From positions 2,666,001 through 2,730,000 of the forward strand of contig NZ_JAMLFW010000001.1 of assembly GCF_024256385.1 (NCBI RefSeq): a DNA stretch of 64,000 nt, written 5' to 3'. Positions within the stretch are counted from its first letter, which is position 1. Each line of letters starts with the position of its first letter. The notes under the pieces were generated by a model. That model was not told where the DNA came from. It worked only from the letters and a program-made list of their open reading frames with translations, and did not search any database. The position numbers were made by a program, and so were the translations under genes. This stretch comes from Anatilimnocola floriformis. GTDB lineage: Bacteria > Planctomycetota > Planctomycetia > Pirellulales > Pirellulaceae. Shown here in pieces: positions 1-64,000 of this stretch.

Positions 1-192
1 CAACTCGCGCTGCGCGAAGGGGACTGGAAAGTGCTCGTCAACAGCGACAGCTCTGGCCTCGAACTCTTCAATATCGCCAGCGATGCTCGCGAAACCAAAA
101 ACGTCGCCAACGAGAACGCCGTCCTTGCCGCCAAGATGCGCGACAAGCTCCTCGCCTGGAAACGCTCGCTGCCGAAACTAGCCGATCGCTAG
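1..192 (+). CDS. sulfatase, C-terminal fragment
   Basis: The window opens inside a reading frame that runs to a TAG at 190-192. Its 63 visible residues carry the pattern typical of the end of arylsulfatase-type enzymes: a run like ALREGDWKVLV, then ELFNIASDARETKNVA, then a basic helix and a short tail. In type I sulfatases this segment describes the terminal strand and the Asp/Glu-rich 'L(Y/F)xLxxDxxExxNLA' signature. The catalytic Cys/Ser and metal ligands would lie upstream and are not visible, so activity cannot be judged. Planctomycetes carry many sulfatases for sulfated polysaccharides. The family call is fairly firm; substrate is unknown. Confidence 0.8.
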   Translation, partial: QLALREGDWKVLVNSDSSGLELFNIASDARETKNVANENAVLAAKMRDKLLAWKRSLPKLADR

Positions 193-195
193 TCG

Positions 196-939
196 CTAAC
201 CACTCAAAAATTCAGCCCGCGCACGCTCTCGCCGGGCCGCGGTTGAGTTGGGTTGCTTGTGAGGCTGAACAGTCGCGTGAACAGCGGGTTGAACAGTGCG
301 CCGCGCATCCTTCGCAGCCTCTTGCGAAGCCAAGTGCGACTCCATGCAAGACCTCATTTCCAGAGCAGTTGCGGCAAATTCCTGAGCCTCGACCGAATGC
401 GCGAGCGGCGACTCAGCCGACTTGGTTGAACAGTCCTCTTTCGGTGGGTTCGCCGCCAGTTCAGCCGTGTTGTCGCGGACGATCTCTTCCATCAGCGGGT
501 CGTGCAGCGACTGCGCAGAAAGCTTGATCAACATCTGCGCCAATTTGCCCGCGGCCTGCACCCAGCGTTGATCGCCCGCGCTCGTGCGAGTGGTCGTGAC
601 CGGCTTGTCGTTGCCCACTCGTCGCGTGACAGTCACATCATTCATCGAACGCCGATGGGCCTGGATCGCCAGGTTGAACAGCCAGGTCAACCGCTCGACG
701 GCCACCTGCTCGCTGAGATATTTTCGCCGGCGAGCTGCAACTGGGTCTTCATCGATCGGCGCCGCAGCGAGCAGGCGTTTGGTGACTCGGTCAACCGCCT
801 GCTGGATTTCGAAATAGTTCGTTTCGAGCATGTCGGCAACGACCTCGACCGACTTCATTTTGACCCGCACCAGGTAAAAGATGTCGAGATCGTGCAATTC
901 CTTGGTGGTGCTTTCGGAAATACATTGCTGCGCAACCAT
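196..939 (-). CDS. conserved hypothetical protein with N-terminal helical (HTH-like) region
   Basis: The reading frame extends upstream to 1173, but I place the start at the ATG at 939 because GGAG lies about seven bases ahead of it and the upstream codons run through an inverted-repeat spacer. The 247-residue product begins with a hydrophilic helical segment (about residues 15-60) in which the spacing of 'SVEVVADMLETNYFEIQQAVDRV' helices resembles a helix-turn-helix, followed by charged helices and a disordered Lys/Arg/Gln-rich tail. No membrane segment or signal peptide is seen. It converges tail to tail with the sulfatase, ending three bases past that stop. I do not recognise the family; a DNA-associated role is a guess. 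Confidence 0.6.
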   Translation of the reverse strand: MVAQQCISESTTKELHDLDIFYLVRVKMKSVEVVADMLETNYFEIQQAVDRVTKRLLAAAPIDEDPVAARRRKYLSEQVAVERLTWLFNLAIQAHRRSMNDVTVTRRVGNDKPVTTTRTSAGDQRWVQAAGKLAQMLIKLSAQSLHDPLMEEIVRDNTAELAANPPKEDCSTKSAESPLAHSVEAQEFAATALEMRSCMESHLASQEAAKDARRTVQPAVHATVQPHKQPNSTAARRERARAEFLSG

Positions 940-1063
940 GGCCTGACTCCGCAATAAGTAGAGAATGATCCTCAACCTATTGGACAACGGCTGCTGACAA
1001 CTTAGGTCCGCGAATTTTCCCGGATGTAGCCGTTCACGCCAGCGACGCTGGCGCGGCAAGCGA

Positions 1064-1163
1064 CGGGAGGGCGAGGCTCCCGCCGAGCCGCCGAGGTGGA
1101 ATTGCGAAGGCCGTTGGCGACTGCTTTCGACCGGCGCGGCTCGGCGGGAGCCTCGCCCTCCCG
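1064..1163. repeat. perfect 27-bp inverted repeat (arms 1064-1090 and 1137-1163)
   Basis: The left arm begins CGGGAGGGCGAGGCTCCCGC and ends in CGAGCCG. The right arm, 1137-1163, is its exact reverse complement over 27 bases. The arms are separated by 46 bases. Each arm also contains a smaller self-complementary core (GGGAG...CTCCC). No T-tract follows, so it is not a simple terminator. The structure resembles the dispersed REP/MITE-like palindromes common in planctomycete spacers; that classification is inference. Confidence 0.85.
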
Positions 1164-1219
1164 AAATCAGCACCAGCGTGAACAGCTACTCCGAATGCCG
1201 AAGCGTAAGCGAGGTAAAA

Positions 1220-1363
1220 GGTAGCCCGACGCGTGAGCGAGGGATTGGGCAACTGGAGTCAGCCACACTACCAACGTGCGGCAGCACCACCGTTTTTGTG
1301 CTCTCGCACGTTGCCACACCACGTGTCCTCGCGCCCAAACCCTCGCTCACGCGTCGGGCTGCC
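1220..1363. repeat. 31-bp imperfect inverted repeat around the 'ACGCGTGAGCGAGGG' motif
   Basis: Arm 1220-1250 and arm 1333-1363 are reverse complements over 31 bases with two mismatches. The core reads CCCGACGCGTGAGCGAGGG on the + strand at the left arm. The 82 bases between the arms carry no gene. Its close placement after the 27-bp inverted repeat suggests that palindromic elements accumulated in this spacer. Confidence 0.8.
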
Positions 1364-1371
1364 TTTTCAGT

Positions 1372-2550
1372 TCACACTGCGAGCTTCTTTTTCTCTTCAC
1401 CCGACTTCTCTCCTTCGCCTCCCAGCAGCGCCGCCAAACCCTGCAGCGAGTCAAACTGATCGCAGGTGATCTTGAGCATGGCCAGCAGCGGCGCTGCCAT
1501 CAGGCCGCCAGCGATTCCCCACAGCCAACCCCAGAAGAGAATCGACAAGATGATCGCCAGCGGCGAAAGTTGCAGCGAACGGCTAAGCACGAGCGGCGTG
1601 ATGAGATAACTCTCGAGCGAGGTGAGGACGGCGAACATGCTCGCGATGGCCAGGCCATACCAGAGTGACTCGTGAGTCACCGCGCCGACGAGGAAGAGCA
1701 CGCCCATGCAAATGAACGCGCCGACGTGCGGCACGTAATTCAGCGTCGTGACGAGCACGCCCCATAGAATCGGATTGGGAACATTCATCAGCCACAGCAG
1801 AATGCTGGTCGCCAAACCCAGGCAGCAGTTGATGATGGTCACGGTGAATAGATAACGCGAAATGCCGTTCTCGATGTTCTTCAGTAATTGCACGATGCTC
1901 CGTTTTTCCGAAAACGTCTCGCGACTCTCGACGGCTTGGTTGAGGAGTTGCGAATTGAACGCGAGTAGAAAGAACGCCAGTACGAACACGATGACGGCCG
2001 CGGCGACGAAGTGCGTGCTCACGCCCAGCGCGGTGAGCATTCCATCGTGCGAAGAGACCTCAACGGCGAGCGGCTTGGCATCGCCCGTGCCGCGCGTCAG
2101 TTGTTGCACGGCCGCAGTCGCTTGTTTCAGATTCTTAAGAGGACCACTCTCGGTCGGCAAGAGTTGGCTGGCGCGATTCAGCACCCGCGGCGCATCGGCG
2201 AGCCAATGCTGCGCCTGGCCTGCAAGCGTGAGAACTCCCACGGCAAACAACGAAACCACGGCTGCCACCAGCACAAATGCCGAGGCAATGTCGGGCACTC
2301 GCCAACTGCGCAGTTGCCGCATCAGGGGCATAAGCAGGAACGCGAGCAGCAGAGCGAGTACGATCGGAATCAGCAAATCGCGGGCAAAGTAGAGTGCCGC
2401 GACGATGCTAAGTGTCGCCAACACCACCATCGGCCAGGCCGGCGCGGGTTGTGACTGCGGCTCGATCTCGGCTGTTTTCGCAGCTTCACTCGGCGGGGAT
2501 GCATGCGGCGGCGAGATCGATCGTGTCGGGCTGGCGGGCAAGTGCTTCAC
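1372..2550 (-). CDS. AI-2E family transporter / PerM-like permease
   Basis: The 392-residue protein has a short polar proline-rich N-terminus and then about seven hydrophobic segments: a pair at residues about 40-80, one near 90-115, one near 175-205, and a group of three from about 240 to the end. The C-terminal half carries the family's 'PNPILWGVLVTTLNYVPHVG' type segment and the 'LSPLAIILSILFWGWLWGIAG' segment, both characteristic of AI-2E exporters/PerM. Start is a GTG at 2548-2550 with GGAG five bases upstream. Members export autoinducer-2-like or other small molecules in some bacteria; the substrate here is unknown. It is the second gene of a minus-strand series, separated from the upstream gene by a terminator. 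Confidence 0.85.
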   Translation of the reverse strand: MKHLPASPTRSISPPHASPPSEAAKTAEIEPQSQPAPAWPMVVLATLSIVAALYFARDLLIPIVLALLLAFLLMPLMRQLRSWRVPDIASAFVLVAAVVSLFAVGVLTLAGQAQHWLADAPRVLNRASQLLPTESGPLKNLKQATAAVQQLTRGTGDAKPLAVEVSSHDGMLTALGVSTHFVAAAVIVFVLAFFLLAFNSQLLNQAVESRETFSEKRSIVQLLKNIENGISRYLFTVTIINCCLGLATSILLWLMNVPNPILWGVLVTTLNYVPHVGAFICMGVLFLVGAVTHESLWYGLAIASMFAVLTSLESYLITPLVLSRSLQLSPLAIILSILFWGWLWGIAGGLMAAPLLAMLKITCDQFDSLQGLAALLGGEGEKSGEEKKKLAV

Positions 2551-2564
2551 AGCTTCTCCAGCGC

Positions 2565-2599
2565 AAAAAAAAGCGGGAGCCGAATCGCTCGGCTCCCGC
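2565..2599 (-). terminator. rho-independent terminator
   Basis: Reading the minus strand downstream of the stress-like gene, an 11-bp perfect stem (2589-2599 with 2573-2583) encloses a five-base loop and is followed by eight consecutive T residues (A8 at 2565-2572 on the + strand). This is a textbook intrinsic terminator for the 2614-3135 gene. It sits just upstream of the permease start codon and so separates the two transcription units. Confidence 0.85.
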
Positions 2600-2613
2600 G
2601 ACGAAGTTTCATT

Positions 2614-3135
2614 CTAGTGGTGGGCGACGGCGACTTCAGCGCCCGTCGAAATATCTTCGGCCTTTTCTTCGCTGAAAATCTGGCGGACGCGCGCGGTCTG
2701 AGCGCTCGTTTCGGTGTGGACCGACAGCAGGATATGGCCATCCTTTAGCTTTCCTTCGTAGCGTTGGGCTTCATACTCGGGGACACCGAGCCCGATCAGC
2801 GCACCGGAGATGCCGCCGACGGTTCCGCCAGCCGCAGCGCCAGAGAGAGCAGCCATGATCGGGCCGGCCGCGATGAATGGTCCCAAACCCGGAATGGCAA
2901 GCATCCCGATTCCCGCGAGCCAGCCGAGCGTGCCGCCGATGACAGCGCCCGTGCCGGCGCCGATCGCGGTCCCCTCCGGGGCCTTCGTCGAGTTGTCGAT
3001 CGCGAAGTCGCGCGTGCTGTCGCAATCGGGACAGAGAACTGAGATGTCGTTCGAATTGAAACCGGCAGCACGCAGACGATCGGCGATGCGGACGGCTTGA
3101 CCATTGGTTTTCGCTAAGCAGTAGACGCTAGACAT
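2614..3135 (-). CDS. general-stress-protein-17M-like protein with glycine-zipper segment
   Basis: This 173-residue protein starts with a small alpha/beta module (about residues 1-40) that has the hallmark of GSP17M/YflT-like domains, a sequence predicting a ferredoxin-like fold, with 'RIADRLRAAGFNSNDISVL'. From about residue 55 to 118 it is strongly Gly/Ala-rich with GxxxG spacing (AIGAGTGAVIGGTLG...), which suggests membrane insertion as a glycine-zipper hairpin. A second polar strand-helix unit closes the protein. AAGGA lies about nine bases upstream of the start. It follows the BON lipoprotein gene by 63 bases and has its own terminator. An envelope stress role is plausible, not shown. Confidence 0.65.
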   Translation of the reverse strand: MSSVYCLAKTNGQAVRIADRLRAAGFNSNDISVLCPDCDSTRDFAIDNSTKAPEGTAIGAGTGAVIGGTLGWLAGIGMLAIPGLGPFIAAGPIMAALSGAAAGGTVGGISGALIGLGVPEYEAQRYEGKLKDGHILLSVHTETSAQTARVRQIFSEEKAEDISTGAEVAVAHH

Positions 3136-3198
3136 GATTATTTTCCTTGAGTGGAGAGCTAAATTGTGATTTGGAGAGAATGCTTCGAGGGAAGAGAA

Positions 3199-3657
3199 CT
3201 AAGGAGCAACTTCGAGTTCGCTGTTGACCTTGTCGTTGGTGGCGACATCCTTGGCGAACTTCTCGATCGTGTTCTTTTCGTCCTGCGAATTGACCGGACC
3301 GCGTAAGGTCACCATGCCGCCAGCCGTGATGATCTTCACGTTGCGAGCATTGATGCTCATCCCTTCGTGATTGACGATCTTCTGGCGAATTTCGGAGGTG
3401 ATCCGGATATCTTCCTTGTTGTTCCCTTGGTCAAAGGGCGTCTTATCGCCCGAGTTCTGGTCGCGCTCGTTCACGGCGGTGTTGTCACGCCGCGTCTGCA
3501 TCAGATCGTCTGGTTTGGTGGTCGGATCTTTGCTCACCGGCTTGTTTACCGTGTGAGTTCCATCCGGATTGGCCGGCGCATTGGCTGCTGGGTTGGAATC
3601 CGAATTCATGCAGCCTGCGAATAGGCCCAGCAACAAAATTCCATAGCAACATCGCAT
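3199..3657 (-). CDS. BON-domain lipoprotein
   Basis: The 152-residue product starts with a short hydrophobic signal ending in a lipobox (LFAGC, Cys16), so it should be lipid-anchored. A long Asn/Asp/Pro-rich linker follows. Residues about 80-150 form a BON domain: 'DIRITSEIRQKIVNHEGMS', then 'NVKIITAGGMVTLRGPVNS', then 'EKNTIEKFAKDVATNDKV', which is the classic pattern with the conserved Gly in the 'V.L.G.V' turn. BON domains bind phospholipid or periplasmic surfaces (OsmY type). Its neighbour downstream is a glycine-zipper stress-like protein, in keeping with an envelope stress unit. Confidence 0.85.
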   Translation of the reverse strand: MRCCYGILLLGLFAGCMNSDSNPAANAPANPDGTHTVNKPVSKDPTTKPDDLMQTRRDNTAVNERDQNSGDKTPFDQGNNKEDIRITSEIRQKIVNHEGMSINARNVKIITAGGMVTLRGPVNSQDEKNTIEKFAKDVATNDKVNSELEVAP

Positions 3658-3936
3658 AACAACCTCTTTTCAATGATTCAGGTGGTGCTGCGAAATCGCC
3701 CGCAGCTGTTGAGTAAGCCTGGGGCATATAACATGCCACCGCGGAGGTGCCGATTTTGATAGCAAAGCGGCGAGTTGTGCCCGAATCGACAGCTTGTCGT
3801 GCTCGGTGAGTGACCAGCATGCCTGATTGCCCGTCATTGGCGTGCGTTTCAGCATGTCCGCCGCGCTGATTCTCATCGTGGTGTGCGGCTGTTACGATTG
3901 CGGCTTCTTAAACACCGCTAGCGAGGAGGATCGAAG

Positions 3937-5277
3937 ATGGTTCGCGATCGTGCTCTGTCCCGCCGCCAGTTTCTGCAGACGACGGCGGCTGCGAGTCTTC
4001 TCTCTGGTGCGCCCGCATTTCTGCGCGGCCAAAATCTCAACAGCAAACTCAACATCGCGATCGTCGGCTGCGGCGGGCGCGGCGGCAGCAATCTGTCTTC
4101 GGTGCAGTCGGAAAATATCGTCGGCCTGTGCGATGTGAATAGCTCGCATGTCGACCGCGAAGGGGAGAAATTTCAACAGGCCCGTCGCACGACTGATTTC
4201 CGCCGCCTGTTTGATAAGGACAAAGAGTTCGATGCCGTCGTCGTCAGCTGTTGCGAACACACACATGCCTTTGCGACATTGCCGGCGCTGCAACTCGGCA
4301 AGCATGTGTATTGCGAAAAGCCGCTAACCCACAGCATTTGGGAAGCTCGCATCATTCGCGAAGCCGCGGCGAAAGCCAAAGTTGCGACTCAGATGGGAAC
4401 TCAGATTCACGCCGGCGATAACTATCGGCGCGTGGTCGAGTTGATTCAAGCCGGCGCGATTGGGCCGGTCCGCGAATGTCACGTGTGGGTCTCGCGCGCT
4501 TGGGGACGGCAGTCGCCGGAAGACGCCAAAAAATTCGGCGACATCGTGAATCTGCAAGAACGGCCTGCGGAGACTTCACCGATTCCAGCCAACCTCGATT
4601 GGGATTTGTGGCTCGGGCCGGCGCCGGAACGGCCGTTTCATGAAGTCTATTTTCCCGGGCCGAAGTGGTATCGCTGGTGGGATTTTGGCAGCGGCACGAT
4701 GTCCGACCTCGGTAGTCATTGGAACGACTTGCCGTTCTGGGCGCTCAAGCTGCAAACGCCGCGCGTCATCACAGCCGAGGGGCCGCCGCCGCACGCCGAG
4801 CTCGCGCCGGCTTCGATGCAGGCCACTTATGAATACGACGCCCGCGGCGACATGCCCGCGGTGAAAATGATCTGGTATCAGGGCGTGAACAAGCCGCAGA
4901 TCTGGCAGGACAAAGGCATTCCGCAATGGGACAGCGGCTGCCTCTTCATCGGCGACAAGGGAATGCTCCTCTCCGACTATGGCAAGCATGTGTTGCTCCC
5001 CGAAGATGATTTCAAGGATTTCGCACGCCCCGAGCCGTTCATTCCCAAATCAATCGGCCATCACGCCGAATGGCTGCACGCCTGCAAAACCGGTGCGCCG
5101 ACGACTTGCAACTTTGAATATGCCGGGCTGCTAACGGAAGCCAATCACTTGGGGAACGTGGCGTATCGCACCGGCAAGAAGATCGAATGGGACGCCACGA
5201 ACCTGAAGGCCAAGGGGGTTCCCGAAGCCGATCCGATCATCCGCCGTGAGTATCGGGCCGGGTGGAAGCTGGTTTAG
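3937..5277 (+). CDS. Gfo/Idh/MocA-family oxidoreductase with Tat signal
   Basis: A strong ribosome site (GAGGAGG) precedes the ATG. The N-terminus carries a twin-arginine motif (SRRQFLQ) and a hydrophobic Ala-rich stretch, predicting Tat export of the folded, cofactor-bound enzyme. Residues about 37-55 give a Rossmann NAD(P)-binding start ([11 protein letters not shown]). The family motif with catalytic Lys, 'YCEKPL', lies near residue 130. The C-terminal alpha/beta domain is full length at 446 residues. Such exported oxidoreductases are numerous in planctomycetes and usually act on sugars or inositols; the substrate cannot be deduced. It is monocistronic as far as the spacing shows. Confidence 0.9.
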
Positions 5278-5365
5278 TGCCGTCCTCACGATAACACCGT
5301 GAACCACGACGCCGCTTTCGTTGTCGCTTGATGAAATGACTCGCTCGACGATATCGAAAAACCAC

Positions 5366-8300
5366 ATGCCCAAATTCACCTGGCGGCTCGCGGCCCTTGT
5401 GCAAACGCTGGCCGATGAAACGCTCCTCGCCGAGTCACTCCTGTTTCCCGGCGTGTCGCTACTGCAAACCGATCTCGGCCGCTTGCGCAAAACGCTCGGC
5501 AAGCGGCTGCGCGCGCAAATCAAAAAACTACCGCCCGAAGAAGCCTGGCGCTGCCGCCTCGGTGAATTGCCGGAGGTAAAAGAGATCGCCATCGAAGTGC
5601 CTCCGATCCGCGGCGATCGTTATCGAACAAATCCGGTTACGCTCAAATTGCACTACGTCCAGTGGCAACACGGTCCCTTAACGGGCGTACCCGCCGCGGA
5701 CGCGGTGATCGCGTTTTTTCCCGCGCTGCAGATCGAGATTCTGGCGCCGAACGAAAAGGAACTCGCTGCGCAGCTCGAACCACAAATTCGCTCGGCCCTC
5801 TCGCGACAGGCCACGGCTTCGCACCTGCAGCGACTCGTACTGCTCGATCATCGGCGTTCACTGCAGCTGCGGCCGTTAAGCTTGCAAGTGAAACTGCCCA
5901 CGCTCAAGCAAGCTGCCGTGGAAAAAGAGAAAGCCGCCGCAAAGGAAATCTCCATTCTCAAGCAGGTCGCCTTCGACCTCACGCAGACTTGGACCAAGCG
6001 CGAACGCGAGAAAACCTACGAACGAACTAGCGAAGTGCAGCGATTGGCTGAAACGCTGGCCGGGCCGCTGCCGCGCAGCGTGCTCCTGGTTGGCAAGTCA
6101 GGAGTTGGAAAGACTGCCGTGGTCCGCGAGCTCGCGCGGCTCCGCGGTTCCCTGGGCCTCGCCGACCGGCAACTGTGGTCAACCAGCGGTTCGCGCATCG
6201 TCGCCGGCATGACCGGCTTCGGCATGTGGCAGGAACGTTGTCAGAAGCTACTCAAGGAAGCCGCCCGCACGCGGGCCGTCGTTCATCTCGATCATCTCGC
6301 TGAGTTGATCGAGGTCGGCAAGGGTGGCGGCAATCAGCAAGGCATTGCTTCGCTCCTCTGTCCTGCGATCGCGCGCGGCACGCTGCTCGCAATCGCTGAA
6401 TGTACGCCGCAGCAAATCGCTGCCATCGAGCGTGAAGATCCGCAGCTCCTCGAAGCCTTTGTGCAAATCGAAATCGCCGAGAGCACGCCGGAGCAGACCC
6501 GCAGCATCTTGCAACAAGTCGCCGGCAGTGGCTTGGAATCGGCAGCGCAAGTGATCGAGCCTGCTGCGCTCGGTGTGCTTGATCGCTTGCATCGACGCTA
6601 CGCGGCTTACAGCGCTGCGCCGGGTCGGCCACTCCGCTTCCTGCGCAACATGCTGGAAGATCGCGACGAAAAACACACGATCACCGCTTCGGAAGTGACA
6701 AAGGAGTTTTCGCAAGAAACGGGCCTGCCGCTGTTCATGCTCGACGACGCCGTGCCGCTCGATGTCGAAGCAACTCGCCGCTGGTTTCAGCAGCGCGTGA
6801 TCGGTCAGCCGCAGCCGGTCGATCTCGTCGTCGATCTCATCGCTGCCGTCAAAGCGGGCCTCGCCCGCGGCGGCAAACCGATCGCGTCAGTCCTCTTCAT
6901 CGGCCCGACCGGCGTCGGCAAAACCGAGATGGCCAAGTCGCTGGCGGAGTTTCTCTATCAAGATCCGCACCGCATGATTCGCTTCGACATGAGCGAATAT
7001 GCCCACGCACACGCCATCGAACGACTCATCGGCGGCACCTTTACGACGCAAGGTTTGCTCACGCAAAAGGTCCGCGATCAGCCATTCATGGTCGTGCTGC
7101 TCGACGAATTCGAGAAAGCTCATCCGCTGTTTTTCGATGTGTTACTGCAAGTCCTCGGCGAGGGACGTTTGACCGACGGCGCGGGCCGCGTCGCCGATTT
7201 CACGAGTACCGTTGTCATCATGACGTCGAATCTCGGCGCCGAATCGTTCCGCCAGGCCAACGTCGGCTTCGGCGGCGAGCGAGCGCTCGAACAACACGCC
7301 GAACGGCACTTCGAGCAGGAGGTGAAAAACTATCTGCGGCCTGAAATGTTCAACCGGCTCGATCGAATCGTCCCCTTCGCGCCGCTCGATCAGCGCACGA
7401 TCAACAGCATCGCCCAACGTGAGATCGAACGAGTCACAGCCCGTGATGGCATTCGCCTGCGCAATTTGAATCTCACCATCGAGCCGGGCGTCGTCGATCA
7501 GCTCGCCGCCAACGGATTTGACCCACGCTACGGCGCGCGGCCGCTCAAGCGCGCGATCGAACGGCAACTGGTTGCGCCACTGGCGGAACAGCTCACTCGT
7601 TACGCCGGCGATGTCATTATCGACAGCACGGTTAAAACCGGCGACGGCCAGCTGACGATCGAATCGGCAGCGCGGCCAGCCTTGAGTAAAGGTGCCTTCG
7701 GCGGAACTGCTGATAACAACACGCTGGCCATCGTGAACGACGTGGTCGATCTCCGCCGCAAGCTGCAACAGCTGCGGCAGAGCGGTTCGCTTTTGCAGGC
7801 CCGCAACGAGATCCACCGTCTGCGACAGGTTCAGAAGCAAGAGCGAAAGAAGGCTCGCAAGCGCGGCCACGAGCCGAAGTTCCAGTTCTCGCCGCAAGAC
7901 GCCAAGGCACTGCGGCAAGAAAAATTGCTGCAGCGCGTCGATAGCCTGACAGCCGATGTCTTTGCGCTGGAAGAAATGGCGTTGCAGGATTTGTACGCCG
8001 CTCGTCCGCTCTCAGCCGTGACGACCAGCGACACCCAGCAGGGCCTGGCCAAAGATCTGCGCGAACTGCTCTTTGATCTATATCTGCAGCAGGATGATCG
8101 GCCGTCGACGTTGACGCTGGTAATCACGGGCGAAGACATTTCGCACGTCTGCGAGCTTGGCCAGATCTATGCCAACCTGATCGAGTTGCGTGGGCCGCGG
8201 CCAGAACTCCATTGGCTGCGACTGCACAGCGCGCAGTTCACCGGCGAGCGCCGCAGCAAGATTTGGCCCGCCATGCAATTGCCGCACATCGTCGACACGC

Positions 8301-8740
8301 TCACCGAGAAGGGCGTGGTGGAGAAGCGTCCGGTACTTCTCGATGTGTGGGAGCCGACCCTGGCGGGAATTGCCGATCCACCGGACGAATGTATTGGGCT
8401 GGCGCTCGAAACGAAGCATGCTCACTCGATCTCGCTGCTGCAATCTGAAGGCGGCGCGCATCTTTTTGAAATGTCCGCGAACCGCCGACTGGTTTGCAAT
8501 GTCGAAGCTATACCGATGCCGTTGATTGGTTTCGAACCGCCACCCAACATCGGCCGCGTCGGCTCCTATGCCAATCTCCGCTGTCGTCGCCGGTATGCAA
8601 AGTACGACAAAGTCGTGATCGATCCGTATTTGAATCAGACTTTTCCCATCGTCGACAAACAGCTCGAGCCTGCGGTTGCCGCCGCGGCCGAAGCACACCT
8701 TGCCAATCGCATTTGGGCCTTGCTCGATCAATGGAACTGA
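5366..8740 (+). CDS. ClpA/B-like double AAA+ ATPase with release-factor-like C-terminus (gene 1 of trio)
   Basis: I use the ATG at 5366; in-frame TTG 5321 and ATG 5336 are possible, and none has a clear Shine-Dalgarno. The 1124-residue protein has a novel N-terminal domain (1-180), then D1 with Walker A GKSGVGKT (243-250), and D2 with GPTGVGKT (513-520) and Walker B LLDEFEKAH (about 578-586). There is no room for a ClpB M-domain. D1 Walker B reads HLDHL (Glu to His), and the position of the ERRF arginine-finger motif reads LLEAF. The D2 pore loop GYVG is replaced by TFTTQ. A VGF tripeptide (633-635) occupies the ClpP-loop position. Basic coiled coil (about 800-890) leads into a tail resembling a class I release factor, with no GGQ. 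It overlaps gene 2 by ten bases. Confidence 0.88.
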   Translation: MPKFTWRLAALVQTLADETLLAESLLFPGVSLLQTDLGRLRKTLGKRLRAQIKKLPPEEAWRCRLGELPEVKEIAIEVPPIRGDRYRTNPVTLKLHYVQWQHGPLTGVPAADAVIAFFPALQIEILAPNEKELAAQLEPQIRSALSRQATASHLQRLVLLDHRRSLQLRPLSLQVKLPTLKQAAVEKEKAAAKEISILKQVAFDLTQTWTKREREKTYERTSEVQRLAETLAGPLPRSVLLVGKSGVGKTAVVRELARLRGSLGLADRQLWSTSGSRIVAGMTGFGMWQERCQKLLKEAARTRAVVHLDHLAELIEVGKGGGNQQGIASLLCPAIARGTLLAIAECTPQQIAAIEREDPQLLEAFVQIEIAESTPEQTRSILQQVAGSGLESAAQVIEPAALGVLDRLHRRYAAYSAAPGRPLRFLRNMLEDRDEKHTITASEVTKEFSQETGLPLFMLDDAVPLDVEATRRWFQQRVIGQPQPVDLVVDLIAAVKAGLARGGKPIASVLFIGPTGVGKTEMAKSLAEFLYQDPHRMIRFDMSEYAHAHAIERLIGGTFTTQGLLTQKVRDQPFMVVLLDEFEKAHPLFFDVLLQVLGEGRLTDGAGRVADFTSTVVIMTSNLGAESFRQANVGFGGERALEQHAERHFEQEVKNYLRPEMFNRLDRIVPFAPLDQRTINSIAQREIERVTARDGIRLRNLNLTIEPGVVDQLAANGFDPRYGARPLKRAIERQLVAPLAEQLTRYAGDVIIDSTVKTGDGQLTIESAARPALSKGAFGGTADNNTLAIVNDVVDLRRKLQQLRQSGSLLQARNEIHRLRQVQKQERKKARKRGHEPKFQFSPQDAKALRQEKLLQRVDSLTADVFALEEMALQDLYAARPLSAVTTSDTQQGLAKDLRELLFDLYLQQDDRPSTLTLVITGEDISHVCELGQIYANLIELRGPRPELHWLRLHSAQFTGERRSKIWPAMQLPHIVDTLTEKGVVEKRPVLLDVWEPTLAGIADPPDECIGLALETKHAHSISLLQSEGGAHLFEMSANRRLVCNVEAIPMPLIGFEPPPNIGRVGSYANLRCRRRYAKYDKVVIDPYLNQTFPIVDKQLEPAVAAAAEAHLANRIWALLDQWN

Positions 8741-11700
8741 CACTGCCGATTTACATCGAGGTCCGCCGCGAAGGGGGCCGCCCGATCCATCACGTTCGCA
8801 CGTTGTTCATGCACGGGCCGCAGGCAGCCGATGCGCATCTGGGCCTGGCGATGGGCAAATTCAACAAACGGCTGAAAGAACAACTCGACGGCCTTGGTCG
8901 GCAGGATCGGCACGAAGACCTGATGCAAGCCGCGTTCTCGCCGCCGCTGCAATCGCGAGTGATCAAGCTCACCATCGAGTTGAAGCATCGCCAGGCGCGC
9001 GTCCGTTTCTTGTTCGCCACATTTGCCGCCCTCGAACGCCGCGTCGCCTTCACGCCATCGCTCCCAATGGTCTGGTTCGAATACGAAACCGACGCGCAGC
9101 TCGAAGCCGAAGCCACGCGAGCGATCCAGCATCACTATCGCGAATTGGAAAAGGTGCTCGGTCACGATGCCGAGGTTCGCCCCGAGGACGAAGCCATCCC
9201 CGGCCAAGCCTGGATTAGCACGGTCGACATCGAGGTAAACACACGCCCCTTCGATGAAAAGAAAATGGCTCGCGCCTTCGCCGCACTCCTCGACGACACG
9301 CGCGTCGATGGCGGCGTCGAACTGCAACGCGTCGGCCGTTGTCTCGATTGGCTCTATCCGGCTGAACTGCACCAGGCCGTTGGCCGCGATCGCGAGGTTT
9401 CTCAGCTGTACCATTTGCTCGATGGTCAGGACTGCCGACCAATCGTGCTCGTCGGCCCGCGGCTCGCCGGCAAAACCACCGTGCTGCACGAAACGGTTCG
9501 TCGACGCGTCGCGCGCCGCGGCAAACCCTACTCCGCCAAGCTCAACGTCTGGCTGTTATCGCCGCAGCGGCTCATCAGCGGCATGATGTATGTCGGCCAG
9601 TGGGAAGGTCGGCTGCAGGCGATTCTCAAAGTCGCTCGCAAGCAACGCCATGTGCTTTACTTCGACGATTTCCTCGGCTTGTATCGAGCAGGGATCAGTC
9701 GCGACGCCAGTCTGTGCGCAGCCGACGTCATCAAGCCATTCATCCAACGCCGCGAAGTGCGCGTGCTCGCCGAAATGACGCCCGAAGCCTGGCAAACGTT
9801 TTGTGAACGCGATCGCGGCCTGGCCGATCAGTTTCATGTGATACGCGTCGATGCGATGGGCGAGGAAGCGACGCGTCGCGTGATGATTCAAGTGCTGCGC
9901 AACTTAGAAGCGGAACATCATCTCAAGTTCAACCTCGATGCGCTGCCGTCAATGCTGCAGCTGCAGCAAGGCTACATTCGCGACGCCGCTTTCCCGGGCA
10001 AGAGCGCCGCCTTTGCGCGGCAACTCGCGCTGAAGATGCCCTCGCGCACGATTGCCCGCCGCGAAGTGTATGACGAGTTTCATCGCAAAACCGGCTTAGC
10101 TTTGTCGATTCTTGATGAACAGATTCAGCTCAATCGCAGCGAAGTGCTGAAGAACCTGCAACAACGCATGATCGGCCAGGAAGCAGCCGTTTCCGCTGCC
10201 GCCGACGTGGTGACCATCGCCAAGGCGCGCCTCGCCGATCGATCTCATCCGCTCGCGGTACTCCTCTTTCTCGGCCCGACCGGAGTGGGCAAGACGCAAT
10301 GCGCCAAGGTTCTCGCCGAGGTCATGTACAGCGATCCGGCCCGGCTGTTGCGATTCGATATGAATGAATACGCCTCGCCGTCGGCTGCGGCACAGTTGCT
10401 CGGCACACCGGGAGAGCCCGATGGTCTGCTGACATCGGCCGTTCGCCGTCAACCGTTTTCGATCGTGCTGCTCGATGAAATTGAAAAGGCGCATCCAGAT
10501 GTCTTCGACCTGCTGCTGCAAGTGACCGGCGAAGGGCGGCTGACCGATGCTTTGGGCCGGACTGCCGATTTTTCGAACACCGTGGTGGTGATGACCTCGA
10601 ATCTGGGAACGGCCCACGGCGGCCAAATCGGTCTCGCGAATAACCCGGCTTCGCGGCAGCACGTGTTCGTCAAAGCGGCCGAAAGCTTTTTCCGGCCGGA
10701 GTTTTTCAACCGCATCGATCGAGTGATTCCGTTCGAATCATTATCGCGCGACCAGATGCGGAACATCGCGCAGCTGTTGCTCGAAGATATTTTCCGCCGC
10801 GACGGCCTGGTGCGTCGCCGCTGCGCGCTCTGCGTGCATGAAGCCGCGATGGAGAGCATCGTCGATGCCGGCTATCACCCTCAGTTCGGCGCGCGAGCAC
10901 TGAAGCGAGCCATCGAACAACAGCTGATGCATCCCGTCGCGGCGAGCCTGTCGGGGGTGAACCCTGAGCTCCCCGCGGTCATCACCGTTTATCCCGCCCC
11001 CGAGGGTGTGACGGCTGCAGTGCAACCGCTGGGCAGCGTGCAAGCCAACGATTGTCATGCGTTCGATGATGCCGAGCCAGCCGAGAAGATCCGCCGCATC
11101 GCCGGGTTTCTCGATCGCGTGGAAGATGAACTCGAATCGCATCGCCCCGCCAGCAGCGGCGGTGGCCGAGGGCTTTCGGCGGAGCAGATTCGTTACTACG
11201 CCCTCAAGGAGCAACTGCAACAACTGCGCGAGATGCACCGCGACGTCAGCGAACTGGTTGCGAAAGCAGCCTCGGCTGGTCCGGTTTCGGCGACGACGCC
11301 ACGCATTGTTGGGCCCACCAAAGAGCTGACTCGCAATTACATGCGCCGCGTGCCGATCGGCAGTTTGTTGCGCGACTTCGCTTCAGCGCAGGATGTTCAC
11401 GATTATCTCACCGAAGCTGCCCAAAAACCAAAGCCTGAAGCAACTGCGGCCCGGTTGCTCGATCTGCGTTATGAAGCGGCCCATCTGCAAACCATGCTCG
11501 CGTCAGCCAGCGAGCCGCAGGATGTGCTGTTCTGGCTGAAGCCGCTGGTACGCATCAGCCGTCCTGCCTTGGTGCTGAAACTGCAAACTATTTTGAGTGT
11601 TTTCAAAGATGAGTTCGGATTCTCCGCGCGGATCGTTAGCGACAACCGCGCGGAAGGATTTGTAGCGCACCTGTCCGGTTCCGGAATCGGGCCGCTCGCC

Positions 11701-12063
11701 CGCGCCGAAGCTGGCATCCATATGTTCTGCGAACAAAAAGAAAACCTGATTCCCGTGCAGGTCTGGGTGCTGGCTTTCAGCGGCGACGCTGCCACGGCTG
11801 CCAAAGAGTTGCGTCAGCAACATGATGACGGGCTCGTCCAATTGCGGAGCGGTCAGGCAACGGCTGCCGATGATCCATTCCCGCTCGGCAACATCCTGCG
11901 CTTCTACGACGAAGCTGGGTCGACGATCGATCTGCGCAGCGGTCTGACGCAGCCGACGTTTCCGACCACGAAGGAATGGAAAACACTCCTGCTTGCCGGT
12001 TTGCCGCTACCGCCGGAACTCGCCGTACGGGCGGATGATCAAGAAGCGGAGGTGCAATCATGA
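8731..12063 (+). CDS. ClpA/B-like double AAA+ ATPase with release-factor-like C-terminus (gene 2 of trio)
   Basis: The ATG at 8731 lies inside the last codons of gene 1, so translation is probably coupled. The 1110-residue protein has an N-terminal domain of about 215 residues related in size to that of its neighbours. D1 Walker A is GPRLAGKT (242-249), Walker B YFDDF (Asp in place of Glu), and the arginine-finger site reads LADQF. D2 Walker A is GPTGVGKT (515-522), Walker B LDEIEKAH (581-588), arginine-finger site FNRID. The D2 pore loop is deleted (GTPGEPDG). An IGL tripeptide (633-635) matches the ClpA ClpP-docking loop. From about 912 on, the sequence tracks a release factor PCRF domain (SGSGIGPLARAEAGIHMF, 981-998) and the release factor's final strand (LRFYDEAGSTIDLRSG, 1056-1071), without GGQ. 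Confidence 0.88.
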   Translation: MELTLPIYIEVRREGGRPIHHVRTLFMHGPQAADAHLGLAMGKFNKRLKEQLDGLGRQDRHEDLMQAAFSPPLQSRVIKLTIELKHRQARVRFLFATFAALERRVAFTPSLPMVWFEYETDAQLEAEATRAIQHHYRELEKVLGHDAEVRPEDEAIPGQAWISTVDIEVNTRPFDEKKMARAFAALLDDTRVDGGVELQRVGRCLDWLYPAELHQAVGRDREVSQLYHLLDGQDCRPIVLVGPRLAGKTTVLHETVRRRVARRGKPYSAKLNVWLLSPQRLISGMMYVGQWEGRLQAILKVARKQRHVLYFDDFLGLYRAGISRDASLCAADVIKPFIQRREVRVLAEMTPEAWQTFCERDRGLADQFHVIRVDAMGEEATRRVMIQVLRNLEAEHHLKFNLDALPSMLQLQQGYIRDAAFPGKSAAFARQLALKMPSRTIARREVYDEFHRKTGLALSILDEQIQLNRSEVLKNLQQRMIGQEAAVSAAADVVTIAKARLADRSHPLAVLLFLGPTGVGKTQCAKVLAEVMYSDPARLLRFDMNEYASPSAAAQLLGTPGEPDGLLTSAVRRQPFSIVLLDEIEKAHPDVFDLLLQVTGEGRLTDALGRTADFSNTVVVMTSNLGTAHGGQIGLANNPASRQHVFVKAAESFFRPEFFNRIDRVIPFESLSRDQMRNIAQLLLEDIFRRDGLVRRRCALCVHEAAMESIVDAGYHPQFGARALKRAIEQQLMHPVAASLSGVNPELPAVITVYPAPEGVTAAVQPLGSVQANDCHAFDDAEPAEKIRRIAGFLDRVEDELESHRPASSGGGRGLSAEQIRYYALKEQLQQLREMHRDVSELVAKAASAGPVSATTPRIVGPTKELTRNYMRRVPIGSLLRDFASAQDVHDYLTEAAQKPKPEATAARLLDLRYEAAHLQTMLASASEPQDVLFWLKPLVRISRPALVLKLQTILSVFKDEFGFSARIVSDNRAEGFVAHLSGSGIGPLARAEAGIHMFCEQKENLIPVQVWVLAFSGDAATAAKELRQQHDDGLVQLRSGQATAADDPFPLGNILRFYDEAGSTIDLRSGLTQPTFPTTKEWKTLLLAGLPLPPELAVRADDQEAEVQS

Positions 12064-14333
12064 CGCAACCTTTTCCCGTTGTTGTCTGGCAAGACTCGCA
12101 GGGCGCTTTCACGGCCAGCGTGCTCGATGGTGCGCGGGCCGCTGCCGTCGACGTCAACGTGCCAGCCGCGCTGCTGCAGCTCAAGCGTTATCTGATCTGG
12201 AACTTTCGCCAAACGGGTGGCATGGGTTCGGCCGATTTCGCCGACCTGTCGCTGCGCGATCATCGCGTCCGCATCCGCGCCGAGTACAACACGGGGGACT
12301 ACGTTTATCCCGTCAGCCCGCCGCTGGAACTCCGAATCACTTGCGTTCACGGCAAGCGCGGCGACGGCGCGCTGCATTGCGTCATTCCGACACTCGGCAT
12401 TCGCTTGACCTATCAGCCGCAAGATCCGATCGAGGATCTCGTGAAAGAGGCGGTGCAGCAAGCTCTCGGCAAGCTCACGCCGCGCGATCTGTCGCGGCAT
12501 CTGATGCCCGGCGCATTCAGCTTGCACGCCGTCCACGTTCCCAATCAGCGCCAATCGATTCGCGAGAAACCCGAGCAATATGCCGCGCTCAGCAGCGTCG
12601 CCGAACGACTGGGTCAACGCGGCCGGGCCGGTCGTTGGCCACGGGCGTTGCTGCGCGATAAAGAAGTCCGGCAGGTCGCCGGACATTTGAAGGATGAGCG
12701 TGCGAGCCTGCTACTCGTCGGCGAGCGCGGCGGCGGCAAGTCGACCGTCCTCGTCGAAGCCATTCGTCTGTTGCAGCGGACGAATGTGAAAAAGCCCAGC
12801 GAAGAGCAAACCGAAGAAGAAGAGAAGAAGTCGACAGCCCTCCGCAACTTTTGGCTGACCAGCGGCGCGCGAATCATCGCCGGCATGAAGTACCTCGGCC
12901 AATGGGAGCAGCGTTGCGAACAAATGATCGCCGAGCTGGGCGAAAAGGGCGGACTGCTCTGCGTGGAAGACCTGCTCGAATTGGCGACAGTCGGCGGCGG
13001 TAAAGAAGGCGCAAACGTCGCGAACTTTCTGCATCCTTACGTCGAGCGCGGCGAACTGCGACTTGTAGCCGAAACGACGCCCGCCGAGCTCGACGCCTGC
13101 CGGCAGTTGCTGCCGGGGCTCGTCGATCAATTTCAGGTTATTCACATTCCCGAGTTTTCGCCCACTGACGGCCGCGCGCTGCTCGACGAGTTGCTGCGAA
13201 CCGGCGCTCGGCATCAGAAGTTGGAACTCGACGAAGGGTTGGCCGGGCTTGTTTATCGACTGTTCAAGCGGTTTCAACCGTATGCGGCGTTTCCCGGCCG
13301 GAGTGCCGCGTTCGTGCGGCACTTGCTGGACGACTCTGCCAAGGAACAGCGGACGAAGCTCACTCAGCACCACGTGCTCGCGCGGTTTCAGCGTGACACT
13401 GGTTTGCCGGAAGTGCTGCTGCGCGATGATCTGCCATTGCCGCACGAGGAAGTTCTCACGCGTTTCCGCGGCGAGGTTCTCGGCCAGGAAGCGGCTTGCG
13501 CCGCTGCTGCCGGAGTCGTCACCGCGCTCAAGAGTGGCTTGAATGACCCGAATCGTCCGCTCGGCGTGCTCCTCCTCTGCGGCCCGACCGGCGTCGGCAA
13601 AACCGAAATGGCCAAGGCCCTGTCGCGCTTCATTTTCGGCGCCGGCAACATGAAAGACCGGCTCGTTCGCCTCGATATGAGCGAATATGCCGGTTACGGC
13701 GCGGCCCAGCGGCTGTTTCAGAATGCCGATGGCCAGTTGAGCGAGTTCATCCAGCGGATTCGTCGTCAGCCGTTTGTCGTGGTCCTCTTCGACGAAATCG
13801 AAAAAGCCGCGCCGGAAGTTCTCGATGCATTGCTCGGTGTACTCGACGAAGGCCGCCTGACCGATCGCTTCGGCCGGACGACGACATTTCGCAGCGCGGT
13901 GATTGTGATGACGAGCAATATCGGCGCAGAACGGAGCGCCGCGGTCGGTTTCGATTCGACCGTCCAACCAGCCTTCGAGCGGATTGCCATGGGAACGTTT
14001 CGCCCGGAGTTCTACAACCGGATCGATTCGGTCATCGCCTTCCAGCCACTCTCGCGCGAGACGATCCGTTCCCTCGCCCGTCGCGAATTGGCTGCCATCG
14101 CCCAGCGCGAAGGGTTGGCCAAGAACGATCTCCGCCTCGAATGGAGCGACTCCCTCGTCGATCATCTCGCGGCCGCTGGTTACGACGCCCGCTATGGCGC
14201 CCGGCCGCTACATCGCGCGGTTGAACAGCTCATCATCGCGCCGCTCGCCAAGTGGCTCCTTGCCAATCCGACCGCGCGAGAACGGATCGTGCATGTCGAT
14301 CTGGCTGAGAACAATGAGATCGTGGTGTGGTAG
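12060..14333 (+). CDS. ClpA/B-like double AAA+ ATPase (gene 3 of trio)
   Basis: Start and stop of genes 2 and 3 overlap as ATGA, a standard coupling signal. The 757-residue protein has an N-terminal domain of about 160 residues, D1 Walker A GERGGGKS (221-228), an acidic insert (EEQTEEEEKK, 248-257), pore loop 1 of normal type (KYLG near 277-280), and a swapped Walker B, CVEDL, in place of Asp-Glu. The arginine-finger site reads LVDQF. D2 has GPTGVGKT (508-515), LFDEIEKAA (576-584) and FRPEFYNRID. The GYVG pore loop is shortened to NADGQ. A VGF tripeptide sits at 629-631. It ends soon after the D2 small domain and lacks the release-factor-like tail of its partners. A subunit of a mixed AAA+ ring is the natural inference. 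Confidence 0.88.
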   Translation: MTQPFPVVVWQDSQGAFTASVLDGARAAAVDVNVPAALLQLKRYLIWNFRQTGGMGSADFADLSLRDHRVRIRAEYNTGDYVYPVSPPLELRITCVHGKRGDGALHCVIPTLGIRLTYQPQDPIEDLVKEAVQQALGKLTPRDLSRHLMPGAFSLHAVHVPNQRQSIREKPEQYAALSSVAERLGQRGRAGRWPRALLRDKEVRQVAGHLKDERASLLLVGERGGGKSTVLVEAIRLLQRTNVKKPSEEQTEEEEKKSTALRNFWLTSGARIIAGMKYLGQWEQRCEQMIAELGEKGGLLCVEDLLELATVGGGKEGANVANFLHPYVERGELRLVAETTPAELDACRQLLPGLVDQFQVIHIPEFSPTDGRALLDELLRTGARHQKLELDEGLAGLVYRLFKRFQPYAAFPGRSAAFVRHLLDDSAKEQRTKLTQHHVLARFQRDTGLPEVLLRDDLPLPHEEVLTRFRGEVLGQEAACAAAAGVVTALKSGLNDPNRPLGVLLLCGPTGVGKTEMAKALSRFIFGAGNMKDRLVRLDMSEYAGYGAAQRLFQNADGQLSEFIQRIRRQPFVVVLFDEIEKAAPEVLDALLGVLDEGRLTDRFGRTTTFRSAVIVMTSNIGAERSAAVGFDSTVQPAFERIAMGTFRPEFYNRIDSVIAFQPLSRETIRSLARRELAAIAQREGLAKNDLRLEWSDSLVDHLAAAGYDARYGARPLHRAVEQLIIAPLAKWLLANPTARERIVHVDLAENNEIVVW

Positions 14334-14353
14334 TAATGCGCTAGGGTCACGTA

Positions 14354-14374
14354 GTCCGAAGCCATGCTTCGGAC
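14354..14374. terminator. hairpin between convergent genes (possible bidirectional terminator)
   Basis: GTCCGAAGC and GCTTCGGAC form a perfect 9-bp stem around a CAT loop, 20 bases after the stop of the third AAA+ gene and 70 bases before the 3' end of the convergent phosphoesterase gene. There is no T-tract. A second partial pairing (GGTCACGTAG near 14345 with CTACGCGACC near 14417) frames it, so it may be a dispersed palindromic element rather than a terminator. Confidence 0.5.
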
Positions 14375-14443
14375 CAGTGGCTCGACGTTAATGCTCGAAC
14401 GAACCATGGCCTCGTTCTACGCGACCTTACTGACGTGAATGCT

Positions 14444-17155
14444 CTAATTCTTCCCCTGTCGCTCACGGGCTTCTTCCTCTTCATCTTCTTCTACAGCAGT
14501 CACCGCCCATTCGGGGAACGGCACTTTGCTTCCTTTCACGCTGCGCCAAATGATGCGATTGAGAACGTCTTCCGGCGCGCGGTCGATCTCGGCGAAGTTG
14601 AGCGTCGCCGAGACGAGGGCGTCTTCCCGCAGGATCGGGTCGAGGATTGACTTGGGATCGGGGTTCATCGTGTCGATCGGGATATTCGTCGGCACCGAAT
14701 CGAACGGCTTGAAGTTTGGCTCGTCGGTGAAGCAATCGAACATCGGCACAGCCGAGGCGTCGAACTGATTCATCGGCTTCATGCCGAGGATTTGTTCCAT
14801 CGTGCGGATCAAGCTCGTCGTGTTGTACTGCGTGCTGATGAGTTCCCCGCGTTTGGCAAACGGGCTCAGCACATAGGCGGTTGTGCGATAGCCGCTGACG
14901 TGATCCCAGCCATTTTGCGGATCGTCTTCAATCGCAAAGATGGCCATATCCTTCCAGAATTTCGAGTGACTCAGCGCGTCGGCAATGCGTCCGAAGGCCA
15001 GATCGTTGTCGGCAACGCAGGCCGACGGCGTAGGGCAGCCGACCTTCGTGCCACTGCCGTGATCCTGCGGCAGGCAGATGATCACGAGGTTCGGGAACTC
15101 GCCCTTGGCTTCGTATTCCTTCAGCTCGTTGATGATGAAATCGGCGCGGAACTGATCGGGCACCGACATGTTCCAGCCGACATACGCCGTCGGCGAAAAG
15201 GGCTTGAGGCTTTCGACCGACGGCGACGAAGCGAAAACCACTTCCTTCGATTCGCCTCTCCAAGTGCGATAGCAGGCTAGGAAACTCGGGTTACCCTTCT
15301 TGGCCGGATCGGCGTACTTCACTTCCGGGCCCATGAATTCGCCGTAGTTGCGAATCGTCTTTTTGTGGAGCAACGCGTTATCCCAAATAAAACCGGCCGG
15401 CGAATAGGCGATGGCATCGCTTTCGTCGGGGCCCATGCCGTCGGGATAGCTCCGCGGAAAACCGGCGAAGCTCTTCTCCATGTAATCGGTGCTGAAGGCC
15501 GTGGTGCTCCACTGATGCCCGTCGGCGCTGAGGATGCCGGCGCAGTAAGTGTTGTCGAGCAGCACAAAGTCATTGACCATCTTGTGCTGATTGGGCGTGA
15601 CGTTTTCGCCGAAGATGCACAGATCGGCGTGGCCGCGGCCGCGTTTGAGCGCACCGAAGACCTGATCGTAGGTGCGGTTCTCCTTGAGAATGTAAACGAC
15701 GTGCTTGATCTTGCTCGGCTCACCGATCCGTTCAGGAATGGCCCGCGGCGGCTGATCTGGGCGCGGCGGTTGCCCTGCCTGGGCGATGCGGCCGCGCCGC
15801 ATGTTTACCGCGGCCCGCTGCGAAAGCTTGGCCAGCGTCGGAGCATCGGCCGGCAATGGCACGAGCGAAACCGAACCGGAGTAATGATGCGAGTTGAACC
15901 CTTCTGCGCCCGAGCCTGGCTGCTTCTTCGGCGCAAGTGGAATGCCTTTGATATTCGCCGCGTAAATATGCTTTCGCTCGGCATCGAAGGCCAGCGCGCC
16001 GGGAAACCAACCAACGGGGATCAAGCCTTGCAGAACCGATTCCCCTTTGTCTTCAGGATCGAACTTGATCACCGCGATGGCATTTTGCGAACCATTGGCG
16101 ACGTACAGACGTTTGCCGTTCGGTGCAAAGGCGAGGGCGTTGGGCGAAGCGCCGAAGAGGTCGGAAGGTTTTTGTTTACACCAGATCGTATCGATCACTT
16201 GCTCCTTGGCGACATCGATCAGGCTGATGTTATCGCTGCCCGCGTTCGCGCAGACGACGTATTCTTTGTCTGGCGAAACCGCGAGAGCACAGGCGTGCAG
16301 ACCCGTGAGTAGTTCGACGGTCTTCTGCTTTCCCTCGAGATCAACAATGCTCACCGAGCCTTCGCTGGCGATGAAGCGAACGGGATCGACGCGCACTTCG
16401 GTGCCCCGGCCAGCGGGGCCGACAAGATCGCCAGCGCCAGGACGACGGCCGGCCCAGTTGCTGACGTAGGCTTTGTGGCCGACGAGCACCACATCGTAGG
16501 GCGCCGCGCCGACGTCGAAGGTGCGGAGCGTCTTGCCGGTGGCGGTTTCGATTTCGAGCAGTTTGTTCGAGAGGTTGCCGCAGACATACAGCAGCTTGCC
16601 ATCGGCGGTGAGGGCCAGGCCGCTGGGAATCTCGGGTTTTCGCCGCGGCGCGTTGGCGAGCGGCAGATGAATCGTATGCGAAGGAGCGATTTTTCCATCG
16701 GTGACGACAAAGACTTTGATCGAGCCATTCACGTTGCTCAGATAAAGCTTCTGGCCATCGGCGGAAAAGATCAGACCAGTAAAACTGACGATGCCCTTCG
16801 TATCGGGCATGAGGATGTTCGTCGACGGCGCTTCCGGTGGCTCGGTTTTGTCGTCAGCGGGAAGTTTGACGCGCTGCAGAATCTCACCTTTGGCCGGTTC
16901 GATGACGACGAGCTCACTCGTCTTGCCCGAGGTCACCAGCATTTTGCCATCGGGCGAAAGAGCCAGCGCCTGCGGCCGCAAACCGGGCAGTTCGACCAAC
17001 CGACCAAACGGAGTGAGGAGTTGATTCACCGGAGTGACGATGAATTCCTCGCGCGACCGGCCGACGAGATCGGTTTTGGCATCCTCCACCGGTTCCTGGG
17101 CAGCGGCGAAACAAGTCAACGACAACAGCGTGACGACGCACCAGACTCGAAACAT
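14444..17155 (-). CDS. exported beta-propeller / phosphoesterase (alkaline-phosphatase-fold) protein
   Basis: The ATG at 17155 is chosen over an upstream one at 17293 because it begins a clear signal peptide (MFRVWCVVTLLSLTCFAAAQ). Of 903 residues, about 50-450 are YVTN/NHL-type propeller repeats (ALALSPDGKMLVTSG, NALAFAPNGKRLYVANGSQ). About 500-850 form a PF04185-like phosphoesterase domain with 'HVVYILKENRTYDQVFG', 'LPQDHGSGTKVG' and 'IEDDPQNGWDHVSGYR', the latter giving typical metal-ligand Asp/His positions. The C-terminus is acidic (EEDEEEEARER). The combination is frequent in planctomycetes and is probably periplasmic; the true substrate (phospholipid, phosphate ester or other) is unknown. 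Confidence 0.88.
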   Translation of the reverse strand: MFRVWCVVTLLSLTCFAAAQEPVEDAKTDLVGRSREEFIVTPVNQLLTPFGRLVELPGLRPQALALSPDGKMLVTSGKTSELVVIEPAKGEILQRVKLPADDKTEPPEAPSTNILMPDTKGIVSFTGLIFSADGQKLYLSNVNGSIKVFVVTDGKIAPSHTIHLPLANAPRRKPEIPSGLALTADGKLLYVCGNLSNKLLEIETATGKTLRTFDVGAAPYDVVLVGHKAYVSNWAGRRPGAGDLVGPAGRGTEVRVDPVRFIASEGSVSIVDLEGKQKTVELLTGLHACALAVSPDKEYVVCANAGSDNISLIDVAKEQVIDTIWCKQKPSDLFGASPNALAFAPNGKRLYVANGSQNAIAVIKFDPEDKGESVLQGLIPVGWFPGALAFDAERKHIYAANIKGIPLAPKKQPGSGAEGFNSHHYSGSVSLVPLPADAPTLAKLSQRAAVNMRRGRIAQAGQPPRPDQPPRAIPERIGEPSKIKHVVYILKENRTYDQVFGALKRGRGHADLCIFGENVTPNQHKMVNDFVLLDNTYCAGILSADGHQWSTTAFSTDYMEKSFAGFPRSYPDGMGPDESDAIAYSPAGFIWDNALLHKKTIRNYGEFMGPEVKYADPAKKGNPSFLACYRTWRGESKEVVFASSPSVESLKPFSPTAYVGWNMSVPDQFRADFIINELKEYEAKGEFPNLVIICLPQDHGSGTKVGCPTPSACVADNDLAFGRIADALSHSKFWKDMAIFAIEDDPQNGWDHVSGYRTTAYVLSPFAKRGELISTQYNTTSLIRTMEQILGMKPMNQFDASAVPMFDCFTDEPNFKPFDSVPTNIPIDTMNPDPKSILDPILREDALVSATLNFAEIDRAPEDVLNRIIWRSVKGSKVPFPEWAVTAVEEDEEEEARERQGKN

Positions 17156-17315
17156 GGCAGAATCACTTTCGGGAAAAGCCGAACGGCCAATAACACGAGA
17201 AAGAATCGTAACCCATCGAGCCGGCAGTGAAACAGTCGGCGCAGGGCGGAAAGCAAGGCTGTTTGTCACAGGCAACGTGTTCGCAGTTGGCATTTCGCAG
17301 CAAGCCGCAAATTGT

Positions 17316-17345
17316 TTGCGTCGCTTGGTTTGCTTCCGCTATGCT
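17316..17345 (+). promoter_or_regulatory. putative sigma70-type promoter of HINT gene 1
   Basis: TTGCGT (17316-17321), an 18-base spacer and TATGCT (17340-17345) precede the gene by about 70 bases. The weak -35 is offset by the fact that the decamer TATGCTGACC (17340-17349) recurs upstream of the third paralogue at 21198, where it also follows a TTG hexamer. Confidence 0.4.
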
Positions 17346-17416
17346 GACCACGTCGCGGCTCGGATTGGGGCATCCCGTCGCGATCTTTTCTTTTGGAACA
17401 GGCGGGAGGCGGTCGT

Positions 17417-19243
17417 ATGAACGCTGGGACAGGATGGTCGCGCGAATACTTTTCTTTGCTTTCGTTGGCAGTGTTGCCGGCGCTCTCGCTGGCGGTCGAG
17501 AAAGTTGACAAAGCCAGCGCTATCGCCAACGACGCAGTACGCGAGGCGCTGCAGCGCGAAGTGTATGGCCTCGACGTTGATCGCGAGCAGCTCCTTTCGG
17601 CAGCACTCGAACAAGCCCCCGACAATGCCGCGGCGCGCTGGCAGCATGGGTATGTTCGTTCGACAACGGGCGAATGGGTAAAGCTCGATGACCGCTCGGA
17701 CAAGAAGCGGCAATCGCTGCTGAAGGGATACGAAAATCAGCGGGCGAATAGCAAAGACACAGTCGTCGATCAGTTGGAACTGGCTGACTGGTGTGGCAAG
17801 CATTTTCTCCGCGAGCAGGAACGCGTTCACTTGCTGCGCGTATGCGAGTTGAGTCCCGATCACACCGCGGCTCGACAGCGACTGGGTTTTGTCCACATCG
17901 GCAACGATTGGGTTTTGCGCGACGAGATCAACAAACAGCAAGCTCAAGACGCAGCCGCGAAAAAGGCGATTGCTTACTGGACTCCACATCTCACCAAGCT
18001 GGCCGCTCAGTTGTCGGCCAGCGATGCCGCAAAACGAGAAGCCGCTGCTGCCCAGTTGAAGCAGATTCATGATCCAGCTGCGCTGCCTGCAATGCAGCAA
18101 GTCCTCGGTACGCGCGGCGAAGAGATGGAGCTGCTAGTCGTCGAAGCGACCGCGCAAATGACCGATCCAGCCGCCATTGCCGCGCTGGCCCGGCATGCCG
18201 TCTTTTCGCCATCGCTGTTTGTGCGGCATACCGCGGCCACGAAGTTGCAGGCCTGCGATCGTGACAGCTATGTGCCGATGCTGGTTTCTTCGATGTTCAC
18301 CCCCGTGGTTTCGCAGATCGCAGAAGTGGCTCTGCCGAACGGCAGAATCGGTTACCGGCAGATGTTTTTGCGTGAAGGCGCCGATCGGCAAGAGTTGTTG
18401 ATTCTCGATACGACGTATCAGCGAGTCGCTGCGCCCGGCGGCGACAGTCAGCAGACGTTTGGCGTTGCGGCTCGCGATGCTCGCCTGACTGCGCGGCGCT
18501 TGGAACAAGCGGCAGCCGCTCAAAATCGAGCGACCGAGGCACTCAACGATCGGATCGCCTGGGTGCTGAACACAGCGACGCAGGAAAAGCTGCCAGCCGT
18601 GCCCGACGAATGGTGGACGTGGTGGAACGAACAGAATGAAGTCTTCGCCACGGGGAGCAAGGCCGTTGCCACGATTCAACACTCGCGCACCGTAGCCGTG
18701 GTCGAGCAGGGTCCAAATTCGCTCGGCAGCGGCAACGGCACGGGACAGGCCGGGAGTGGCTCTCGCTCGATCAGCGCGAGTGGTGGCCGCATGGATTGCC
18801 TGGCTGCAGGCACGCCGGTGTGGACCGAGCGGGGCGAAGTGGCCATCGAAAAAATTCTGGCCGGTGACCTGGTGTTGTCGCGCGATATCGACTCGGGCGA
18901 ACTGGCCTTCAAGCCGGTGCTGCGCACTACGGTTCGTCCTCCCGGCAGGCTCGTGAAGATTCAGGCGGGCAACGAAACCTTCGAAACCAGCGGCGGTCAC
19001 TTGTTCTGGGTTTCGGGCCAAGGTTGGGTGAAGTCGCGGCAGTTGGAGTCCGGCATGGTGCTGCACACGGCGACCGGGCCGACGCGAGTGGCGGAGGTCA
19101 GCGAATCGCCGGTCGCGCCGACTTACAATCTGGTCGTCGCCGATTTCAACAACTACTTTGTGGGCAAGCAGAAAGTGTTGTCGCACGACAACACCGTCCG
19201 TCGCCCAACCAATGTTGCAGTTCCTGGCTTGAAGCCGGAGTAA
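17417..19243 (+). CDS. exported HEAT-like protein with C-terminal HINT domain (paralogue 1)
   Basis: GGGAGG lies seven bases ahead of the ATG at 17417. The 608-residue product begins with a signal-like segment (LLSLAVLPALSLA). A conserved block 'AVREALQREVYGL' follows, then helical repeats (about 60-290) like HEAT/TPR units. The C-terminus from Cys461 is a HINT (intein/hedgehog-type) domain: CLAAGTPVWT, then AGDLVLSRD, then SGGHLFWVSGQGWVK, then NLVVADFNNYFVG, and finally VLSHDN at 587-592. Only 16 residues follow the splice-site Asn, beginning with Thr. In pretoxin-HINT proteins a toxin domain normally follows; here there is none. Two tandem paralogues follow downstream. Confidence 0.85.
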   Translation: MNAGTGWSREYFSLLSLAVLPALSLAVEKVDKASAIANDAVREALQREVYGLDVDREQLLSAALEQAPDNAAARWQHGYVRSTTGEWVKLDDRSDKKRQSLLKGYENQRANSKDTVVDQLELADWCGKHFLREQERVHLLRVCELSPDHTAARQRLGFVHIGNDWVLRDEINKQQAQDAAAKKAIAYWTPHLTKLAAQLSASDAAKREAAAAQLKQIHDPAALPAMQQVLGTRGEEMELLVVEATAQMTDPAAIAALARHAVFSPSLFVRHTAATKLQACDRDSYVPMLVSSMFTPVVSQIAEVALPNGRIGYRQMFLREGADRQELLILDTTYQRVAAPGGDSQQTFGVAARDARLTARRLEQAAAAQNRATEALNDRIAWVLNTATQEKLPAVPDEWWTWWNEQNEVFATGSKAVATIQHSRTVAVVEQGPNSLGSGNGTGQAGSGSRSISASGGRMDCLAAGTPVWTERGEVAIEKILAGDLVLSRDIDSGELAFKPVLRTTVRPPGRLVKIQAGNETFETSGGHLFWVSGQGWVKSRQLESGMVLHTATGPTRVAEVSESPVAPTYNLVVADFNNYFVGKQKVLSHDNTVRRPTNVAVPGLKPE

Positions 19244-19320
19244 GCGGCACGGTACGATCAATAGTAACTACCTGCCGGTGAGTTAATGAGTGGGGCTGCT
19301 CAATCGCACCGGAGCCAAAA

Positions 19321-21120
19321 ATGGACCTACGCTTCATTCCTCGCGTGTTCGTGGCCGGAACTCTATTCCTGCTGGCCGCAGACGCCACGCTTCGCGGCGT
19401 CGAGCCGCCACCGGCCAATCGGGGTTCCAAGCTCACTCAGGAAAGAGTTCGCGAGGCGCTGCAGCGAGAAGTCTATGGCTTGAGTGAGGATCGCGAGAAA
19501 CTGCTGCAGGCTGCGGCCAATGATGAAGCTGGCGCACAACTGCCGCAGTGGTATCTGGGTCGCGTGCAAGGTGCCGATGGCAATTGGAAAGCGGCCGACG
19601 CCAAGCCAACGGCGCGCGAGGGGCAACTCTATCGCGAGTACGCCGCGCTCCGCAGCACGAAAGCCGACGACGCGGCGAGTCACAAGTTGCTCGCCGATTA
19701 GTGTGATAAGAACGGCTTGAAGCAGCAGGAGCGAGCGCATTTGCTCCGTTCCTTGGCCCTCAATGCTAACCAAGCTGGATTACGACAACGGCTCGATCAG
19801 GTGCGAGTTGGCAATCAGTGGGTTGAGCGTCAAGCGGTCGCTCGCGAACAAGCGCGGAGGCGAGAACTCAAGGCAAACTATGAGCGTTGGTCTCCGATCA
19901 TCGCGAAGATCGCACCTCAGTTGACCTCGCTCACGGAAGAAAAGCGTCAGGCTGCCGTCAACCAGATTTTGGCGATTAACGACACGAGTGCGCTGCCTGC
20001 TTTGTTCGATGCGTTGGGCTCACGCGGTGAAGACGAGCAGTTACTGATTCTTGCTGTGTGCAAGAAACTGCCCGATGTCTCGTCGACGGAACTATTGGCC
20101 TGGTTGGCGGCCGAGTCGACTTCACTCAAAGTGCGCGAGACGGCAGCCGAACTTCTGCAGCCGCGCGAGATGACCGATTACGTGCCCCTGATGATTTCGG
20201 CGATGTATTCGCCGATCTCCACGCAGTTTGAGGCCCAGGTATTACCGAACGGGCAGACGGTAATGCGCAAGGCTTATTGGCGCGAAGGTATGGATCATCA
20301 CGAACTGCTGGTTACTGATACTTCGTTCAGAATGAATATCCCGGCGGGGCAGTACTTAGGACCTTCACGCAACCTCGCTCCGGTGTTCTTCAATCAGCAT
20401 CGCATGGAAAATTTAATCGAAGTTGATAACGCGCGCACCGAGGTCGCTGTCGCTGAAAAGAACCGCCTGACTGACGAAAGAAACCGCCGTATCGCGGATG
20501 CGCTCACCAAGTCCACCGGCGAAAAGTTCGCTGCGCAGCCGGACGTATGGTGGAAGTGGTGGCTCGATCTGAATGAATGGACCTTGCCGGACGGAAAGGG
20601 CATGTATTCGTATTACCAGTACAATCGGCGGGAAGATTGGACCGATTTTAAGTGGCCGCGTAAGACTTCTTGCCTCAATGCCGGCACGCCGATTTGGACC
20701 GATCAAGGGCCGGTTGCTGTCGAACGTTTGAAAATTGGCGACTTAGTGCTGTCACGCGATGTCGAGAGTGGTGAGCTTGCATACAAGCCGGTGCTCCTCA
20801 CCACCGTGCGTGAAAAACGACAGCTTACGGAACTAATGGTTGGCGCGGAAAAGATTCAAGCGACCGGCGGTCACTTGTTTTGGGTTTCAGGCACAGGCTG
20901 GGTGCGTACAAAAGAATTGCAGGCGAGTGATGTGCTCCACACAGCGACGAACCCCGTGAACTTGACTGCTGCCCAGCCGGGCATTGTGGCCGAAACATAC
21001 AACTTGGTGGTCGCAGATTTTCACACGTACTTCGTCGGCGAGCACAAGTTGCTGTCGCACGACAACACCGTGCGCCGGCCTACCAATGTTGTCGTGCCGG
21101 GCTTGAAGCCAGAGCAATAG
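19321..21120 (+). pseudogene. HINT-domain protein paralogue 2, interrupted by in-frame amber codon
   Basis: The frame opens at ATG 19321 with a signal peptide (VFVAGTLFLLAAD) and the block 'RVREALQREVYGL'. It is stopped by TAG at 19699-19701. The same frame continues without another stop to 21120 and keeps the whole paralogous sequence. At the stop, paralogues 1 and 3 read ADWC, whereas this copy reads AD-stop-C, so one G-to-A change (TGG to TAG) explains it. The C-terminal HINT domain is intact (SCLNAGTPIWT ... GHLFWVSGTGWVR ... VLSHDN) with the tail TVRRPTNVVVPGLKPEQ. A TTG at 19717 could in principle restart translation, without a signal peptide. Read-through or a sequencing error are alternatives. 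Confidence 0.8.
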
Positions 21121-21175
21121 CGGCAGCGATTACTTCACGAACACATGCGATTGTTTTGATCTGATTAAAAGCAGA

Positions 21176-21203
21176 TTGCAGTCGATACTAGATAGCGTAT
21201 GCT
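21176..21203 (+). promoter_or_regulatory. putative sigma70-type promoter of HINT gene 3
   Basis: TTGCAG (21176-21181), a 16-base spacer and TATGCT (21198-21203) stand about 90 bases before the start codon. The following bases repeat the TATGCTGACC seen before paralogue 1, which suggests that the promoter was duplicated with the gene. Paralogue 2 lacks it and may rely on read-through from gene 1. Confidence 0.4.
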
Positions 21204-21291
21204 GACCGTTGCTGCGGCCAAGGTGAGGCCACTACCTTTCATCCGCTGCAGCAGACTCTTGGGACAGGGGCTTGTGATCAGGAGGCGGGTG

Positions 21292-23124
21292 ATGAAGACA
21301 CGCTTAGGGCAGCTGGGCGGGTTAGTTCCAATTTTGTTTCTTGCTTCGTCAGTCTTCGTAGCAGGCGAAGTACGGGCGGCTGAAGCCGTTGGCGCGAGCA
21401 AAGCCGAAGAAGCGGTTCGCGAAGCATTGCAGCGCGAAGTCTACGGTTTGCTCGCAGATCGCGATTCGCTGTTGAGTTCGGCCATCGATGCCGCGCCGGA
21501 TAACTCGGCAGCGCGCTGGCACCAGGGCTATCTGCGCGGCACGAATGGAGAGTGGGTTGTCGGTGGTGAACCAACCGACAAAGAGCATCAGGAATTGCTC
21601 GCGCTGTATGGAAAGCTGCGAGCCGCGGCGGCCAACACGGCGGCAGGCCAGATCGAAATGGCCGATTGGTGCGCACGCAAAGGCTTGAAGGAGCGCGAAC
21701 GCATCCACCTGATGCGTGTCTGCGAGTTGTCTCCCGACAACATCACGGCTCGGCAACGCCTAGGCTTTGTCCGCGTCGGTCGCGATTGGGTCAGCAAGGC
21801 CGACATTGCTTTCGCGCAGAACCGCGAGGCAGCTCAGCAAAAGGCGGCCACTCATTGGAATCCGATCGTCACTAAGCTCGCGGCTCAGCTTGCGTCACCC
21901 GATGCTCAAAAACGGGTCGCAGCGGTTCTGCAAATCAAAGAAATTCGCGACGCCAGCGCGCTGCCAACGTTGCAGCAACTGGTAGGACGCCGCGGCGAGG
22001 ATGAAGAATTGCTCGTCGTTGAAGTTGCTTCGAAGATCGATGAAACCGACGCGACGGTTGCCCTGGCTCGGCATGCGGTGATGTCGCCATCGCTGCTCGT
22101 GCGACAGACGGCAGCCAAGTTGCTGACGTCGCGCGATCGCGAAGACTTCGTGCCGCTGCTCCTCTCGGCGATGTACTCGCCGGTCGTTTCGCGAATCTCC
22201 GAGTTCGCTCTGCCGAATGGTCAAATCGGTTATCGCCACGCCTTCATGCGTGAAGGGGCCGATCACAACGAAGTGCTGGTGCTTAATACGTCGTATCGCC
22301 GGATCGGTCCCAACAACACGGCGCCGAACGGCAATCAATTGCTGTCGCTCAATCGAGCCGCGCGCGATGCGCAGATGGAAGAAGGTGTGGCCGCTCAAAA
22401 TCAGTACACAGCGGAGTTGAATGACCGGCTCTCCTGGGTGCTGAACACTGCCACCGATGCCAAGTTGCCCGCTGAGCCAGACAAGTGGTGGAAATGGTGG
22501 GCCGACGAAAATGAAGTCTTCATGCCAGGCTCGAAGCAGAATTACACGGTGAGCCGGTCCCGCAGCGTGGATATCGTCGAGATCGATCCGAAGACTCTGA
22601 TCCCGCCGAAGCCAAGCAATATGGTGCTCCTCAGCGTGGAAGTTCTGCGGCCGAGCATTTACACTCCCGCCCCCAGCGATTGCCTGGTTGCTGGTACACC
22701 AGTTTGGACCGATCGCGGTACGGTTGCGATCGAGAGCATGCTCGCTGGCGATATGGTTTTGTCGCGCGATATTGAGACCGGCGAACTCTCCTACAAAGCG
22801 GTGGTGCGCACGACCACTCGTCCTCCAGGGCCGATCATCCGGATCAAAGCGGGCGACGAATTCATCGAATGCAGCAGCGGGCATCCTTTGTGGGTTTCCG
22901 GCAACGGCTGGGTGAAGTCGCGCAATCTGCAGACCGGCATGGTGCTGCATGCGGCCAGCGGCCCGGTGCGTGTGTCGGAGGTGAGCGAAGTAAAAGCCGC
23001 GCCGACATTCAATCTGATTGTGGCAGACAACAACACGTACTTCGTCGGCAATCAGAAGGTGCTTTCGCACGACAACACGCTGCGGCGGCCCACCAATGCC
23101 ATTGTGCCTGGGCTGAAGCCGTAA
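21292..23124 (+). CDS. exported HEAT-like protein with C-terminal HINT domain (paralogue 3)
   Basis: AGGAGG precedes the ATG at 21292, which starts a signal peptide (LVPILFLASSVFVAGEVRA). The 610-residue protein aligns along its whole length with paralogue 1: the 'AVREALQREVYGL' block, helical repeats, a Trp-rich 'PDKWWKWWADENEVF' segment, then the HINT domain from Cys464 (DCLVAGTPVWT ... SSGHPLWVSGNGWVK ... NLIVADNNTYFVG ... VLSHDN). The tail after the terminal Asn is TLRRPTNAIVPGLKP. The linker between repeats and HINT is the most variable part. Both ends of the self-cleavage module (Cys1, and His-Asp-Asn followed by Thr) are present, so cleavage is chemically possible. The CPBP protease gene starts 12 bases downstream. 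Confidence 0.85.
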   Translation: MKTRLGQLGGLVPILFLASSVFVAGEVRAAEAVGASKAEEAVREALQREVYGLLADRDSLLSSAIDAAPDNSAARWHQGYLRGTNGEWVVGGEPTDKEHQELLALYGKLRAAAANTAAGQIEMADWCARKGLKERERIHLMRVCELSPDNITARQRLGFVRVGRDWVSKADIAFAQNREAAQQKAATHWNPIVTKLAAQLASPDAQKRVAAVLQIKEIRDASALPTLQQLVGRRGEDEELLVVEVASKIDETDATVALARHAVMSPSLLVRQTAAKLLTSRDREDFVPLLLSAMYSPVVSRISEFALPNGQIGYRHAFMREGADHNEVLVLNTSYRRIGPNNTAPNGNQLLSLNRAARDAQMEEGVAAQNQYTAELNDRLSWVLNTATDAKLPAEPDKWWKWWADENEVFMPGSKQNYTVSRSRSVDIVEIDPKTLIPPKPSNMVLLSVEVLRPSIYTPAPSDCLVAGTPVWTDRGTVAIESMLAGDMVLSRDIETGELSYKAVVRTTTRPPGPIIRIKAGDEFIECSSGHPLWVSGNGWVKSRNLQTGMVLHAASGPVRVSEVSEVKAAPTFNLIVADNNTYFVGNQKVLSHDNTLRRPTNAIVPGLKP

Positions 23125-23135
23125 GTGCAAAACGA

Positions 23136-23966
23136 ATGACTCGAACGGATTCCGAGCAACGAGTTGGTGCGGATGCGACTTTAAAGACGCACCGCACCTC
23201 GCCAGAACCGGCGTCGCGACCAGAAAGCTACTGGGAGCTTTCGCGCCGGCCGCTTATGTCGCTGGTGTTCATCGCGCCGATTCTGCTGACGTATGAACTC
23301 GGTGTGCTGACGCTCGGTCCCGATTCGTTACGCAACGCAGCCGATGTCTGGGGCCGGCAGTTCTTGCGACTGCTCGGTTTCGGTCAGTATTTTTTGTTGC
23401 CGCTGCTCGTCTGCGGCGTGTTGCTCGCGTGGCATCACCTGCGTCACGATCCCTGGACCATTCGCCGCCGCGTGCTGGGCGTGATGTGGCTCGAAGCGCT
23501 CACGTTTGGCGTGGCGCTGCTGGTTCTCGCGCGGCTGATGGGGAGATTTTTCGAAGCGAGCGCGCAGGATGTTCTCGCTGCGGTCGCGACGAACACTGAG
23601 CGCTCGACGTGGTCGAAGTTCATCGGCTATCTCGGCGCTGGATTTTACGAAGAGCTGCTCTTCCGCTTGATTCTGCTTTCCGGCCTGGCGATTGCGGCGA
23701 AACAAGCGGGCCTGAATCGCCGCGGCAGCTTGCTCACCGCCGTCGGCATTTCGAGCGTGCTATTCGCCGCGGTGCATTACCGCTTTGAACTAAGTTTGTT
23801 CGGCTGGACGATCGGGCCGCAATATGGCGACACATTCGGCTGGTTCAGTTGTTTATTTCGTATCGCCGCTGGTTTGTTTTTTGGTTGCTTGTTCGTGCTG
23901 CGCGGTTTTGGAATCGTGGTTGGCGCGCACGCGATCTACGACATCTTAGTGCTGCTGACGTCGTGA
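23136..23966 (+). CDS. CPBP-family intramembrane metalloprotease
   Basis: The ATG at 23136 follows the third HINT gene by 11 bases, so the two are probably cotranscribed. The 276-residue protein has a polar N-terminus and six to eight hydrophobic segments. The three CPBP/CAAX-protease motifs are seen: EELLFR (about 170-175), AVHYRFE (about 205-211) and GAHAIYD near the C-terminus, supplying the Glu-Glu, His and His/Asp metal site. Members act as membrane proteases or in bacteriocin maturation and immunity. Adjacency to self-processing HINT proteins raises, but does not prove, a role in handling their peptides. Confidence 0.85.
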   Translation: MTRTDSEQRVGADATLKTHRTSPEPASRPESYWELSRRPLMSLVFIAPILLTYELGVLTLGPDSLRNAADVWGRQFLRLLGFGQYFLLPLLVCGVLLAWHHLRHDPWTIRRRVLGVMWLEALTFGVALLVLARLMGRFFEASAQDVLAAVATNTERSTWSKFIGYLGAGFYEELLFRLILLSGLAIAAKQAGLNRRGSLLTAVGISSVLFAAVHYRFELSLFGWTIGPQYGDTFGWFSCLFRIAAGLFFGCLFVLRGFGIVVGAHAIYDILVLLTS

Positions 23967-24071
23967 TGGAGGCGAACGGAAGTAGCTGAAGTAGAACTGT
24001 CAAGAGACATTTCGCGGACGACCGCGAACGTTTAGAAAGTGGCTTTGTGAGGCCGCGAACTCGAACGTATA

Positions 24072-24668
24072 ATGCCACACGTCGCGACTCACACCGAGCC
24101 GCGATCCAAGTTGCAGGAAACGCACACCGTGCTCTCCGTAAGACCCAAAGTCGCCGAATTGTCCTTTCAACTTTTCGGCCGCGCGCTCCATCCCGAGCTC
24201 TTCAAAGTGTTCGCGACGAAGACCGTCGAACGCGGCGATTATCGCGCGCAGATCGACATCACCAGCGCAGGACACGTCATCACCTGGCGTTACCGGGGAC
24301 TTACGCTCACCGAAGTGGCCTGCTCGGCGCAGCATCCGCTGCCGGAAAAGCGGCGGCTCCTTTCCTATCGCCTGAAGGGCGAGCGGAACGATCGCGTCGA
24401 ATGCCGCGGCGGCATTGTCTATCAGATGAACTATCAGCTCGAGCCGGTTGCACCGGAAGTTTTCTGGTCGTTCCAATCCGAGCTCAACGGCGAAACCAAG
24501 CACAACGGCTTGCTGCACGTCTTCGATTCCAGCGGCCGCATGGCTTTGGGTGCGGTTAGCTTCATCCACGCCGAAACGCGCAGCCGCAGCCTGATGGTGC
24601 AGGCCTTTCACACGTTCCCCGACGACTACGCAATTGTGAAAACGCAAAGCGTCTTCGAACTGCCGTAG
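24072..24668 (+). CDS. DUF2617-like protein
   Basis: The 198-residue soluble protein begins near ATG 24072 and matches what I recall of DUF2617: 'VAELSFQLFGRALHPELF', a mid segment 'GHVITWRYRGLTLTEV', and a terminal strand set with 'TRSRSLMVQAFHTFPDDYAIVKTQS'. No signal peptide or transmembrane segment. The first 18 residues are poorly conserved in character, so a later start (GTG in 'TVLSVRP') is possible. Function is unknown. It faces the DUF805/SRPBCC gene tail to tail, separated by a hairpin. Confidence 0.65.
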   Translation: MPHVATHTEPRSKLQETHTVLSVRPKVAELSFQLFGRALHPELFKVFATKTVERGDYRAQIDITSAGHVITWRYRGLTLTEVACSAQHPLPEKRRLLSYRLKGERNDRVECRGGIVYQMNYQLEPVAPEVFWSFQSELNGETKHNGLLHVFDSSGRMALGAVSFIHAETRSRSLMVQAFHTFPDDYAIVKTQSVFELP

Positions 24669-24686
24669 TTGTCTGTTACCAATCGC

Positions 24687-24705
24687 CCCTGCTCCTGCAG
24701 CAGGG
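24687..24705. terminator. hairpin between convergent genes
   Basis: CCCTGCT and AGCAGGG form a 7-bp stem with a five-base loop in the 54-base gap between convergent stop codons. No U-tract follows on either strand, so it is at most a weak or factor-dependent terminator. Confidence 0.4.
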
Positions 24706-24722
24706 ATTCACCGGCTTTGGCA

Positions 24723-26105
24723 TTACTCCGTCGCCAGCGGCGTATGGTCCAGTTCAGCATGTCGCTTCACATGCTCAAGCACCCGCAGATGGATCCGGTG
24801 AATTAAATCGTTCGACCACAGCGTCCAATACGATTGCGGCAGCATGTCGATCTGATACCAGGTGCTCCCCTCGAGTCGAGTTCTGCCATTCGGTAGTTCG
24901 ATTAGGCGAAACTCGCCGCGGTTGCTTCGCAAGGCGCCTTCGAGGTGCGGTGGATGAACGTGCCGGTAAGGCGTGAGTTCGAACATCGGTTCGGGCTGCT
25001 CGACGACATCGAATGCCAGCCGCCGGCCGGGCTCCCAAACGGTGATCGGTTCGACGAACGCGCCAGTCGTGAACTCGCAATGCCGAACCGCGCCGACTCC
25101 TTCGCCGACGATGCGGGCTCGCTGCGGACAGGCGATGCCGGCGCGAAAGTACCACTCGGTGGGCGGCGGCAGCTCGGGAAATTCAATGACGTGTCGCCAA
25201 ACAACGTCAGGCGGCGCGTCGATCTCGACGGCAGAGCGAACTTCGAATTCCGGTGACGGCGCCAGACGCGATTCGATCCAAGCCAGTCCTGGCAGGATCA
25301 GCACGACGCACATCAGCTCACGTACTGGCCGGCGCGTGGTATCGGCGATCATTTTTCCGAGTAATCCGCCAAGCAAACCGAGCGGCGCGAGAATCGGCAG
25401 CGCCATGGCGATGCAAATCAGTCCTTCGAGTGCAAAGAGGAGCATCGCCAGCGCGCCGCAACATACGGCAGCGAGGCCGATTCCGATCGAGGGCCAATAG
25501 CCGCGCGGCTGACGCTGGTTGAACAAGAACGCGGCCAACATGCCCATCAGCAGCGGCGTGCCGATGAAGAGCGATCCGCCATAAGAAGCGAGGCCGTAAG
25601 CGCTGATCGCCAGCATGCTGCCGCCGGCGATCAGGCTGGCCGCGAGCGCGATTACTGCATCCTTGGCCTGGCCTGTTTGATTCTCCGCCTCGCGTGTCGG
25701 CTTCCATTCGGCCAGCTTTGAGTGCGGCACGAAACACATCACCACCATCCAGACCAGGTTCACCAGCGGCAGGATCACCGTCAGGCCGAACCACGGTGAA
25801 AGATGAGCATCGGCTGCGCGGCGGACGCTCATCGAAATGGCGATCCACAAAAACGGCAATGACCAGGCGAACAAAAACCAACCAACCCATGGCGGGCTGC
25901 CCACCAGCAGTTGCGTGCGCATGCTCAGGACTGGATTCAGAAAGTCATGCGGCAGGAAAACGTGGCCGACCATGATCCAGATCAGTGCTGCTTCGACGAC
26001 GTACTTGAAGATCGCCAGCCCAAAGCCGGAAACAGCGTACGCGGCTTGTCCGACGGGTTCGCGAACGCCAAACCAGAGACGCAGCGGGTAAATCATGAGG
26101 GCCAT
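24723..26105 (-). CDS. membrane protein with N-terminal DUF805-like and C-terminal SRPBCC domains
   Basis: Of 460 residues, about 1-115 resemble DUF805 (hydrophobic pairs with 'MSVRRAADAHLSPWFGLTVILPLVNLVWMVVM', shown as a pattern). About 150-285 hold four to five further transmembrane segments rich in Gly/Ala. About 295-445 form a cytoplasmic SRPBCC/polyketide-cyclase-like domain: 'VRSAVEIDAPPDVVW', 'EPGRRLAFDVV', 'RTRLEGSTWYQIDMLPQSYW'. SRPBCC folds bind hydrophobic ligands. The start could be ATG 26105 or 26096. The pairing of a membrane module and a lipid-binding-like fold suggests lipid or isoprenoid sensing, an inference. It is divergently placed from the small membrane gene at 26211. 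Confidence 0.7.
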   Translation of the reverse strand: MALMIYPLRLWFGVREPVGQAAYAVSGFGLAIFKYVVEAALIWIMVGHVFLPHDFLNPVLSMRTQLLVGSPPWVGWFLFAWSLPFLWIAISMSVRRAADAHLSPWFGLTVILPLVNLVWMVVMCFVPHSKLAEWKPTREAENQTGQAKDAVIALAASLIAGGSMLAISAYGLASYGGSLFIGTPLLMGMLAAFLFNQRQPRGYWPSIGIGLAAVCCGALAMLLFALEGLICIAMALPILAPLGLLGGLLGKMIADTTRRPVRELMCVVLILPGLAWIESRLAPSPEFEVRSAVEIDAPPDVVWRHVIEFPELPPPTEWYFRAGIACPQRARIVGEGVGAVRHCEFTTGAFVEPITVWEPGRRLAFDVVEQPEPMFELTPYRHVHPPHLEGALRSNRGEFRLIELPNGRTRLEGSTWYQIDMLPQSYWTLWSNDLIHRIHLRVLEHVKRHAELDHTPLATE

Positions 26106-26210
26106 TCCGAGGAGAGCGAGGTTTCGAGAGCTGAAACCGCAGCCATTCCTAACAGATCACTGGCGGAAAATAAATTGTTAAACGGAGACTCCGGCTACGG
26201 TTCCTTTTCT

Positions 26211-26549
26211 ATGAATGCTCCTGCCGCCACCATCGCTGCCCCGCAAATCCGCTACACCGTCAGCGATTTGCTCAAGTACACGACCGTTTGCGGAGTACTG
26301 TTGGCCGCGCATCCGCTAACCGGCGTAGGCGCGGCAGTTTTACTGATTGCGATGGCGCTCGCGCTGGGAGCGCGGGTGGGGTTGCTGGCGGCGGCGCTAC
26401 TGATGGCCGCTTTTCTCGCGGCCGCGAGCGCGGATGGCTCGCGAGAGTTTTGCACGCTGCTGCTCGGGTGCAGCGTGCTGGGGTGGTATCGATTCGAGCG
26501 TTGGCGGACCGATCTTAAGACTTCAGAAACGACCGAATCGCCGCGTTGA
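26211..26549 (+). CDS. small membrane protein
   Basis: ATG 26211 begins a 112-residue product with an N-terminal helix (YTVSDLLKYTTVCGVLLA) and two strongly hydrophobic segments (about residues 28-75). The C-terminus is polar. Its last 35 bases overlap the 3' end of the convergent hydrolase gene. No family is recognised and the ribosome site is weak. Confidence 0.5.
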   Translation: MNAPAATIAAPQIRYTVSDLLKYTTVCGVLLAAHPLTGVGAAVLLIAMALALGARVGLLAAALLMAAFLAAASADGSREFCTLLLGCSVLGWYRFERWRTDLKTSETTESPR

Positions 26550-27324
26550 ACTCGGCGGGCTTCTCGAGCGGCGACATGTGACCGGCGCCGGCGATGTTCA
26601 CGAACTTGCCGCCAGGAATGGCTTCGGCGATACCTTTCATTTCTGCAGCCGGGGCGATGGCGTCTTCCTCGCCGCAGATGATGAGCGTGGGGATATCGAT
26701 CTTGGGCAGCTCACTGGTGAAATCGGGCCGTGCTGCCATTCCGCGGAGCGCGGCAGCCACCCCCGCCGGCGGCGAGGCCAGCATTACGGCTTCGGTGGCT
26801 TTGACGAAAGCGGCACCGCGTTCGATTTCCCGCGCCGGGAACAATTTGGGCAACATGGCATCGGCAACGACTTTGGTACCTTCTTTCTCCACTTTGTCAG
26901 CTGTCTCCTTGCGCCCCGCTGCCGCTTTTTCAGCGTCGGCTACAGCCCGCGAATCGGCGACAATCAGGGCCGCGAGCTTTGCGCGGTGGCGAGCTACGAA
27001 CTGCCAAGCGATATAGCCACCCATCGACAGCCCGCAGAAGATCACTGGCTCTTTCACGTCGAGCGCCGTGAGCAGTTCGGCCAGGTCATCGGCATAGCGC
27101 TGCATCGTCACGGTGCCGGTGGTGACTTCGCTCAGGCCCAGGCCGCGCAGGTCGGGCGCGATCACGCGGAAATCGCTCGACAGCTCACTGATCTGCCCCG
27201 CCCACATCGAGTGATCGAGCGGAAAGCCATGCACCAAGAGCAGCGGCCGACCTTTCCCTTGTTCGATGACATTCAAATGGGTGTCGGCGACGGCGACTTT
27301 TTTGCCAGCAGGAGGATTACTCAT
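26515..27324 (-). CDS. alpha/beta hydrolase
   Basis: The ATG at 27324 gives a 269-residue protein with the standard alpha/beta-hydrolase order: oxyanion 'LLLVHGFPLDHSMW' (about 28-41), 'VIAPDLRGLG' (about 54-63), nucleophile elbow GLSMGG (Ser about 95), Asp in 'ICGEEDAIAP' (about 219) and His in 'AGAGHMSPLEKP' (about 248). There is no signal peptide, so it is cytoplasmic. It most resembles the 3-oxoadipate enol-lactonase/haloperoxidase branch, but substrate cannot be read. DUF2752 lies 26 bases upstream in the same direction. Confidence 0.9.
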   Translation of the reverse strand: MSNPPAGKKVAVADTHLNVIEQGKGRPLLLVHGFPLDHSMWAGQISELSSDFRVIAPDLRGLGLSEVTTGTVTMQRYADDLAELLTALDVKEPVIFCGLSMGGYIAWQFVARHRAKLAALIVADSRAVADAEKAAAGRKETADKVEKEGTKVVADAMLPKLFPAREIERGAAFVKATEAVMLASPPAGVAAALRGMAARPDFTSELPKIDIPTLIICGEEDAIAPAAEMKGIAEAIPGGKFVNIAGAGHMSPLEKPAEFNAAIRSFLKS

Positions 27325-27350
27325 GATTTCACTTGCTCGGGGATTCGACA

Positions 27351-27851
27351 CTATGACAGAAATTTGGCCACCCACTGCACAAACAGCGTGAGAAGCAGCC
27401 CGGCAAACATGCCGTAAGCGACATTGCCGAGATTCCAGGATGGCAAGCCACGCCTGATACGCAAGAGCTGCGCCGCGCGGTAAGGAATCTGAAAAACCAC
27501 CACCGGAAAGAAGAGAGCGCCGGCAGGATTGTAGAGCCAAGAGCGCAGCAACCGCCCATGAGCGAACGCGATGAAGCTGCGGGTCAAACCGCAGCCGGGA
27601 CAATCGATGCCCGTGCCAGCACGAAAGTAGCACAACTCCGGCAGCGACACGGCCAGCCCCGGAAGTCGAACTTCCTTAGCCTCGTGAATAGTCATCGTGG
27701 CAGCGAGCGCGACTACGGCAGCTGACGATATCAGCAGAAAAACATGCAGCTGCAGGTCTCGCCGCTGTTTGGCTTCGAAGGTGTCGTAAGGAATCGGCGC
27801 AACAACGAATTCTGCTGCGGCAATTTCAGACTCAGGAACGGCAGCGCTCAT
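27351..27851 (-). CDS. DUF2752 membrane protein
   Basis: The 166-residue protein has about three transmembrane segments and the DUF2752 signature C-P-G-C-G-L-T-R-S-F at about residues 85-94, in which paired Cys residues lie at a membrane boundary. Next to it is the conserved 'AHGRLLRSWLYNPAG'. Function is unknown. It sits three bases downstream of the TPR/HEAT gene and is probably cotranscribed with it and with the hydrolase. Confidence 0.88.
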   Translation of the reverse strand: MSAAVPESEIAAAEFVVAPIPYDTFEAKQRRDLQLHVFLLISSAAVVALAATMTIHEAKEVRLPGLAVSLPELCYFRAGTGIDCPGCGLTRSFIAFAHGRLLRSWLYNPAGALFFPVVVFQIPYRAAQLLRIRRGLPSWNLGNVAYGMFAGLLLTLFVQWVAKFLS

Positions 27852-27854
27852 CGG

Positions 27855-29720
27855 TTACGGTTTGGCTGCTTTGGAATCGGCCAGCGCTTTTTCAAAGAAC
27901 GTGAGTTGCCGGCGAATCTGGCCGGAGTGGGGCTGCAGCTTCACCGCGTTGGTCTGAGTCTTGACGGCATTCTCCAAATCACCCTTGGCGTAGTAGCAGC
28001 GCCCGAGCGTATCCCAGTAGCCGCCTTCCTCGGTGCGGATCTCGACCGATCGCAGGCTCCACTTGAGTGACTCGTCGAAGTCGCCGCGAGTGTTGCTCAC
28101 CAACCACGCGTACTGATTGCAGGCGATGGCCAGTTGATAGTTAAAGCTGGCCCGCTCTTGCTCATCGGTGGCTTCTTCGACTGCTTCGCGGCATTCGTTC
28201 ACTTCCTCACGGAACTTGGCCGCGGTGTCGTCGATTTGTTGATTGATCTCGGTGCGCTCATCAGCGTTCAGATTCGTCAACCGGAACCGGGCAATCAGCA
28301 CATCGGCGTCGCTCGGATCGGCAGCCAGCGCCTCGCCGAGCGATTTCTTTTCCTTGACGATGTCTTTCTGCTGGTTGTAGTGACGCGAATAGAAATAGTG
28401 CATCCGCGAACGAGCCCCTTCGGGGAGTCGCAGCGCTCGGCGGGCTGTTTCACGGGCGATTTCACCCTTTTCTTCGTCGCCATCGGGAAACATCAAATCA
28501 ATCGCCGGCTTCAAGCAATCGGCGGCCGCCAGTTCCTCGTCGCGATCGTGCAACTGTTCGGAGAGTTCAAAACGGGCCTTGAAATCGGCATAGGAACCAG
28601 CGGCGGCTTTCTTCATCACCGCGCGATACTCGGGCTCTGAATAATTCGACAGCCCCCAATTATCGAAGAGCTTGCGGGCCACAAGCAGATGCTCTTCCAG
28701 ATTGTCGGCGCGAAGCTCCAGCGCAGCCGCGGCCAGTTCCTTGGCCTGTTGCGATTGCTTCAGCGATTCGTGGGCGTAAGCCTGCAGGTACAACAGCACT
28801 GGATCTTCGCGCACGAGGTGCGGAAACTTGCTGCCGACTTCGATCACCACCTGCCAAGCCTGGCGATGGACTAGCCAATCGACGAATTCAGTGACCGCTG
28901 GCGTTTCGCCTTCCAACAGATCGATCGACTGCCGCATGAGCGCGATAACTTCGGTCTCGCGATTGAGTTGCTGCAGCGATTTTACCTGCCAGCGATACAA
29001 ATCGCGCACGACCTGTTTCTCGGTCAGCTCGGGATAGAGTGCGAGCAACTCGCGCTCGGCACGGAGCATGGCATTCCATTCGTCGCTGGTCGCCGCACGA
29101 TCATACAACGTGCGAGAATAAAGCTGCAGCCAGGCAATGGCGGGGCGTTTGCTGTCCTTGATTGCCTTCCGGATCAACTCGGCGAGTTGCTCACGCAGCT
29201 TGGCCGTTTTTGGTTCATCGCGCTGCATGATCGAGAGCGCGGCATGCTTCGAGAGAACCGGATTCACTTCGTAGCGGGCCAAACGGCAAAGAGCTTTGAC
29301 GCTCGGATCGTCGGTCATGTTGGCCAAGCGGTCGATTCGGCTGCGGCGTTCCTTATCGTCCTGCGAGCCATACGACTTGAGAAGCCGGGCCACTTCGGGC
29401 GGATCAGATTCGTCGAACCAACGGACCGTCATGCCGCGAACCAGATAGCCGGCTCGCATTTTCACTTCGACGATGCCGTGATGTTGCGATGCCGCGACCA
29501 GCGCGTCAAAGGCTTCGAGACCCATCCGGCTAAGCTGCGTCTGCGCCTTTTGCCGAACGGCGAAGTCGTCGTTGCCCAGTTGTTCGATGAGAGACGCGAT
29601 TTGCGCTTCGGAATTTTGCGGCGTGGTCGCTGGAGGATCGGCGGCGGTGGCCAGCTGGATCGAGACAGCGAGAACACCCGCGAACGCGAGCGTTCCAAGT
29701 AGACGGCGAAAACTCATCAT
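27855..29720 (-). CDS. exported HEAT/TPR repeat protein
   Basis: The 621-residue product starts with a signal peptide (LLGTLAFAGVLAVSIQLATAA). Residues about 40-140 look like HEAT-type helices (IEQLGNDDFAVRQKAQTQL). Residues about 180-610 are helical tetratricopeptide-like repeats; the last is clearest: 'GGYWDTLGRCYYAKGDLENAVKTQTNAV'. This architecture acts as a protein-protein scaffold, probably periplasmic here. Two ATG codons (MM) open the frame. No catalytic motif is seen. Confidence 0.8.
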   Translation of the reverse strand: MMSFRRLLGTLAFAGVLAVSIQLATAADPPATTPQNSEAQIASLIEQLGNDDFAVRQKAQTQLSRMGLEAFDALVAASQHHGIVEVKMRAGYLVRGMTVRWFDESDPPEVARLLKSYGSQDDKERRSRIDRLANMTDDPSVKALCRLARYEVNPVLSKHAALSIMQRDEPKTAKLREQLAELIRKAIKDSKRPAIAWLQLYSRTLYDRAATSDEWNAMLRAERELLALYPELTEKQVVRDLYRWQVKSLQQLNRETEVIALMRQSIDLLEGETPAVTEFVDWLVHRQAWQVVIEVGSKFPHLVREDPVLLYLQAYAHESLKQSQQAKELAAAALELRADNLEEHLLVARKLFDNWGLSNYSEPEYRAVMKKAAAGSYADFKARFELSEQLHDRDEELAAADCLKPAIDLMFPDGDEEKGEIARETARRALRLPEGARSRMHYFYSRHYNQQKDIVKEKKSLGEALAADPSDADVLIARFRLTNLNADERTEINQQIDDTAAKFREEVNECREAVEEATDEQERASFNYQLAIACNQYAWLVSNTRGDFDESLKWSLRSVEIRTEEGGYWDTLGRCYYAKGDLENAVKTQTNAVKLQPHSGQIRRQLTFFEKALADSKAAKP

Positions 29721-29862
29721 GTGGTCCTTCTCTCGCCTGGCTCTGAGCGAATAATCGGCGGCAACGTCCCTTGTTCCGCGTCCCTCCAGAATACCTTAGG
29801 CTGGCGAACCGCGGCAAGCGCAGCACCCACTCTCCCTTCGCCTTTTGCCCAGGAAAATGCCG

Positions 29863-30744
29863 ATGTTTCGCAGCCTTTTTATCCTTGGTTTGGCGTTATT
29901 GGTTGCCGCGGGCCGAATCGCCGCAGCAGTTGAGCCGCTCGACGTCTGGCCCGATCTTGCGCCCGGAGAGACAACGCGATTGACCGGCGAAACTCTGCCA
30001 GCTCGGCCTGGCGAAAACCCGCCGATCACGCGCGTGAGCAATGTGACTCGACCCACGATGACGGTTCACAAAGCGGCAAAGCCGAATGGCACGGGCGTGG
30101 TCATTCTTCCCGGCGGCGGTTTCAGCCGCGTCGTTCCCGATCTCGAAGGAACCGAAGCAGCCGATTGGCTCAACCAGCACGGCGTCACCGCGTTTGTGCT
30201 GAGCTATCGCACAACGGCTGATCCGAAAACGCCGGGCTGGCCCAAGCCGCTCCAAGATGCCGAGCGAGCGCTATCGCTGATTCGAGCGCAGGCCGAGCAA
30301 TATGGTCTGCAGCCGAACCGCATCGGCCTGGTTGGCTTTTCTGCCGGCGGCCAGGTGGCTGCGCGATTACTGACGAACGACGGCAAAAAGCGATCGTACG
30401 AACGGATCGATATCGTCGATGATACGTCGTGCCGTCCCGACTTCAGCATTCTCATTTATCCCTGGAATATGTACGACGCCAAGACCGATGCGCTGGTCGA
30501 AGGCATCGAACCGCCGAAGAGTTGCCCGCCGACCTACATCGTGCATACGGACGACGACCGCTCGTCGTCGCTCGGTGCCGTGCTGTTTTACGCGGGCTTG
30601 AAGAAGCACGGCATTCCCGCCGAACTGCATGTCTACGGCAACGGTGGCCATGGTTATGGTCTGCGGCCGCAAAAGGATTCGCAGATTTCCAGCTGGCCCG
30701 ATCACGCGGCGCATTGGTTGGGGACGCGGGGATTCTTGAAATAA
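29863..30744 (+). CDS. exported alpha/beta hydrolase (acetyl-esterase/BD-FAE type)
   Basis: AGGA stands eight bases before ATG 29863; ATG 29857 is too close to it. The 293-residue protein has a signal peptide (LFILGLALLVAAGRIAAA). The hydrolase core shows 'GVVILPGGGFSRV' (oxyanion, HGGG-like with Pro), GFSAGG (nucleophile Ser about 157), 'PPTYIVHTDDDRSS' (Asp) and 'HVYGNGGHGYGL' (His). This is the pattern of periplasmic acetyl xylan esterase-like enzymes, in keeping with a polysaccharide-degrading planctomycete. Gene stands alone, 84 bases before the PSCyt1 gene. Confidence 0.88.
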   Translation: MFRSLFILGLALLVAAGRIAAAVEPLDVWPDLAPGETTRLTGETLPARPGENPPITRVSNVTRPTMTVHKAAKPNGTGVVILPGGGFSRVVPDLEGTEAADWLNQHGVTAFVLSYRTTADPKTPGWPKPLQDAERALSLIRAQAEQYGLQPNRIGLVGFSAGGQVAARLLTNDGKKRSYERIDIVDDTSCRPDFSILIYPWNMYDAKTDALVEGIEPPKSCPPTYIVHTDDDRSSSLGAVLFYAGLKKHGIPAELHVYGNGGHGYGLRPQKDSQISSWPDHAAHWLGTRGFLK

Positions 30745-30827
30745 GTTGAAATTTGTCTTTCGCCGCAAATCGCATTATTCTGAGCAATCCTGCCAAACTT
30801 CTCGCCGTTTGCCATTTCACGAGGTCC

Positions 30828-33989
<3,162 letters not shown>

Positions 33990-33998
33990 GTGATTGCC

Positions 33999-35450
33999 AT
34001 GTTTCCACTCAACCAAGCCGAAGCTCTCTCGCGCCGGCACTTTTTCACCCAAGGCCGCAACATCCTAGGTTGCGCAGCGCTCGGGTCGTTGCTCGCCGGA
34101 GACATATCTTCGGCGACTGCTGCCGGCATTCCTGGCGCGGTGAAGCCGCATCATGCGCCGAAGGCGAAGAACGTCATCTATTTGCACATGGTCGGCGGGC
34201 CGGCGCAGATGGATGTTTACGACTACAAGCCGGCGATGAAGGATTACTTCGACAAGGACCTGCCCGATTCGATTCGCCAAGGTCAACGCCTCACCACGAT
34301 GACCAGCGGCCAGGCCCGCTTTCCAATCGCGCCGTCGAAGTTCAAGTTTGCGCAGCACGGCGAGTGCGGCATGTGGGTCACCGAGCTGCTGCCCGAAACG
34401 GCGAAGTGCGTCGACGACATCTGCTTCATCCGTTCGCTCAACACCGAAGCCATCAATCACGAGCCCGCCATCGTCGCGATGCAAACCGGCAGCCAGGTCA
34501 CCGGGCGGCCCTGCCTCGGTTCGTGGTCGGCTTACGGCCTGGGTTCGCTCAACGACAACCTGCCGACGTTCGTGGTGCTCGTCGCCGTGCCGACGAATCG
34601 CGAGCAGGAGCAAGCCATCTCGGCCCGGCTGTGGAATAGCGGTTTTTTGCCCGGGCACTTCACCGGCGTGTCGTTCCGCAGCAAGGGCGATCCGATTCTC
34701 TACATCAACAACCCCGACGGCGTGCCGAATGAAGTTCGCCGCACGATGCTCGATAGTTTGAAGTCCCTCAACGAGCAGACTTTCCGCACGCAGGGCGATC
34801 CCGAAACCAACACGCGGATCGAACAATATGAAATGGCCTACCGCATGCAAGCCTCGGTGCCCGAACTCACCGACATCGCCAGCGAACCGGCCAGCACGTT
34901 CGAGCTCTACGGCGAGGAAGCCAAAAAGCCCGGCACGTTTGCGAACAACGTGCTGATGGCCCGCCGCCTGGTCGAGCGCGGCGTGCGGTTTGTGCAGATC
35001 TATCTCAACAATTGGGACCACCACGCCAACGTCAGCGGCCGCATGCCGAGCCAGTGCAAGGATGTCGACCGCGCGACCTACGGCCTGATCAACGATCTGA
35101 AAAAGCGGGGCATGTTCGACGAGACCCTCATCATCTGGGGCGGCGAATTCGGCCGCACGATCTATTCGCAAGGCGGCCTGACCAAGGAAAACTACGGCCG
35201 CGATCATCACCCCCGCTGTTTCACCATGTGGATGGCCGGCGGCGGTGCGAAGGGTGGCACGATCTACGGCGAGACCGACGATTTTTCCTACAACATCGTC
35301 AAAGACCCCGTCCACATCCGCGACTTCCACGCCACCATCATGCACCTGCTCGGCTACGACCACGAGCGTTTCACCTATCGCTACCAGGGCCTCGATTTCA
35401 AACTCACCGGCGTCGAGCCAGCGCGGGTCATCAAAGATCTGATCGCTTGA
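33999..35450 (+). CDS. DUF1501 protein
   Basis: ATG 33999 with AGGTG upstream; only nine bases separate it from the PSCyt1 gene, so both form one operon. The N-terminus has a twin-arginine-like leader (LSRRHFFTQ) followed by 'ILGCAALGSLLAG', suggesting Tat export. The 483-residue body has the DUF1501 alkaline-phosphatase-like fold signatures: 'KNVIYLHMVGGPAQMDVYDYKP', 'NNWDHHANVSGRM' and 'LIIWGGEFGRT', with 'GRDHHPRCFTMWMAGGG'. The Asp/His residues in these motifs probably bind metal. Function is unproven; sulfatase-like hydrolysis is often proposed. Confidence 0.92.
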   Translation: MFPLNQAEALSRRHFFTQGRNILGCAALGSLLAGDISSATAAGIPGAVKPHHAPKAKNVIYLHMVGGPAQMDVYDYKPAMKDYFDKDLPDSIRQGQRLTTMTSGQARFPIAPSKFKFAQHGECGMWVTELLPETAKCVDDICFIRSLNTEAINHEPAIVAMQTGSQVTGRPCLGSWSAYGLGSLNDNLPTFVVLVAVPTNREQEQAISARLWNSGFLPGHFTGVSFRSKGDPILYINNPDGVPNEVRRTMLDSLKSLNEQTFRTQGDPETNTRIEQYEMAYRMQASVPELTDIASEPASTFELYGEEAKKPGTFANNVLMARRLVERGVRFVQIYLNNWDHHANVSGRMPSQCKDVDRATYGLINDLKKRGMFDETLIIWGGEFGRTIYSQGGLTKENYGRDHHPRCFTMWMAGGGAKGGTIYGETDDFSYNIVKDPVHIRDFHATIMHLLGYDHERFTYRYQGLDFKLTGVEPARVIKDLIA

Positions 35451-35858
35451 TCGCTTTCGCCGCGGTCTTCCCTTAGCAATCCTTCGCACGCGAGTTTACA
35501 ACAGCGCCAACTACTTTCTGAACCCTCCAAAGCCCAGACTATTTCAGCACTTGCGTAGAAATCACCAAAAATCTCCACAACACTTTTGCAACAGTGGTTT
35601 TGTGAAGTCTTGCACAACTCAGCATCTCCGCAAACCTCTGCAAGCCAATCATTTGCCGCGAAGGCTCCGATCGCAAACCCTTAATGGTCTGTGCACCGCC
35701 ACAACAGTTTCACAAAAAACCGCACAACACTTCAAACCGACCACTTGGCTCGCCAGCGAATCAATCAGCGCACGATCCCCCAGCATCTCTTCCGAGTTCC
35801 GCCAAGCTGTCAAAGAACGCGGCGCAGCTTGCACCAGCGGAAAATACACAAGTGTCCA
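35451..35858. other. gene-free spacer, G-poor on the + strand
   Basis: These 408 bases between two convergent genes contain no reading frame that resembles a protein family. The + strand is visibly rich in C and A and poor in G in 35500-35760, with repeated fragments such as CACAACACTT (near 35577 and 35723). No hairpin with a T-tract was seen. It may be a decayed sequence or an untranslated RNA on the minus strand; neither is shown. Confidence 0.5.
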
Positions 35859-37340
35859 CTAATCCGGGCAAGCGGTTTTTTGGCGACCGGCCAAGTGGGC
35901 CAAGTTGTATTTGAACAGCAACCGGCCGAGATTTTCCTCTTTCGATCCGTACCACATCGCGTCTTGGTCGCGGAAGGGATTCTCTTGCCGGCGGACGAGC
36001 TGAGATAGCTGCCGTTGTCGCGTTTGGCGTACCACTGCCGGTTTCTCGGCAAACATTTCGACAGTTGCGAGCATGACTCGATAGCGTTTCTCGGCGCCGA
36101 TCGCTTTTAGTCCTGCGAGCGCTTCCGGCCAGTGGTCTCCGGACGGATTGAAATAGTACTGGGCAAATCCCCCGTTATTGACCTCCGCGTCCAATTGACC
36201 GATCGCGCAAATGTATTTTTCGACGGCGGTCAGCGGCCCCCAGCCTTCTTCCTTGACCACATCCCAGGGATCACGAATCGTGTCGTAGTACCGATGATAG
36301 ATATACAACGCTTGGATGGCGCCCTGCGCCGCCTCTTCGTTCTGGTAATCCAAAAATCGCTCGAACGTCGCCGAGTCATCGGCGTGCCGATGAGATCCGA
36401 GCATTGGCAACGCCTGCCGCAGGACGTTTTCGAGCGGATACTTTAGTGGCTCTTGATCGGCCGTCGCGATGATGCTCAGCAGTCGCTCGCGCGGAACTGC
36501 GATCGACTCCTGCCGCAACGCCCGCAGAACTTGCCAGGTCCCACGCACGTTCCCCGTCAAGATTTCTTCGCTGAGCAAGAATTGCGTGGCTCGTTCACGA
36601 TCGAGCTTCAAAAGAATTTGTGCAATGTCGTCGCTGTTGAGAAATCTGGTATCGCGAGCCCACATGCTGGCCACGGCGTCGTAGTAATCTCCTTTCGCCG
36701 ACTCCGCGATGCGTTCACCCTTGATGGCCCGTTGCAGACCCCTGAGGACGTAACTCCGCACGCTTTCATCCTCATCGGCCATCGCCCCGCATAACACAGG
36801 AAGCGAGGCCGCGGAGCCGATCGAGCCGACGATCAAGGCTGCGCTCTGCCGGATTCGACTGTTCTCGGCTCGAAGAAAGGGAGTGAGGAGTTCGGCGGCT
36901 TCTGGTGGTGGAGGCTCTTGGTCAATTATTTTGCACAGGCGGCAGAGTGGCGCGTCGGGGAGCCTATTCTTCACTTCCTCCAGCTGGCACAGACGTTCAT
37001 GCAATTTATTATCTCTTAAGATCTCGAGGGCGCGCGGATAAACCTCCTCGCCCAAAGCCGCCAGCGCCTGCTCATCGGCACTGCGTTCGCTCGGCGTCCT
37101 CTGCTCGAACACGAATTGATCTACCAACTGCCCGATCTTCTGCTGCGACCCGCTCAGTGAGCTACGTGTTTTCTCCACTTCCTGCAGGCGCGCGTCGCTA
37201 CTCGGCATCAATTCGGGATTGCGAACTACATCCCAAAACGAATTGATCTGGAACGCCTTCTTTCTTGACCAAAAGACCAGCGCCACGGCAGATACGACCA
37301 TCACCAGCGCGACCAAAACAATAATGGCAGTTGCCTTCAT
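35859..37340 (-). CDS. membrane-anchored HEAT-repeat protein with C-terminal DUF4375 (DMP19-like) domain
   Basis: ATG 37340 starts a 493-residue product with one N-terminal transmembrane helix (AIIVLVALVMVVSAVALVFW). Residues about 65-330 are helical and include HEAT-like units ('NSRIRQSAALIVGSIGSAASLPVLCGAM'). The region about 380-455 matches DUF4375/DMP19: 'LTAVEKYICAIGQLDAEVNNGGFAQYYFNPSGDHWPEALAGLKAIG' as a pattern. DMP19-like domains occur in proteins of unknown function and in some immunity contexts. It is divergent from the SUKH lipoprotein gene. Confidence 0.75.
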   Translation of the reverse strand: MKATAIIVLVALVMVVSAVALVFWSRKKAFQINSFWDVVRNPELMPSSDARLQEVEKTRSSLSGSQQKIGQLVDQFVFEQRTPSERSADEQALAALGEEVYPRALEILRDNKLHERLCQLEEVKNRLPDAPLCRLCKIIDQEPPPPEAAELLTPFLRAENSRIRQSAALIVGSIGSAASLPVLCGAMADEDESVRSYVLRGLQRAIKGERIAESAKGDYYDAVASMWARDTRFLNSDDIAQILLKLDRERATQFLLSEEILTGNVRGTWQVLRALRQESIAVPRERLLSIIATADQEPLKYPLENVLRQALPMLGSHRHADDSATFERFLDYQNEEAAQGAIQALYIYHRYYDTIRDPWDVVKEEGWGPLTAVEKYICAIGQLDAEVNNGGFAQYYFNPSGDHWPEALAGLKAIGAEKRYRVMLATVEMFAEKPAVVRQTRQRQLSQLVRRQENPFRDQDAMWYGSKEENLGRLLFKYNLAHLAGRQKTACPD

Positions 37341-37521
37341 CGGAGCGAGATTGCTTGTAGGGGAGAATGATGAGCAGGAGCAGCGATCGCCGGCAAAGAC
37401 CGATTCTGTCGCCTGGCCGAGAGAAGTCAATTGCGAGTGAGAACTTCCTGGCAACCCAGTCCAGGTCTCCGCACCATGTTATAACCGTCGCATGAACTCA
37501 CAACCGGCTGGAGTCCAGTTC

Positions 37522-38403
37522 ATGGATCGTTCGCACTTGCATTTTGCGTTGGTCGCGCTGGCGAGTTGTATTGCCGGTTGCGGTTCGCGGCCTGCCGCTA
37601 CTGGCAATCCGGCGGGTTCCGCAAACAACGCGGTAACGATCGCGTCCATCGCGGGCGTGCCAGCCGTGACCGAGGCTGCGCTGCAAACGCTCGAGAAGGA
37701 GTGCGGCGGCCGGTTGCCGGACGATTACCGGCGGTTCCTGCTGGCGAGTAACGGCGGGTTTCCGACGCCCGATTGCGTGATGTTCACCGAGGCGGAGCAC
37801 CAGACGGCCACCGATGTCTTTTGCTTTCTCGCCTTCGACGACCAGCAGGCCTGGGCCAGCGTGAAGTGGCATCTGCAGACCTTCGCCGGCCGTCTGCCGG
37901 CGGGCACGCTCCCCGTCGCCCGCGATTCCTGCGGCAACCTCTGGCTACTCAGCGTCACGGGCCCCACGACGGGCAGCGTCTACTTCTGGGATCACGGCTC
38001 GTACGCCACCTTCGACGAAACCAGCCTCGCCAACTGGCCCCGCGTCGCCACCAGCTTCGACGACTTCCGCGGCCAACTAAAAGTCTACGACCCCGCCACC
38101 ACCAACAAGGCCATCATCAGCCGCTACGGCATGGTGCAACAAGCCGCCGAAGGCATGGCTAAGAGAGACGCCAGCTTCACCACTCGCGGCAAACCCGCCT
38201 TCGCCTGGCATTGCTCCTGCGATGACGACGGCAAAGTAGCAGTGGAATTTGTAAAATACGAAGTTCATGCGATGGCAACGCACACGGATGGATATAACCG
38301 GTTGCTGGCGCAGAAGGGGGTGATTAAGGGTGGGCAACCGCGGTTGCCGAAGTGGTCGTCACGGTTATGTTACAAGAGACTTATGAGCTTGATGCGAACT
38401 TGA
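37522..38403 (+). CDS. SMI1/KNR4 (SUKH) family lipoprotein
   Basis: ATG 37522 is preferred over 37492 because GGAG lies about nine bases upstream and it gives a compact lipoprotein signal ending at a lipobox (CIAGC, Cys about 20). The 293-residue product contains a SUKH domain at about 40-180: 'LQTLEKECGGRLPDDYRRFLLASNGGFPTP' and 'GTLPVARDSCGNLWLLSVTG' followed by 'GSVYFWDHG'. SUKH proteins are often immunity proteins against contact-dependent or polymorphic toxins. A lipid-anchored version would act outside the cytoplasm, which is uncommon. The C-terminal 90 residues are unassigned. Confidence 0.8.
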   Translation: MDRSHLHFALVALASCIAGCGSRPAATGNPAGSANNAVTIASIAGVPAVTEAALQTLEKECGGRLPDDYRRFLLASNGGFPTPDCVMFTEAEHQTATDVFCFLAFDDQQAWASVKWHLQTFAGRLPAGTLPVARDSCGNLWLLSVTGPTTGSVYFWDHGSYATFDETSLANWPRVATSFDDFRGQLKVYDPATTNKAIISRYGMVQQAAEGMAKRDASFTTRGKPAFAWHCSCDDDGKVAVEFVKYEVHAMATHTDGYNRLLAQKGVIKGGQPRLPKWSSRLCYKRLMSLMRT

Positions 38404-38609
38404 ACAAAACGTTTCTGCAATTAGGTCGCGACCTAGCTCGCCAGCACAAAGTTCCGAGATGCGGCCAAGTTGTGGCGGCTAGTAAGAATCGCATGAGCTC
38501 CACCGGCACATGATGTGTCGTGGCCACGGGGTATAGTGCCCACTTGGCAATTTAAGGAATCAGGAACATAATGAACGAATGTTCCACATCGTGGTCGTAG
38601 GAAGCAACG

Positions 38610-40526
38610 ATGGACGACGATTATAAAATTCATTTGAATTTTCTAGCGATCGACGAATTACCGACATTTCGCGTATTTCGCAAACACCGACTAGAAGGGG
38701 AACCCCGACCAAGTCCAGACACTGCATCTTATTCTTTTGCGATCGAAGGCAATTCGGAGCAGCGATCAACTTATTGGGTGCGCTGGGATGCGACAGTTGG
38801 ATATGCAGAGTATTGGGCCGAACCGTCCGAAAATAATGATCTGACCCGCGCAGCACTCTTTCAATCGCTGGCCTCCGCCGCTGCGGCATCACTGGCACCG
38901 ACAGAGTACGTTAGATCGAGTGGGTTCATCGACGAATTGTCGTTCATAATGCGTCGGCACAAGGAAGGAAACGAGGTGCTGGTCGTCCAGCCGTATTTTT
39001 TAAGAGAGGCACAGCAATTCGGCCTCTTGGCCGGATTTCACTTCCGCAAAGCGGATGACTGCGCCTTTTCAAGGCGTGTTCAGCAATTGAGCCTGAGCCT
39101 TGATCGGCAATATCGTCGCAATATCGATTTCTATTTTGATTGGGCGTCCCGTGTTCAGGCCTTTCTAAACGAGCGCGAGCAAGTATTTTCCACGTTAAAA
39201 TTGCCAGGAAACACTAGAAGTATATCTCTGACTCTTGACTTCAAGCCATTGCCTGCACGCCGCCTTCGCTCGCGCCTGTACGTATTTGCCAATGATCGTG
39301 AATCCAAGAGCCAGTTCTCAGGACTTCGAGATTTTGGGCCATTAAAGCCGCTAGATCAGCCTCCTAACCTCCTGTTCGTATTTCGAGAACAAGATCGACC
39401 GGCCGCGAGAACACTAGCTGCCGGATTGAAGGGATCCAAGACGCGGGAGCGATTTAGCTTCCCTGGCTTCCAGTCACTTTTCAAATCGGCCCTAAATATC
39501 GATTCGAAACCAGTGATTTTGCCCGACGTTTCGCAAGAGTCGATGGTTTCGGCATTGAGCGAAGTGCGATCTAGGCGGGCATTGGACCCATCAATACTAC
39601 CTGTCGTTGTCCTTCCAGATGGTGACGACAACGGGTATCTGGCGCACAAGGCGGGATTTACTAACGCCGGAATTGCAACGCAGGTTTGCACACTTCCGAT
39701 AATCCTCGACGACAACGCGCTGAAGTGGGCGATTGCCAACATCGCTCTGCAGGTATTTTGCAAGGCGGGAGGATTGCCATGGAAAGTTCGGCCATCATCA
39801 GAACCTACGTTAATCGTAGGGATTAGTCAGTCGCACAAGATTCGGAAAAGCGACGACGGAAGAAGCATTGTTGACAAATATTTCGCGTTCACGGTGATGA
39901 CCGATAACAGCGGATTATTTCAAAACATTCAAGTTCTGGGCGAAGCTGGCGACAAGACGGATTATTTGGCTCAGCTTAATCAGAACCTCTCCACTATTCT
40001 CGCGACAGAATCACAACGGTTCTCGCGTGTTGTCGTTCACACGTCATTTAAGCTTAAGCGCGAAGAGATTAACGCAATTCAAACTACAGTTGCAAAGGCA
40101 AGCCAAAAATCGGTCGGAGATTGTCGCTTTGCAGTTGTGAAAGTAAATCACAAATGTCGCTTCTTTGGTACAAACCGACGGGTGAATAGTCTCGTCCCCT
40201 ACGAAGGCACTATCGTTCGGCTTGGAGGCGGCGAATATCTGTCGTGGTTCGAAGGAATATTTCCTGACAAGCCGACTGTGAATCGGCGGTACTCAGGGCC
40301 GTCTCACCTTCAGTTTTTGCGTGTTTCCGATGACAAATCGCTTTCTGACAATGAATTGCTTCAGGACCTCGTGAATCTGTCGGGTGCCAATTGGAGAGGG
40401 TTCAATGCCAAGAGCGCGCCTGTTTCAGTATTCTATTGCCACCTTGTTGCCGATGTTGTTCATAATTTTCACGACTTAGGACTGCCGCTTCCAGAAGTCC
40501 AAGTGTTTCGCCCGTGGTTTCTATGA
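38610..40526 (+). CDS. catalytically inactive prokaryotic Argonaute (MID-PIWI with APAZ/N-L1-L2-like N-terminus)
   Basis: AGGA precedes ATG 38610. Residues about 252-395 are a MID domain with the 5'-phosphate pocket set: H346-K347, Q358 and K385 (YLAHK, TQVCTLPII, NIALQVFCKAGGLPWK). Residues about 396-638 are PIWI, but the DEDX site is gone: VGISQS has Ser406 for the first Asp, and VVVHTSFK has no Asp at the RDG position. Residues 1-250 lack an obvious PAZ; 'RRVQQLSLSLDRQYRRNIDFYFD' resembles the APAZ/L1-L2 region of SPARSA/SPARTA partners. At 638 residues it is longer than short pAgos and shorter than most long ones. Codons are AT-richer than in neighbours. It forms an operon with the SIR2 gene ten bases downstream and is a guide-directed sensor by inference. 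Confidence 0.85.
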   Translation: MDDDYKIHLNFLAIDELPTFRVFRKHRLEGEPRPSPDTASYSFAIEGNSEQRSTYWVRWDATVGYAEYWAEPSENNDLTRAALFQSLASAAAASLAPTEYVRSSGFIDELSFIMRRHKEGNEVLVVQPYFLREAQQFGLLAGFHFRKADDCAFSRRVQQLSLSLDRQYRRNIDFYFDWASRVQAFLNEREQVFSTLKLPGNTRSISLTLDFKPLPARRLRSRLYVFANDRESKSQFSGLRDFGPLKPLDQPPNLLFVFREQDRPAARTLAAGLKGSKTRERFSFPGFQSLFKSALNIDSKPVILPDVSQESMVSALSEVRSRRALDPSILPVVVLPDGDDNGYLAHKAGFTNAGIATQVCTLPIILDDNALKWAIANIALQVFCKAGGLPWKVRPSSEPTLIVGISQSHKIRKSDDGRSIVDKYFAFTVMTDNSGLFQNIQVLGEAGDKTDYLAQLNQNLSTILATESQRFSRVVVHTSFKLKREEINAIQTTVAKASQKSVGDCRFAVVKVNHKCRFFGTNRRVNSLVPYEGTIVRLGGGEYLSWFEGIFPDKPTVNRRYSGPSHLQFLRVSDDKSLSDNELLQDLVNLSGANWRGFNAKSAPVSVFYCHLVADVVHNFHDLGLPLPEVQVFRPWFL

Positions 40527-40536
40527 TCGTCTTACC

Positions 40537-41622
40537 ATGAGTCGTTCGTCCGACATAATATTGCTACTGGGAGCCGGCGCCAGCGTTGAGGCCGGGATCC
40601 CGGCTTCCGCCACGATGATCGATAAAATCGAGTCCTTGCTGGCAGTCAATGATGAATGGCAGGAGTATCGTGAACTGTATCATCATGTGAAGAGCGCTCT
40701 TTATTTTTCGGCAGGAATCAAGGGAAGATTCAATCTCGACGTGTCGTACAACATTGAAGTGATGGTAAACGCGCTGTACGAGTTGGAAAGGAACGAAGAG
40801 CATCCACTATACCCATTCATTGCATCATGGAACTCTCGTTTTGTAGGTCTTGCGGGGCCGGCTTTCGAGCGAATCAAGAAATTCCGAAAGGTCATTTTGC
40901 GCGAACTTAAGAAATGGATGTGCCCGGAGAATACTGCCCAAGGAGACTACTTCCGCGGACTCTCGCATCTTCAGTCAGTACTGACTTATCCGCTACGAAT
41001 CTTCTCGTTAAATTATGATCTTTGTGTAGAACGCCTTGAGCGCGAAGGCACTAAGATCGAGGCCGGATTCCCCGGCCATGGGCCAGACGCTGCTTGGGAT
41101 TGGGAGCGATTTGAAGGGGGAGACTCCGGATCAAACCAACCGCCACAGATTTTGCTGTATAAACTGCACGGCTCAATCGACTGGAAACGGGATACGAATC
41201 AGAATCTCTATCGTGTGGAGCAGATTGAGAATGTCGAACCAAATAGGATGGAAATAATCTTCGGCCGTGATTTTAAGCTCGAAGCTGCTGATCCGTACTT
41301 ATTCTATGCTTACGAGTTCCGGCGACATTCGTTGCTCGCGCGCCTGATAGTAACTATTGGCTACAGCTTTGGGGATTGGCATATTAACAAAATGCTCGTT
41401 CAGGCGATGCGCGAGGATGGCACTCGCAAGATTATGGTTGTGTCGCGAGTTCAAAACGCACAAGATGCCGAAACCAAGAAGAAAGAGATCGCGGATCGCC
41501 TTAAGTTGACAGACGAAAGAATCATTGTCGTCGAAGGCTCCGCGAAAACTTTTCTCGAGTCTGCTGATCTTGGGAAAGTAGTCGTTGGAAGTGTGCCGCA
41601 AGGCGCAGACGAGCCGTTTTAA
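40537..41622 (+). CDS. SIR2-domain effector paired with Argonaute
   Basis: Starts ten bases after the Argonaute stop. The 361-residue protein is a single SIR2 domain: NAD-binding GAGAS (12-16) with 'EAGIP', catalytic Asn159 in SLNYD, His211 in KLHGSIDW, and 'IVTIGYSFGDWH' (272-282). Known pAgo-linked SIR2 proteins deplete NAD+ after target recognition, killing the infected cell. In SPARSA the SIR2 protein carries the APAZ domain; here the chain ends soon after SIR2, so APAZ is absent from it. No membrane segment. NADase activity and partnership with the Argonaute are inferred from motifs and gene order. Confidence 0.88.
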   Translation: MSRSSDIILLLGAGASVEAGIPASATMIDKIESLLAVNDEWQEYRELYHHVKSALYFSAGIKGRFNLDVSYNIEVMVNALYELERNEEHPLYPFIASWNSRFVGLAGPAFERIKKFRKVILRELKKWMCPENTAQGDYFRGLSHLQSVLTYPLRIFSLNYDLCVERLEREGTKIEAGFPGHGPDAAWDWERFEGGDSGSNQPPQILLYKLHGSIDWKRDTNQNLYRVEQIENVEPNRMEIIFGRDFKLEAADPYLFYAYEFRRHSLLARLIVTIGYSFGDWHINKMLVQAMREDGTRKIMVVSRVQNAQDAETKKKEIADRLKLTDERIIVVEGSAKTFLESADLGKVVVGSVPQGADEPF

Positions 41623-41774
41623 CGTGTCGAAAGTAGCTTGCTCAGCGAGAGAAAGCTGCACACATTTCGAGGAGGCTTGTTCGATGGCTAAAGATTCGTT
41701 GCTAGAGGCGACTTGAATTAAGTGCGCGCAAGTTGGGGTACATCAATTTTGCGGCAAACGTTCTCCCCACTTCG

Positions 41775-41816
41775 GCCCCTCACCCCGGCCCTCTCCCCTG
41801 AGTACAGGGGCGAGGG
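41775..41816. repeat. dispersed palindromic repeat, copy A
   Basis: The 24-base segment 41775-41798 (starting GCCCCTCACCCCGGCCCTCT) recurs at 57386-57409 with one mismatch. Its 3' half pairs with 41805-41816 (CCCTCTCCCCTG against CAGGGGCGAGGG, one mismatch, four-base loop). It lies between the convergent SIR2 and DUF1501 genes and could end transcription from either side. Such C-rich repeats are widespread in bacterial spacers. Confidence 0.7.
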
Positions 41817-41904
41817 AGATTTGAACTCGCGGGCGCGAGGCGAATGAAAGCGAGGAGGACTCGGTTAGCGCAGCGAGTTAATAGCGAGAGTGAATTCAGC
41901 GACG

Positions 41905-43284
41905 TTAAATCAATTCCCGCATCGGCTGGGCCTGGTCTTGGACCAAGTATTGTGGCCGGCCGCTGAGGTCGTTGACGGTGGCGTGGGGGCTGATGCCGAG
42001 GTGGTGGTAGAGGGTCGCGAAGATTTCGCCGAAGCGGGTTGGGCGGCTGGTGGCTTCGCCGGCGTGTTTGTCGGTGCTGCCGATGATTTGGCCCGTGCGG
42101 AAGCCGCCGCCGGCGAGCAGGCAGCTGTTTACGTTTGGCCAGTGGTCGCGGCCGTTGATCTTGCTGATGATCGGCGTGCGGCCGAATTCGCCCCAGACGA
42201 CGACGGCGACCTCTTTTTCGAGGCCGCGATCTTTCAGATCGTCGAGCAGGCAGGCCAGCGCGTTGTCGAAGACCGGAAAATCTTCTTTCTCGCGGAGGAA
42301 GATGTTGTTGTCGGCGCGGCCTTCGGCGTTTTTGCCGCCGTGCCAGTCCCACTTGCTGTAGTTGACGGTGACGACGCGGCAGCCGGCTTCAACCAGGCGG
42401 CGGGCGAGCAAAAAGCTTTGCGGCACGCGCGGGGCGCCGTTGACGTCGATCATGATGTTCGCATTGCCGGTCCCGTAACGCTCGACGATCTTGGGATCTT
42501 CCTTCGACAGGTCGAGGGCGGCGGCGAGCTTGGACGACGTGAGGATATTGAAGGCTTGTTGGCCGATGCTATCCATGCCGTCGAACAGGCCGTTGCTGTC
42601 GACGTCGCGGCGGAGTCGGTCGAAGCTGCCGAGCAGGTTGCGGCGGTCGCCGAGTCGCTCGGGCGTCACGCCGTGCAGCGTCATGTTTTTGCGAATGTCG
42701 CCCAGGGCGGTGAAGCCCGATTGGGCCACGCCGAGGAAGCCCGGGCCGGGCTCGTTGTACGGGCCGTGCGTCGTGGTGTAGCAGAGGCTGGCAAAGGGCG
42801 GGATGCCGGGGTCGGTGGGGCCCTGAACTTTCGCGACGGTCGAGGCAAACTGCGGCCAGCCACCGGTGGGAGCATTCTGCCGCGACTTTCGGCCGGTGAA
42901 GCACTGATGAGCATCGTGCTCGGCCTGGCTGTCGACGATCGAGCGGACGACGACGAGCTTGTCGGCCCGCTCGTTCATCCGCGGCAGCAGATCGCAAAAC
43001 TCCATGCCGGGAACATTCGACGGCGCGGGACGCATCGGCCCGGCGATTTCGGCCGGCGCGTCGGGCTTCATATCCCACATATCTTGATGGGGCGGCCCGC
43101 CGACGAGGTAGATCATGATGACCGACTTCGTTCCTGGTTTGCGACCGCCGGCGGTCTCGGCTTGCAAGAGTTGCGGCAACGTCAGACCACCGAGTCCAAG
43201 GGCGCCGATCTGCAGAAAGCTGCGGCGAGAAACTCCATTGCAAAGTGAATTGCGCGTGCCTGCGGCGTGAGGAAGGGAAAGCAT
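41905..43284 (-). CDS. DUF1501 protein with Tat signal
   Basis: The 459-residue protein begins with a clear twin-arginine signal (SRRSFLQIGALGLGG). Signatures of DUF1501 follow: '[22 protein letters not shown]', 'VTVNYSKWDWHGGKNAEGRADNNIF', 'AVVVWGEFGRTPIISKINGRDHW' (given as patterns). Compared with the copy at 33999 it is more compact and stands alone, without a PSCyt1 partner. It converges on the SIR2 gene. Periplasmic hydrolase-like role inferred from the alkaline-phosphatase-like fold only. Confidence 0.92.
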   Translation of the reverse strand: MLSLPHAAGTRNSLCNGVSRRSFLQIGALGLGGLTLPQLLQAETAGGRKPGTKSVIMIYLVGGPPHQDMWDMKPDAPAEIAGPMRPAPSNVPGMEFCDLLPRMNERADKLVVVRSIVDSQAEHDAHQCFTGRKSRQNAPTGGWPQFASTVAKVQGPTDPGIPPFASLCYTTTHGPYNEPGPGFLGVAQSGFTALGDIRKNMTLHGVTPERLGDRRNLLGSFDRLRRDVDSNGLFDGMDSIGQQAFNILTSSKLAAALDLSKEDPKIVERYGTGNANIMIDVNGAPRVPQSFLLARRLVEAGCRVVTVNYSKWDWHGGKNAEGRADNNIFLREKEDFPVFDNALACLLDDLKDRGLEKEVAVVVWGEFGRTPIISKINGRDHWPNVNSCLLAGGGFRTGQIIGSTDKHAGEATSRPTRFGEIFATLYHHLGISPHATVNDLSGRPQYLVQDQAQPMRELI

Positions 43285-43664
43285 CGGCGGGACGTCCTGT
43301 GGGTGGGCCGGAGAGGACGGTTTGATGTTATCTCATTATCGGCATCGGATCAATCTTGGTGGATGAAAAGATGGCAGGGACGGGCGGCGAGACGCGAGAG
43401 GCGGGGGGAAGGATCGTGAGCCGAAATACGCTGGTCGAGGTAGCGACTTTGGATTTATTTCGAGAAAGTCAGATTTAAATCTGACAGTGTGTCGTAGTTC
43501 ACAAAGTTTCGTGCGTAGTTACCGCAAAGCGAGTGGCAGCGGCGTTGTGAAGTCGGTCTGAAAAGAAATGACCGGTATTGATTGAGTATCGGGTTTGATC
43601 GCGCGCCGCTGCCAGCGAGTGATCAGTCTATTCAGACTCCTCTCTTCACTCGAAGGTTCTTCGC
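43285..43664. other. intergenic region with a perfect 18-bp palindrome
   Basis: No gene is supported in these 380 bases between the divergent DUF1501 and DUF1559 genes. The only strong feature is the palindrome at 43468-43485. The stretch should contain the promoters of both genes, but none matches the sigma70 consensus well. Confidence 0.6.
43468..43485. promoter_or_regulatory. 18-bp perfect palindrome, possible operator
   Basis: GTCAGATTTAAATCTGAC is exactly self-complementary and lies 180 bases upstream of the DUF1559 start and 184 upstream of the divergent DUF1501 start. Its AT-rich centre in a GC-rich region is typical of a dimeric repressor site. No T-tract supports termination. Confidence 0.5.
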
Positions 43665-44643
43665 ATGTATCTCTCCCTGCGCGCACGGCGTGGATTCACG
43701 CTGGTGGAATTGCTTGCTCGTTGTCATTGCGATCATCGGCGTCCTCGTGGCGTTACTCTTGCCGGCAGTGCAAGCCGCGCGCGAAGCAGCCCGGCGCACC
43801 AGTTGTGCGAACAAAGTTCGGCAGTTGGCGATTGCGGTTCATAACTTTCACGACACGCGCAACAAGTTGCCGCCCGGCGCATCGGCGGCTGTGTATACGG
43901 TGCAGGGCGGTACGACGACGGTGCGGGGCACAAGTTGGATTGTGCATATCTTGCCCTTCATCGAACAAAACGCGCTCTACTCGCAGTATCGCTTTGATAT
44001 GAACTACGACGATGCGGTCAATTCCGCAGTTGGCGACGTGATTATTCCCACACTGTATTGCCCATCGGGCCCGGATCCGAAGAAATACAAAGATCCCAAC
44101 GCCGGCGTAACGACCAACGTGACCACGCATTACTACGGCGTGATGGGGCCATCGGGCGCGGCCAATCCCACGACGATCACCGTCGGTGGCATGACCGTGA
44201 GCTATACCGTTGGCAGCCCCGGTGCCAACGGCGCGTGGTCGGCCGAGGGCATGATGAGCCAGTATCAAGATACGCCGAGCGGCAGCGTGAGCACCGGCCG
44301 CAACATTCGGTTTGCCGATGTGACCGATGGCACCTCGAACACGCTGATGCTCGCCGAGCGCTCGCGGATTTTGCCGGCGACACAGACGAACGACTATCGA
44401 TCGTGGATTCGCGGCCAGAATGGTGGCAGTGGCGCGACCAAGAACGTGATGAACCCAATCAACGCGGTCTACTACAACGGCAGCTCGAACTTCAACGATT
44501 TCAGTTTCGGCAGTCAGCATCCGAACGGTTGCCAGTTTGCCCTGGGCGATGCCTCGCTGAAATTCATGACTGCCAATGTCGACCAGAACATCTACATGGC
44601 CGCGGCGAGCATGGGTGGAGGAGAAGTGATTCAACTGCCGTAG
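43665..44643 (+). CDS. DUF1559 pilin-like protein, frameshifted in the prepilin signal
   Basis: ATG 43665 (with AAGG upstream) encodes the type IV pilin-like start RRGFTLVELL, then leaves frame. A tandem TTGC TTGC (43710-43717) is the cause: dropping one copy restores GFTLVELLVVIAIIGVLVALLLP, the canonical DUF1559 start. Downstream the +1-shifted frame stays open to 44643 and holds the whole DUF1559 body: 'AVQAAREAARRTSCANKVRQLAIAVHNFHDT', 'LPPGAS' and the C-terminal 'SFGSQHPNGCQFALGDASLKFM'. That downstream frame is itself open from 43582, but a product from there would lack a proper prepilin signal. The lesion may be real or a base-calling error. Followed by a small lipoprotein gene. Confidence 0.85.
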
Positions 44644-44698
44644 TGTGCAAAGCGTTAATTAGCCGCCACACAACTCCTCTGCGTTGGAAGTAATTCAC

Positions 44699-45145
44699 AT
44701 GTCTAATCGATCGTTGGTTGCTACTGGTTTCGGCTGCGCTGCAATCTTGGCTTTGTTGTCAGGTTGCGGCGATGGCGCGGGGCATGTCTCCGGCAAAGTC
44801 ACGTTTGGTGGCAAGCCGATTCCCGCGGGCAAGGTTTTGATCCTTCCCGATGGAAGCAAGGGAAACACAGGCGTTTCGGGCTTTGCCGATATCAAAGACG
44901 GCGTGTTCGATACCAAGTTGGCCGGCGGGCATGCTGCTTCCCCGGGGGCGGTGACCTTTGCCGTGGAAGGGATCGATCTCGTGCCGCCGCCAAATGCTCC
45001 GCCGGACGTGACGACGACGGTCCTCTTTCCACGCTATGAAGAAAAAGGCGAGCTGCCGGCCAAAACCAGCACCAAGGATATCGACGTGCCGTTGACCGCG
45101 GCTCAGCGAAACCTGCAGACCGGAACTCAGCACAGAGGTCCGTAG
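44699..45145 (+). CDS. small lipoprotein, carboxypeptidase-regulatory-like
   Basis: GGAAG lies nine bases upstream of ATG 44699. The 148-residue product has a lipoprotein signal with lipobox LLSGC (Cys22) and a transthyretin-like beta domain: 'GHVSGKVTFGGKPIPAGKVLILPDGSKG', which is the pattern found in the small proteins that follow DUF1559 genes across planctomycetes. The spacing of 55 bases suggests cotranscription. It probably sits at the outer membrane near the pilin-like protein. Function unknown. Confidence 0.85.
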   Translation: MSNRSLVATGFGCAAILALLSGCGDGAGHVSGKVTFGGKPIPAGKVLILPDGSKGNTGVSGFADIKDGVFDTKLAGGHAASPGAVTFAVEGIDLVPPPNAPPDVTTTVLFPRYEEKGELPAKTSTKDIDVPLTAAQRNLQTGTQHRGP

Positions 45146-45197
45146 CTCTAGACGATCGTAATTTGACCTGATCGGCAGGACGGTTTAGATTTTGGCC

Positions 45198-45782
45198 GTG
45201 GATCCTGCCTCTTATTCATCGACGAATTCCAGCGTGGTCGCGCGCGTGCGAGCGGCCGATGCGCGGGCTTGGGAACAGTTCGTCGAGCTGTATGGGCCGC
45301 TATTATTTTTCTGGGCTCGCCGCGGCGGATTGAACGCGGCCGATGCGGCCGATCTCACGCAGGACGTTTTCCTCGCTATTGCCCGGTCGATCGATCGCTT
45401 CGACAAAGCCAAGGGCTCGCTGCGCGGTTGGATGCTGACGATCGTCCGCAACAAGGTCGCCGATCACTACCGGCAACGCCCTGCGGCGGTCGCTGGCGGC
45501 GGCACGGAGTTTTTGCGCCGTCTGCAGGAACTGCCCGATGCAGCCGAGGAGGCTCCCGAGGAGCAAAGTCAAACGCAGGCGCTCTTTCGCCGCGCTCTCG
45601 CACAGGTCGAGGCAGAATTTGAACGGCGGACCTGGATGGCCTTTTGGCGGGTCGTGGTCGAGGGGCAAGATACGGCGGCGGTGGCGGCCGACCTGGGGCT
45701 ATCGGCGAGCAGCGTGAGACAGGCCAAGTCGCGAGTGCTACGGAGATTGCGGGAGCAACTGGGCGATTGGCTGCCGGAATAA
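45198..45782 (+). CDS. ECF-family RNA polymerase sigma factor
   Basis: A GTG at 45198 is taken as start; TTG 45192 is an alternative. The 194-residue protein has sigma region 2 (about 18-85: 'WEQFVELYGPLLFFWARRGGL', 'ADLTQDVFLAIARSIDRFD', 'LRGWMLTIVRNKVADHYRQ') and region 4 (about 135-190: 'TAAVAADLGLSASSVRQAKSRVLRRLREQL'). Regions 2 and 4 are joined by an acidic linker. It is 68 bases upstream of a kinase that begins with a zinc-binding segment like that of anti-sigma factors, so the kinase is the likely regulator. Target promoters unknown. Confidence 0.92.
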   Translation: MDPASYSSTNSSVVARVRAADARAWEQFVELYGPLLFFWARRGGLNAADAADLTQDVFLAIARSIDRFDKAKGSLRGWMLTIVRNKVADHYRQRPAAVAGGGTEFLRRLQELPDAAEEAPEEQSQTQALFRRALAQVEAEFERRTWMAFWRVVVEGQDTAAVAADLGLSASSVRQAKSRVLRRLREQLGDWLPE

Positions 45783-45850
45783 AGTCGTGTCACACGGCTG
45801 CGTACTTGGTGGAGTATGGCAATTTCCTCGTATGCCTGATGAAGTGCACC

Positions 45851-48800
45851 ATGGCCAAGCATCCGCAAACTGACGAACTCCGTTCCTATCTGCTGGGAAA
45901 GTTGCCGGAGGCAGCTGCGCAGCAAATCGATTCGCACATCGACGACTGCCCGGCCTGCGAACAGACGATGGCCAGCCTCGACGGCGAAGCCGACACGCTG
46001 ATCACGCAGTTAAATGCGCAGGCGAGTGCAGTGTCGGGCGACGGAACCGATCCGCAACTGCGGCGGGCACTCGATTTTGTCATTCAGCATGGCAAGACGG
46101 TGAGCCCGGGAACTGTTGCCGCGAAAGACGCGAGCCAACCGCCGGCCGAACAGCTGCGCGAGTACAAGCTGCTGGAGAAGCTCGGCGAAGGAGGCATGGG
46201 GGCGGTCTACAAAGCAGTGCACACGCGGCTCAACAAGATCGTGGCGATCAAATTGCTTGCGGCCGACAAAATGCAATCGACCGATGCGGTCGCGCGGTTT
46301 CAGCGCGAGATGTTGGCCGTCGGCAATCTCGATCACCCGCATCTCATTCGCGCACACGACGCTGGTGAAGTCGACGGCCCCCATTTTCTCGTCATGGAGT
46401 TCGTCGCCGGCAGCGATGTGAATCAGATCGTGAAACAGCACGGCCCACTGCCGATCGCCGCGGCGTGCGAGATTGTCCGGCAAGCGGCGCTCGGTCTCGC
46501 CGAGGCGCATCGCCACGGGCTCGTGCATCGCGACGTGAAGCCGTCGAACTTGATGCTGACGAGCAAAGGCCAGGTGAAGGTGCTCGACCTGGGCCTCGCA
46601 CTCCTCGCCGATCAACTGCAGCCGCAGGACCTGACAACCAGCGGACAGATGATGGGGACCATCGACTACATGGCGCCCGAGCAAGGTGGCGACAGCCATC
46701 GAGTGGATGCTCGCGCGGACATCTATAGCCTGGGCGCGACGCTCTACAAATTGCTCACCGGCGATGCGCCCTTCAGCGGACCGCAGCATGACACGCTGAT
46801 GCGAAAGTTTGTCGCGTTATCTTCAGAGAAACCAGCGCCGGTTCGCACGAAGCGGCCTGAAGTGCCGGCGGTGCTCGCGGCGATTGTCGAGCGGATGCTG
46901 GCGAAGGATCCCGCCGCGCGACCAGCCACGGCGGATGAAGTGGCGGCAGCGCTGTCGCCGTTCATTGCAGGTGTCGATCTGAATGGCCTGGTGGCGCTAT
47001 CGGGCGCGGCTGCTTCTTCAGCTCGCGGTAGTGGTGAAGTAGGCGATACCGTTTCCTTGCCGGCGAATTCTCTCGCGCCGGCAGCGACTGCGGAGTTGAA
47101 GATCGCGCAGCATCGTCCGCCGACTCGCAACTGGGTGATTGCGGCAGGCTTTGCCGCGGCAGCACTTCTCGCGCTCGGCGTCGTGTTGATTATTCGCAAT
47201 CGCGACGGGAAAGAGACAGGTCGGCTGGAGCTCAAGCCCGGTGATACCGTCGAGCTACAACAATCGCCAGACAAAGTCCCAGCGATTGCGAATCCACCGA
47301 CTCCGGCCAAACCAGCGATCGACAAGCCAGTCGCGCTGGTCCGCGGAGATCAGCCCGTTCGTTTCTTTCGCACGCTGGCCGGCGCGCTTAATGAGCAACA
47401 ACCGGGCGATTGGTTGGAGCTGCACACCAACGGTCGGGTGGAACTAACGGGAGTCGACTCGGTGAAGGGGCAGTTTCGCATCCGCGCAGCGGCCGGTTAC
47501 CGGCCGATGTTGGTTTTCACGAAGGTCATCCAACTCACCGATGCGGCGGTGCTGGTCGACAGCTGCGATTTTGACATGCGAGTTGTCAATAGTGGCCTGC
47601 AGGGGAATGGTCCAGCCTGGGAATTTCGCGGCTGCCGGATTTGGGGTTACGGTAGTTCGATCATGACTCGCAGCACGAACACGCGATTCGTCAATTGTCT
47701 GCTCGCCTCGGCTGCCACGCTGATTTCGGCGAGCGGCGATAGCGATGTCACGCTCGACAACTGCATCACCGCCGTTTATGGCGGTGTGCTGAGCATGGGC
47801 TACGGCAAGCAACATCTCACCCTGCGAAACAATACTTTCTCGCTGTTTGGCTTTGGCACGCCGACGGTGGTCATGTATACGCGGGCGAACAACGCGACGA
47901 TTCATGTCGAGGCGGAAGGAAATCTCTTTCTGATCAGCAATTCCGGTTTGATCGGACCGATGATGATCGACAACACTATTCCCCCGGCCGAGAAAAACCT
48001 GGAAGAGAAAGTTGTGTGGCGCGGCAAGGAAAATCTGTACGTGGGCAATTGGCAGCTCGCTCCCAACAAACTCGTGGGCGCCGACTTAGCCGATTGGAAT
48101 GCACTCTGGACTCAACCGGAGGAAGGCTCGCGCGGCGCGGCAGAGGTCGATGTCGACTGGATGCAACTTCACAAAGGATCGTTGGCTGCCGTGATGGGGT
48201 ACTTCGAGCCGCTCATCGGTGCGTCGCGGCAACGCCATTCGCTGCCGGATCTGGGGCCTGATGTGGCCAACATGGGGCCCGGCGGTGCCTATCAACGAGC
48301 GCGTGAGCTCGCCCGCGGCAAGCCATTTACTCCCGACGAAATCCGCGAGGAAGTGAGCGACGGCAAGCCGCTCGTCGTGTTTCGCAAAGACGAACACGCC
48401 GGTAGTTATAAGGAATTAAGCGACGCGTTGGCTGCCATGCAGGATGGCGATGTACTGGAGTTCCGAACCGACGCTCTGATCAGCGATGTCGTCAGACCTG
48501 CCAAGCCGCGAACGCTGACGTTGCGGGCCGGCATCGGCTACCAGCCTCGCATCCAGATCAACAGTGAGATTCAAGATCGCCTTATTTTGGAAGGGCTCAC
48601 TTTTCCTCGAGCGATTCAATTTGGGGTTGGGAACAACACAACCAATGCATTTGATGGAACGGGACGGTTAGAGCGCATGAGCCATTGCCTTGTCGAGGGT
48701 GCAGTGCAGGGAGGCATGGGTGGCGGTGATTCGCAGCCCGCCACGATCACGCATTCTTTTGTCCATCGCGTTCATGCTCAGTTGAAGGAAGGCGGTTTGC

Positions 48801-49267
48801 GGATTTCGCAGTCGCAGGTGCGCGAAGTGCAGGTTGCTCCCTGGGAAGAGAAGGGCAATCACTTGCAGATCGATCATTGCCTCCTCGCCGGTTTCAGTCC
48901 GGGGTGGAACGGTTACGCGTTCTTGCTGGTGCGCAGCGATAATCCGCAGCCGCCACTGCGAGTCACGATGGAGGATTGCTACGTGCAATCGCACGCGCAC
49001 CTGCTCTTTGCCAACGAGAACCTCGTCTGGCAAGGTGACCGCAATGTGTACGGCAGTTTGCAGGGTTACGCTTCCGGCCAAGCGGTGCAGTTGCTAAGCG
49101 ATATGCAGAAAAAGTACGGCAGCGATCAGAAGTCGGCGGAGGACTTGCCGTTGTTGCTGGAGCCGGAGCAATGGGCGATTTCTGCTAGATCGCTGGAGAT
49201 GGCCAAGCGAAGGTCTGGAGGATTTGTGGGCGCGGATGTGAGCCAAGTGGCGGGGAAACGGAAATAG
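45851..49267 (+). CDS. transmembrane Ser/Thr protein kinase with zinc-finger-like N-terminus and beta-helix sensor
   Basis: ATG 45851 (45839 is an in-frame alternative). Residues 1-50 hold a zf-HC2/anti-sigma-type motif H29-x3-C33-x2-C36. The kinase domain spans about 105-375: Gly loop LGEGGMGAVY (111-120), Lys134 in VAIK, HRDVKPSN (226-233), DLG in place of DFG (246-248), and 'MAPEQGG'. A transmembrane helix lies near 426-448. The outer part has two tandem right-handed beta-helix units, beginning near 'QPVRFFRTLAGALNEQQPGDWLELH' and 'KPLVVFRKDEHAGSYKELSDALAAMQDGDVLEF' (patterns). With the ECF gene upstream it probably forms a signalling unit in which an external ligand controls kinase and sigma release. 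Confidence 0.9.
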   Translation: MAKHPQTDELRSYLLGKLPEAAAQQIDSHIDDCPACEQTMASLDGEADTLITQLNAQASAVSGDGTDPQLRRALDFVIQHGKTVSPGTVAAKDASQPPAEQLREYKLLEKLGEGGMGAVYKAVHTRLNKIVAIKLLAADKMQSTDAVARFQREMLAVGNLDHPHLIRAHDAGEVDGPHFLVMEFVAGSDVNQIVKQHGPLPIAAACEIVRQAALGLAEAHRHGLVHRDVKPSNLMLTSKGQVKVLDLGLALLADQLQPQDLTTSGQMMGTIDYMAPEQGGDSHRVDARADIYSLGATLYKLLTGDAPFSGPQHDTLMRKFVALSSEKPAPVRTKRPEVPAVLAAIVERMLAKDPAARPATADEVAAALSPFIAGVDLNGLVALSGAAASSARGSGEVGDTVSLPANSLAPAATAELKIAQHRPPTRNWVIAAGFAAAALLALGVVLIIRNRDGKETGRLELKPGDTVELQQSPDKVPAIANPPTPAKPAIDKPVALVRGDQPVRFFRTLAGALNEQQPGDWLELHTNGRVELTGVDSVKGQFRIRAAAGYRPMLVFTKVIQLTDAAVLVDSCDFDMRVVNSGLQGNGPAWEFRGCRIWGYGSSIMTRSTNTRFVNCLLASAATLISASGDSDVTLDNCITAVYGGVLSMGYGKQHLTLRNNTFSLFGFGTPTVVMYTRANNATIHVEAEGNLFLISNSGLIGPMMIDNTIPPAEKNLEEKVVWRGKENLYVGNWQLAPNKLVGADLADWNALWTQPEEGSRGAAEVDVDWMQLHKGSLAAVMGYFEPLIGASRQRHSLPDLGPDVANMGPGGAYQRARELARGKPFTPDEIREEVSDGKPLVVFRKDEHAGSYKELSDALAAMQDGDVLEFRTDALISDVVRPAKPRTLTLRAGIGYQPRIQINSEIQDRLILEGLTFPRAIQFGVGNNTTNAFDGTGRLERMSHCLVEGAVQGGMGGGDSQPATITHSFVHRVHAQLKEGGLRISQSQVREVQVAPWEEKGNHLQIDHCLLAGFSPGWNGYAFLLVRSDNPQPPLRVTMEDCYVQSHAHLLFANENLVWQGDRNVYGSLQGYASGQAVQLLSDMQKKYGSDQKSAEDLPLLLEPEQWAISARSLEMAKRRSGGFVGADVSQVAGKRK

Positions 49268-49328
49268 AACCACAGAGGCACAGGGGACACAGAGAGGAGA
49301 GTAAAGGAGTGTTTCTCTCGCCTCCCTC

Positions 49329-51092
49329 CTAGTTCATGTCGAGCATGTCAAGATTTGGCGCGAGGATGTGTAGTTGCTCGGCCATGTAGCGTTTGACGGC
49401 TGCGGTGGTGCGGAGCGTCAAGGCGCGGCGGAGAATGACTCGGCAGGTTTCTTCGGTGAGGTGCGTGGCCAAGTCTTTCATCGAAGGGATGAACGACGCG
49501 CTCATGCTGAAGCAGCGCAATCCCATCGCGAAGAGCAAGACGAAGGCGCGCGGCTGAGCGGCCATTTCGCCGCACAGAGTGACGGTTTTGCCGGCTTTGT
49601 TGCAGGCCTTGATCACGGTCGAAAGGACACGGAGGACTGGCGGCGCGAGCGGCTGGCAGAGATGGCTGACCTTGGGGTTGTCACGGTCGGCGGCCATCAG
49701 GTATTGGACGAGGTCGTTGCTGCCGATGGAGACGAAGTCGACGAGCGGCAGCATGTCGTTGATCGAGATAGCCGCGGCGGGAACTTCCAGCATCATCCCT
49801 AGCGGCACTTCGGCAAATGGTTTGTTCTCGGCGCGCAGCTGCTGCGCGGCACGGCGGACCATCGCTTTGGTTTTGCGGACTTCCTCGACGGTGGTGATCA
49901 TCGGGAACATCAGCTTGACGTTGGTGCCGACTTCCTTCGCATCGGCGGCAGCGCGCAGCACCGCGCGGAGCTGCGTATTGAAAAACTCCGGATGCTCGAA
50001 CGACAAGCGGATGCTGCGCCAGCCCATGAAGGGATTGGCTTCTTGATGCGTGTGGCCGAGGTAGGGAACCGTTTTGTCGCCGCCGATATCGAGCGTGCGA
50101 ATGGTCATCGTCATGCCGGGGCAGGCGAGGCAGGCGTCGCGATAGGCGATGTACTGCTCTTCTTCGTCCGGCACGTCGGGGTGCGTGAGATAGATGTACT
50201 CAGTGCGAAACAGGCCGACGCCGGCAGCGCCTAGCGCGACGGCGGTGGTGGCATCGAGTGCGCCGTTGATGTTGGCGAGCAGATCGAGCTTGATTCCATC
50301 GGCGGTAACGGCGGGCTGATCTTTGTTGGTCGCGAGCGCATCCTTGAGCAGGAAGAACTCGCGCTCGAGCTTCAGGTATGCGCTCTTTTGCTCAGGATCG
50401 GGATTGACCAACACGTGGCCGCCGCGGGCATCGACGACGACGATATCGCCGTTCTTCACCTGGCGGAGAATATTGCGCATGCCGCTGACAGCGGGAATGC
50501 CCTTGCTGCGGGCGATGATCGCCGCATGGCTGGTTTGACTACCGGCCTGGGTGACGATTCCCTTGACCTGCAAACCCTTGAGCGCGACGACCTGCGACGG
50601 CAGCAATTCATCGGCAATCAGAATCACCGGCTGATTGAGCAACTCGGGATCGGTATTCGTGGCTTGGGTAATGTGGGCGTTGAGGCGAATGACAACGTCG
50701 CGGAGATCGTTCATCCGCTCGCGCAAGTATTCGTCGTTCGTTTTCTGAAACAGAACGGTGTATTGCTCGAGGAGTCGATGGAGCGCGGCTTGGGCAGTCA
50801 GCCGTTCGTCGACGATCCAGCCGCGGACTTTGTTGGTGAAAGCCGCGTCGCGCAAGATCTGCTCATGCACGCTGAAGATAGCAGCCTCGTCGTGGCCGAC
50901 CTGGCTAGCAACCTTGTGCTGCAGCGCGCGCAGCTCTGCTGCCGCTTCATCGCGAGCGGTTTCGTAATTGGCGAGTTCGGCGGTGACTTCGTGATCTTCG
51001 AGGCGTTTCGTATCCGGATTAATGAAAATCTCGTGGATACAGTAAGCCACCCCAACCGCGACACCGGGTGATACGGGAATTCCTTTGCGCAT
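49329..51092 (-). CDS. ptsI: phosphoenolpyruvate-protein phosphotransferase (PTS enzyme I)
   Basis: ATG 51092 matches the family start (MRKGIPVSPGVAVG); an upstream ATG adds only a non-conserved leader. The 587-residue length is normal (about 575). The phosphohistidine site reads GSQTSHAAI (about 184-192). Later motifs include 'GVGLFRTEYIYL', 'TIRTLDIGGDK', 'FMGWRSIRL', and the active Cys in TLCGEMA (about 516-522). It transfers phosphate from PEP to HPr in the cytoplasm. No HPr or enzyme II gene is near; in planctomycetes EI often serves regulatory rather than sugar-import roles, which would fit. It converges on the kinase gene. Confidence 0.93.
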   Translation of the reverse strand: MRKGIPVSPGVAVGVAYCIHEIFINPDTKRLEDHEVTAELANYETARDEAAAELRALQHKVASQVGHDEAAIFSVHEQILRDAAFTNKVRGWIVDERLTAQAALHRLLEQYTVLFQKTNDEYLRERMNDLRDVVIRLNAHITQATNTDPELLNQPVILIADELLPSQVVALKGLQVKGIVTQAGSQTSHAAIIARSKGIPAVSGMRNILRQVKNGDIVVVDARGGHVLVNPDPEQKSAYLKLEREFFLLKDALATNKDQPAVTADGIKLDLLANINGALDATTAVALGAAGVGLFRTEYIYLTHPDVPDEEEQYIAYRDACLACPGMTMTIRTLDIGGDKTVPYLGHTHQEANPFMGWRSIRLSFEHPEFFNTQLRAVLRAAADAKEVGTNVKLMFPMITTVEEVRKTKAMVRRAAQQLRAENKPFAEVPLGMMLEVPAAAISINDMLPLVDFVSIGSNDLVQYLMAADRDNPKVSHLCQPLAPPVLRVLSTVIKACNKAGKTVTLCGEMAAQPRAFVLLFAMGLRCFSMSASFIPSMKDLATHLTEETCRVILRRALTLRTTAAVKRYMAEQLHILAPNLDMLDMN

Positions 51093-51460
51093 ACGGAGCG
51101 AGAATGTACCAGCAAATGCTGGCGGTGACAAACGAGCCAGTGCCAGGATTGCAATTAGGGCGATTAAATCTGCTTTAGGGGGGATCTTACGGTCGGCTCG
51201 ACTTCCCTTCGCTTGGTTGTTCGACAGCTAGTTTTGATCAGTCGACGGAAAGAATCGGCACTCGTTGCCAGCAATGCTGTCCGCTAGCGAAACCTCGGTT
51301 GTGGCAATTCGCGCAGGGGGTTATAGTTGCGGACTTTAACGACAATGCGGAGAATGGAAGCTTACGCGGTCCTGCCGATGATTTTATCGGGTACTGCCAA
51401 AACGCAGTCCTGCCGATAACAGAGTCGCCCAGTACCCGAGTGTTCCCGAGGAAAGAAGAC
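51093..51460. other. divergent promoter/leader region with competing inverted repeats
   Basis: These 368 bases between ptsI and the first FabZ-like gene contain no gene. A hairpin with outer stem TTATCGG/CCGATAA (51384-51390 with 51413-51419) and inner stem ACTGC/GCAGT lies 40 bases before the start codon. An alternative pairing GGGTACTG (51389-51396) with CAGTACCC (51430-51437) would break it. CCTGCCGAT occurs twice (51371, 51409). Confidence 0.55.
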
Positions 51461-52003
51461 ATGCGGTTTTGTTTGTTGGACCGGATCACCGACCTACAAC
51501 GAGGGTCGAAGATTACTGCCAGCAAGCTGCTGCGCCCGGAAGAAGACTATCTGGCCGACCACTTTCCCCGCTTTCCGGTCATGCCGGGCGTGCTGATGCT
51601 GGAATGCATGTATCAGGCCGGCGCCTGGCTGGTTCGCAGCTCGGAAGATTTCAAACACGCGGCCGTGCTTCTCAAAGAAGCCCGCAATGTGAAATACAGC
51701 GACTTCGTCACTCCGGGCAAGGAGCTCGTCGTGACGGCTGAACTGCTGAAGGAAGACGTCACCACCGCCACGCTCAAAACCTCGGGTACGGTCGACGGCA
51801 ACCCTGCCGTTTCGGCCCGCTTGGTCCTGGAAAAATTCAACGTTGGCGATCGCTTCCCCGTGCGGGCTAATTGCGATCCTTACATCCGCATGTGGATGCG
51901 CGGCGTGTTCGATCGGCTGATGAAGGCCGGGCTCGATTCGTCGAGCGGCAGCAGCGGATCCCAAATTGATGTCAAATCACAGCTCGTTTCCGCTCAGTCT
52001 TAG
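51461..52003 (+). CDS. FabZ-like 3-hydroxyacyl-ACP dehydratase
   Basis: GAGGAAAG precedes ATG 51461. The 180-residue hot-dog-fold protein carries the dehydratase motif HFPRFPVMPGVLMLECMYQA (about 33-52) with catalytic His and Glu both in place. The C-terminal 50 residues extend beyond FabZ length and end in a Ser-rich tail. It heads a four-gene cluster (dehydratase, ACP, dehydratase-like, KAS-II) that could extend or modify a dedicated acyl chain. In sequence it is not a close E. coli FabZ; annotation as a specific lipid enzyme would be premature. Confidence 0.85.
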   Translation: MRFCLLDRITDLQRGSKITASKLLRPEEDYLADHFPRFPVMPGVLMLECMYQAGAWLVRSSEDFKHAAVLLKEARNVKYSDFVTPGKELVVTAELLKEDVTTATLKTSGTVDGNPAVSARLVLEKFNVGDRFPVRANCDPYIRMWMRGVFDRLMKAGLDSSSGSSGSQIDVKSQLVSAQS

Positions 52004-52091
52004 AGGCCTACGGACGGTCCTCGGCGGAAGCAGCCTAAACGCAACAACCAAACGGACGGTTGCACTTTTTAGTTTTGGAGAATTGATTCCC

Positions 52092-52481
52092 ATGGCAGTC
52101 TCGAAAGACGAAATTTTCAAGAAGGTGCAAACCGCCCTGGTCGATGCGCTCGGTGTGGATGAAGAAGACGTGACGCCCGAAGCCACGATGGTCGGCGACC
52201 TCGGTGCCGAATCGATCGACTTCCTCGATATCGTGTTCAAGCTCGAAAAAGCCTTCAGCATCGAAATTCCCCGCAAGGAATTGTCGCCTGAAGACATTCT
52301 TACCAACGCCGAATTTGTGAAGGAAGGCAAAGTCACGCCGGCCGGCATCGCCGAGCTGAAGAAGCGGATGCCCTTCGTCAACTTCACCAAGTTCGAAGCC
52401 AATCCGAACGTTCGCGAATTCAGCAACCTGATGACCGTCGGCGATCTTTGCCGTTACGTCGAAAGCAAGGTTGCCAAGTAG
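52092..52481 (+). CDS. acyl carrier protein with C-terminal insertion
   Basis: ATG 52092 follows GGAG at 13 bases. Residues 1-60 are a typical ACP: 'VDEEDVTPEATMVGDLGAESIDFLDIVFKLE' pattern with phosphopantetheine Ser41 in the variant motif GAESIDFL (DSL replaced by ESI). The total length, 129 residues, is about 50 more than normal, because of an insert after helix III ('FVKEGKVTPAGIAELKKRMPFVNFTK') before the last helix 'MTVGDLCRYVESKV'. The acidic character and the cluster with dehydratases and KAS-II support a dedicated carrier. Confidence 0.9.
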   Translation: MAVSKDEIFKKVQTALVDALGVDEEDVTPEATMVGDLGAESIDFLDIVFKLEKAFSIEIPRKELSPEDILTNAEFVKEGKVTPAGIAELKKRMPFVNFTKFEANPNVREFSNLMTVGDLCRYVESKVAK

Positions 52482-52486
52482 TGTCG

Positions 52487-52506
52487 GCTTTCGCTGCGGC
52501 GAAAGC
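52487..52506 (+). promoter_or_regulatory. intercistronic hairpin after the ACP gene
   Basis: GCTTTCGC and GCGAAAGC make a perfect 8-bp stem with a TGCG tetraloop, starting six bases after the ACP stop. There is no T-tract. In operons this arrangement often protects the upstream message from 3' decay, which would raise ACP relative to the enzymes; that use is inference. Confidence 0.5.
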
Positions 52507-52551
52507 AGGCGTCTTCTGAGAGCCGGTTGATTTTTAGTTGAGCGAGATTCC

Positions 52552-53097
52552 ATGCGTTGGTACTGGATCGACCGGTTTACAGAGTTCAAGCGCGGTAAGA
52601 GCGCGACTTCGATCAAATGCGTCACCATGTCGGAGGAGCAACACGACTCCTACCTGCCCGGCTACCCGGTCATGCCGTCGTCGCTGATGATCGAAGGAAT
52701 GGCTCAAACGGCGGGCATTCTCGTCGGTGAAATGAGCGGCTTCGAAGAGCGCGTCGTGCTCGCCAAAATCGGCAAGGCTGTGTTTCACACGCCCACCGAG
52801 TGCGGCGATGTGTTGCGGTACTCTGCCGTGCTGCAAGACGTGCAAAAGGACGGCGCCATCGCCTCGGTCACGGCTCACGTCGGCGACGAACTGAAGGCTG
52901 AAGTCGAGATGATGTTTGCCTTTCTCGACGATCGCTTTCCGAAGGGTCCGCTCTTCGATCCAGGCGACTTTCTCGTCATGCTCCGCTCGTTTCATTTGTA
53001 CGATGTGGGGGTCGACGAGAACGGGCAACCGATCACGCCGCCGCAGTCGTATCTCGATGCGGAACGGGCCAAGTATCAGGCCGCGGGAATGCTCTAG
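52552..53097 (+). CDS. FabZ-like hot-dog protein lacking the catalytic His
   Basis: The 181-residue protein has the same hot-dog arrangement as the gene at 51461. The segment that should read GHFPGxPVMPG reads SYLPGYPVMPSSLMIEGMAQ (about 32-51). The catalytic His is Tyr and the Gly of PG is Ser, while the Glu in IEGMAQ remains. It is therefore either a structural partner of the first dehydratase or a thioesterase/isomerase-like variant. FabA/FabZ dimers place active sites across the interface, so a heterodimer is sensible. Third gene of the acyl-chain cluster. Confidence 0.8.
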   Translation: MRWYWIDRFTEFKRGKSATSIKCVTMSEEQHDSYLPGYPVMPSSLMIEGMAQTAGILVGEMSGFEERVVLAKIGKAVFHTPTECGDVLRYSAVLQDVQKDGAIASVTAHVGDELKAEVEMMFAFLDDRFPKGPLFDPGDFLVMLRSFHLYDVGVDENGQPITPPQSYLDAERAKYQAAGML

Positions 53098-53206
53098 TCT
53101 GGTGGCTGCCCGGCTGTACCCGGGTTGATTTCGGGCTGCGAACCACGAATCATAGAGGTTCGTGGCGAATGAATTGTTAGGACCTGCCCAGGATAGCGGT
53201 GAACGG

Positions 53207-54921
<1,715 letters not shown>

Positions 54922-54926
54922 TCTTT

Positions 54927-55178
54927 ATGAAGCTTTTTACCAACCCCTTCTTCGCCTTCCTCGTCATCGTCGGCCTGGTCTTCGCCTTCACCGCTTGTGC
55001 CTACACGGTGATGAGTTTTCAAAATCTCGACCCACACACCGTCGATCAACCGGGCATGAGCCAGCTGATGAAACAGCATGGCTTGATGATTCTCGCTGTT
55101 GAACTCGGCCTGCTCACCGTACTGACGATCGCGGCGATCGGCACGGATGATTTCTGGACGAAGCGAGCTGAGAAGTAG
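54927..55178 (+). CDS. small two-helix membrane protein
   Basis: ATG 54927 starts five bases after the HIT stop. The 83-residue product has two hydrophobic segments (about 8-30 and 55-75) joined by a polar loop with 'FQNLDPHTVDQPGMSQLMKQHG'-type sequence, and a Lys/Arg-rich end. No family recognised. Operon with the HIT gene likely. Confidence 0.6.
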   Translation: MKLFTNPFFAFLVIVGLVFAFTACAYTVMSFQNLDPHTVDQPGMSQLMKQHGLMILAVELGLLTVLTIAAIGTDDFWTKRAEK

Positions 55179-55284
55179 CAGCCGTTCTCTTTTGTTGCCG
55201 CGAACGACGACCGTCGTTGCAACCAGCGCGACGAAACGAATATCCTGGGATAACTCTTCATCCCGCCGCCTCTTCGAGTTTCTC

Positions 55285-57288
55285 ATGTCTGCTCCTGCAA
55301 AGCGCGTTCAAGAGCTCCGCAAATTGATTCGTCATCACGACGAACTCTATTACAAAAAGGCGACGCCCGAGATCACCGATCTGGAATACGACAAGCTGAT
55401 GCAGGAATTGCAGCAGCTCGAGTCGCAGCATCCAGAGCTGATCACGGCTGACAGCCCCACGCAGAAGCTGGGCGATCAGCCCGTCGAGGGTTTGACGCAG
55501 GTGGCCCATCGCGTGCCGATGCTGTCAATCGAGAATTCGTACGACGTACCGACGGTGAAAAAGTTTGCCCAGAGCACAGCAGATGCGCTCGACGGCGAAG
55601 CGGTCGAGTGGGTCGTCGAATATAAGATCGACGGCGCTGCGATTGCCCTCACTTATGAAAAGGGAAAGCTCGTGCGGGCTGCCACGCGCGGCAACGGCTC
55701 TGTCGGCGACGACATCACGCACAACGCGGTGACGATTCTCGATGTGCCGAGGCGGCTGGTTGGTTCGCCGCCGCCGATTTTGGAGATTCGCGGCGAAGTC
55801 TACATGAATAACAGCGACCTGGTGGCGCTCAACGAGCGCCAAGCCGAGCGCGGCGAAGCGGCGTATGCGAATCCGCGTAACGTCGCCGCGGGAAGTATTC
55901 GGCTGCTCGATCCGCGCGAGTGCGCATCGCGACGTCTGCGGTTCTTCGCGCATGGCGTGGGTTATTGCGAAGGGTTGCAGGTCGCCGATCACATCGAGTT
56001 CTTGAAGGACCTGGCTTCGTACGGTTTGACCCCCACACCGCGCGTGCAATCTTTCAAGAGCATCGACGAAGCCCTCGCGCATTGCGACGTGATGATCGAA
56101 GAGATGGGCAATCTCGATTTCGAAATCGACGGCCTCGTGCTGAAGGTGAATCGCTACGACCAGCGCGAACGCCTCGGCATGCGCACCAAGAGTCCGAAGT
56201 GGGTGATCGCCTACAAGTTTGAAAAATACGAAGCCAAGACAAAGGTCAACAAAATCAGCGTGCAGGTCGGCAAGACCGGCGCCATCACACCGGTCGCGGA
56301 ACTCGAGCCGGTGCAACTCGCAGGGACAATCGTCAGTCGCTCGAGCCTGCACAATGCCGACGAAATCAAGCGGAAGGATATTCGCGAGGGGGATTGGGTC
56401 ATCGTCGAGAAGGCCGGCAAGATCATTCCGCATATCGTGCGCGTCGAGAAGCACGAGCGGACCACCGAACTGCCGGAGTTCGCTTTCCCAACGCATTGCC
56501 CCGAGTGCAAAACCGAACTCATCAAAGACGAAGGTGGCGTTTACATTCGCTGTCCCAACCCGGGTTGCCCGGCGAAGCTGCAGGAGCGGATTCGTTTCTT
56601 TGCCTCGCGCGACGCGATGGATATCGAAGGCCTCGGCGGCAAACTCGTCGAGCAACTGGTTGCCGGCGAGATCGTAACGACGTACGGCGACTTATATCGA
56701 TTGTCCTCCGATTCGCTGATGAAGCTCGAACGGATGGGCAAGAAATCGGCTGACAAATTGCTCGCCGGCATCGAAGGGAGTAAAGGCCGCGGCCTGGCCC
56801 GGTTGCTCAGTTCGCTATCGATTCGGCACGTCGGTCAGCGCGTCGGCAAACTCCTCGCCGAGAGCTTCGGCAGCATCGAGGCGTTGTCGGCCGCCAGCGA
56901 AGAGCAGCTGCAAATCAACGAGATCGGCCCCGCCATCGCCGCGAGCATGCATGAGTTTCTGCACAGCGATTACGGCCAAGCCATGATCGCCGATTTGAAG
57001 TCGCTCGGCGTCAATATGGAGGAAGAAATCAAAACGCCGGCCGCGACGGCTGGCGGCGTGCTCGCGGGAAAAACGCTGGTCGTCACTGGCACGCTCGCCA
57101 AGTATAAGCGGAACGAAATCGAAGCCCTGATCGAAGAACACGGCGGCCGGGCGAGCGGCAGCGTGAGCGCGAAGACGGATTATTTGGTCGCTGGGGCCGA
57201 TGCGGGAAGCAAGCTAGAGAAAGCGACGAAGCTGGGCGTGAAGGTAATTTCGGAAGATGAGTTTCAGGAATTGATTGGGTTGAAGTAG
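55285..57288 (+). CDS. ligA: NAD-dependent DNA ligase
   Basis: ATG 55285 begins the family start (RVQELRKLIRHHDELYY); length 667 is standard. The adenylation Lys114 lies in EYKIDGAAIAL; 'TRGNGSVGDDITHNAVTI', 'IRGEVYM', and 'YKFEKYEAKT' are the other nucleotidyltransferase motifs. OB-fold follows (about 320-400), then a C4 zinc finger (CPECKTEL ... CPNPGCP), HhH repeats and a C-terminal BRCT domain ('GGVLAGKTLVVTGTLAKYKRNEIEALIEEHGG' pattern). All residues needed for ligation are present; this is the essential replicative ligase. Confidence 0.97.
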   Translation: MSAPAKRVQELRKLIRHHDELYYKKATPEITDLEYDKLMQELQQLESQHPELITADSPTQKLGDQPVEGLTQVAHRVPMLSIENSYDVPTVKKFAQSTADALDGEAVEWVVEYKIDGAAIALTYEKGKLVRAATRGNGSVGDDITHNAVTILDVPRRLVGSPPPILEIRGEVYMNNSDLVALNERQAERGEAAYANPRNVAAGSIRLLDPRECASRRLRFFAHGVGYCEGLQVADHIEFLKDLASYGLTPTPRVQSFKSIDEALAHCDVMIEEMGNLDFEIDGLVLKVNRYDQRERLGMRTKSPKWVIAYKFEKYEAKTKVNKISVQVGKTGAITPVAELEPVQLAGTIVSRSSLHNADEIKRKDIREGDWVIVEKAGKIIPHIVRVEKHERTTELPEFAFPTHCPECKTELIKDEGGVYIRCPNPGCPAKLQERIRFFASRDAMDIEGLGGKLVEQLVAGEIVTTYGDLYRLSSDSLMKLERMGKKSADKLLAGIEGSKGRGLARLLSSLSIRHVGQRVGKLLAESFGSIEALSAASEEQLQINEIGPAIAASMHEFLHSDYGQAMIADLKSLGVNMEEEIKTPAATAGGVLAGKTLVVTGTLAKYKRNEIEALIEEHGGRASGSVSAKTDYLVAGADAGSKLEKATKLGVKVISEDEFQELIGLK

Positions 57289-57385
57289 CAAGATCCGCGG
57301 TGTGCGATCGCCGCCTGAAGCTGTTCGGCGACACGCTGGTGTTTGAACCGCGATGGAGCGGAGTTGAGGAGCCACCAACAGGGCA

Positions 57386-57428
57386 GCCCCTCACCCCGAC
57401 CCTCTCCCCCGGAATACCGAGGAGAGGG
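57386..57428. repeat. dispersed palindromic repeat, copy B
   Basis: 57386-57409 matches 41775-41798 at 23 of 24 bases. The 3' part pairs CCCTCTCC (57400-57407) with GGAGAGGG (57421-57428) over a 13-base loop. It lies between ligA and the metallophosphoesterase gene and pushes the latter's apparent open frame upstream. Confidence 0.7.
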
Positions 57429-57482
57429 AGTAAGACAGGAGGGTCTACGCACGCGGGTATGCGGTTTGCTATGATCGGTGGC

Positions 57483-58244
57483 ATGGAACCGCACACTTAC
57501 TTTGTGTCAGATCTCCATCTGTTCTCGCGCCGCTCGCAGGCGCCGCAGCATGCGGCCGCGCTGCACGCGGCAGCCCGGCGGGCTCGCACATTCGTGCTTG
57601 GTGGCGACATCTTTGATTTTCGCTGGTCGACGCTGGGATCGATTGAAACGACGGTGAGGGCTTCGGTCGATTGGATCGACGACCTGGTTCGAAAGTGTCC
57701 AGACTGCCAGTTTCACTTCGTCGCCGGCAACCACGATTACAACCAGCGGTTTCTGAATGCCATCGGCGAGTATTCGCAGCAAACGCCGAACTTACAATTT
57801 CATCATTATTACCTGCGACTCGCTGGCAGCATTTTTCTGCATGGCGATGCTGCCGATCACCCGACGATGTGTGCCAGCCGGCTGCAAGCCAATCGGCAAC
57901 ATTGGCTGAAGGATGAATCGCGCGGGCCGATCAAGAACTTGCTTTACGATCTCGCCGTGAAGGCTCGGCTGCATCGCCTGGCTGGCGTGGTGCATCCCAA
58001 AAAGAAAGTCGCTCAGCGATTGACCGGCTATCTCGACCGCATCGGCCATGGCCCGGGGAGCGGCCTGGAGCATGTCTACTTCGGCCACACGCACCAGGCC
58101 ATGTCGAACTACTCGCTCGGCGGCCTGACCTTTCATAACGGCGGAGCGCCGATGGCAGGGCTGCAGTTCCGCATCGTGCCGGTGAATCCGACTGAGGCTA
58201 CTGAGCAGAGCATTACATCGGGGAATGCGATTGCTGGGGCTTAG
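57483..58244 (+). CDS. LpxH-like metallophosphoesterase
   Basis: ATG 57483 begins 'MEPHTYFVSDLHLF' directly at the first metal motif; the frame upstream runs through a palindromic repeat and is not conserved. The 253-residue calcineurin-like fold has SDLHL, GGDIFDFRW, AGNHDYNQ, LHGDAAD and GHTHQA, the five metal-binding motifs. Gene length and the HGDA motif recall UDP-2,3-diacylglucosamine hydrolase (LpxH), acting in lipid A synthesis on the inner membrane face; other phosphoesterases are possible. The TAG stop at 58242-58244 is made by the junction with an IS630 element; before insertion the stop would have been TAA. Confidence 0.8.
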   Translation: MEPHTYFVSDLHLFSRRSQAPQHAAALHAAARRARTFVLGGDIFDFRWSTLGSIETTVRASVDWIDDLVRKCPDCQFHFVAGNHDYNQRFLNAIGEYSQQTPNLQFHHYYLRLAGSIFLHGDAADHPTMCASRLQANRQHWLKDESRGPIKNLLYDLAVKARLHRLAGVVHPKKKVAQRLTGYLDRIGHGPGSGLEHVYFGHTHQAMSNYSLGGLTFHNGGAPMAGLQFRIVPVNPTEATEQSITSGNAIAGA

Positions 58245-59274
58245 TGCGTTTCCATGACCCATCTAGCGCCAGGTGGGCAAGGTCGGTAACTTAGGGATCA
58301 TCTCAAGGAGGTCTGGTCTGATGGAACCGATTGCCGTGGAAATTCGCACCGAGATTCTTGCCGCTTGCGATGCTGGCGAGGGCACACGCATCGTCGCCGT
58401 ACGCTACGGCGTGTCGGAGTCGTGGGTGCGACGCGTGAAGCAGCAGCGTCGCGAATCGAATCAGCTTGGCCCGAAGACGGCAGCGCCGCGGCAGCCCGAG
58501 TGGAAGGCGTGGGGCGATTGGTTGGTGGCGAAAGTCACGGCTCAGCCGGACATTTATTTGCGCGAGCTGCAGGCGGAACTCAAGGCCGAGCGCGGCGAAG
58601 AAGTTTGTTTGATGACGATCTGCAATGCGTGTCGCGCGCTCGAGCTCACGCGAAAAAAAAGACGCTGATTGCGAGCGAGCATGATCGTCCGGATGTTGTC
58701 GAGAAGCGCGAGAAGTGGCGCGCTGAGCAGCAAACCATTCCTCCCGAAAAAGCAGTTTTCATCGATGAAACGTGGGCCAAAACTTGTATGACGCGGACCT
58801 ATGGGCGTTCGCTCATTGGTACGCGACTGATCGAAAAAGTTCCCAGCGGCCGTTGGGAAACAACGACGTTTCTCGGTGCGATGCGAGCCGAAGGATTTAT
58901 CGCGCCGCTGACAGTCGAAGGAGCCATTAACGGCGAGCTGTTTCTTTCTTGGGTGCGGAAAGAACTATCGCCGGTGTTGCGGCCTGGCGACATTGTCGTG
59001 ATGGATAATCTCTCCAGCCACAAAGTGGCCGGCGTCCGCGAAGCGATTGAAGCCGTAGGTGCCGAGGTGCGTTACTTGCCGCCGTACTCACCCGACTTGA
59101 ACCCGATCGAACTGGCGTTCGCGAAGTTCAAAAAGCTACTGCGCGATGGCGCGCGACGCACCGTCGAAAAACTTTGGGAGCTATGCGGCACACTGCTCGA
59201 TGAATTCACCGAGCAGGAGTGCCGCAACTACTTCAAGCACTGCGGCTACCGCTACACCTAAGATGGAAACGCAC
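58244..59274 (+). mobile_element. IS630-family insertion sequence
   Basis: Perfect terminal inverted repeats GTGCGTTTCCAT (58244-58255) and ATGGAAACGCAC (59263-59274) bound a 1031-base element. Each end is flanked by TA (58242-58243 and 59275-59276), the target duplication expected of IS630/Tc1. Including the TA and the next T, the match is TTAGTGCGTTTCCAT on both sides. One transposase in two overlapping frames fills the element. The element looks complete. Confidence 0.9.
58321..59261 (+). CDS. IS630-type transposase, two frames joined by -1 slippage
   Basis: Frame A starts at ATG 58321 (AAGGAGG about ten bases ahead) and encodes a helix-turn-helix N-terminus ('[24 protein letters not shown]') up to TGA 58666-58668. 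Frame B, one base back, holds the catalytic domain: Asp in VFIDETWAK, Asp in [10 protein letters not shown], Glu in [17 protein letters not shown]. The frames meet at eight A residues (58653-58660), a classical -1 slippage site, giving a fusion of about 313 residues. This is programmed rather than a lesion in many IS630 members. The element's intact ends suggest that it may still be active. Confidence 0.88.
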
Positions 59275-59278
59275 TAAG

Positions 59279-59755
59279 TTAGTAATCCCAGATCTTTGAA
59301 TTGCGAATGCAGAGAGCGGCTGCGACCGAAATGCATAGCGCGGCAAAGATTCGAATGCGTGCGTCGGGATCGTCTTCGAAGTTGATCCCGCGAGGAAAGA
59401 CGAAGCGATTCGCGAGTATTGCCAATAGCGCCGCGACAGCAGCGATTCTGAGCGAGCGCAGAAATCCTGGGTTGCGAGCTGGTAGTCGCCACAACAAGCC
59501 GGTCAGTCCACCGACCCATGTCAGATAAGGGATGACGAACGACAGCGTAGTCCAGTTGATCAGCGGCGTTGAGCCCACGCTGGGCTGGGCCGACGGTGTT
59601 CGGAATGCGAAAGCTAACGCTCGAGCAAAACCCCAAAGCGCGAGCGGGACGATCAGCCCCACGGCCGCCAGCAGCAACGCTGAGATCAGTCCTCGCGCGG
59701 AATTTTCCGTGGGGTGCTTACTTAGCGTGGCGCCGATGGGAGGTTCGTCGATCAT
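59279..59755 (-). CDS. membrane protein of unknown function
   Basis: ATG 59755 is chosen over 59785; both are in frame. The 158-residue product has a polar N-terminus and four hydrophobic segments (about 22-45, 58-85, 95-115, 130-150). No motif recognised. Its stop codon lies two bases inside the right flank of the IS630 element, so the insertion just misses this gene. Confidence 0.6.
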   Translation of the reverse strand: MIDEPPIGATLSKHPTENSARGLISALLLAAVGLIVPLALWGFARALAFAFRTPSAQPSVGSTPLINWTTLSFVIPYLTWVGGLTGLLWRLPARNPGFLRSLRIAAVAALLAILANRFVFPRGINFEDDPDARIRIFAALCISVAAALCIRNSKIWDY

Positions 59756-59824
59756 GCGATTGCCGAACCTCCGAAATAAAATCATCTCGCTCCGCGCGGG
59801 ATCGACCGAAGCCGGAATTCCAAC

Positions 59825-61297
59825 TTAGCCAAACAGTTTCGTTACCGGTTCGGCCTTCACCAACTCGCGAGGTTGGTTCAGGTGGTTGTAAACGATGGTC
59901 TGCGGGTTGATGCCGACGGCGTGGTAAATCGTGGCGAGTAACTCGATCGGATGCACGGGGTTTGCAACCGGGGCCGAAGCCGTTTTGTCACTCTCGCCGT
60001 AGACCGCGCCGCGCTTGATGCCGGCGCCGGCGACGACTGCCGTGTAGCAGTAGGGCCAGTGATCGCGGCCGTCGGCGCTGTTGCCGTTGCCGCTGGTGCT
60101 CACGCCGCGCTGCGGACTGCGGCCGAACTCGCCGAGGGCCACGACGAGCGTTTCGTCGAGCAGGCCGCGCTGATCGAGGTCTTCGATGAGCGAACTGAGA
60201 CCGGCGTCGAGCATCGGGGCGGCTTGCTTCTTCATGCGGTCCGGCAAGCCAACGTGAACGTCCCACGAGTGGTTGTCGCTGTTCGCGACCTTCGGCCAGA
60301 TGACTTCGACCACGCGCGTGCCAGCTTCCACCAAACGGCGAGCGAGCAAGCAGCATTGGCCGAACGTGTTTTTGCCGTACTTTTCGCGGAGGGCATCTTT
60401 CTCACTGCCGATGGCAAAGGCTTCGCGAGCCTTGCCGGACATGATGAGGTTGAGCGCCGAGTCGTAGTACTTATCGAGGTCGTACTTCGCGACGGCCTTG
60501 TCGATTTCCGGCATGCCTTGATTGACGAGATCGCGCAGGCGAGCGCGGCGATCGAGGCGAGCTTCCGAAACTTCCGGCCGCAGCGTCAGATCGTCGACGC
60601 GGATCTTCTCCATCTTCGACATGTCCATGTCGTCGCCTGGTGGAAACAGATAATAAGGATCAAAGGCCCGGCCGAGGAAACCCGCGGTGCCGGCCTTGTT
60701 GACGACGTTGCTCTCTTGCAGCGGCCGCGGCATCATCACGAACGGCAGCATCGGCGTTTCTGGCGGCTTGAGGCGGACGATGTTGCTGCCGAACGTCGGA
60801 AAATCCTTCGGCGAGGGAGGTTCCAACTGACCCGACGGACTCACCTTATCGGCGGTGTAGCCCGTGTGAATCTGATAGATGGCCGCGGTGTGATTAAAGA
60901 GCCCAACCGGCGTGTAGCTCATCGAACGAATGAGCGAGAGCTTGTCGGTGACCTTGCCGAGGTTAGGCAGCAGTTCGGTCAGATCCATGCCGGGAACTTT
61001 GGACTTCTCGGTCTTGAAGATCGACTTCACGTTCTCCGGCACGTTCTCTTTCGGGTCCCACAGGTCGAGATGGCTCGGGCCACCCTGCAGGTAAATCATG
61101 ATCACGCTTTTGGCTTTGCCCCAACCGGGACCACTGCCGGGGGCGGGCGTGGCGGCCTGCACGGCTTGCGTGCGCAGCATGCCGGCCAGCGACATGCCGA
61201 GAATGCCGCTGCCGCCGACGCGGAGAATATCGCGGCGAGTAACGCCCAAATGCTTGTCGCACAAATCCTTACCCGGTTGACCAGGGATGCACAGCAT
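59825..61297 (-). CDS. DUF1501 protein
   Basis: AAGGAG stands eight bases ahead of ATG 61297. The 490-residue protein starts '[29 protein letters not shown]', the standard opening of one DUF1501 subfamily, with an RRDILRVGG twin-arginine-like element. Signatures: '[22 protein letters not shown]' pattern, '[20 protein letters not shown]', '[14 protein letters not shown]', '[17 protein letters not shown]'. It is the third DUF1501 gene in this window and stands alone. Alkaline-phosphatase-like fold; substrate unknown. Confidence 0.92.
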
Positions 61298-61512
61298 CAG
61301 AAAGCTCCTTCGGAGAGGCCAAGTTTGGAGTAACTCGGTGACAGCAGGTTGAGCTTTCAACTGCAGCGGTGCAGCGAAATGCGCTGTCGGCGGGACGTAA
61401 AGCCAATACGGCAATATACTAAGATCGGCTGATGGGTGTCAAATATTTGCCGGAACGGTAGTGGTTCACTTTGAAAATTCCGGCCCAGCCGCCGGCGCGG
61501 TAGAATCTCGGC

Positions 61513-61881
61513 ATGGTTGAATCACGAACCCGTTGCCCGGAGTGTCGCGGCTCAGGAATCGACAAGTCGCTACCCCATCGGTACACCACCGGCGGCCACA
61601 ACGACCGAGCCTGCCCGCGATGCAACGGCGAATGCTATTTGGAAGATATGCCACGCGACAACGAACACAACCCAGACCCGAATCAAAACGCGGCGCAGAT
61701 CGTCGCCAAGTCTACCGCAGTCGCCCAGGAGCCAGCAGCCGGCGACATAGAAGCCGCCTGGCTGGCGTGGTCCGGGCATATTCAGAACGTGGATGAACGC
61801 GGCATGACGCTATTGCGGGCCGCGTTTGAGGCAGGTTACGACGCTGGCTCGTCGGGCAGCAGTTCTGGGTCGTCTAGGTGA
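61513..61881 (+). CDS. small protein with DnaJ-like zinc ribbon
   Basis: ATG 61513 opens a 122-residue frame with two cysteine pairs, CPECRGSG (8-15) and CPRCNGECY (34-42), spaced like the CxxCxGxG elements of DnaJ zinc fingers. The rest is helical and polar with a Ser/Gly tail. Its last 46 bases overlap the 3' end of the convergent P63C gene. No SD stronger than GG is visible. Confidence 0.55.
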   Translation: MVESRTRCPECRGSGIDKSLPHRYTTGGHNDRACPRCNGECYLEDMPRDNEHNPDPNQNAAQIVAKSTAVAQEPAAGDIEAAWLAWSGHIQNVDERGMTLLRAAFEAGYDAGSSGSSSGSSR

Positions 61882-62912
61882 TCGAATAGCGGCATTGGCC
61901 TGATCGGCAAGTACTTCGGCAGCGCTTTGTTTAACCGCCGCTCAAAATCGGTCCAGTCGTCGGATGATTTCATCAGCGCAATAACTGCCGAAATATGCTC
62001 CTGTAGTTTTGGATGGCCAACGTCATCTGTCAGCCATTGATGAAACTTGCTGGTGCGATGGCCCCGCGCGGACTTCGGTGTCTTAGAGCGCAGTTCATCA
62101 AGAACCCCTGGGGCAAGTCGCTTGTAAACCAAGTTGTTCGTCCAATGGCCTACGTACTGGGGCGGGTTCTTTTCCGTCGGCCAATTAAGCCCCTTTAAAC
62201 GAAACAGCTGCACGTAGAATTCATCGGGAAAGCGCTTGGCCCACTTCCCGAGTTCATCTTTGATGAACGCCTCCAGAATTTCTTCGAGTGCATGACGAGC
62301 ACGGTCGTACTGAAACCCAGTGGCCTCATCAACAAGCGCGGTGATACCAACTTCGGCAAGGCCACGAACGAGAATGTCACATGCATCAACAATTCGCTGC
62401 TGCTGCTTCGTGGTTTTGCCGGCATCCCGAGCCTTCAAATAGACTTCGCATACCCGAGGGAGCAATTTGGCTTCGTAGCCATACGTGCGTGCGCCGTTTT
62501 TCGAGCGAAACACAATCGGAACCGTCGCTTTCCGTAAGTCGTCATCGACAAACGGCTTAAGCGCTTCGGCAGATAAAAACGGTGGCAATCCGTCGGGCGA
62601 CGAAACAGCCTGACCGCCCTTGCCCTTAGGAGATCGCCCTATTGCCTCCAGAAATGTCTCTTGCGTTAACACGCGGCGACCATCTTCAAGCACAGCGCAG
62701 GAAATTTGATTCCCGGCGATAGTCAAAGCACCGTCGTGTGTTGCCTTGACGGCTACGCCACCCCACCGCTTCGCAGCAGCTGCTTTTGCAACAGCCTTTC
62801 GTTCATCCGGCTCCATGCTCTCTGCACGAGCCTTGCCACCTTTTGCAGCGCCCAGTTCGGATAACGCCCGAGCATGTTCGCTGGCCAGTTCACTCTTCTT
62901 TTTCTTACCCAT
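61836..62912 (-). CDS. P63C-domain protein
   Basis: AAGGAG lies seven bases before ATG 62912. The 358-residue protein begins with a Lys-rich stretch and a basic Ala-rich helix (about 1-55). The P63C region covers about 215-300: 'FIKDELGKWAKRFPDEFYVQLFRLKGLNW' pattern and 'NPPQYVGHWTNNLVYKRLAPGVLDELRSKTP' pattern. P63C proteins occur in mobile or phage-related contexts and have no known activity. The divergent IS1-type transposase next door fits this context. Confidence 0.82.
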   Translation of the reverse strand: MGKKKKSELASEHARALSELGAAKGGKARAESMEPDERKAVAKAAAAKRWGGVAVKATHDGALTIAGNQISCAVLEDGRRVLTQETFLEAIGRSPKGKGGQAVSSPDGLPPFLSAEALKPFVDDDLRKATVPIVFRSKNGARTYGYEAKLLPRVCEVYLKARDAGKTTKQQQRIVDACDILVRGLAEVGITALVDEATGFQYDRARHALEEILEAFIKDELGKWAKRFPDEFYVQLFRLKGLNWPTEKNPPQYVGHWTNNLVYKRLAPGVLDELRSKTPKSARGHRTSKFHQWLTDDVGHPKLQEHISAVIALMKSSDDWTDFERRLNKALPKYLPIRPMPLFDHLDDPELLPDEPAS

Positions 62913-62963
62913 GTTTTTCTCCTTTGCATGGTAGGTTCCGTAATTGTAGCCGATGGTGCCTTC

Positions 62964-63013
62964 CCGAGCAAGCATAGAATTTTGAAATTAATTAGTATTG
63001 CATGCTTGCTCGG
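62964..63013. repeat. 12-bp inverted repeat in the divergent P63C/transposase spacer
   Basis: CCGAGCAAGCAT (62964-62975) and ATGCTTGCTCGG (63002-63013) are perfect reverse complements around a 26-base AT-rich centre. It lies about 50 bases from each of the two divergent genes and may be an operator or the end of the IS1-type element. Confidence 0.6.
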
Positions 63014-63060
63014 CCTAGGATAAGATAAGTCGCATCACCCGCTAATGGATGCTGCCTGCC

Positions 63061-63939
63061 ATGCGAAAACTGAGCACCGAAAAACGAGTCATGATTCTTT
63101 CCGCTCTGGTGGAAGGAAACAGCATCAACGCCACTTGCCGCATGACCGGCGCAAGCAAAGTAACGGTGCTGCGGTTGCTCGCCGACGCTGGCACGTTTTG
63201 CGCTCAGTATCACAATGTGTTCGTTCGTGAGTTGAAATCGAAGCGCGTGCAGCTGGACGAAATTTGGTCGTTCTGCGGCTGCAAAGATAAAGCCAAGCAG
63301 CAAGGTGCTGGCGGTCATGGCAGCGTGTGGACTTGGACCGCGATTGATGCCGACAGCAAGTTGTGCGTCAGCTATTTGGTTGGCCTGCGTGATGCGAGCT
63401 ACGCCGCCGCGTTCTGCAAAGACACCGCTGATCGCCTTGCCAATCGCGTGCAACTGACGAGCGATGGTTACAAGCCCTACTTGGCTGCTGTCGATGCCGC
63501 GTTCGCTGGTGCCGTCGATTACGCGATGCTGATCAAAGTTTACGGCGCTGGTGACGACGATCACCGCTACAGCCCAGCCACTTGCACTGGCTGCAAGACG
63601 GAAGTGCAATCCGGCAGCCCAGACCCAGAATTCATCAATACCAGCTACGTTGAACGGCAGAATCTGACGCTGCGAATGTCACAACGCCGGTTCACGCGGC
63701 TGACGAATGCGTTTTCCAAGAAGATTGAAAACCACGAACACGCGGTCGCTCTGCATTACTTCCACTATAATTTCATTCGGAAGCACCAGACCCTTAAAAC
63801 CACGCCGGCTGTTGCCGCTGGTATCGCCAGCAAGTCGCTGACGGTGTTGGATTTGGTGACGATGATCGAAGCAGAAGAAGCAAAACTTGGCGAACGGCTT
63901 ACAAGCTACTTGCCCGCAAAACGGAAGGAAAGCGAATAA
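63061..63939 (+). CDS. IS1-family-like transposase
   Basis: ATG 63061 starts MRKLSTEKRVMIL; ATG 63049 is in frame upstream. The 292-residue protein has a helix-turn-helix ('NSINATCRMTGASKVTVLRLLAD'), then a DDE core: Asp in VQLDEIWSFCG, Asp in LTSDGYKPY, Glu in YVERQNLTLRMS, and 'RRFTRLTNAFSKKIENHEHAVALH' pattern. It resembles the long single-frame IS1-type transposases common in planctomycetes and cyanobacteria. The right end of the element would lie outside the window, so completeness cannot be judged. Confidence 0.85.
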   Translation: MRKLSTEKRVMILSALVEGNSINATCRMTGASKVTVLRLLADAGTFCAQYHNVFVRELKSKRVQLDEIWSFCGCKDKAKQQGAGGHGSVWTWTAIDADSKLCVSYLVGLRDASYAAAFCKDTADRLANRVQLTSDGYKPYLAAVDAAFAGAVDYAMLIKVYGAGDDDHRYSPATCTGCKTEVQSGSPDPEFINTSYVERQNLTLRMSQRRFTRLTNAFSKKIENHEHAVALHYFHYNFIRKHQTLKTTPAVAAGIASKSLTVLDLVTMIEAEEAKLGERLTSYLPAKRKESE

Positions 63940-64000
63940 TGGGTCACCTGCTAATCGTTCCAATACTCCCGCAGCCAATCGCCATGCCAGAAGTGGTGGC
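63939..64000 (+). CDS. start of an unidentified gene, cut by the window end
   Basis: An ATG overlaps the transposase stop codon (TAATG) with AAGGAAAG about nine bases upstream, and the frame is open to the end of the window (20 codons; MGHLLIVPILPQPIAMPEVV). The coupling arrangement is suggestive, but too little is visible to assign anything. Confidence 0.3.
   Translation, partial: MGHLLIVPILPQPIAMPEVV

Follow-up and report, generated by a model that had tools for sequence, protein, structure and literature searches.

A trio of HSP100-type ATPase genes with release-factor-like tails from planctomycetes and neighbouring bacteria: a candidate for a new machine with a possible role at the ribosome

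Introduction

To our knowledge, all HSP100 unfoldases described are homohexamers, and release factors act in translation termination or rescue alone. The locus of Anatilimnocola floriformis described here, part of a stretch of 64,000 nucleotides that was analysed as a whole (the window), carries three overlapping genes for different HSP100-type proteins, and raises the question whether their products work as one machine and on what. Co-occurrence of the set across genomes, residue-level alignments and predicted structures suggest that the trio is an undescribed machine, which may act at the ribosome.

Results and discussion

Gene organization and domain composition

The three genes lie on the + strand and start with ATG: gene 1 (g1, 5366-8740, 1124 amino acids), gene 2 (g2, 8731-12063, 1110 amino acids) and gene 3 (g3, 12060-14333, 757 amino acids). 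The proteins g1 and g2 share one plan, with an N-terminal domain, a first AAA module (D1) predicted to be dead, a second module (D2) predicted to be active and a release-factor-like C-terminal tail; g3 has the same domains and no tail. The initial annotation had described three consecutive genes overlapping by 10 and 4 bases, and the reading-frame coordinates agree (overlaps at 8731-8740 and 12060-12063). The tight spacing recurs in relatives. Among 33 loci with closed reading frames of all three classes above 800 bits, and with starts taken from the longest reading frames, a 4-base overlap is present at the g1/g2 junction in 19 and at the g2/g3 junction in 6, while both junctions have gaps of at most 50 nucleotides, overlaps counted in, in 25.

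The annotation of each gene product as a two-module HSP100-type ATPase with an N-terminal domain other than Clp_N is borne out by Pfam: AAA_2 and ClpB_D2-small are matched in all three proteins, with weaker matches over D1, and Clp_N is absent from the families listed for them. Sequence alignments showed that the first module is alignable in the trio proteins. Their scores for the NCBIfam ClpB model (305-346 bits, cut-off 1232) and ClpA model (252-331, cut-off 993) are below the cut-offs.

The two AAA+ modules

D1 is found at 6080-6307 in g1 (Walker A 6080-6124, pore motif 6206-6229, degenerate Walker B HLDH 6278-6307), at 9442-9681 in g2 (Walker A, pore motif GMMYVGQW, degenerate Walker B YFDD) and at 12708-12983 in g3 (Walker A, pore motif GMKYLGQW, degenerate Walker B CVED). 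The nucleotide-binding loop and the aromatic pore motif are retained. The catalytic Glu of Walker B and the paired arginine fingers, both present in 9/9 Clp controls, occur in 0/63 sequences of each subunit; a single Arg is left at the position of the arginine pair in six g1 and five g2 proteins. As aligned, D1 is a module without catalytic residues in all three subunits, and the changes are specific to each of them.

D2 extends over 6902-7552 in g1, with Walker A (6902-6925), the site of the missing GYVG loop (7019-7066), Walker B (7097-7120), the tripeptide VGF (within 7256-7276), the arginine finger (7349-7366) and sensor 2 (7529-7552). The same elements, again with GYVG missing, are present at 10273-10908 in g2 (tripeptide IGL within 10621-10641) and 13581-14216 in g3 (VGF within 13938-13958). 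The Walker A Lys, the Walker B Asp-Glu pair, sensor 1, the arginine finger and sensor 2 are conserved in 63/63 proteins per subunit. In the GYVG pore loop, the Val column is gapped in 63/63 per subunit, in contrast to the controls, of which 9/9 keep Tyr and Val; the absence of this loop is unusual in a threading motor. This feature would suit a different remodelling AAA+ protein, ClpV-like or defence-linked, for which the tails would be mere scaffolds, yet the ClpV model of NCBIfam gives g1 a score of 243 against a cut-off of 885.

The tripeptide follows sensor 1 and has the form hydrophobic-Gly-Phe/Leu. Its Gly is conserved in 61/63 g1, 63/63 g2 and 63/63 g3 proteins and in 6/6 single-gene relatives (see below); in the divergent genomes L247, L249 and L250 the tripeptide is present in 3/3 g1, 2/3 g2 and 3/3 g3 proteins. 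It aligns with the FGF of four controls that we assign to the ClpC type, whereas one other control has AGL and four of presumed ClpB type lack it. By this alignment the tripeptide sits at the position of the loop of ClpC that we take to be of the ClpP-docking type.

Release-factor-like tails of g1 and g2

The tails measure about 340 residues in g1 and about 290 in g2. In the window, the g1 tail (7721-8737) comprises a domain 1 (about 7721-8089), a domain 2 (about 8093-8521) and a domain 4 (about 8573-8737), the inner limits being approximate and taken from the structural model; the g2 tail (11188-12060, limits approximate) contains a domain-2 motif (11662-11727) and a domain-4 motif (RFY...DLRSG, 11893-11943). 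A profile of 42 g1 tails matches RF2 (E 2e-6), and additional segments of it align to domains 2 and 4 of RF1/RF2. Its matches also include PspA (E 2.5e-4), a plain coiled-coil protein, and coiled coil may therefore account for some of the domain-1 signal. A profile of 39 g2 tails also matches RF2 (E 8e-4) and covers domains 1 and 2, domain 4 being assigned by motif alignment only. The window tails give no direct match to Pfam PCRF, nor did a search of the host's own genome; the family does match gene 1 of a relative (E 0.016) and the single-gene protein L047 (E 1e-12).

The AlphaFold2 model of the window's g1 tail (pLDDT 87.5) superimposes by VIA on RF2 with Z 16.5 (rmsd 7.4, 263 residues), and the portion covering domains 2 and 4 does so with Z 13.0 (rmsd 2.7, 140 residues). 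The best 23 rows of a Foldseek search with this model are all release factors, at low TM-scores (0.21-0.37 by query).

The catalytic GGQ domain 3 was not found in the aligned tails, seven each of g1 and g2. The domain-2 and domain-4 motifs of the g2 tail are 55 residues apart, which leaves no room for it, and the motif positions in the window's own g1 and g2 tails likewise make the intervening parts too short. In the aligned tails and single-gene relatives, the loop of the PxT/SPF stop-codon motif is shorter or has been substituted, and the motif is not recognisable. In g1 tails a G-x-H motif is invariant and the Glu preceding it nearly so over 42 rows. Judged by profiles and the predicted structure, the tails of g1 and g2 have a class-I release-factor fold without the GGQ domain.

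Besides the trio, single-gene relatives of other architecture exist, with RF2-like tails that also lack GGQ. The motif is replaced in the six relatives aligned, among them L047, which matches RF2 with E 1e-12; of the loci L309-L314, L312 was dropped as a spurious frame.

Loss of GGQ and PxT/SPF with the fold residues remaining would be expected if the release-factor fold had been co-opted to serve as an arm for substrates or as an adaptor arm, replacing the middle domain of ClpB/ClpC in a heteromeric HSP100 unfoldase or ClpP-linked protease unrelated to the ribosome; the conserved tripeptide Gly agrees with such a protease. This explanation, which we consider possible but rather improbable, leaves open why the fold is retained in three architectures (the trio and two single-gene forms), and it does not explain the G-x-H and Glu residues of g1 unless they serve folding only.

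The N-terminal domain of g3

The AlphaFold2 model of the g3 N-terminal domain (12060-12539, pLDDT 86.8) is matched by VIA to the N-domain of HicB (6g1c) at a modest score (Z 9.4, rmsd 2.3, 81 residues). The profile match to HicB is weak (E 0.3), and Foldseek returned nothing significant (best E 0.058). The domain is HicB-like by its predicted fold. Identity with the GGQ domain that the tails lack was rejected: the RF1/RF2 rows are weaker (Z 4.7-6.0 over 53 residues) and, since HicB rows score higher, are taken to reflect a shared small alpha/beta arrangement. No HicA-type or DNA-binding partner appears in the neighbour groups printed for the trio loci.

Distribution and co-inheritance

Carriers are found among many bacteria of several phyla, chiefly planctomycetes and their neighbours, with a patchy distribution; named isolates include Zavarzinella formosa, Neorhodopirellula pilleata and Sulfidibacter corallicola. 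In the host's family (241 genomes), where trio matches score at least 202 bits and all others at most 154, 20 genomes are carriers; 19 have exactly three members and one, a fragmented assembly (G136), has two. The remaining 221 have no match of trio strength, so the trio is dispensable. In a phylum sample of 392 genomes, 21 of 24 carriers have exactly three matches, the exceptions being the fragmented assemblies G588 (two), G731 (one) and G734 (two). Another sample gave exactly three in 24/29 genomes, scattered sets included; here G932 has two, G927 and G928 one each, and G929 and G930 four each. A further search gave other counts for G028 (two, a decayed operon), G262 (one, on a contig of 4875 bases), G360 and G497 (one each), and for G498 (two) and G426 (one). 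In these last two all three genes are adjacent, and the low counts arose because the search threshold was too strict. Among the cases that were traced, a lone trio subunit occurred only with fragmentation of the assembly, decay of the operon or such a threshold. That three matches mean one of each class holds for the genes that were fetched, a subset of the carriers.

Of 93 genomes, 22 incomplete sets and five with the single-gene form only were left out, as were the divergent L247, L249 and L250 from residue counts and clade test and the broken gene 2 of G767; the set L183 was kept though its gene 2 lies in two frames. In the 63 complete sets, the three-gene synteny asked for in the initial annotation is present in 39, in which the genes are linked; in 22 the genes are scattered, an outcome that the initial annotation had named as refuting, but with all three still kept, and two are undecided (L185 and L211, at contig ends, were entered as unknown linkage, not as scattered). 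At least 11 rearrangements are implied. Since scattered sets retain every gene, scatter tells against a need for the operon, not against a complex.

Over these 63 genomes each subunit forms one clade (FastTree support 0.948, 0.952 and 0.99; midpoint rooting was used because the Clp controls are not a single clade). With L247, L249 and L250 added, no subunit is monophyletic, and gene 1 of L249 groups with g2 proteins. Between the distance matrices of the subunits, correlations are 0.958-0.969, and none of 1000 permutations exceeded 0.256; when only the 22 scattered sets are taken, they are 0.987-0.988. As far as trees and alignments go, the three genes are ancient paralogues kept one of each, and their near-obligate co-occurrence and co-inheritance support one complex of three paralogues. 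The three-subunit set of the initial annotation accordingly stands as a unit, by near-strict co-occurrence, subunit clades and distance matrices that match even when the genes are unlinked; overlooked was its anatomy, with a dead D1, a D2 that has lost its pore loop, a HicB-like N-domain and tails of release-factor type.

The same data bear on the idea that the products are three separate homohexamers of one pathway, kept together because each has its own task. Such an arrangement would accommodate the 22/63 scattered sets, the full active site including arginine finger in every D2, and the single-gene relatives, which presumably form homo-oligomers. It fits poorly with the carriers of fewer than three matches (family, phylum and 29-genome sets), which are fragmented assemblies or divergent lineages, with the recurrence of translational overlaps in many lineages, and with the subunit-specific D1 changes, which a ring of fixed order would predict. 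We consider separate homohexamers improbable.

Genomic context

The neighbourhoods of 43 trio loci, from 32 genomes, and of six single-gene loci were compared. A conserved operon partner was rejected: no neighbour group occurs in more than 4 of the 32 genomes, and most are stretches common within one family. Groups beside the single-gene relatives are confined to one family, and none recurs across lineages. Genes of translation are not recurrent neighbours of the trio in these groups, and this absence of linkage, for trio and single-gene relatives alike, favours the adaptor-arm explanation given above. Sigma-54 activators adjoin trio genes in four genomes (G051, G054, G079 and G594), in three of them upstream and on the same strand, which perhaps hints at stress control.

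Two strong ClpP copies are present in 40/40 genomes (20 carriers and 20 non-carriers), with or without the trio, and a trio-specific ClpP was rejected. The constant presence of ClpP also suits an adaptor arm on a ClpP-linked protease, as do extra, weaker ClpP-family matches (67-120 bits) in 4/20 carriers (G023, G100, G138 and G079) versus 0/20 non-carriers. tmRNA exceeds the cut-off in 39/40 genomes. Clear RqcH matches are limited to seven genomes of other families, all carriers, and matches are only weak in the 33 genomes from the window's family, which include 13 carriers; RqcH thus tracks family in this sample, so that effects of family and trio are inseparable. With tmRNA nearly universal and RqcH following family, no rescue factor is visibly replaced, and replacement of tmRNA or RqcH by the trio is unsupported in these 40 genomes.

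Plasmid carriage was rejected as well: a tblastn search with gene 2 returned 27 plasmid records, but in none was 80% of the query covered. The eight rows that were listed show 30.6-31.9% identity and, where annotated, are Clp ATPases. As to a known defence system, PADLOC gives AAA+ matches only, such as DolB and PDC-M37B. Together with the patchy distribution, these matches are what a ClpV-like or defence-linked remodelling protein would lead one to expect, but the stronger ones fall over the D2 ATPase region, and no secretion or defence gene recurs in the printed neighbour groups. We regard this explanation as very improbable.

Proposed role

From an anatomy read in sequences and predicted structures, and from the co-occurrence of the genes, we infer with about even confidence that the products form one heteromeric HSP100 machine, most likely a mixed hexamer, whose release-factor arms address the ribosome or its factors and which possibly feeds ClpP. 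D2 would be the motor and D1 a gripping ring. Through its tails the machine would bind the ribosomal A site, or a partner of release factors, without release of the peptide, and the motor so placed could tug at a stalled complex, take it apart or clear it away. By way of the tripeptides, the unfolded chain may be handed to ClpP. As the stop-codon motif is lost besides GGQ, A-site docking may be lost too. More speculative, and of lower probability, is a hetero-hexamer of fixed order, in which the GGQ-less RF2-type arms act as A-site decoys on stalled ribosomes while D2 pulls the complex apart or extracts the nascent chain, which it may pass to ClpP. If true, the decoy-arm unfoldase would match Pelota plus Cdc48/ABCE1 as a counterpart that arose independently in bacteria, and the trio would found a superfamily of HSP100-release-factor proteins that also includes single-gene forms, both soluble and anchored in the membrane.

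Comparison with known systems

In a literature search that had most subscription journals outside its reach, neither an HSP100-release-factor fusion nor this trio was described, and no three-subunit HSP100 was found. Similar to ClpC, ClpA and ClpB, the trio proteins have two AAA+ modules, the D2 catalytic set, a ClpB_D2-small domain and a tripeptide aligned with the ClpC type; unlike them, they lack Clp_N, have a dead D1 and a D2 without GYVG, are three obligate paralogues and carry release-factor tails. In domains 1, 2 and 4 the tails resemble RF2 and RF1, as indicated by profile, model and alignment, whereas they lack the GGQ domain 3 and the PxT/SPF motif and are fused to an HSP100 protein. 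The g3 N-domain shares its fold with the HicB antitoxin (VIA Z 9.4), but its sequence match is weak (E 0.3) and g3 has no visible HicA partner or DNA-binding part.

Heteromeric AAA+ rings are formed by Rpt1-6, Mcm2-7 and Pex1/6. These and the chloroplast FtsH types consist of paralogous subunits kept together, as in the trio, but are not HSP100 proteins.

Pelota is a paralogue of eRF1 without GGQ. Pelota/Dom34 is reported to act with Hbs1 and ABCE1 in eukaryotic ribosome splitting (PMC8012679). By analogy of design, the combination of a non-catalytic release-factor paralogue with an NTPase motor would have been reached independently in the trio; the protein families are unrelated, the trio motor is covalently joined and of HSP100 type, and the function of the trio is only proposed. 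Bacteria also harbor the baeRF-1 families of release-factor relatives, which are of the archaeo-eukaryotic RNase H-fold type and for which the accessible part of the report describes no HSP100 fusion; they lack the catalytic glutamine, are probably inactive, and were suggested by the authors to insert into the A site (PMC6514570). Compared with these systems, an HSP100 protein and a release factor joined and split over three paralogues would be a new protein-quality machine and would make it testable whether bacteria own a motor acting directly on stalled ribosomes, and its three fixed subunits would be a natural system for how the order of an AAA+ ring divides gripping from hydrolysis.

Trio locus and distribution

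Re-reading of the sequence confirmed the three reading frames, starts and overlaps (10 and 4 bases) that the initial annotation had given for the trio of HSP100-type double-AAA+ paralogues (g1, 5366-8740; g2, 8731-12063; g3, 12060-14333, all on the forward strand). The window covers positions 2,666,001-2,730,000 of its contig. The genome to which the window contig belongs measures 8.9 Mb and has seven AAA_2 matches above 100 bits, of which three are the trio and the remaining four, located elsewhere, are taken for ordinary Clp proteins. The 5' neighbour is a Gfo/Idh/MocA oxidoreductase gene on the same strand, and 3' lies a convergent gene whose product matches a lactonase-type propeller and a phosphoesterase. 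The window also encodes, all on the forward strand, two tandem PT-HINT (pretoxin Hint) proteins (19717-21120 and 21199-23124), a PSCyt1/PSD1 planctomycete cytochrome-type protein (30753-33989), a Piwi-domain protein of 638 residues (38610-40526, PF02171, E 6e-24) that is a candidate prokaryotic Argonaute and is followed by a gene at 40537-41622, and a protein kinase of 1207 residues (45644-49267).

A search profile built from the N-domain and first AAA+ module (D1) of 12 trio members set the trio apart from other matches in the 241 genomes of the window's family, trio members scoring at least 202 bits and every other match at most 154. Twenty of these genomes carry the trio, 19 with exactly three matches; the sole two-match carrier is an assembly 84% complete in 660 contigs. 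In a phylum sample of 392 genomes, 24 reached 200 bits and 21 of them had three matches, the exceptions being assemblies of 530 to 1330 contigs. In an order sample (n = 396, seven family carriers included) 14 genomes passed E 1e-46, eight with three matches and the other six with one or two. A scan of 84,980 species, with one genome per species, yielded 74 loci, mostly in Planctomycetota and their families (taxonomy as labelled), the others in Acidobacteria, Verrucomicrobia, one Sericytochromatia bin and a few Proteobacteria or Deltaproteobacteria. Among the named isolates with a locus are Zavarzinella formosa DSM 19928, Sulfidibacter corallicola M133 and Neorhodopirellula pilleata Pla100. Whole-genome searches of 29 scan genomes gave exactly three matches in 24.

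Gene order and joint inheritance

Fetched genes were assigned to g1, g2 or g3 by subunit models, and 63 complete, non-redundant main-lineage sets were used for linkage, tree and residue counts. Sets were labelled by hand as linked when the genes lie on one strand with neighbours within about 2 kb. By this rule 39 of the 63 sets are linked, with g1-g2-g3 as the order in linked sets of the main lineages, 22 are scattered and two could not be assigned. The linked or scattered state requires at least 11 changes on the tree, and in genome G020, a single contig of 9.6 Mb, the genes lie at 2.8, 3.9 and 5.7 Mb; the set therefore outlives repeated break-up of the operon. In genome G028 the operon is decaying: what remains is an N-terminal part of gene 1, then other ORFs over about 7 kb, a C-terminal part of gene 2, and a fragmented gene 3.

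Each subunit forms one clade over the 63 genomes (FastTree support 0.948, 0.952 and 0.99), and adding three divergent genomes leaves no subunit monophyletic. The pairwise distance matrices of the three subunits have correlation coefficients of 0.958 to 0.969, against no more than 0.256 in 1000 permutations; for the 22 scattered sets the coefficients are 0.987 to 0.988. This shows joint inheritance, not contact, since shared species history alone would also produce correlation. No neighbouring gene recurs widely; the most frequent neighbour groups comprise four of 32 genomes. One such group consists of NtrC-like sigma-54 activators adjoining trio genes (L147:14875-16275, L153:2895-4427, L161:5568-6950, L163:10854-12272), upstream and on the same strand in three of the four genomes.

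AAA+ modules and N-domain

In D1, the Walker A lysine is present in 63 g1, 61 g2 and 62 g3 sequences of the 63 genomes; the catalytic glutamate and the arginine pair are absent from every subunit in all 63, a single Arg remaining in six g1 and five g2. The aromatic pore residue of D1 is mostly kept (Tyr/Phe/Trp in 63 g3, Tyr/Phe in 55 g2), and in 57 of 63 g1 sequences a Phe/Tyr is shifted one place later. The catalytic positions of the second module (D2) are complete in all three subunits of all 63 genomes, and the GYVG pore loop of Clp proteins is missing from D2 throughout. After D2 sensor 1 the subunits have a hydrophobic-Gly-Phe/Leu tripeptide that takes the alignment position of FGF in four ClpC-type controls and has no counterpart in four ClpB-type controls. 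In ClpC, tripeptides of this type dock ClpP. Two strong ClpP genes were found in all of 40 genomes, made up of 20 carriers and 20 non-carriers of the trio; extra weak ClpP-family matches occur in four carriers and in no non-carrier.

As modelled (pLDDT 86.8), the g3 N-domain contains two copies of a beta-beta-beta-alpha pattern. VIA aligned it to the HicB N-domain (Z 9.4, rmsd 2.3, 81 residues), and Foldseek alone gave no significant match. The model lends modest support to a relation with HicB, by fold only.

Release-factor-like tails

Past D2, g1 and g2 extend by about 370-390 residues and g3 has no such extension. The window tails matched no release-factor family in a single-sequence Pfam search. 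Against proteins of solved structure, a profile of 42 g1 tails matched RF2 (E 2e-6) and RF1 (9e-4), and also the coiled-coil protein PspA (2.5e-4); the best-matching stretch differs between rows and falls on domain 1 plus the beginning of domain 2, on domain 2, or on domain 4. A profile of 39 g2 tails matched RF2 at E 8e-4. In Foldseek, the top 23 rows for the AlphaFold2 model of the window g1 tail (pLDDT 87.5, pTM 0.80) were release factors without exception (lowest E 5e-7), with low TM-scores because the domains are differently placed. VIA aligned this model to RF2 over 263 residues (Z 16.5, rmsd 7.4) and its domain 2/4 part over 140 residues (Z 13.0, rmsd 2.7); unrelated structures, such as designed helical bundles aligned to the coiled coil, reached Z 11.2.

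When seven g1 and seven g2 tails were aligned with the window genome's own RF1 and RF2, the catalytic domain 3 with its GGQ was absent from all 14 tails, and the PxT/SPF loop was gone. Most aligned tails retain the domain 4 motif (R-x-Y...D; D-x-R-x-G in g2), which in the window tails lies about 40 (g1) or 55 (g2) residues from the domain 2 motif. Over 42 g1 rows, G-x-H is invariant and the preceding Glu and R-x-Y are nearly so.

Single-gene relatives

Some relatives combine an HSP100 and an RF2-like tail in one gene. In this form D1 is dead as in the trio, D2 is without GYVG, and the tail retains domain 3 but with GGQ replaced; the tail of one example, L047, matches RF2 and Pfam PCRF, each at E 1e-12. 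HEAT repeats were detected at the N-terminus of four of six proteins read. The form occurs at 900 bits or more in 24 of 392 phylum genomes; 16 further genomes without trio matches have scores of 504-655 bits, which overlap those of trio genes. The five proteins of this kind that were read (L309, L310, L311, L313, L314) lack GYVG and have the tripeptide and a tail without room for domain 3. A hydrophobic segment at their N-terminus (mean hydropathy 1.5-2.4 over 19 residues) probably anchors them in a membrane. The simplest history, we infer, is one HSP100-RF2 fusion in which the release factor died and one line gave rise to three genes.

Proposed mechanism

The trio probably forms a heteromeric ring, in which D2 would be the driving motor and D1 the grip. 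The release-factor arms might recruit the machine to ribosomes or to a protein that partners release factors; the evidence for such targeting, which we give an even chance, is the tail's descent and its preserved fold. Counting against this targeting, the tails have lost the stop-codon motif and no translation genes are linked to the trio. Nor is there a trade-off with tmRNA, which is over the cut-off in 39 of 40 genomes; the exception, a 99% complete genome in 260 contigs with none over the cut-off, may have a divergent, permuted or unassembled gene. As far as the 40-genome sample can tell, there is also no trade-off with RqcH (NFACT_N), which is clear in the seven genomes of other families, all carriers, and no more than weakly matched in the window's family (33 genomes, carriers or not).

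Comparison with known systems

A release-factor survey (PMC6514570) takes the peptidyl-hydrolase (GGQ) domain as its starting point and could therefore miss tails that lack this domain; its main text nowhere contains the term Clp. The main text of a paper on NTP-dependent conflict systems (PMC7159879) lacks 'release factor', and a review of rescue pathways (PMC8012679) lacks ClpB, AAA and unfoldase. Full-text searches of a library with few subscription journals found no description of the trio or of an HSP100-release-factor fusion. By its rings the trio is an HSP100, yet it fails the tests for ClpA, ClpB and ClpC, and it bears a release-factor-like part that is, to our knowledge, known from no HSP100.
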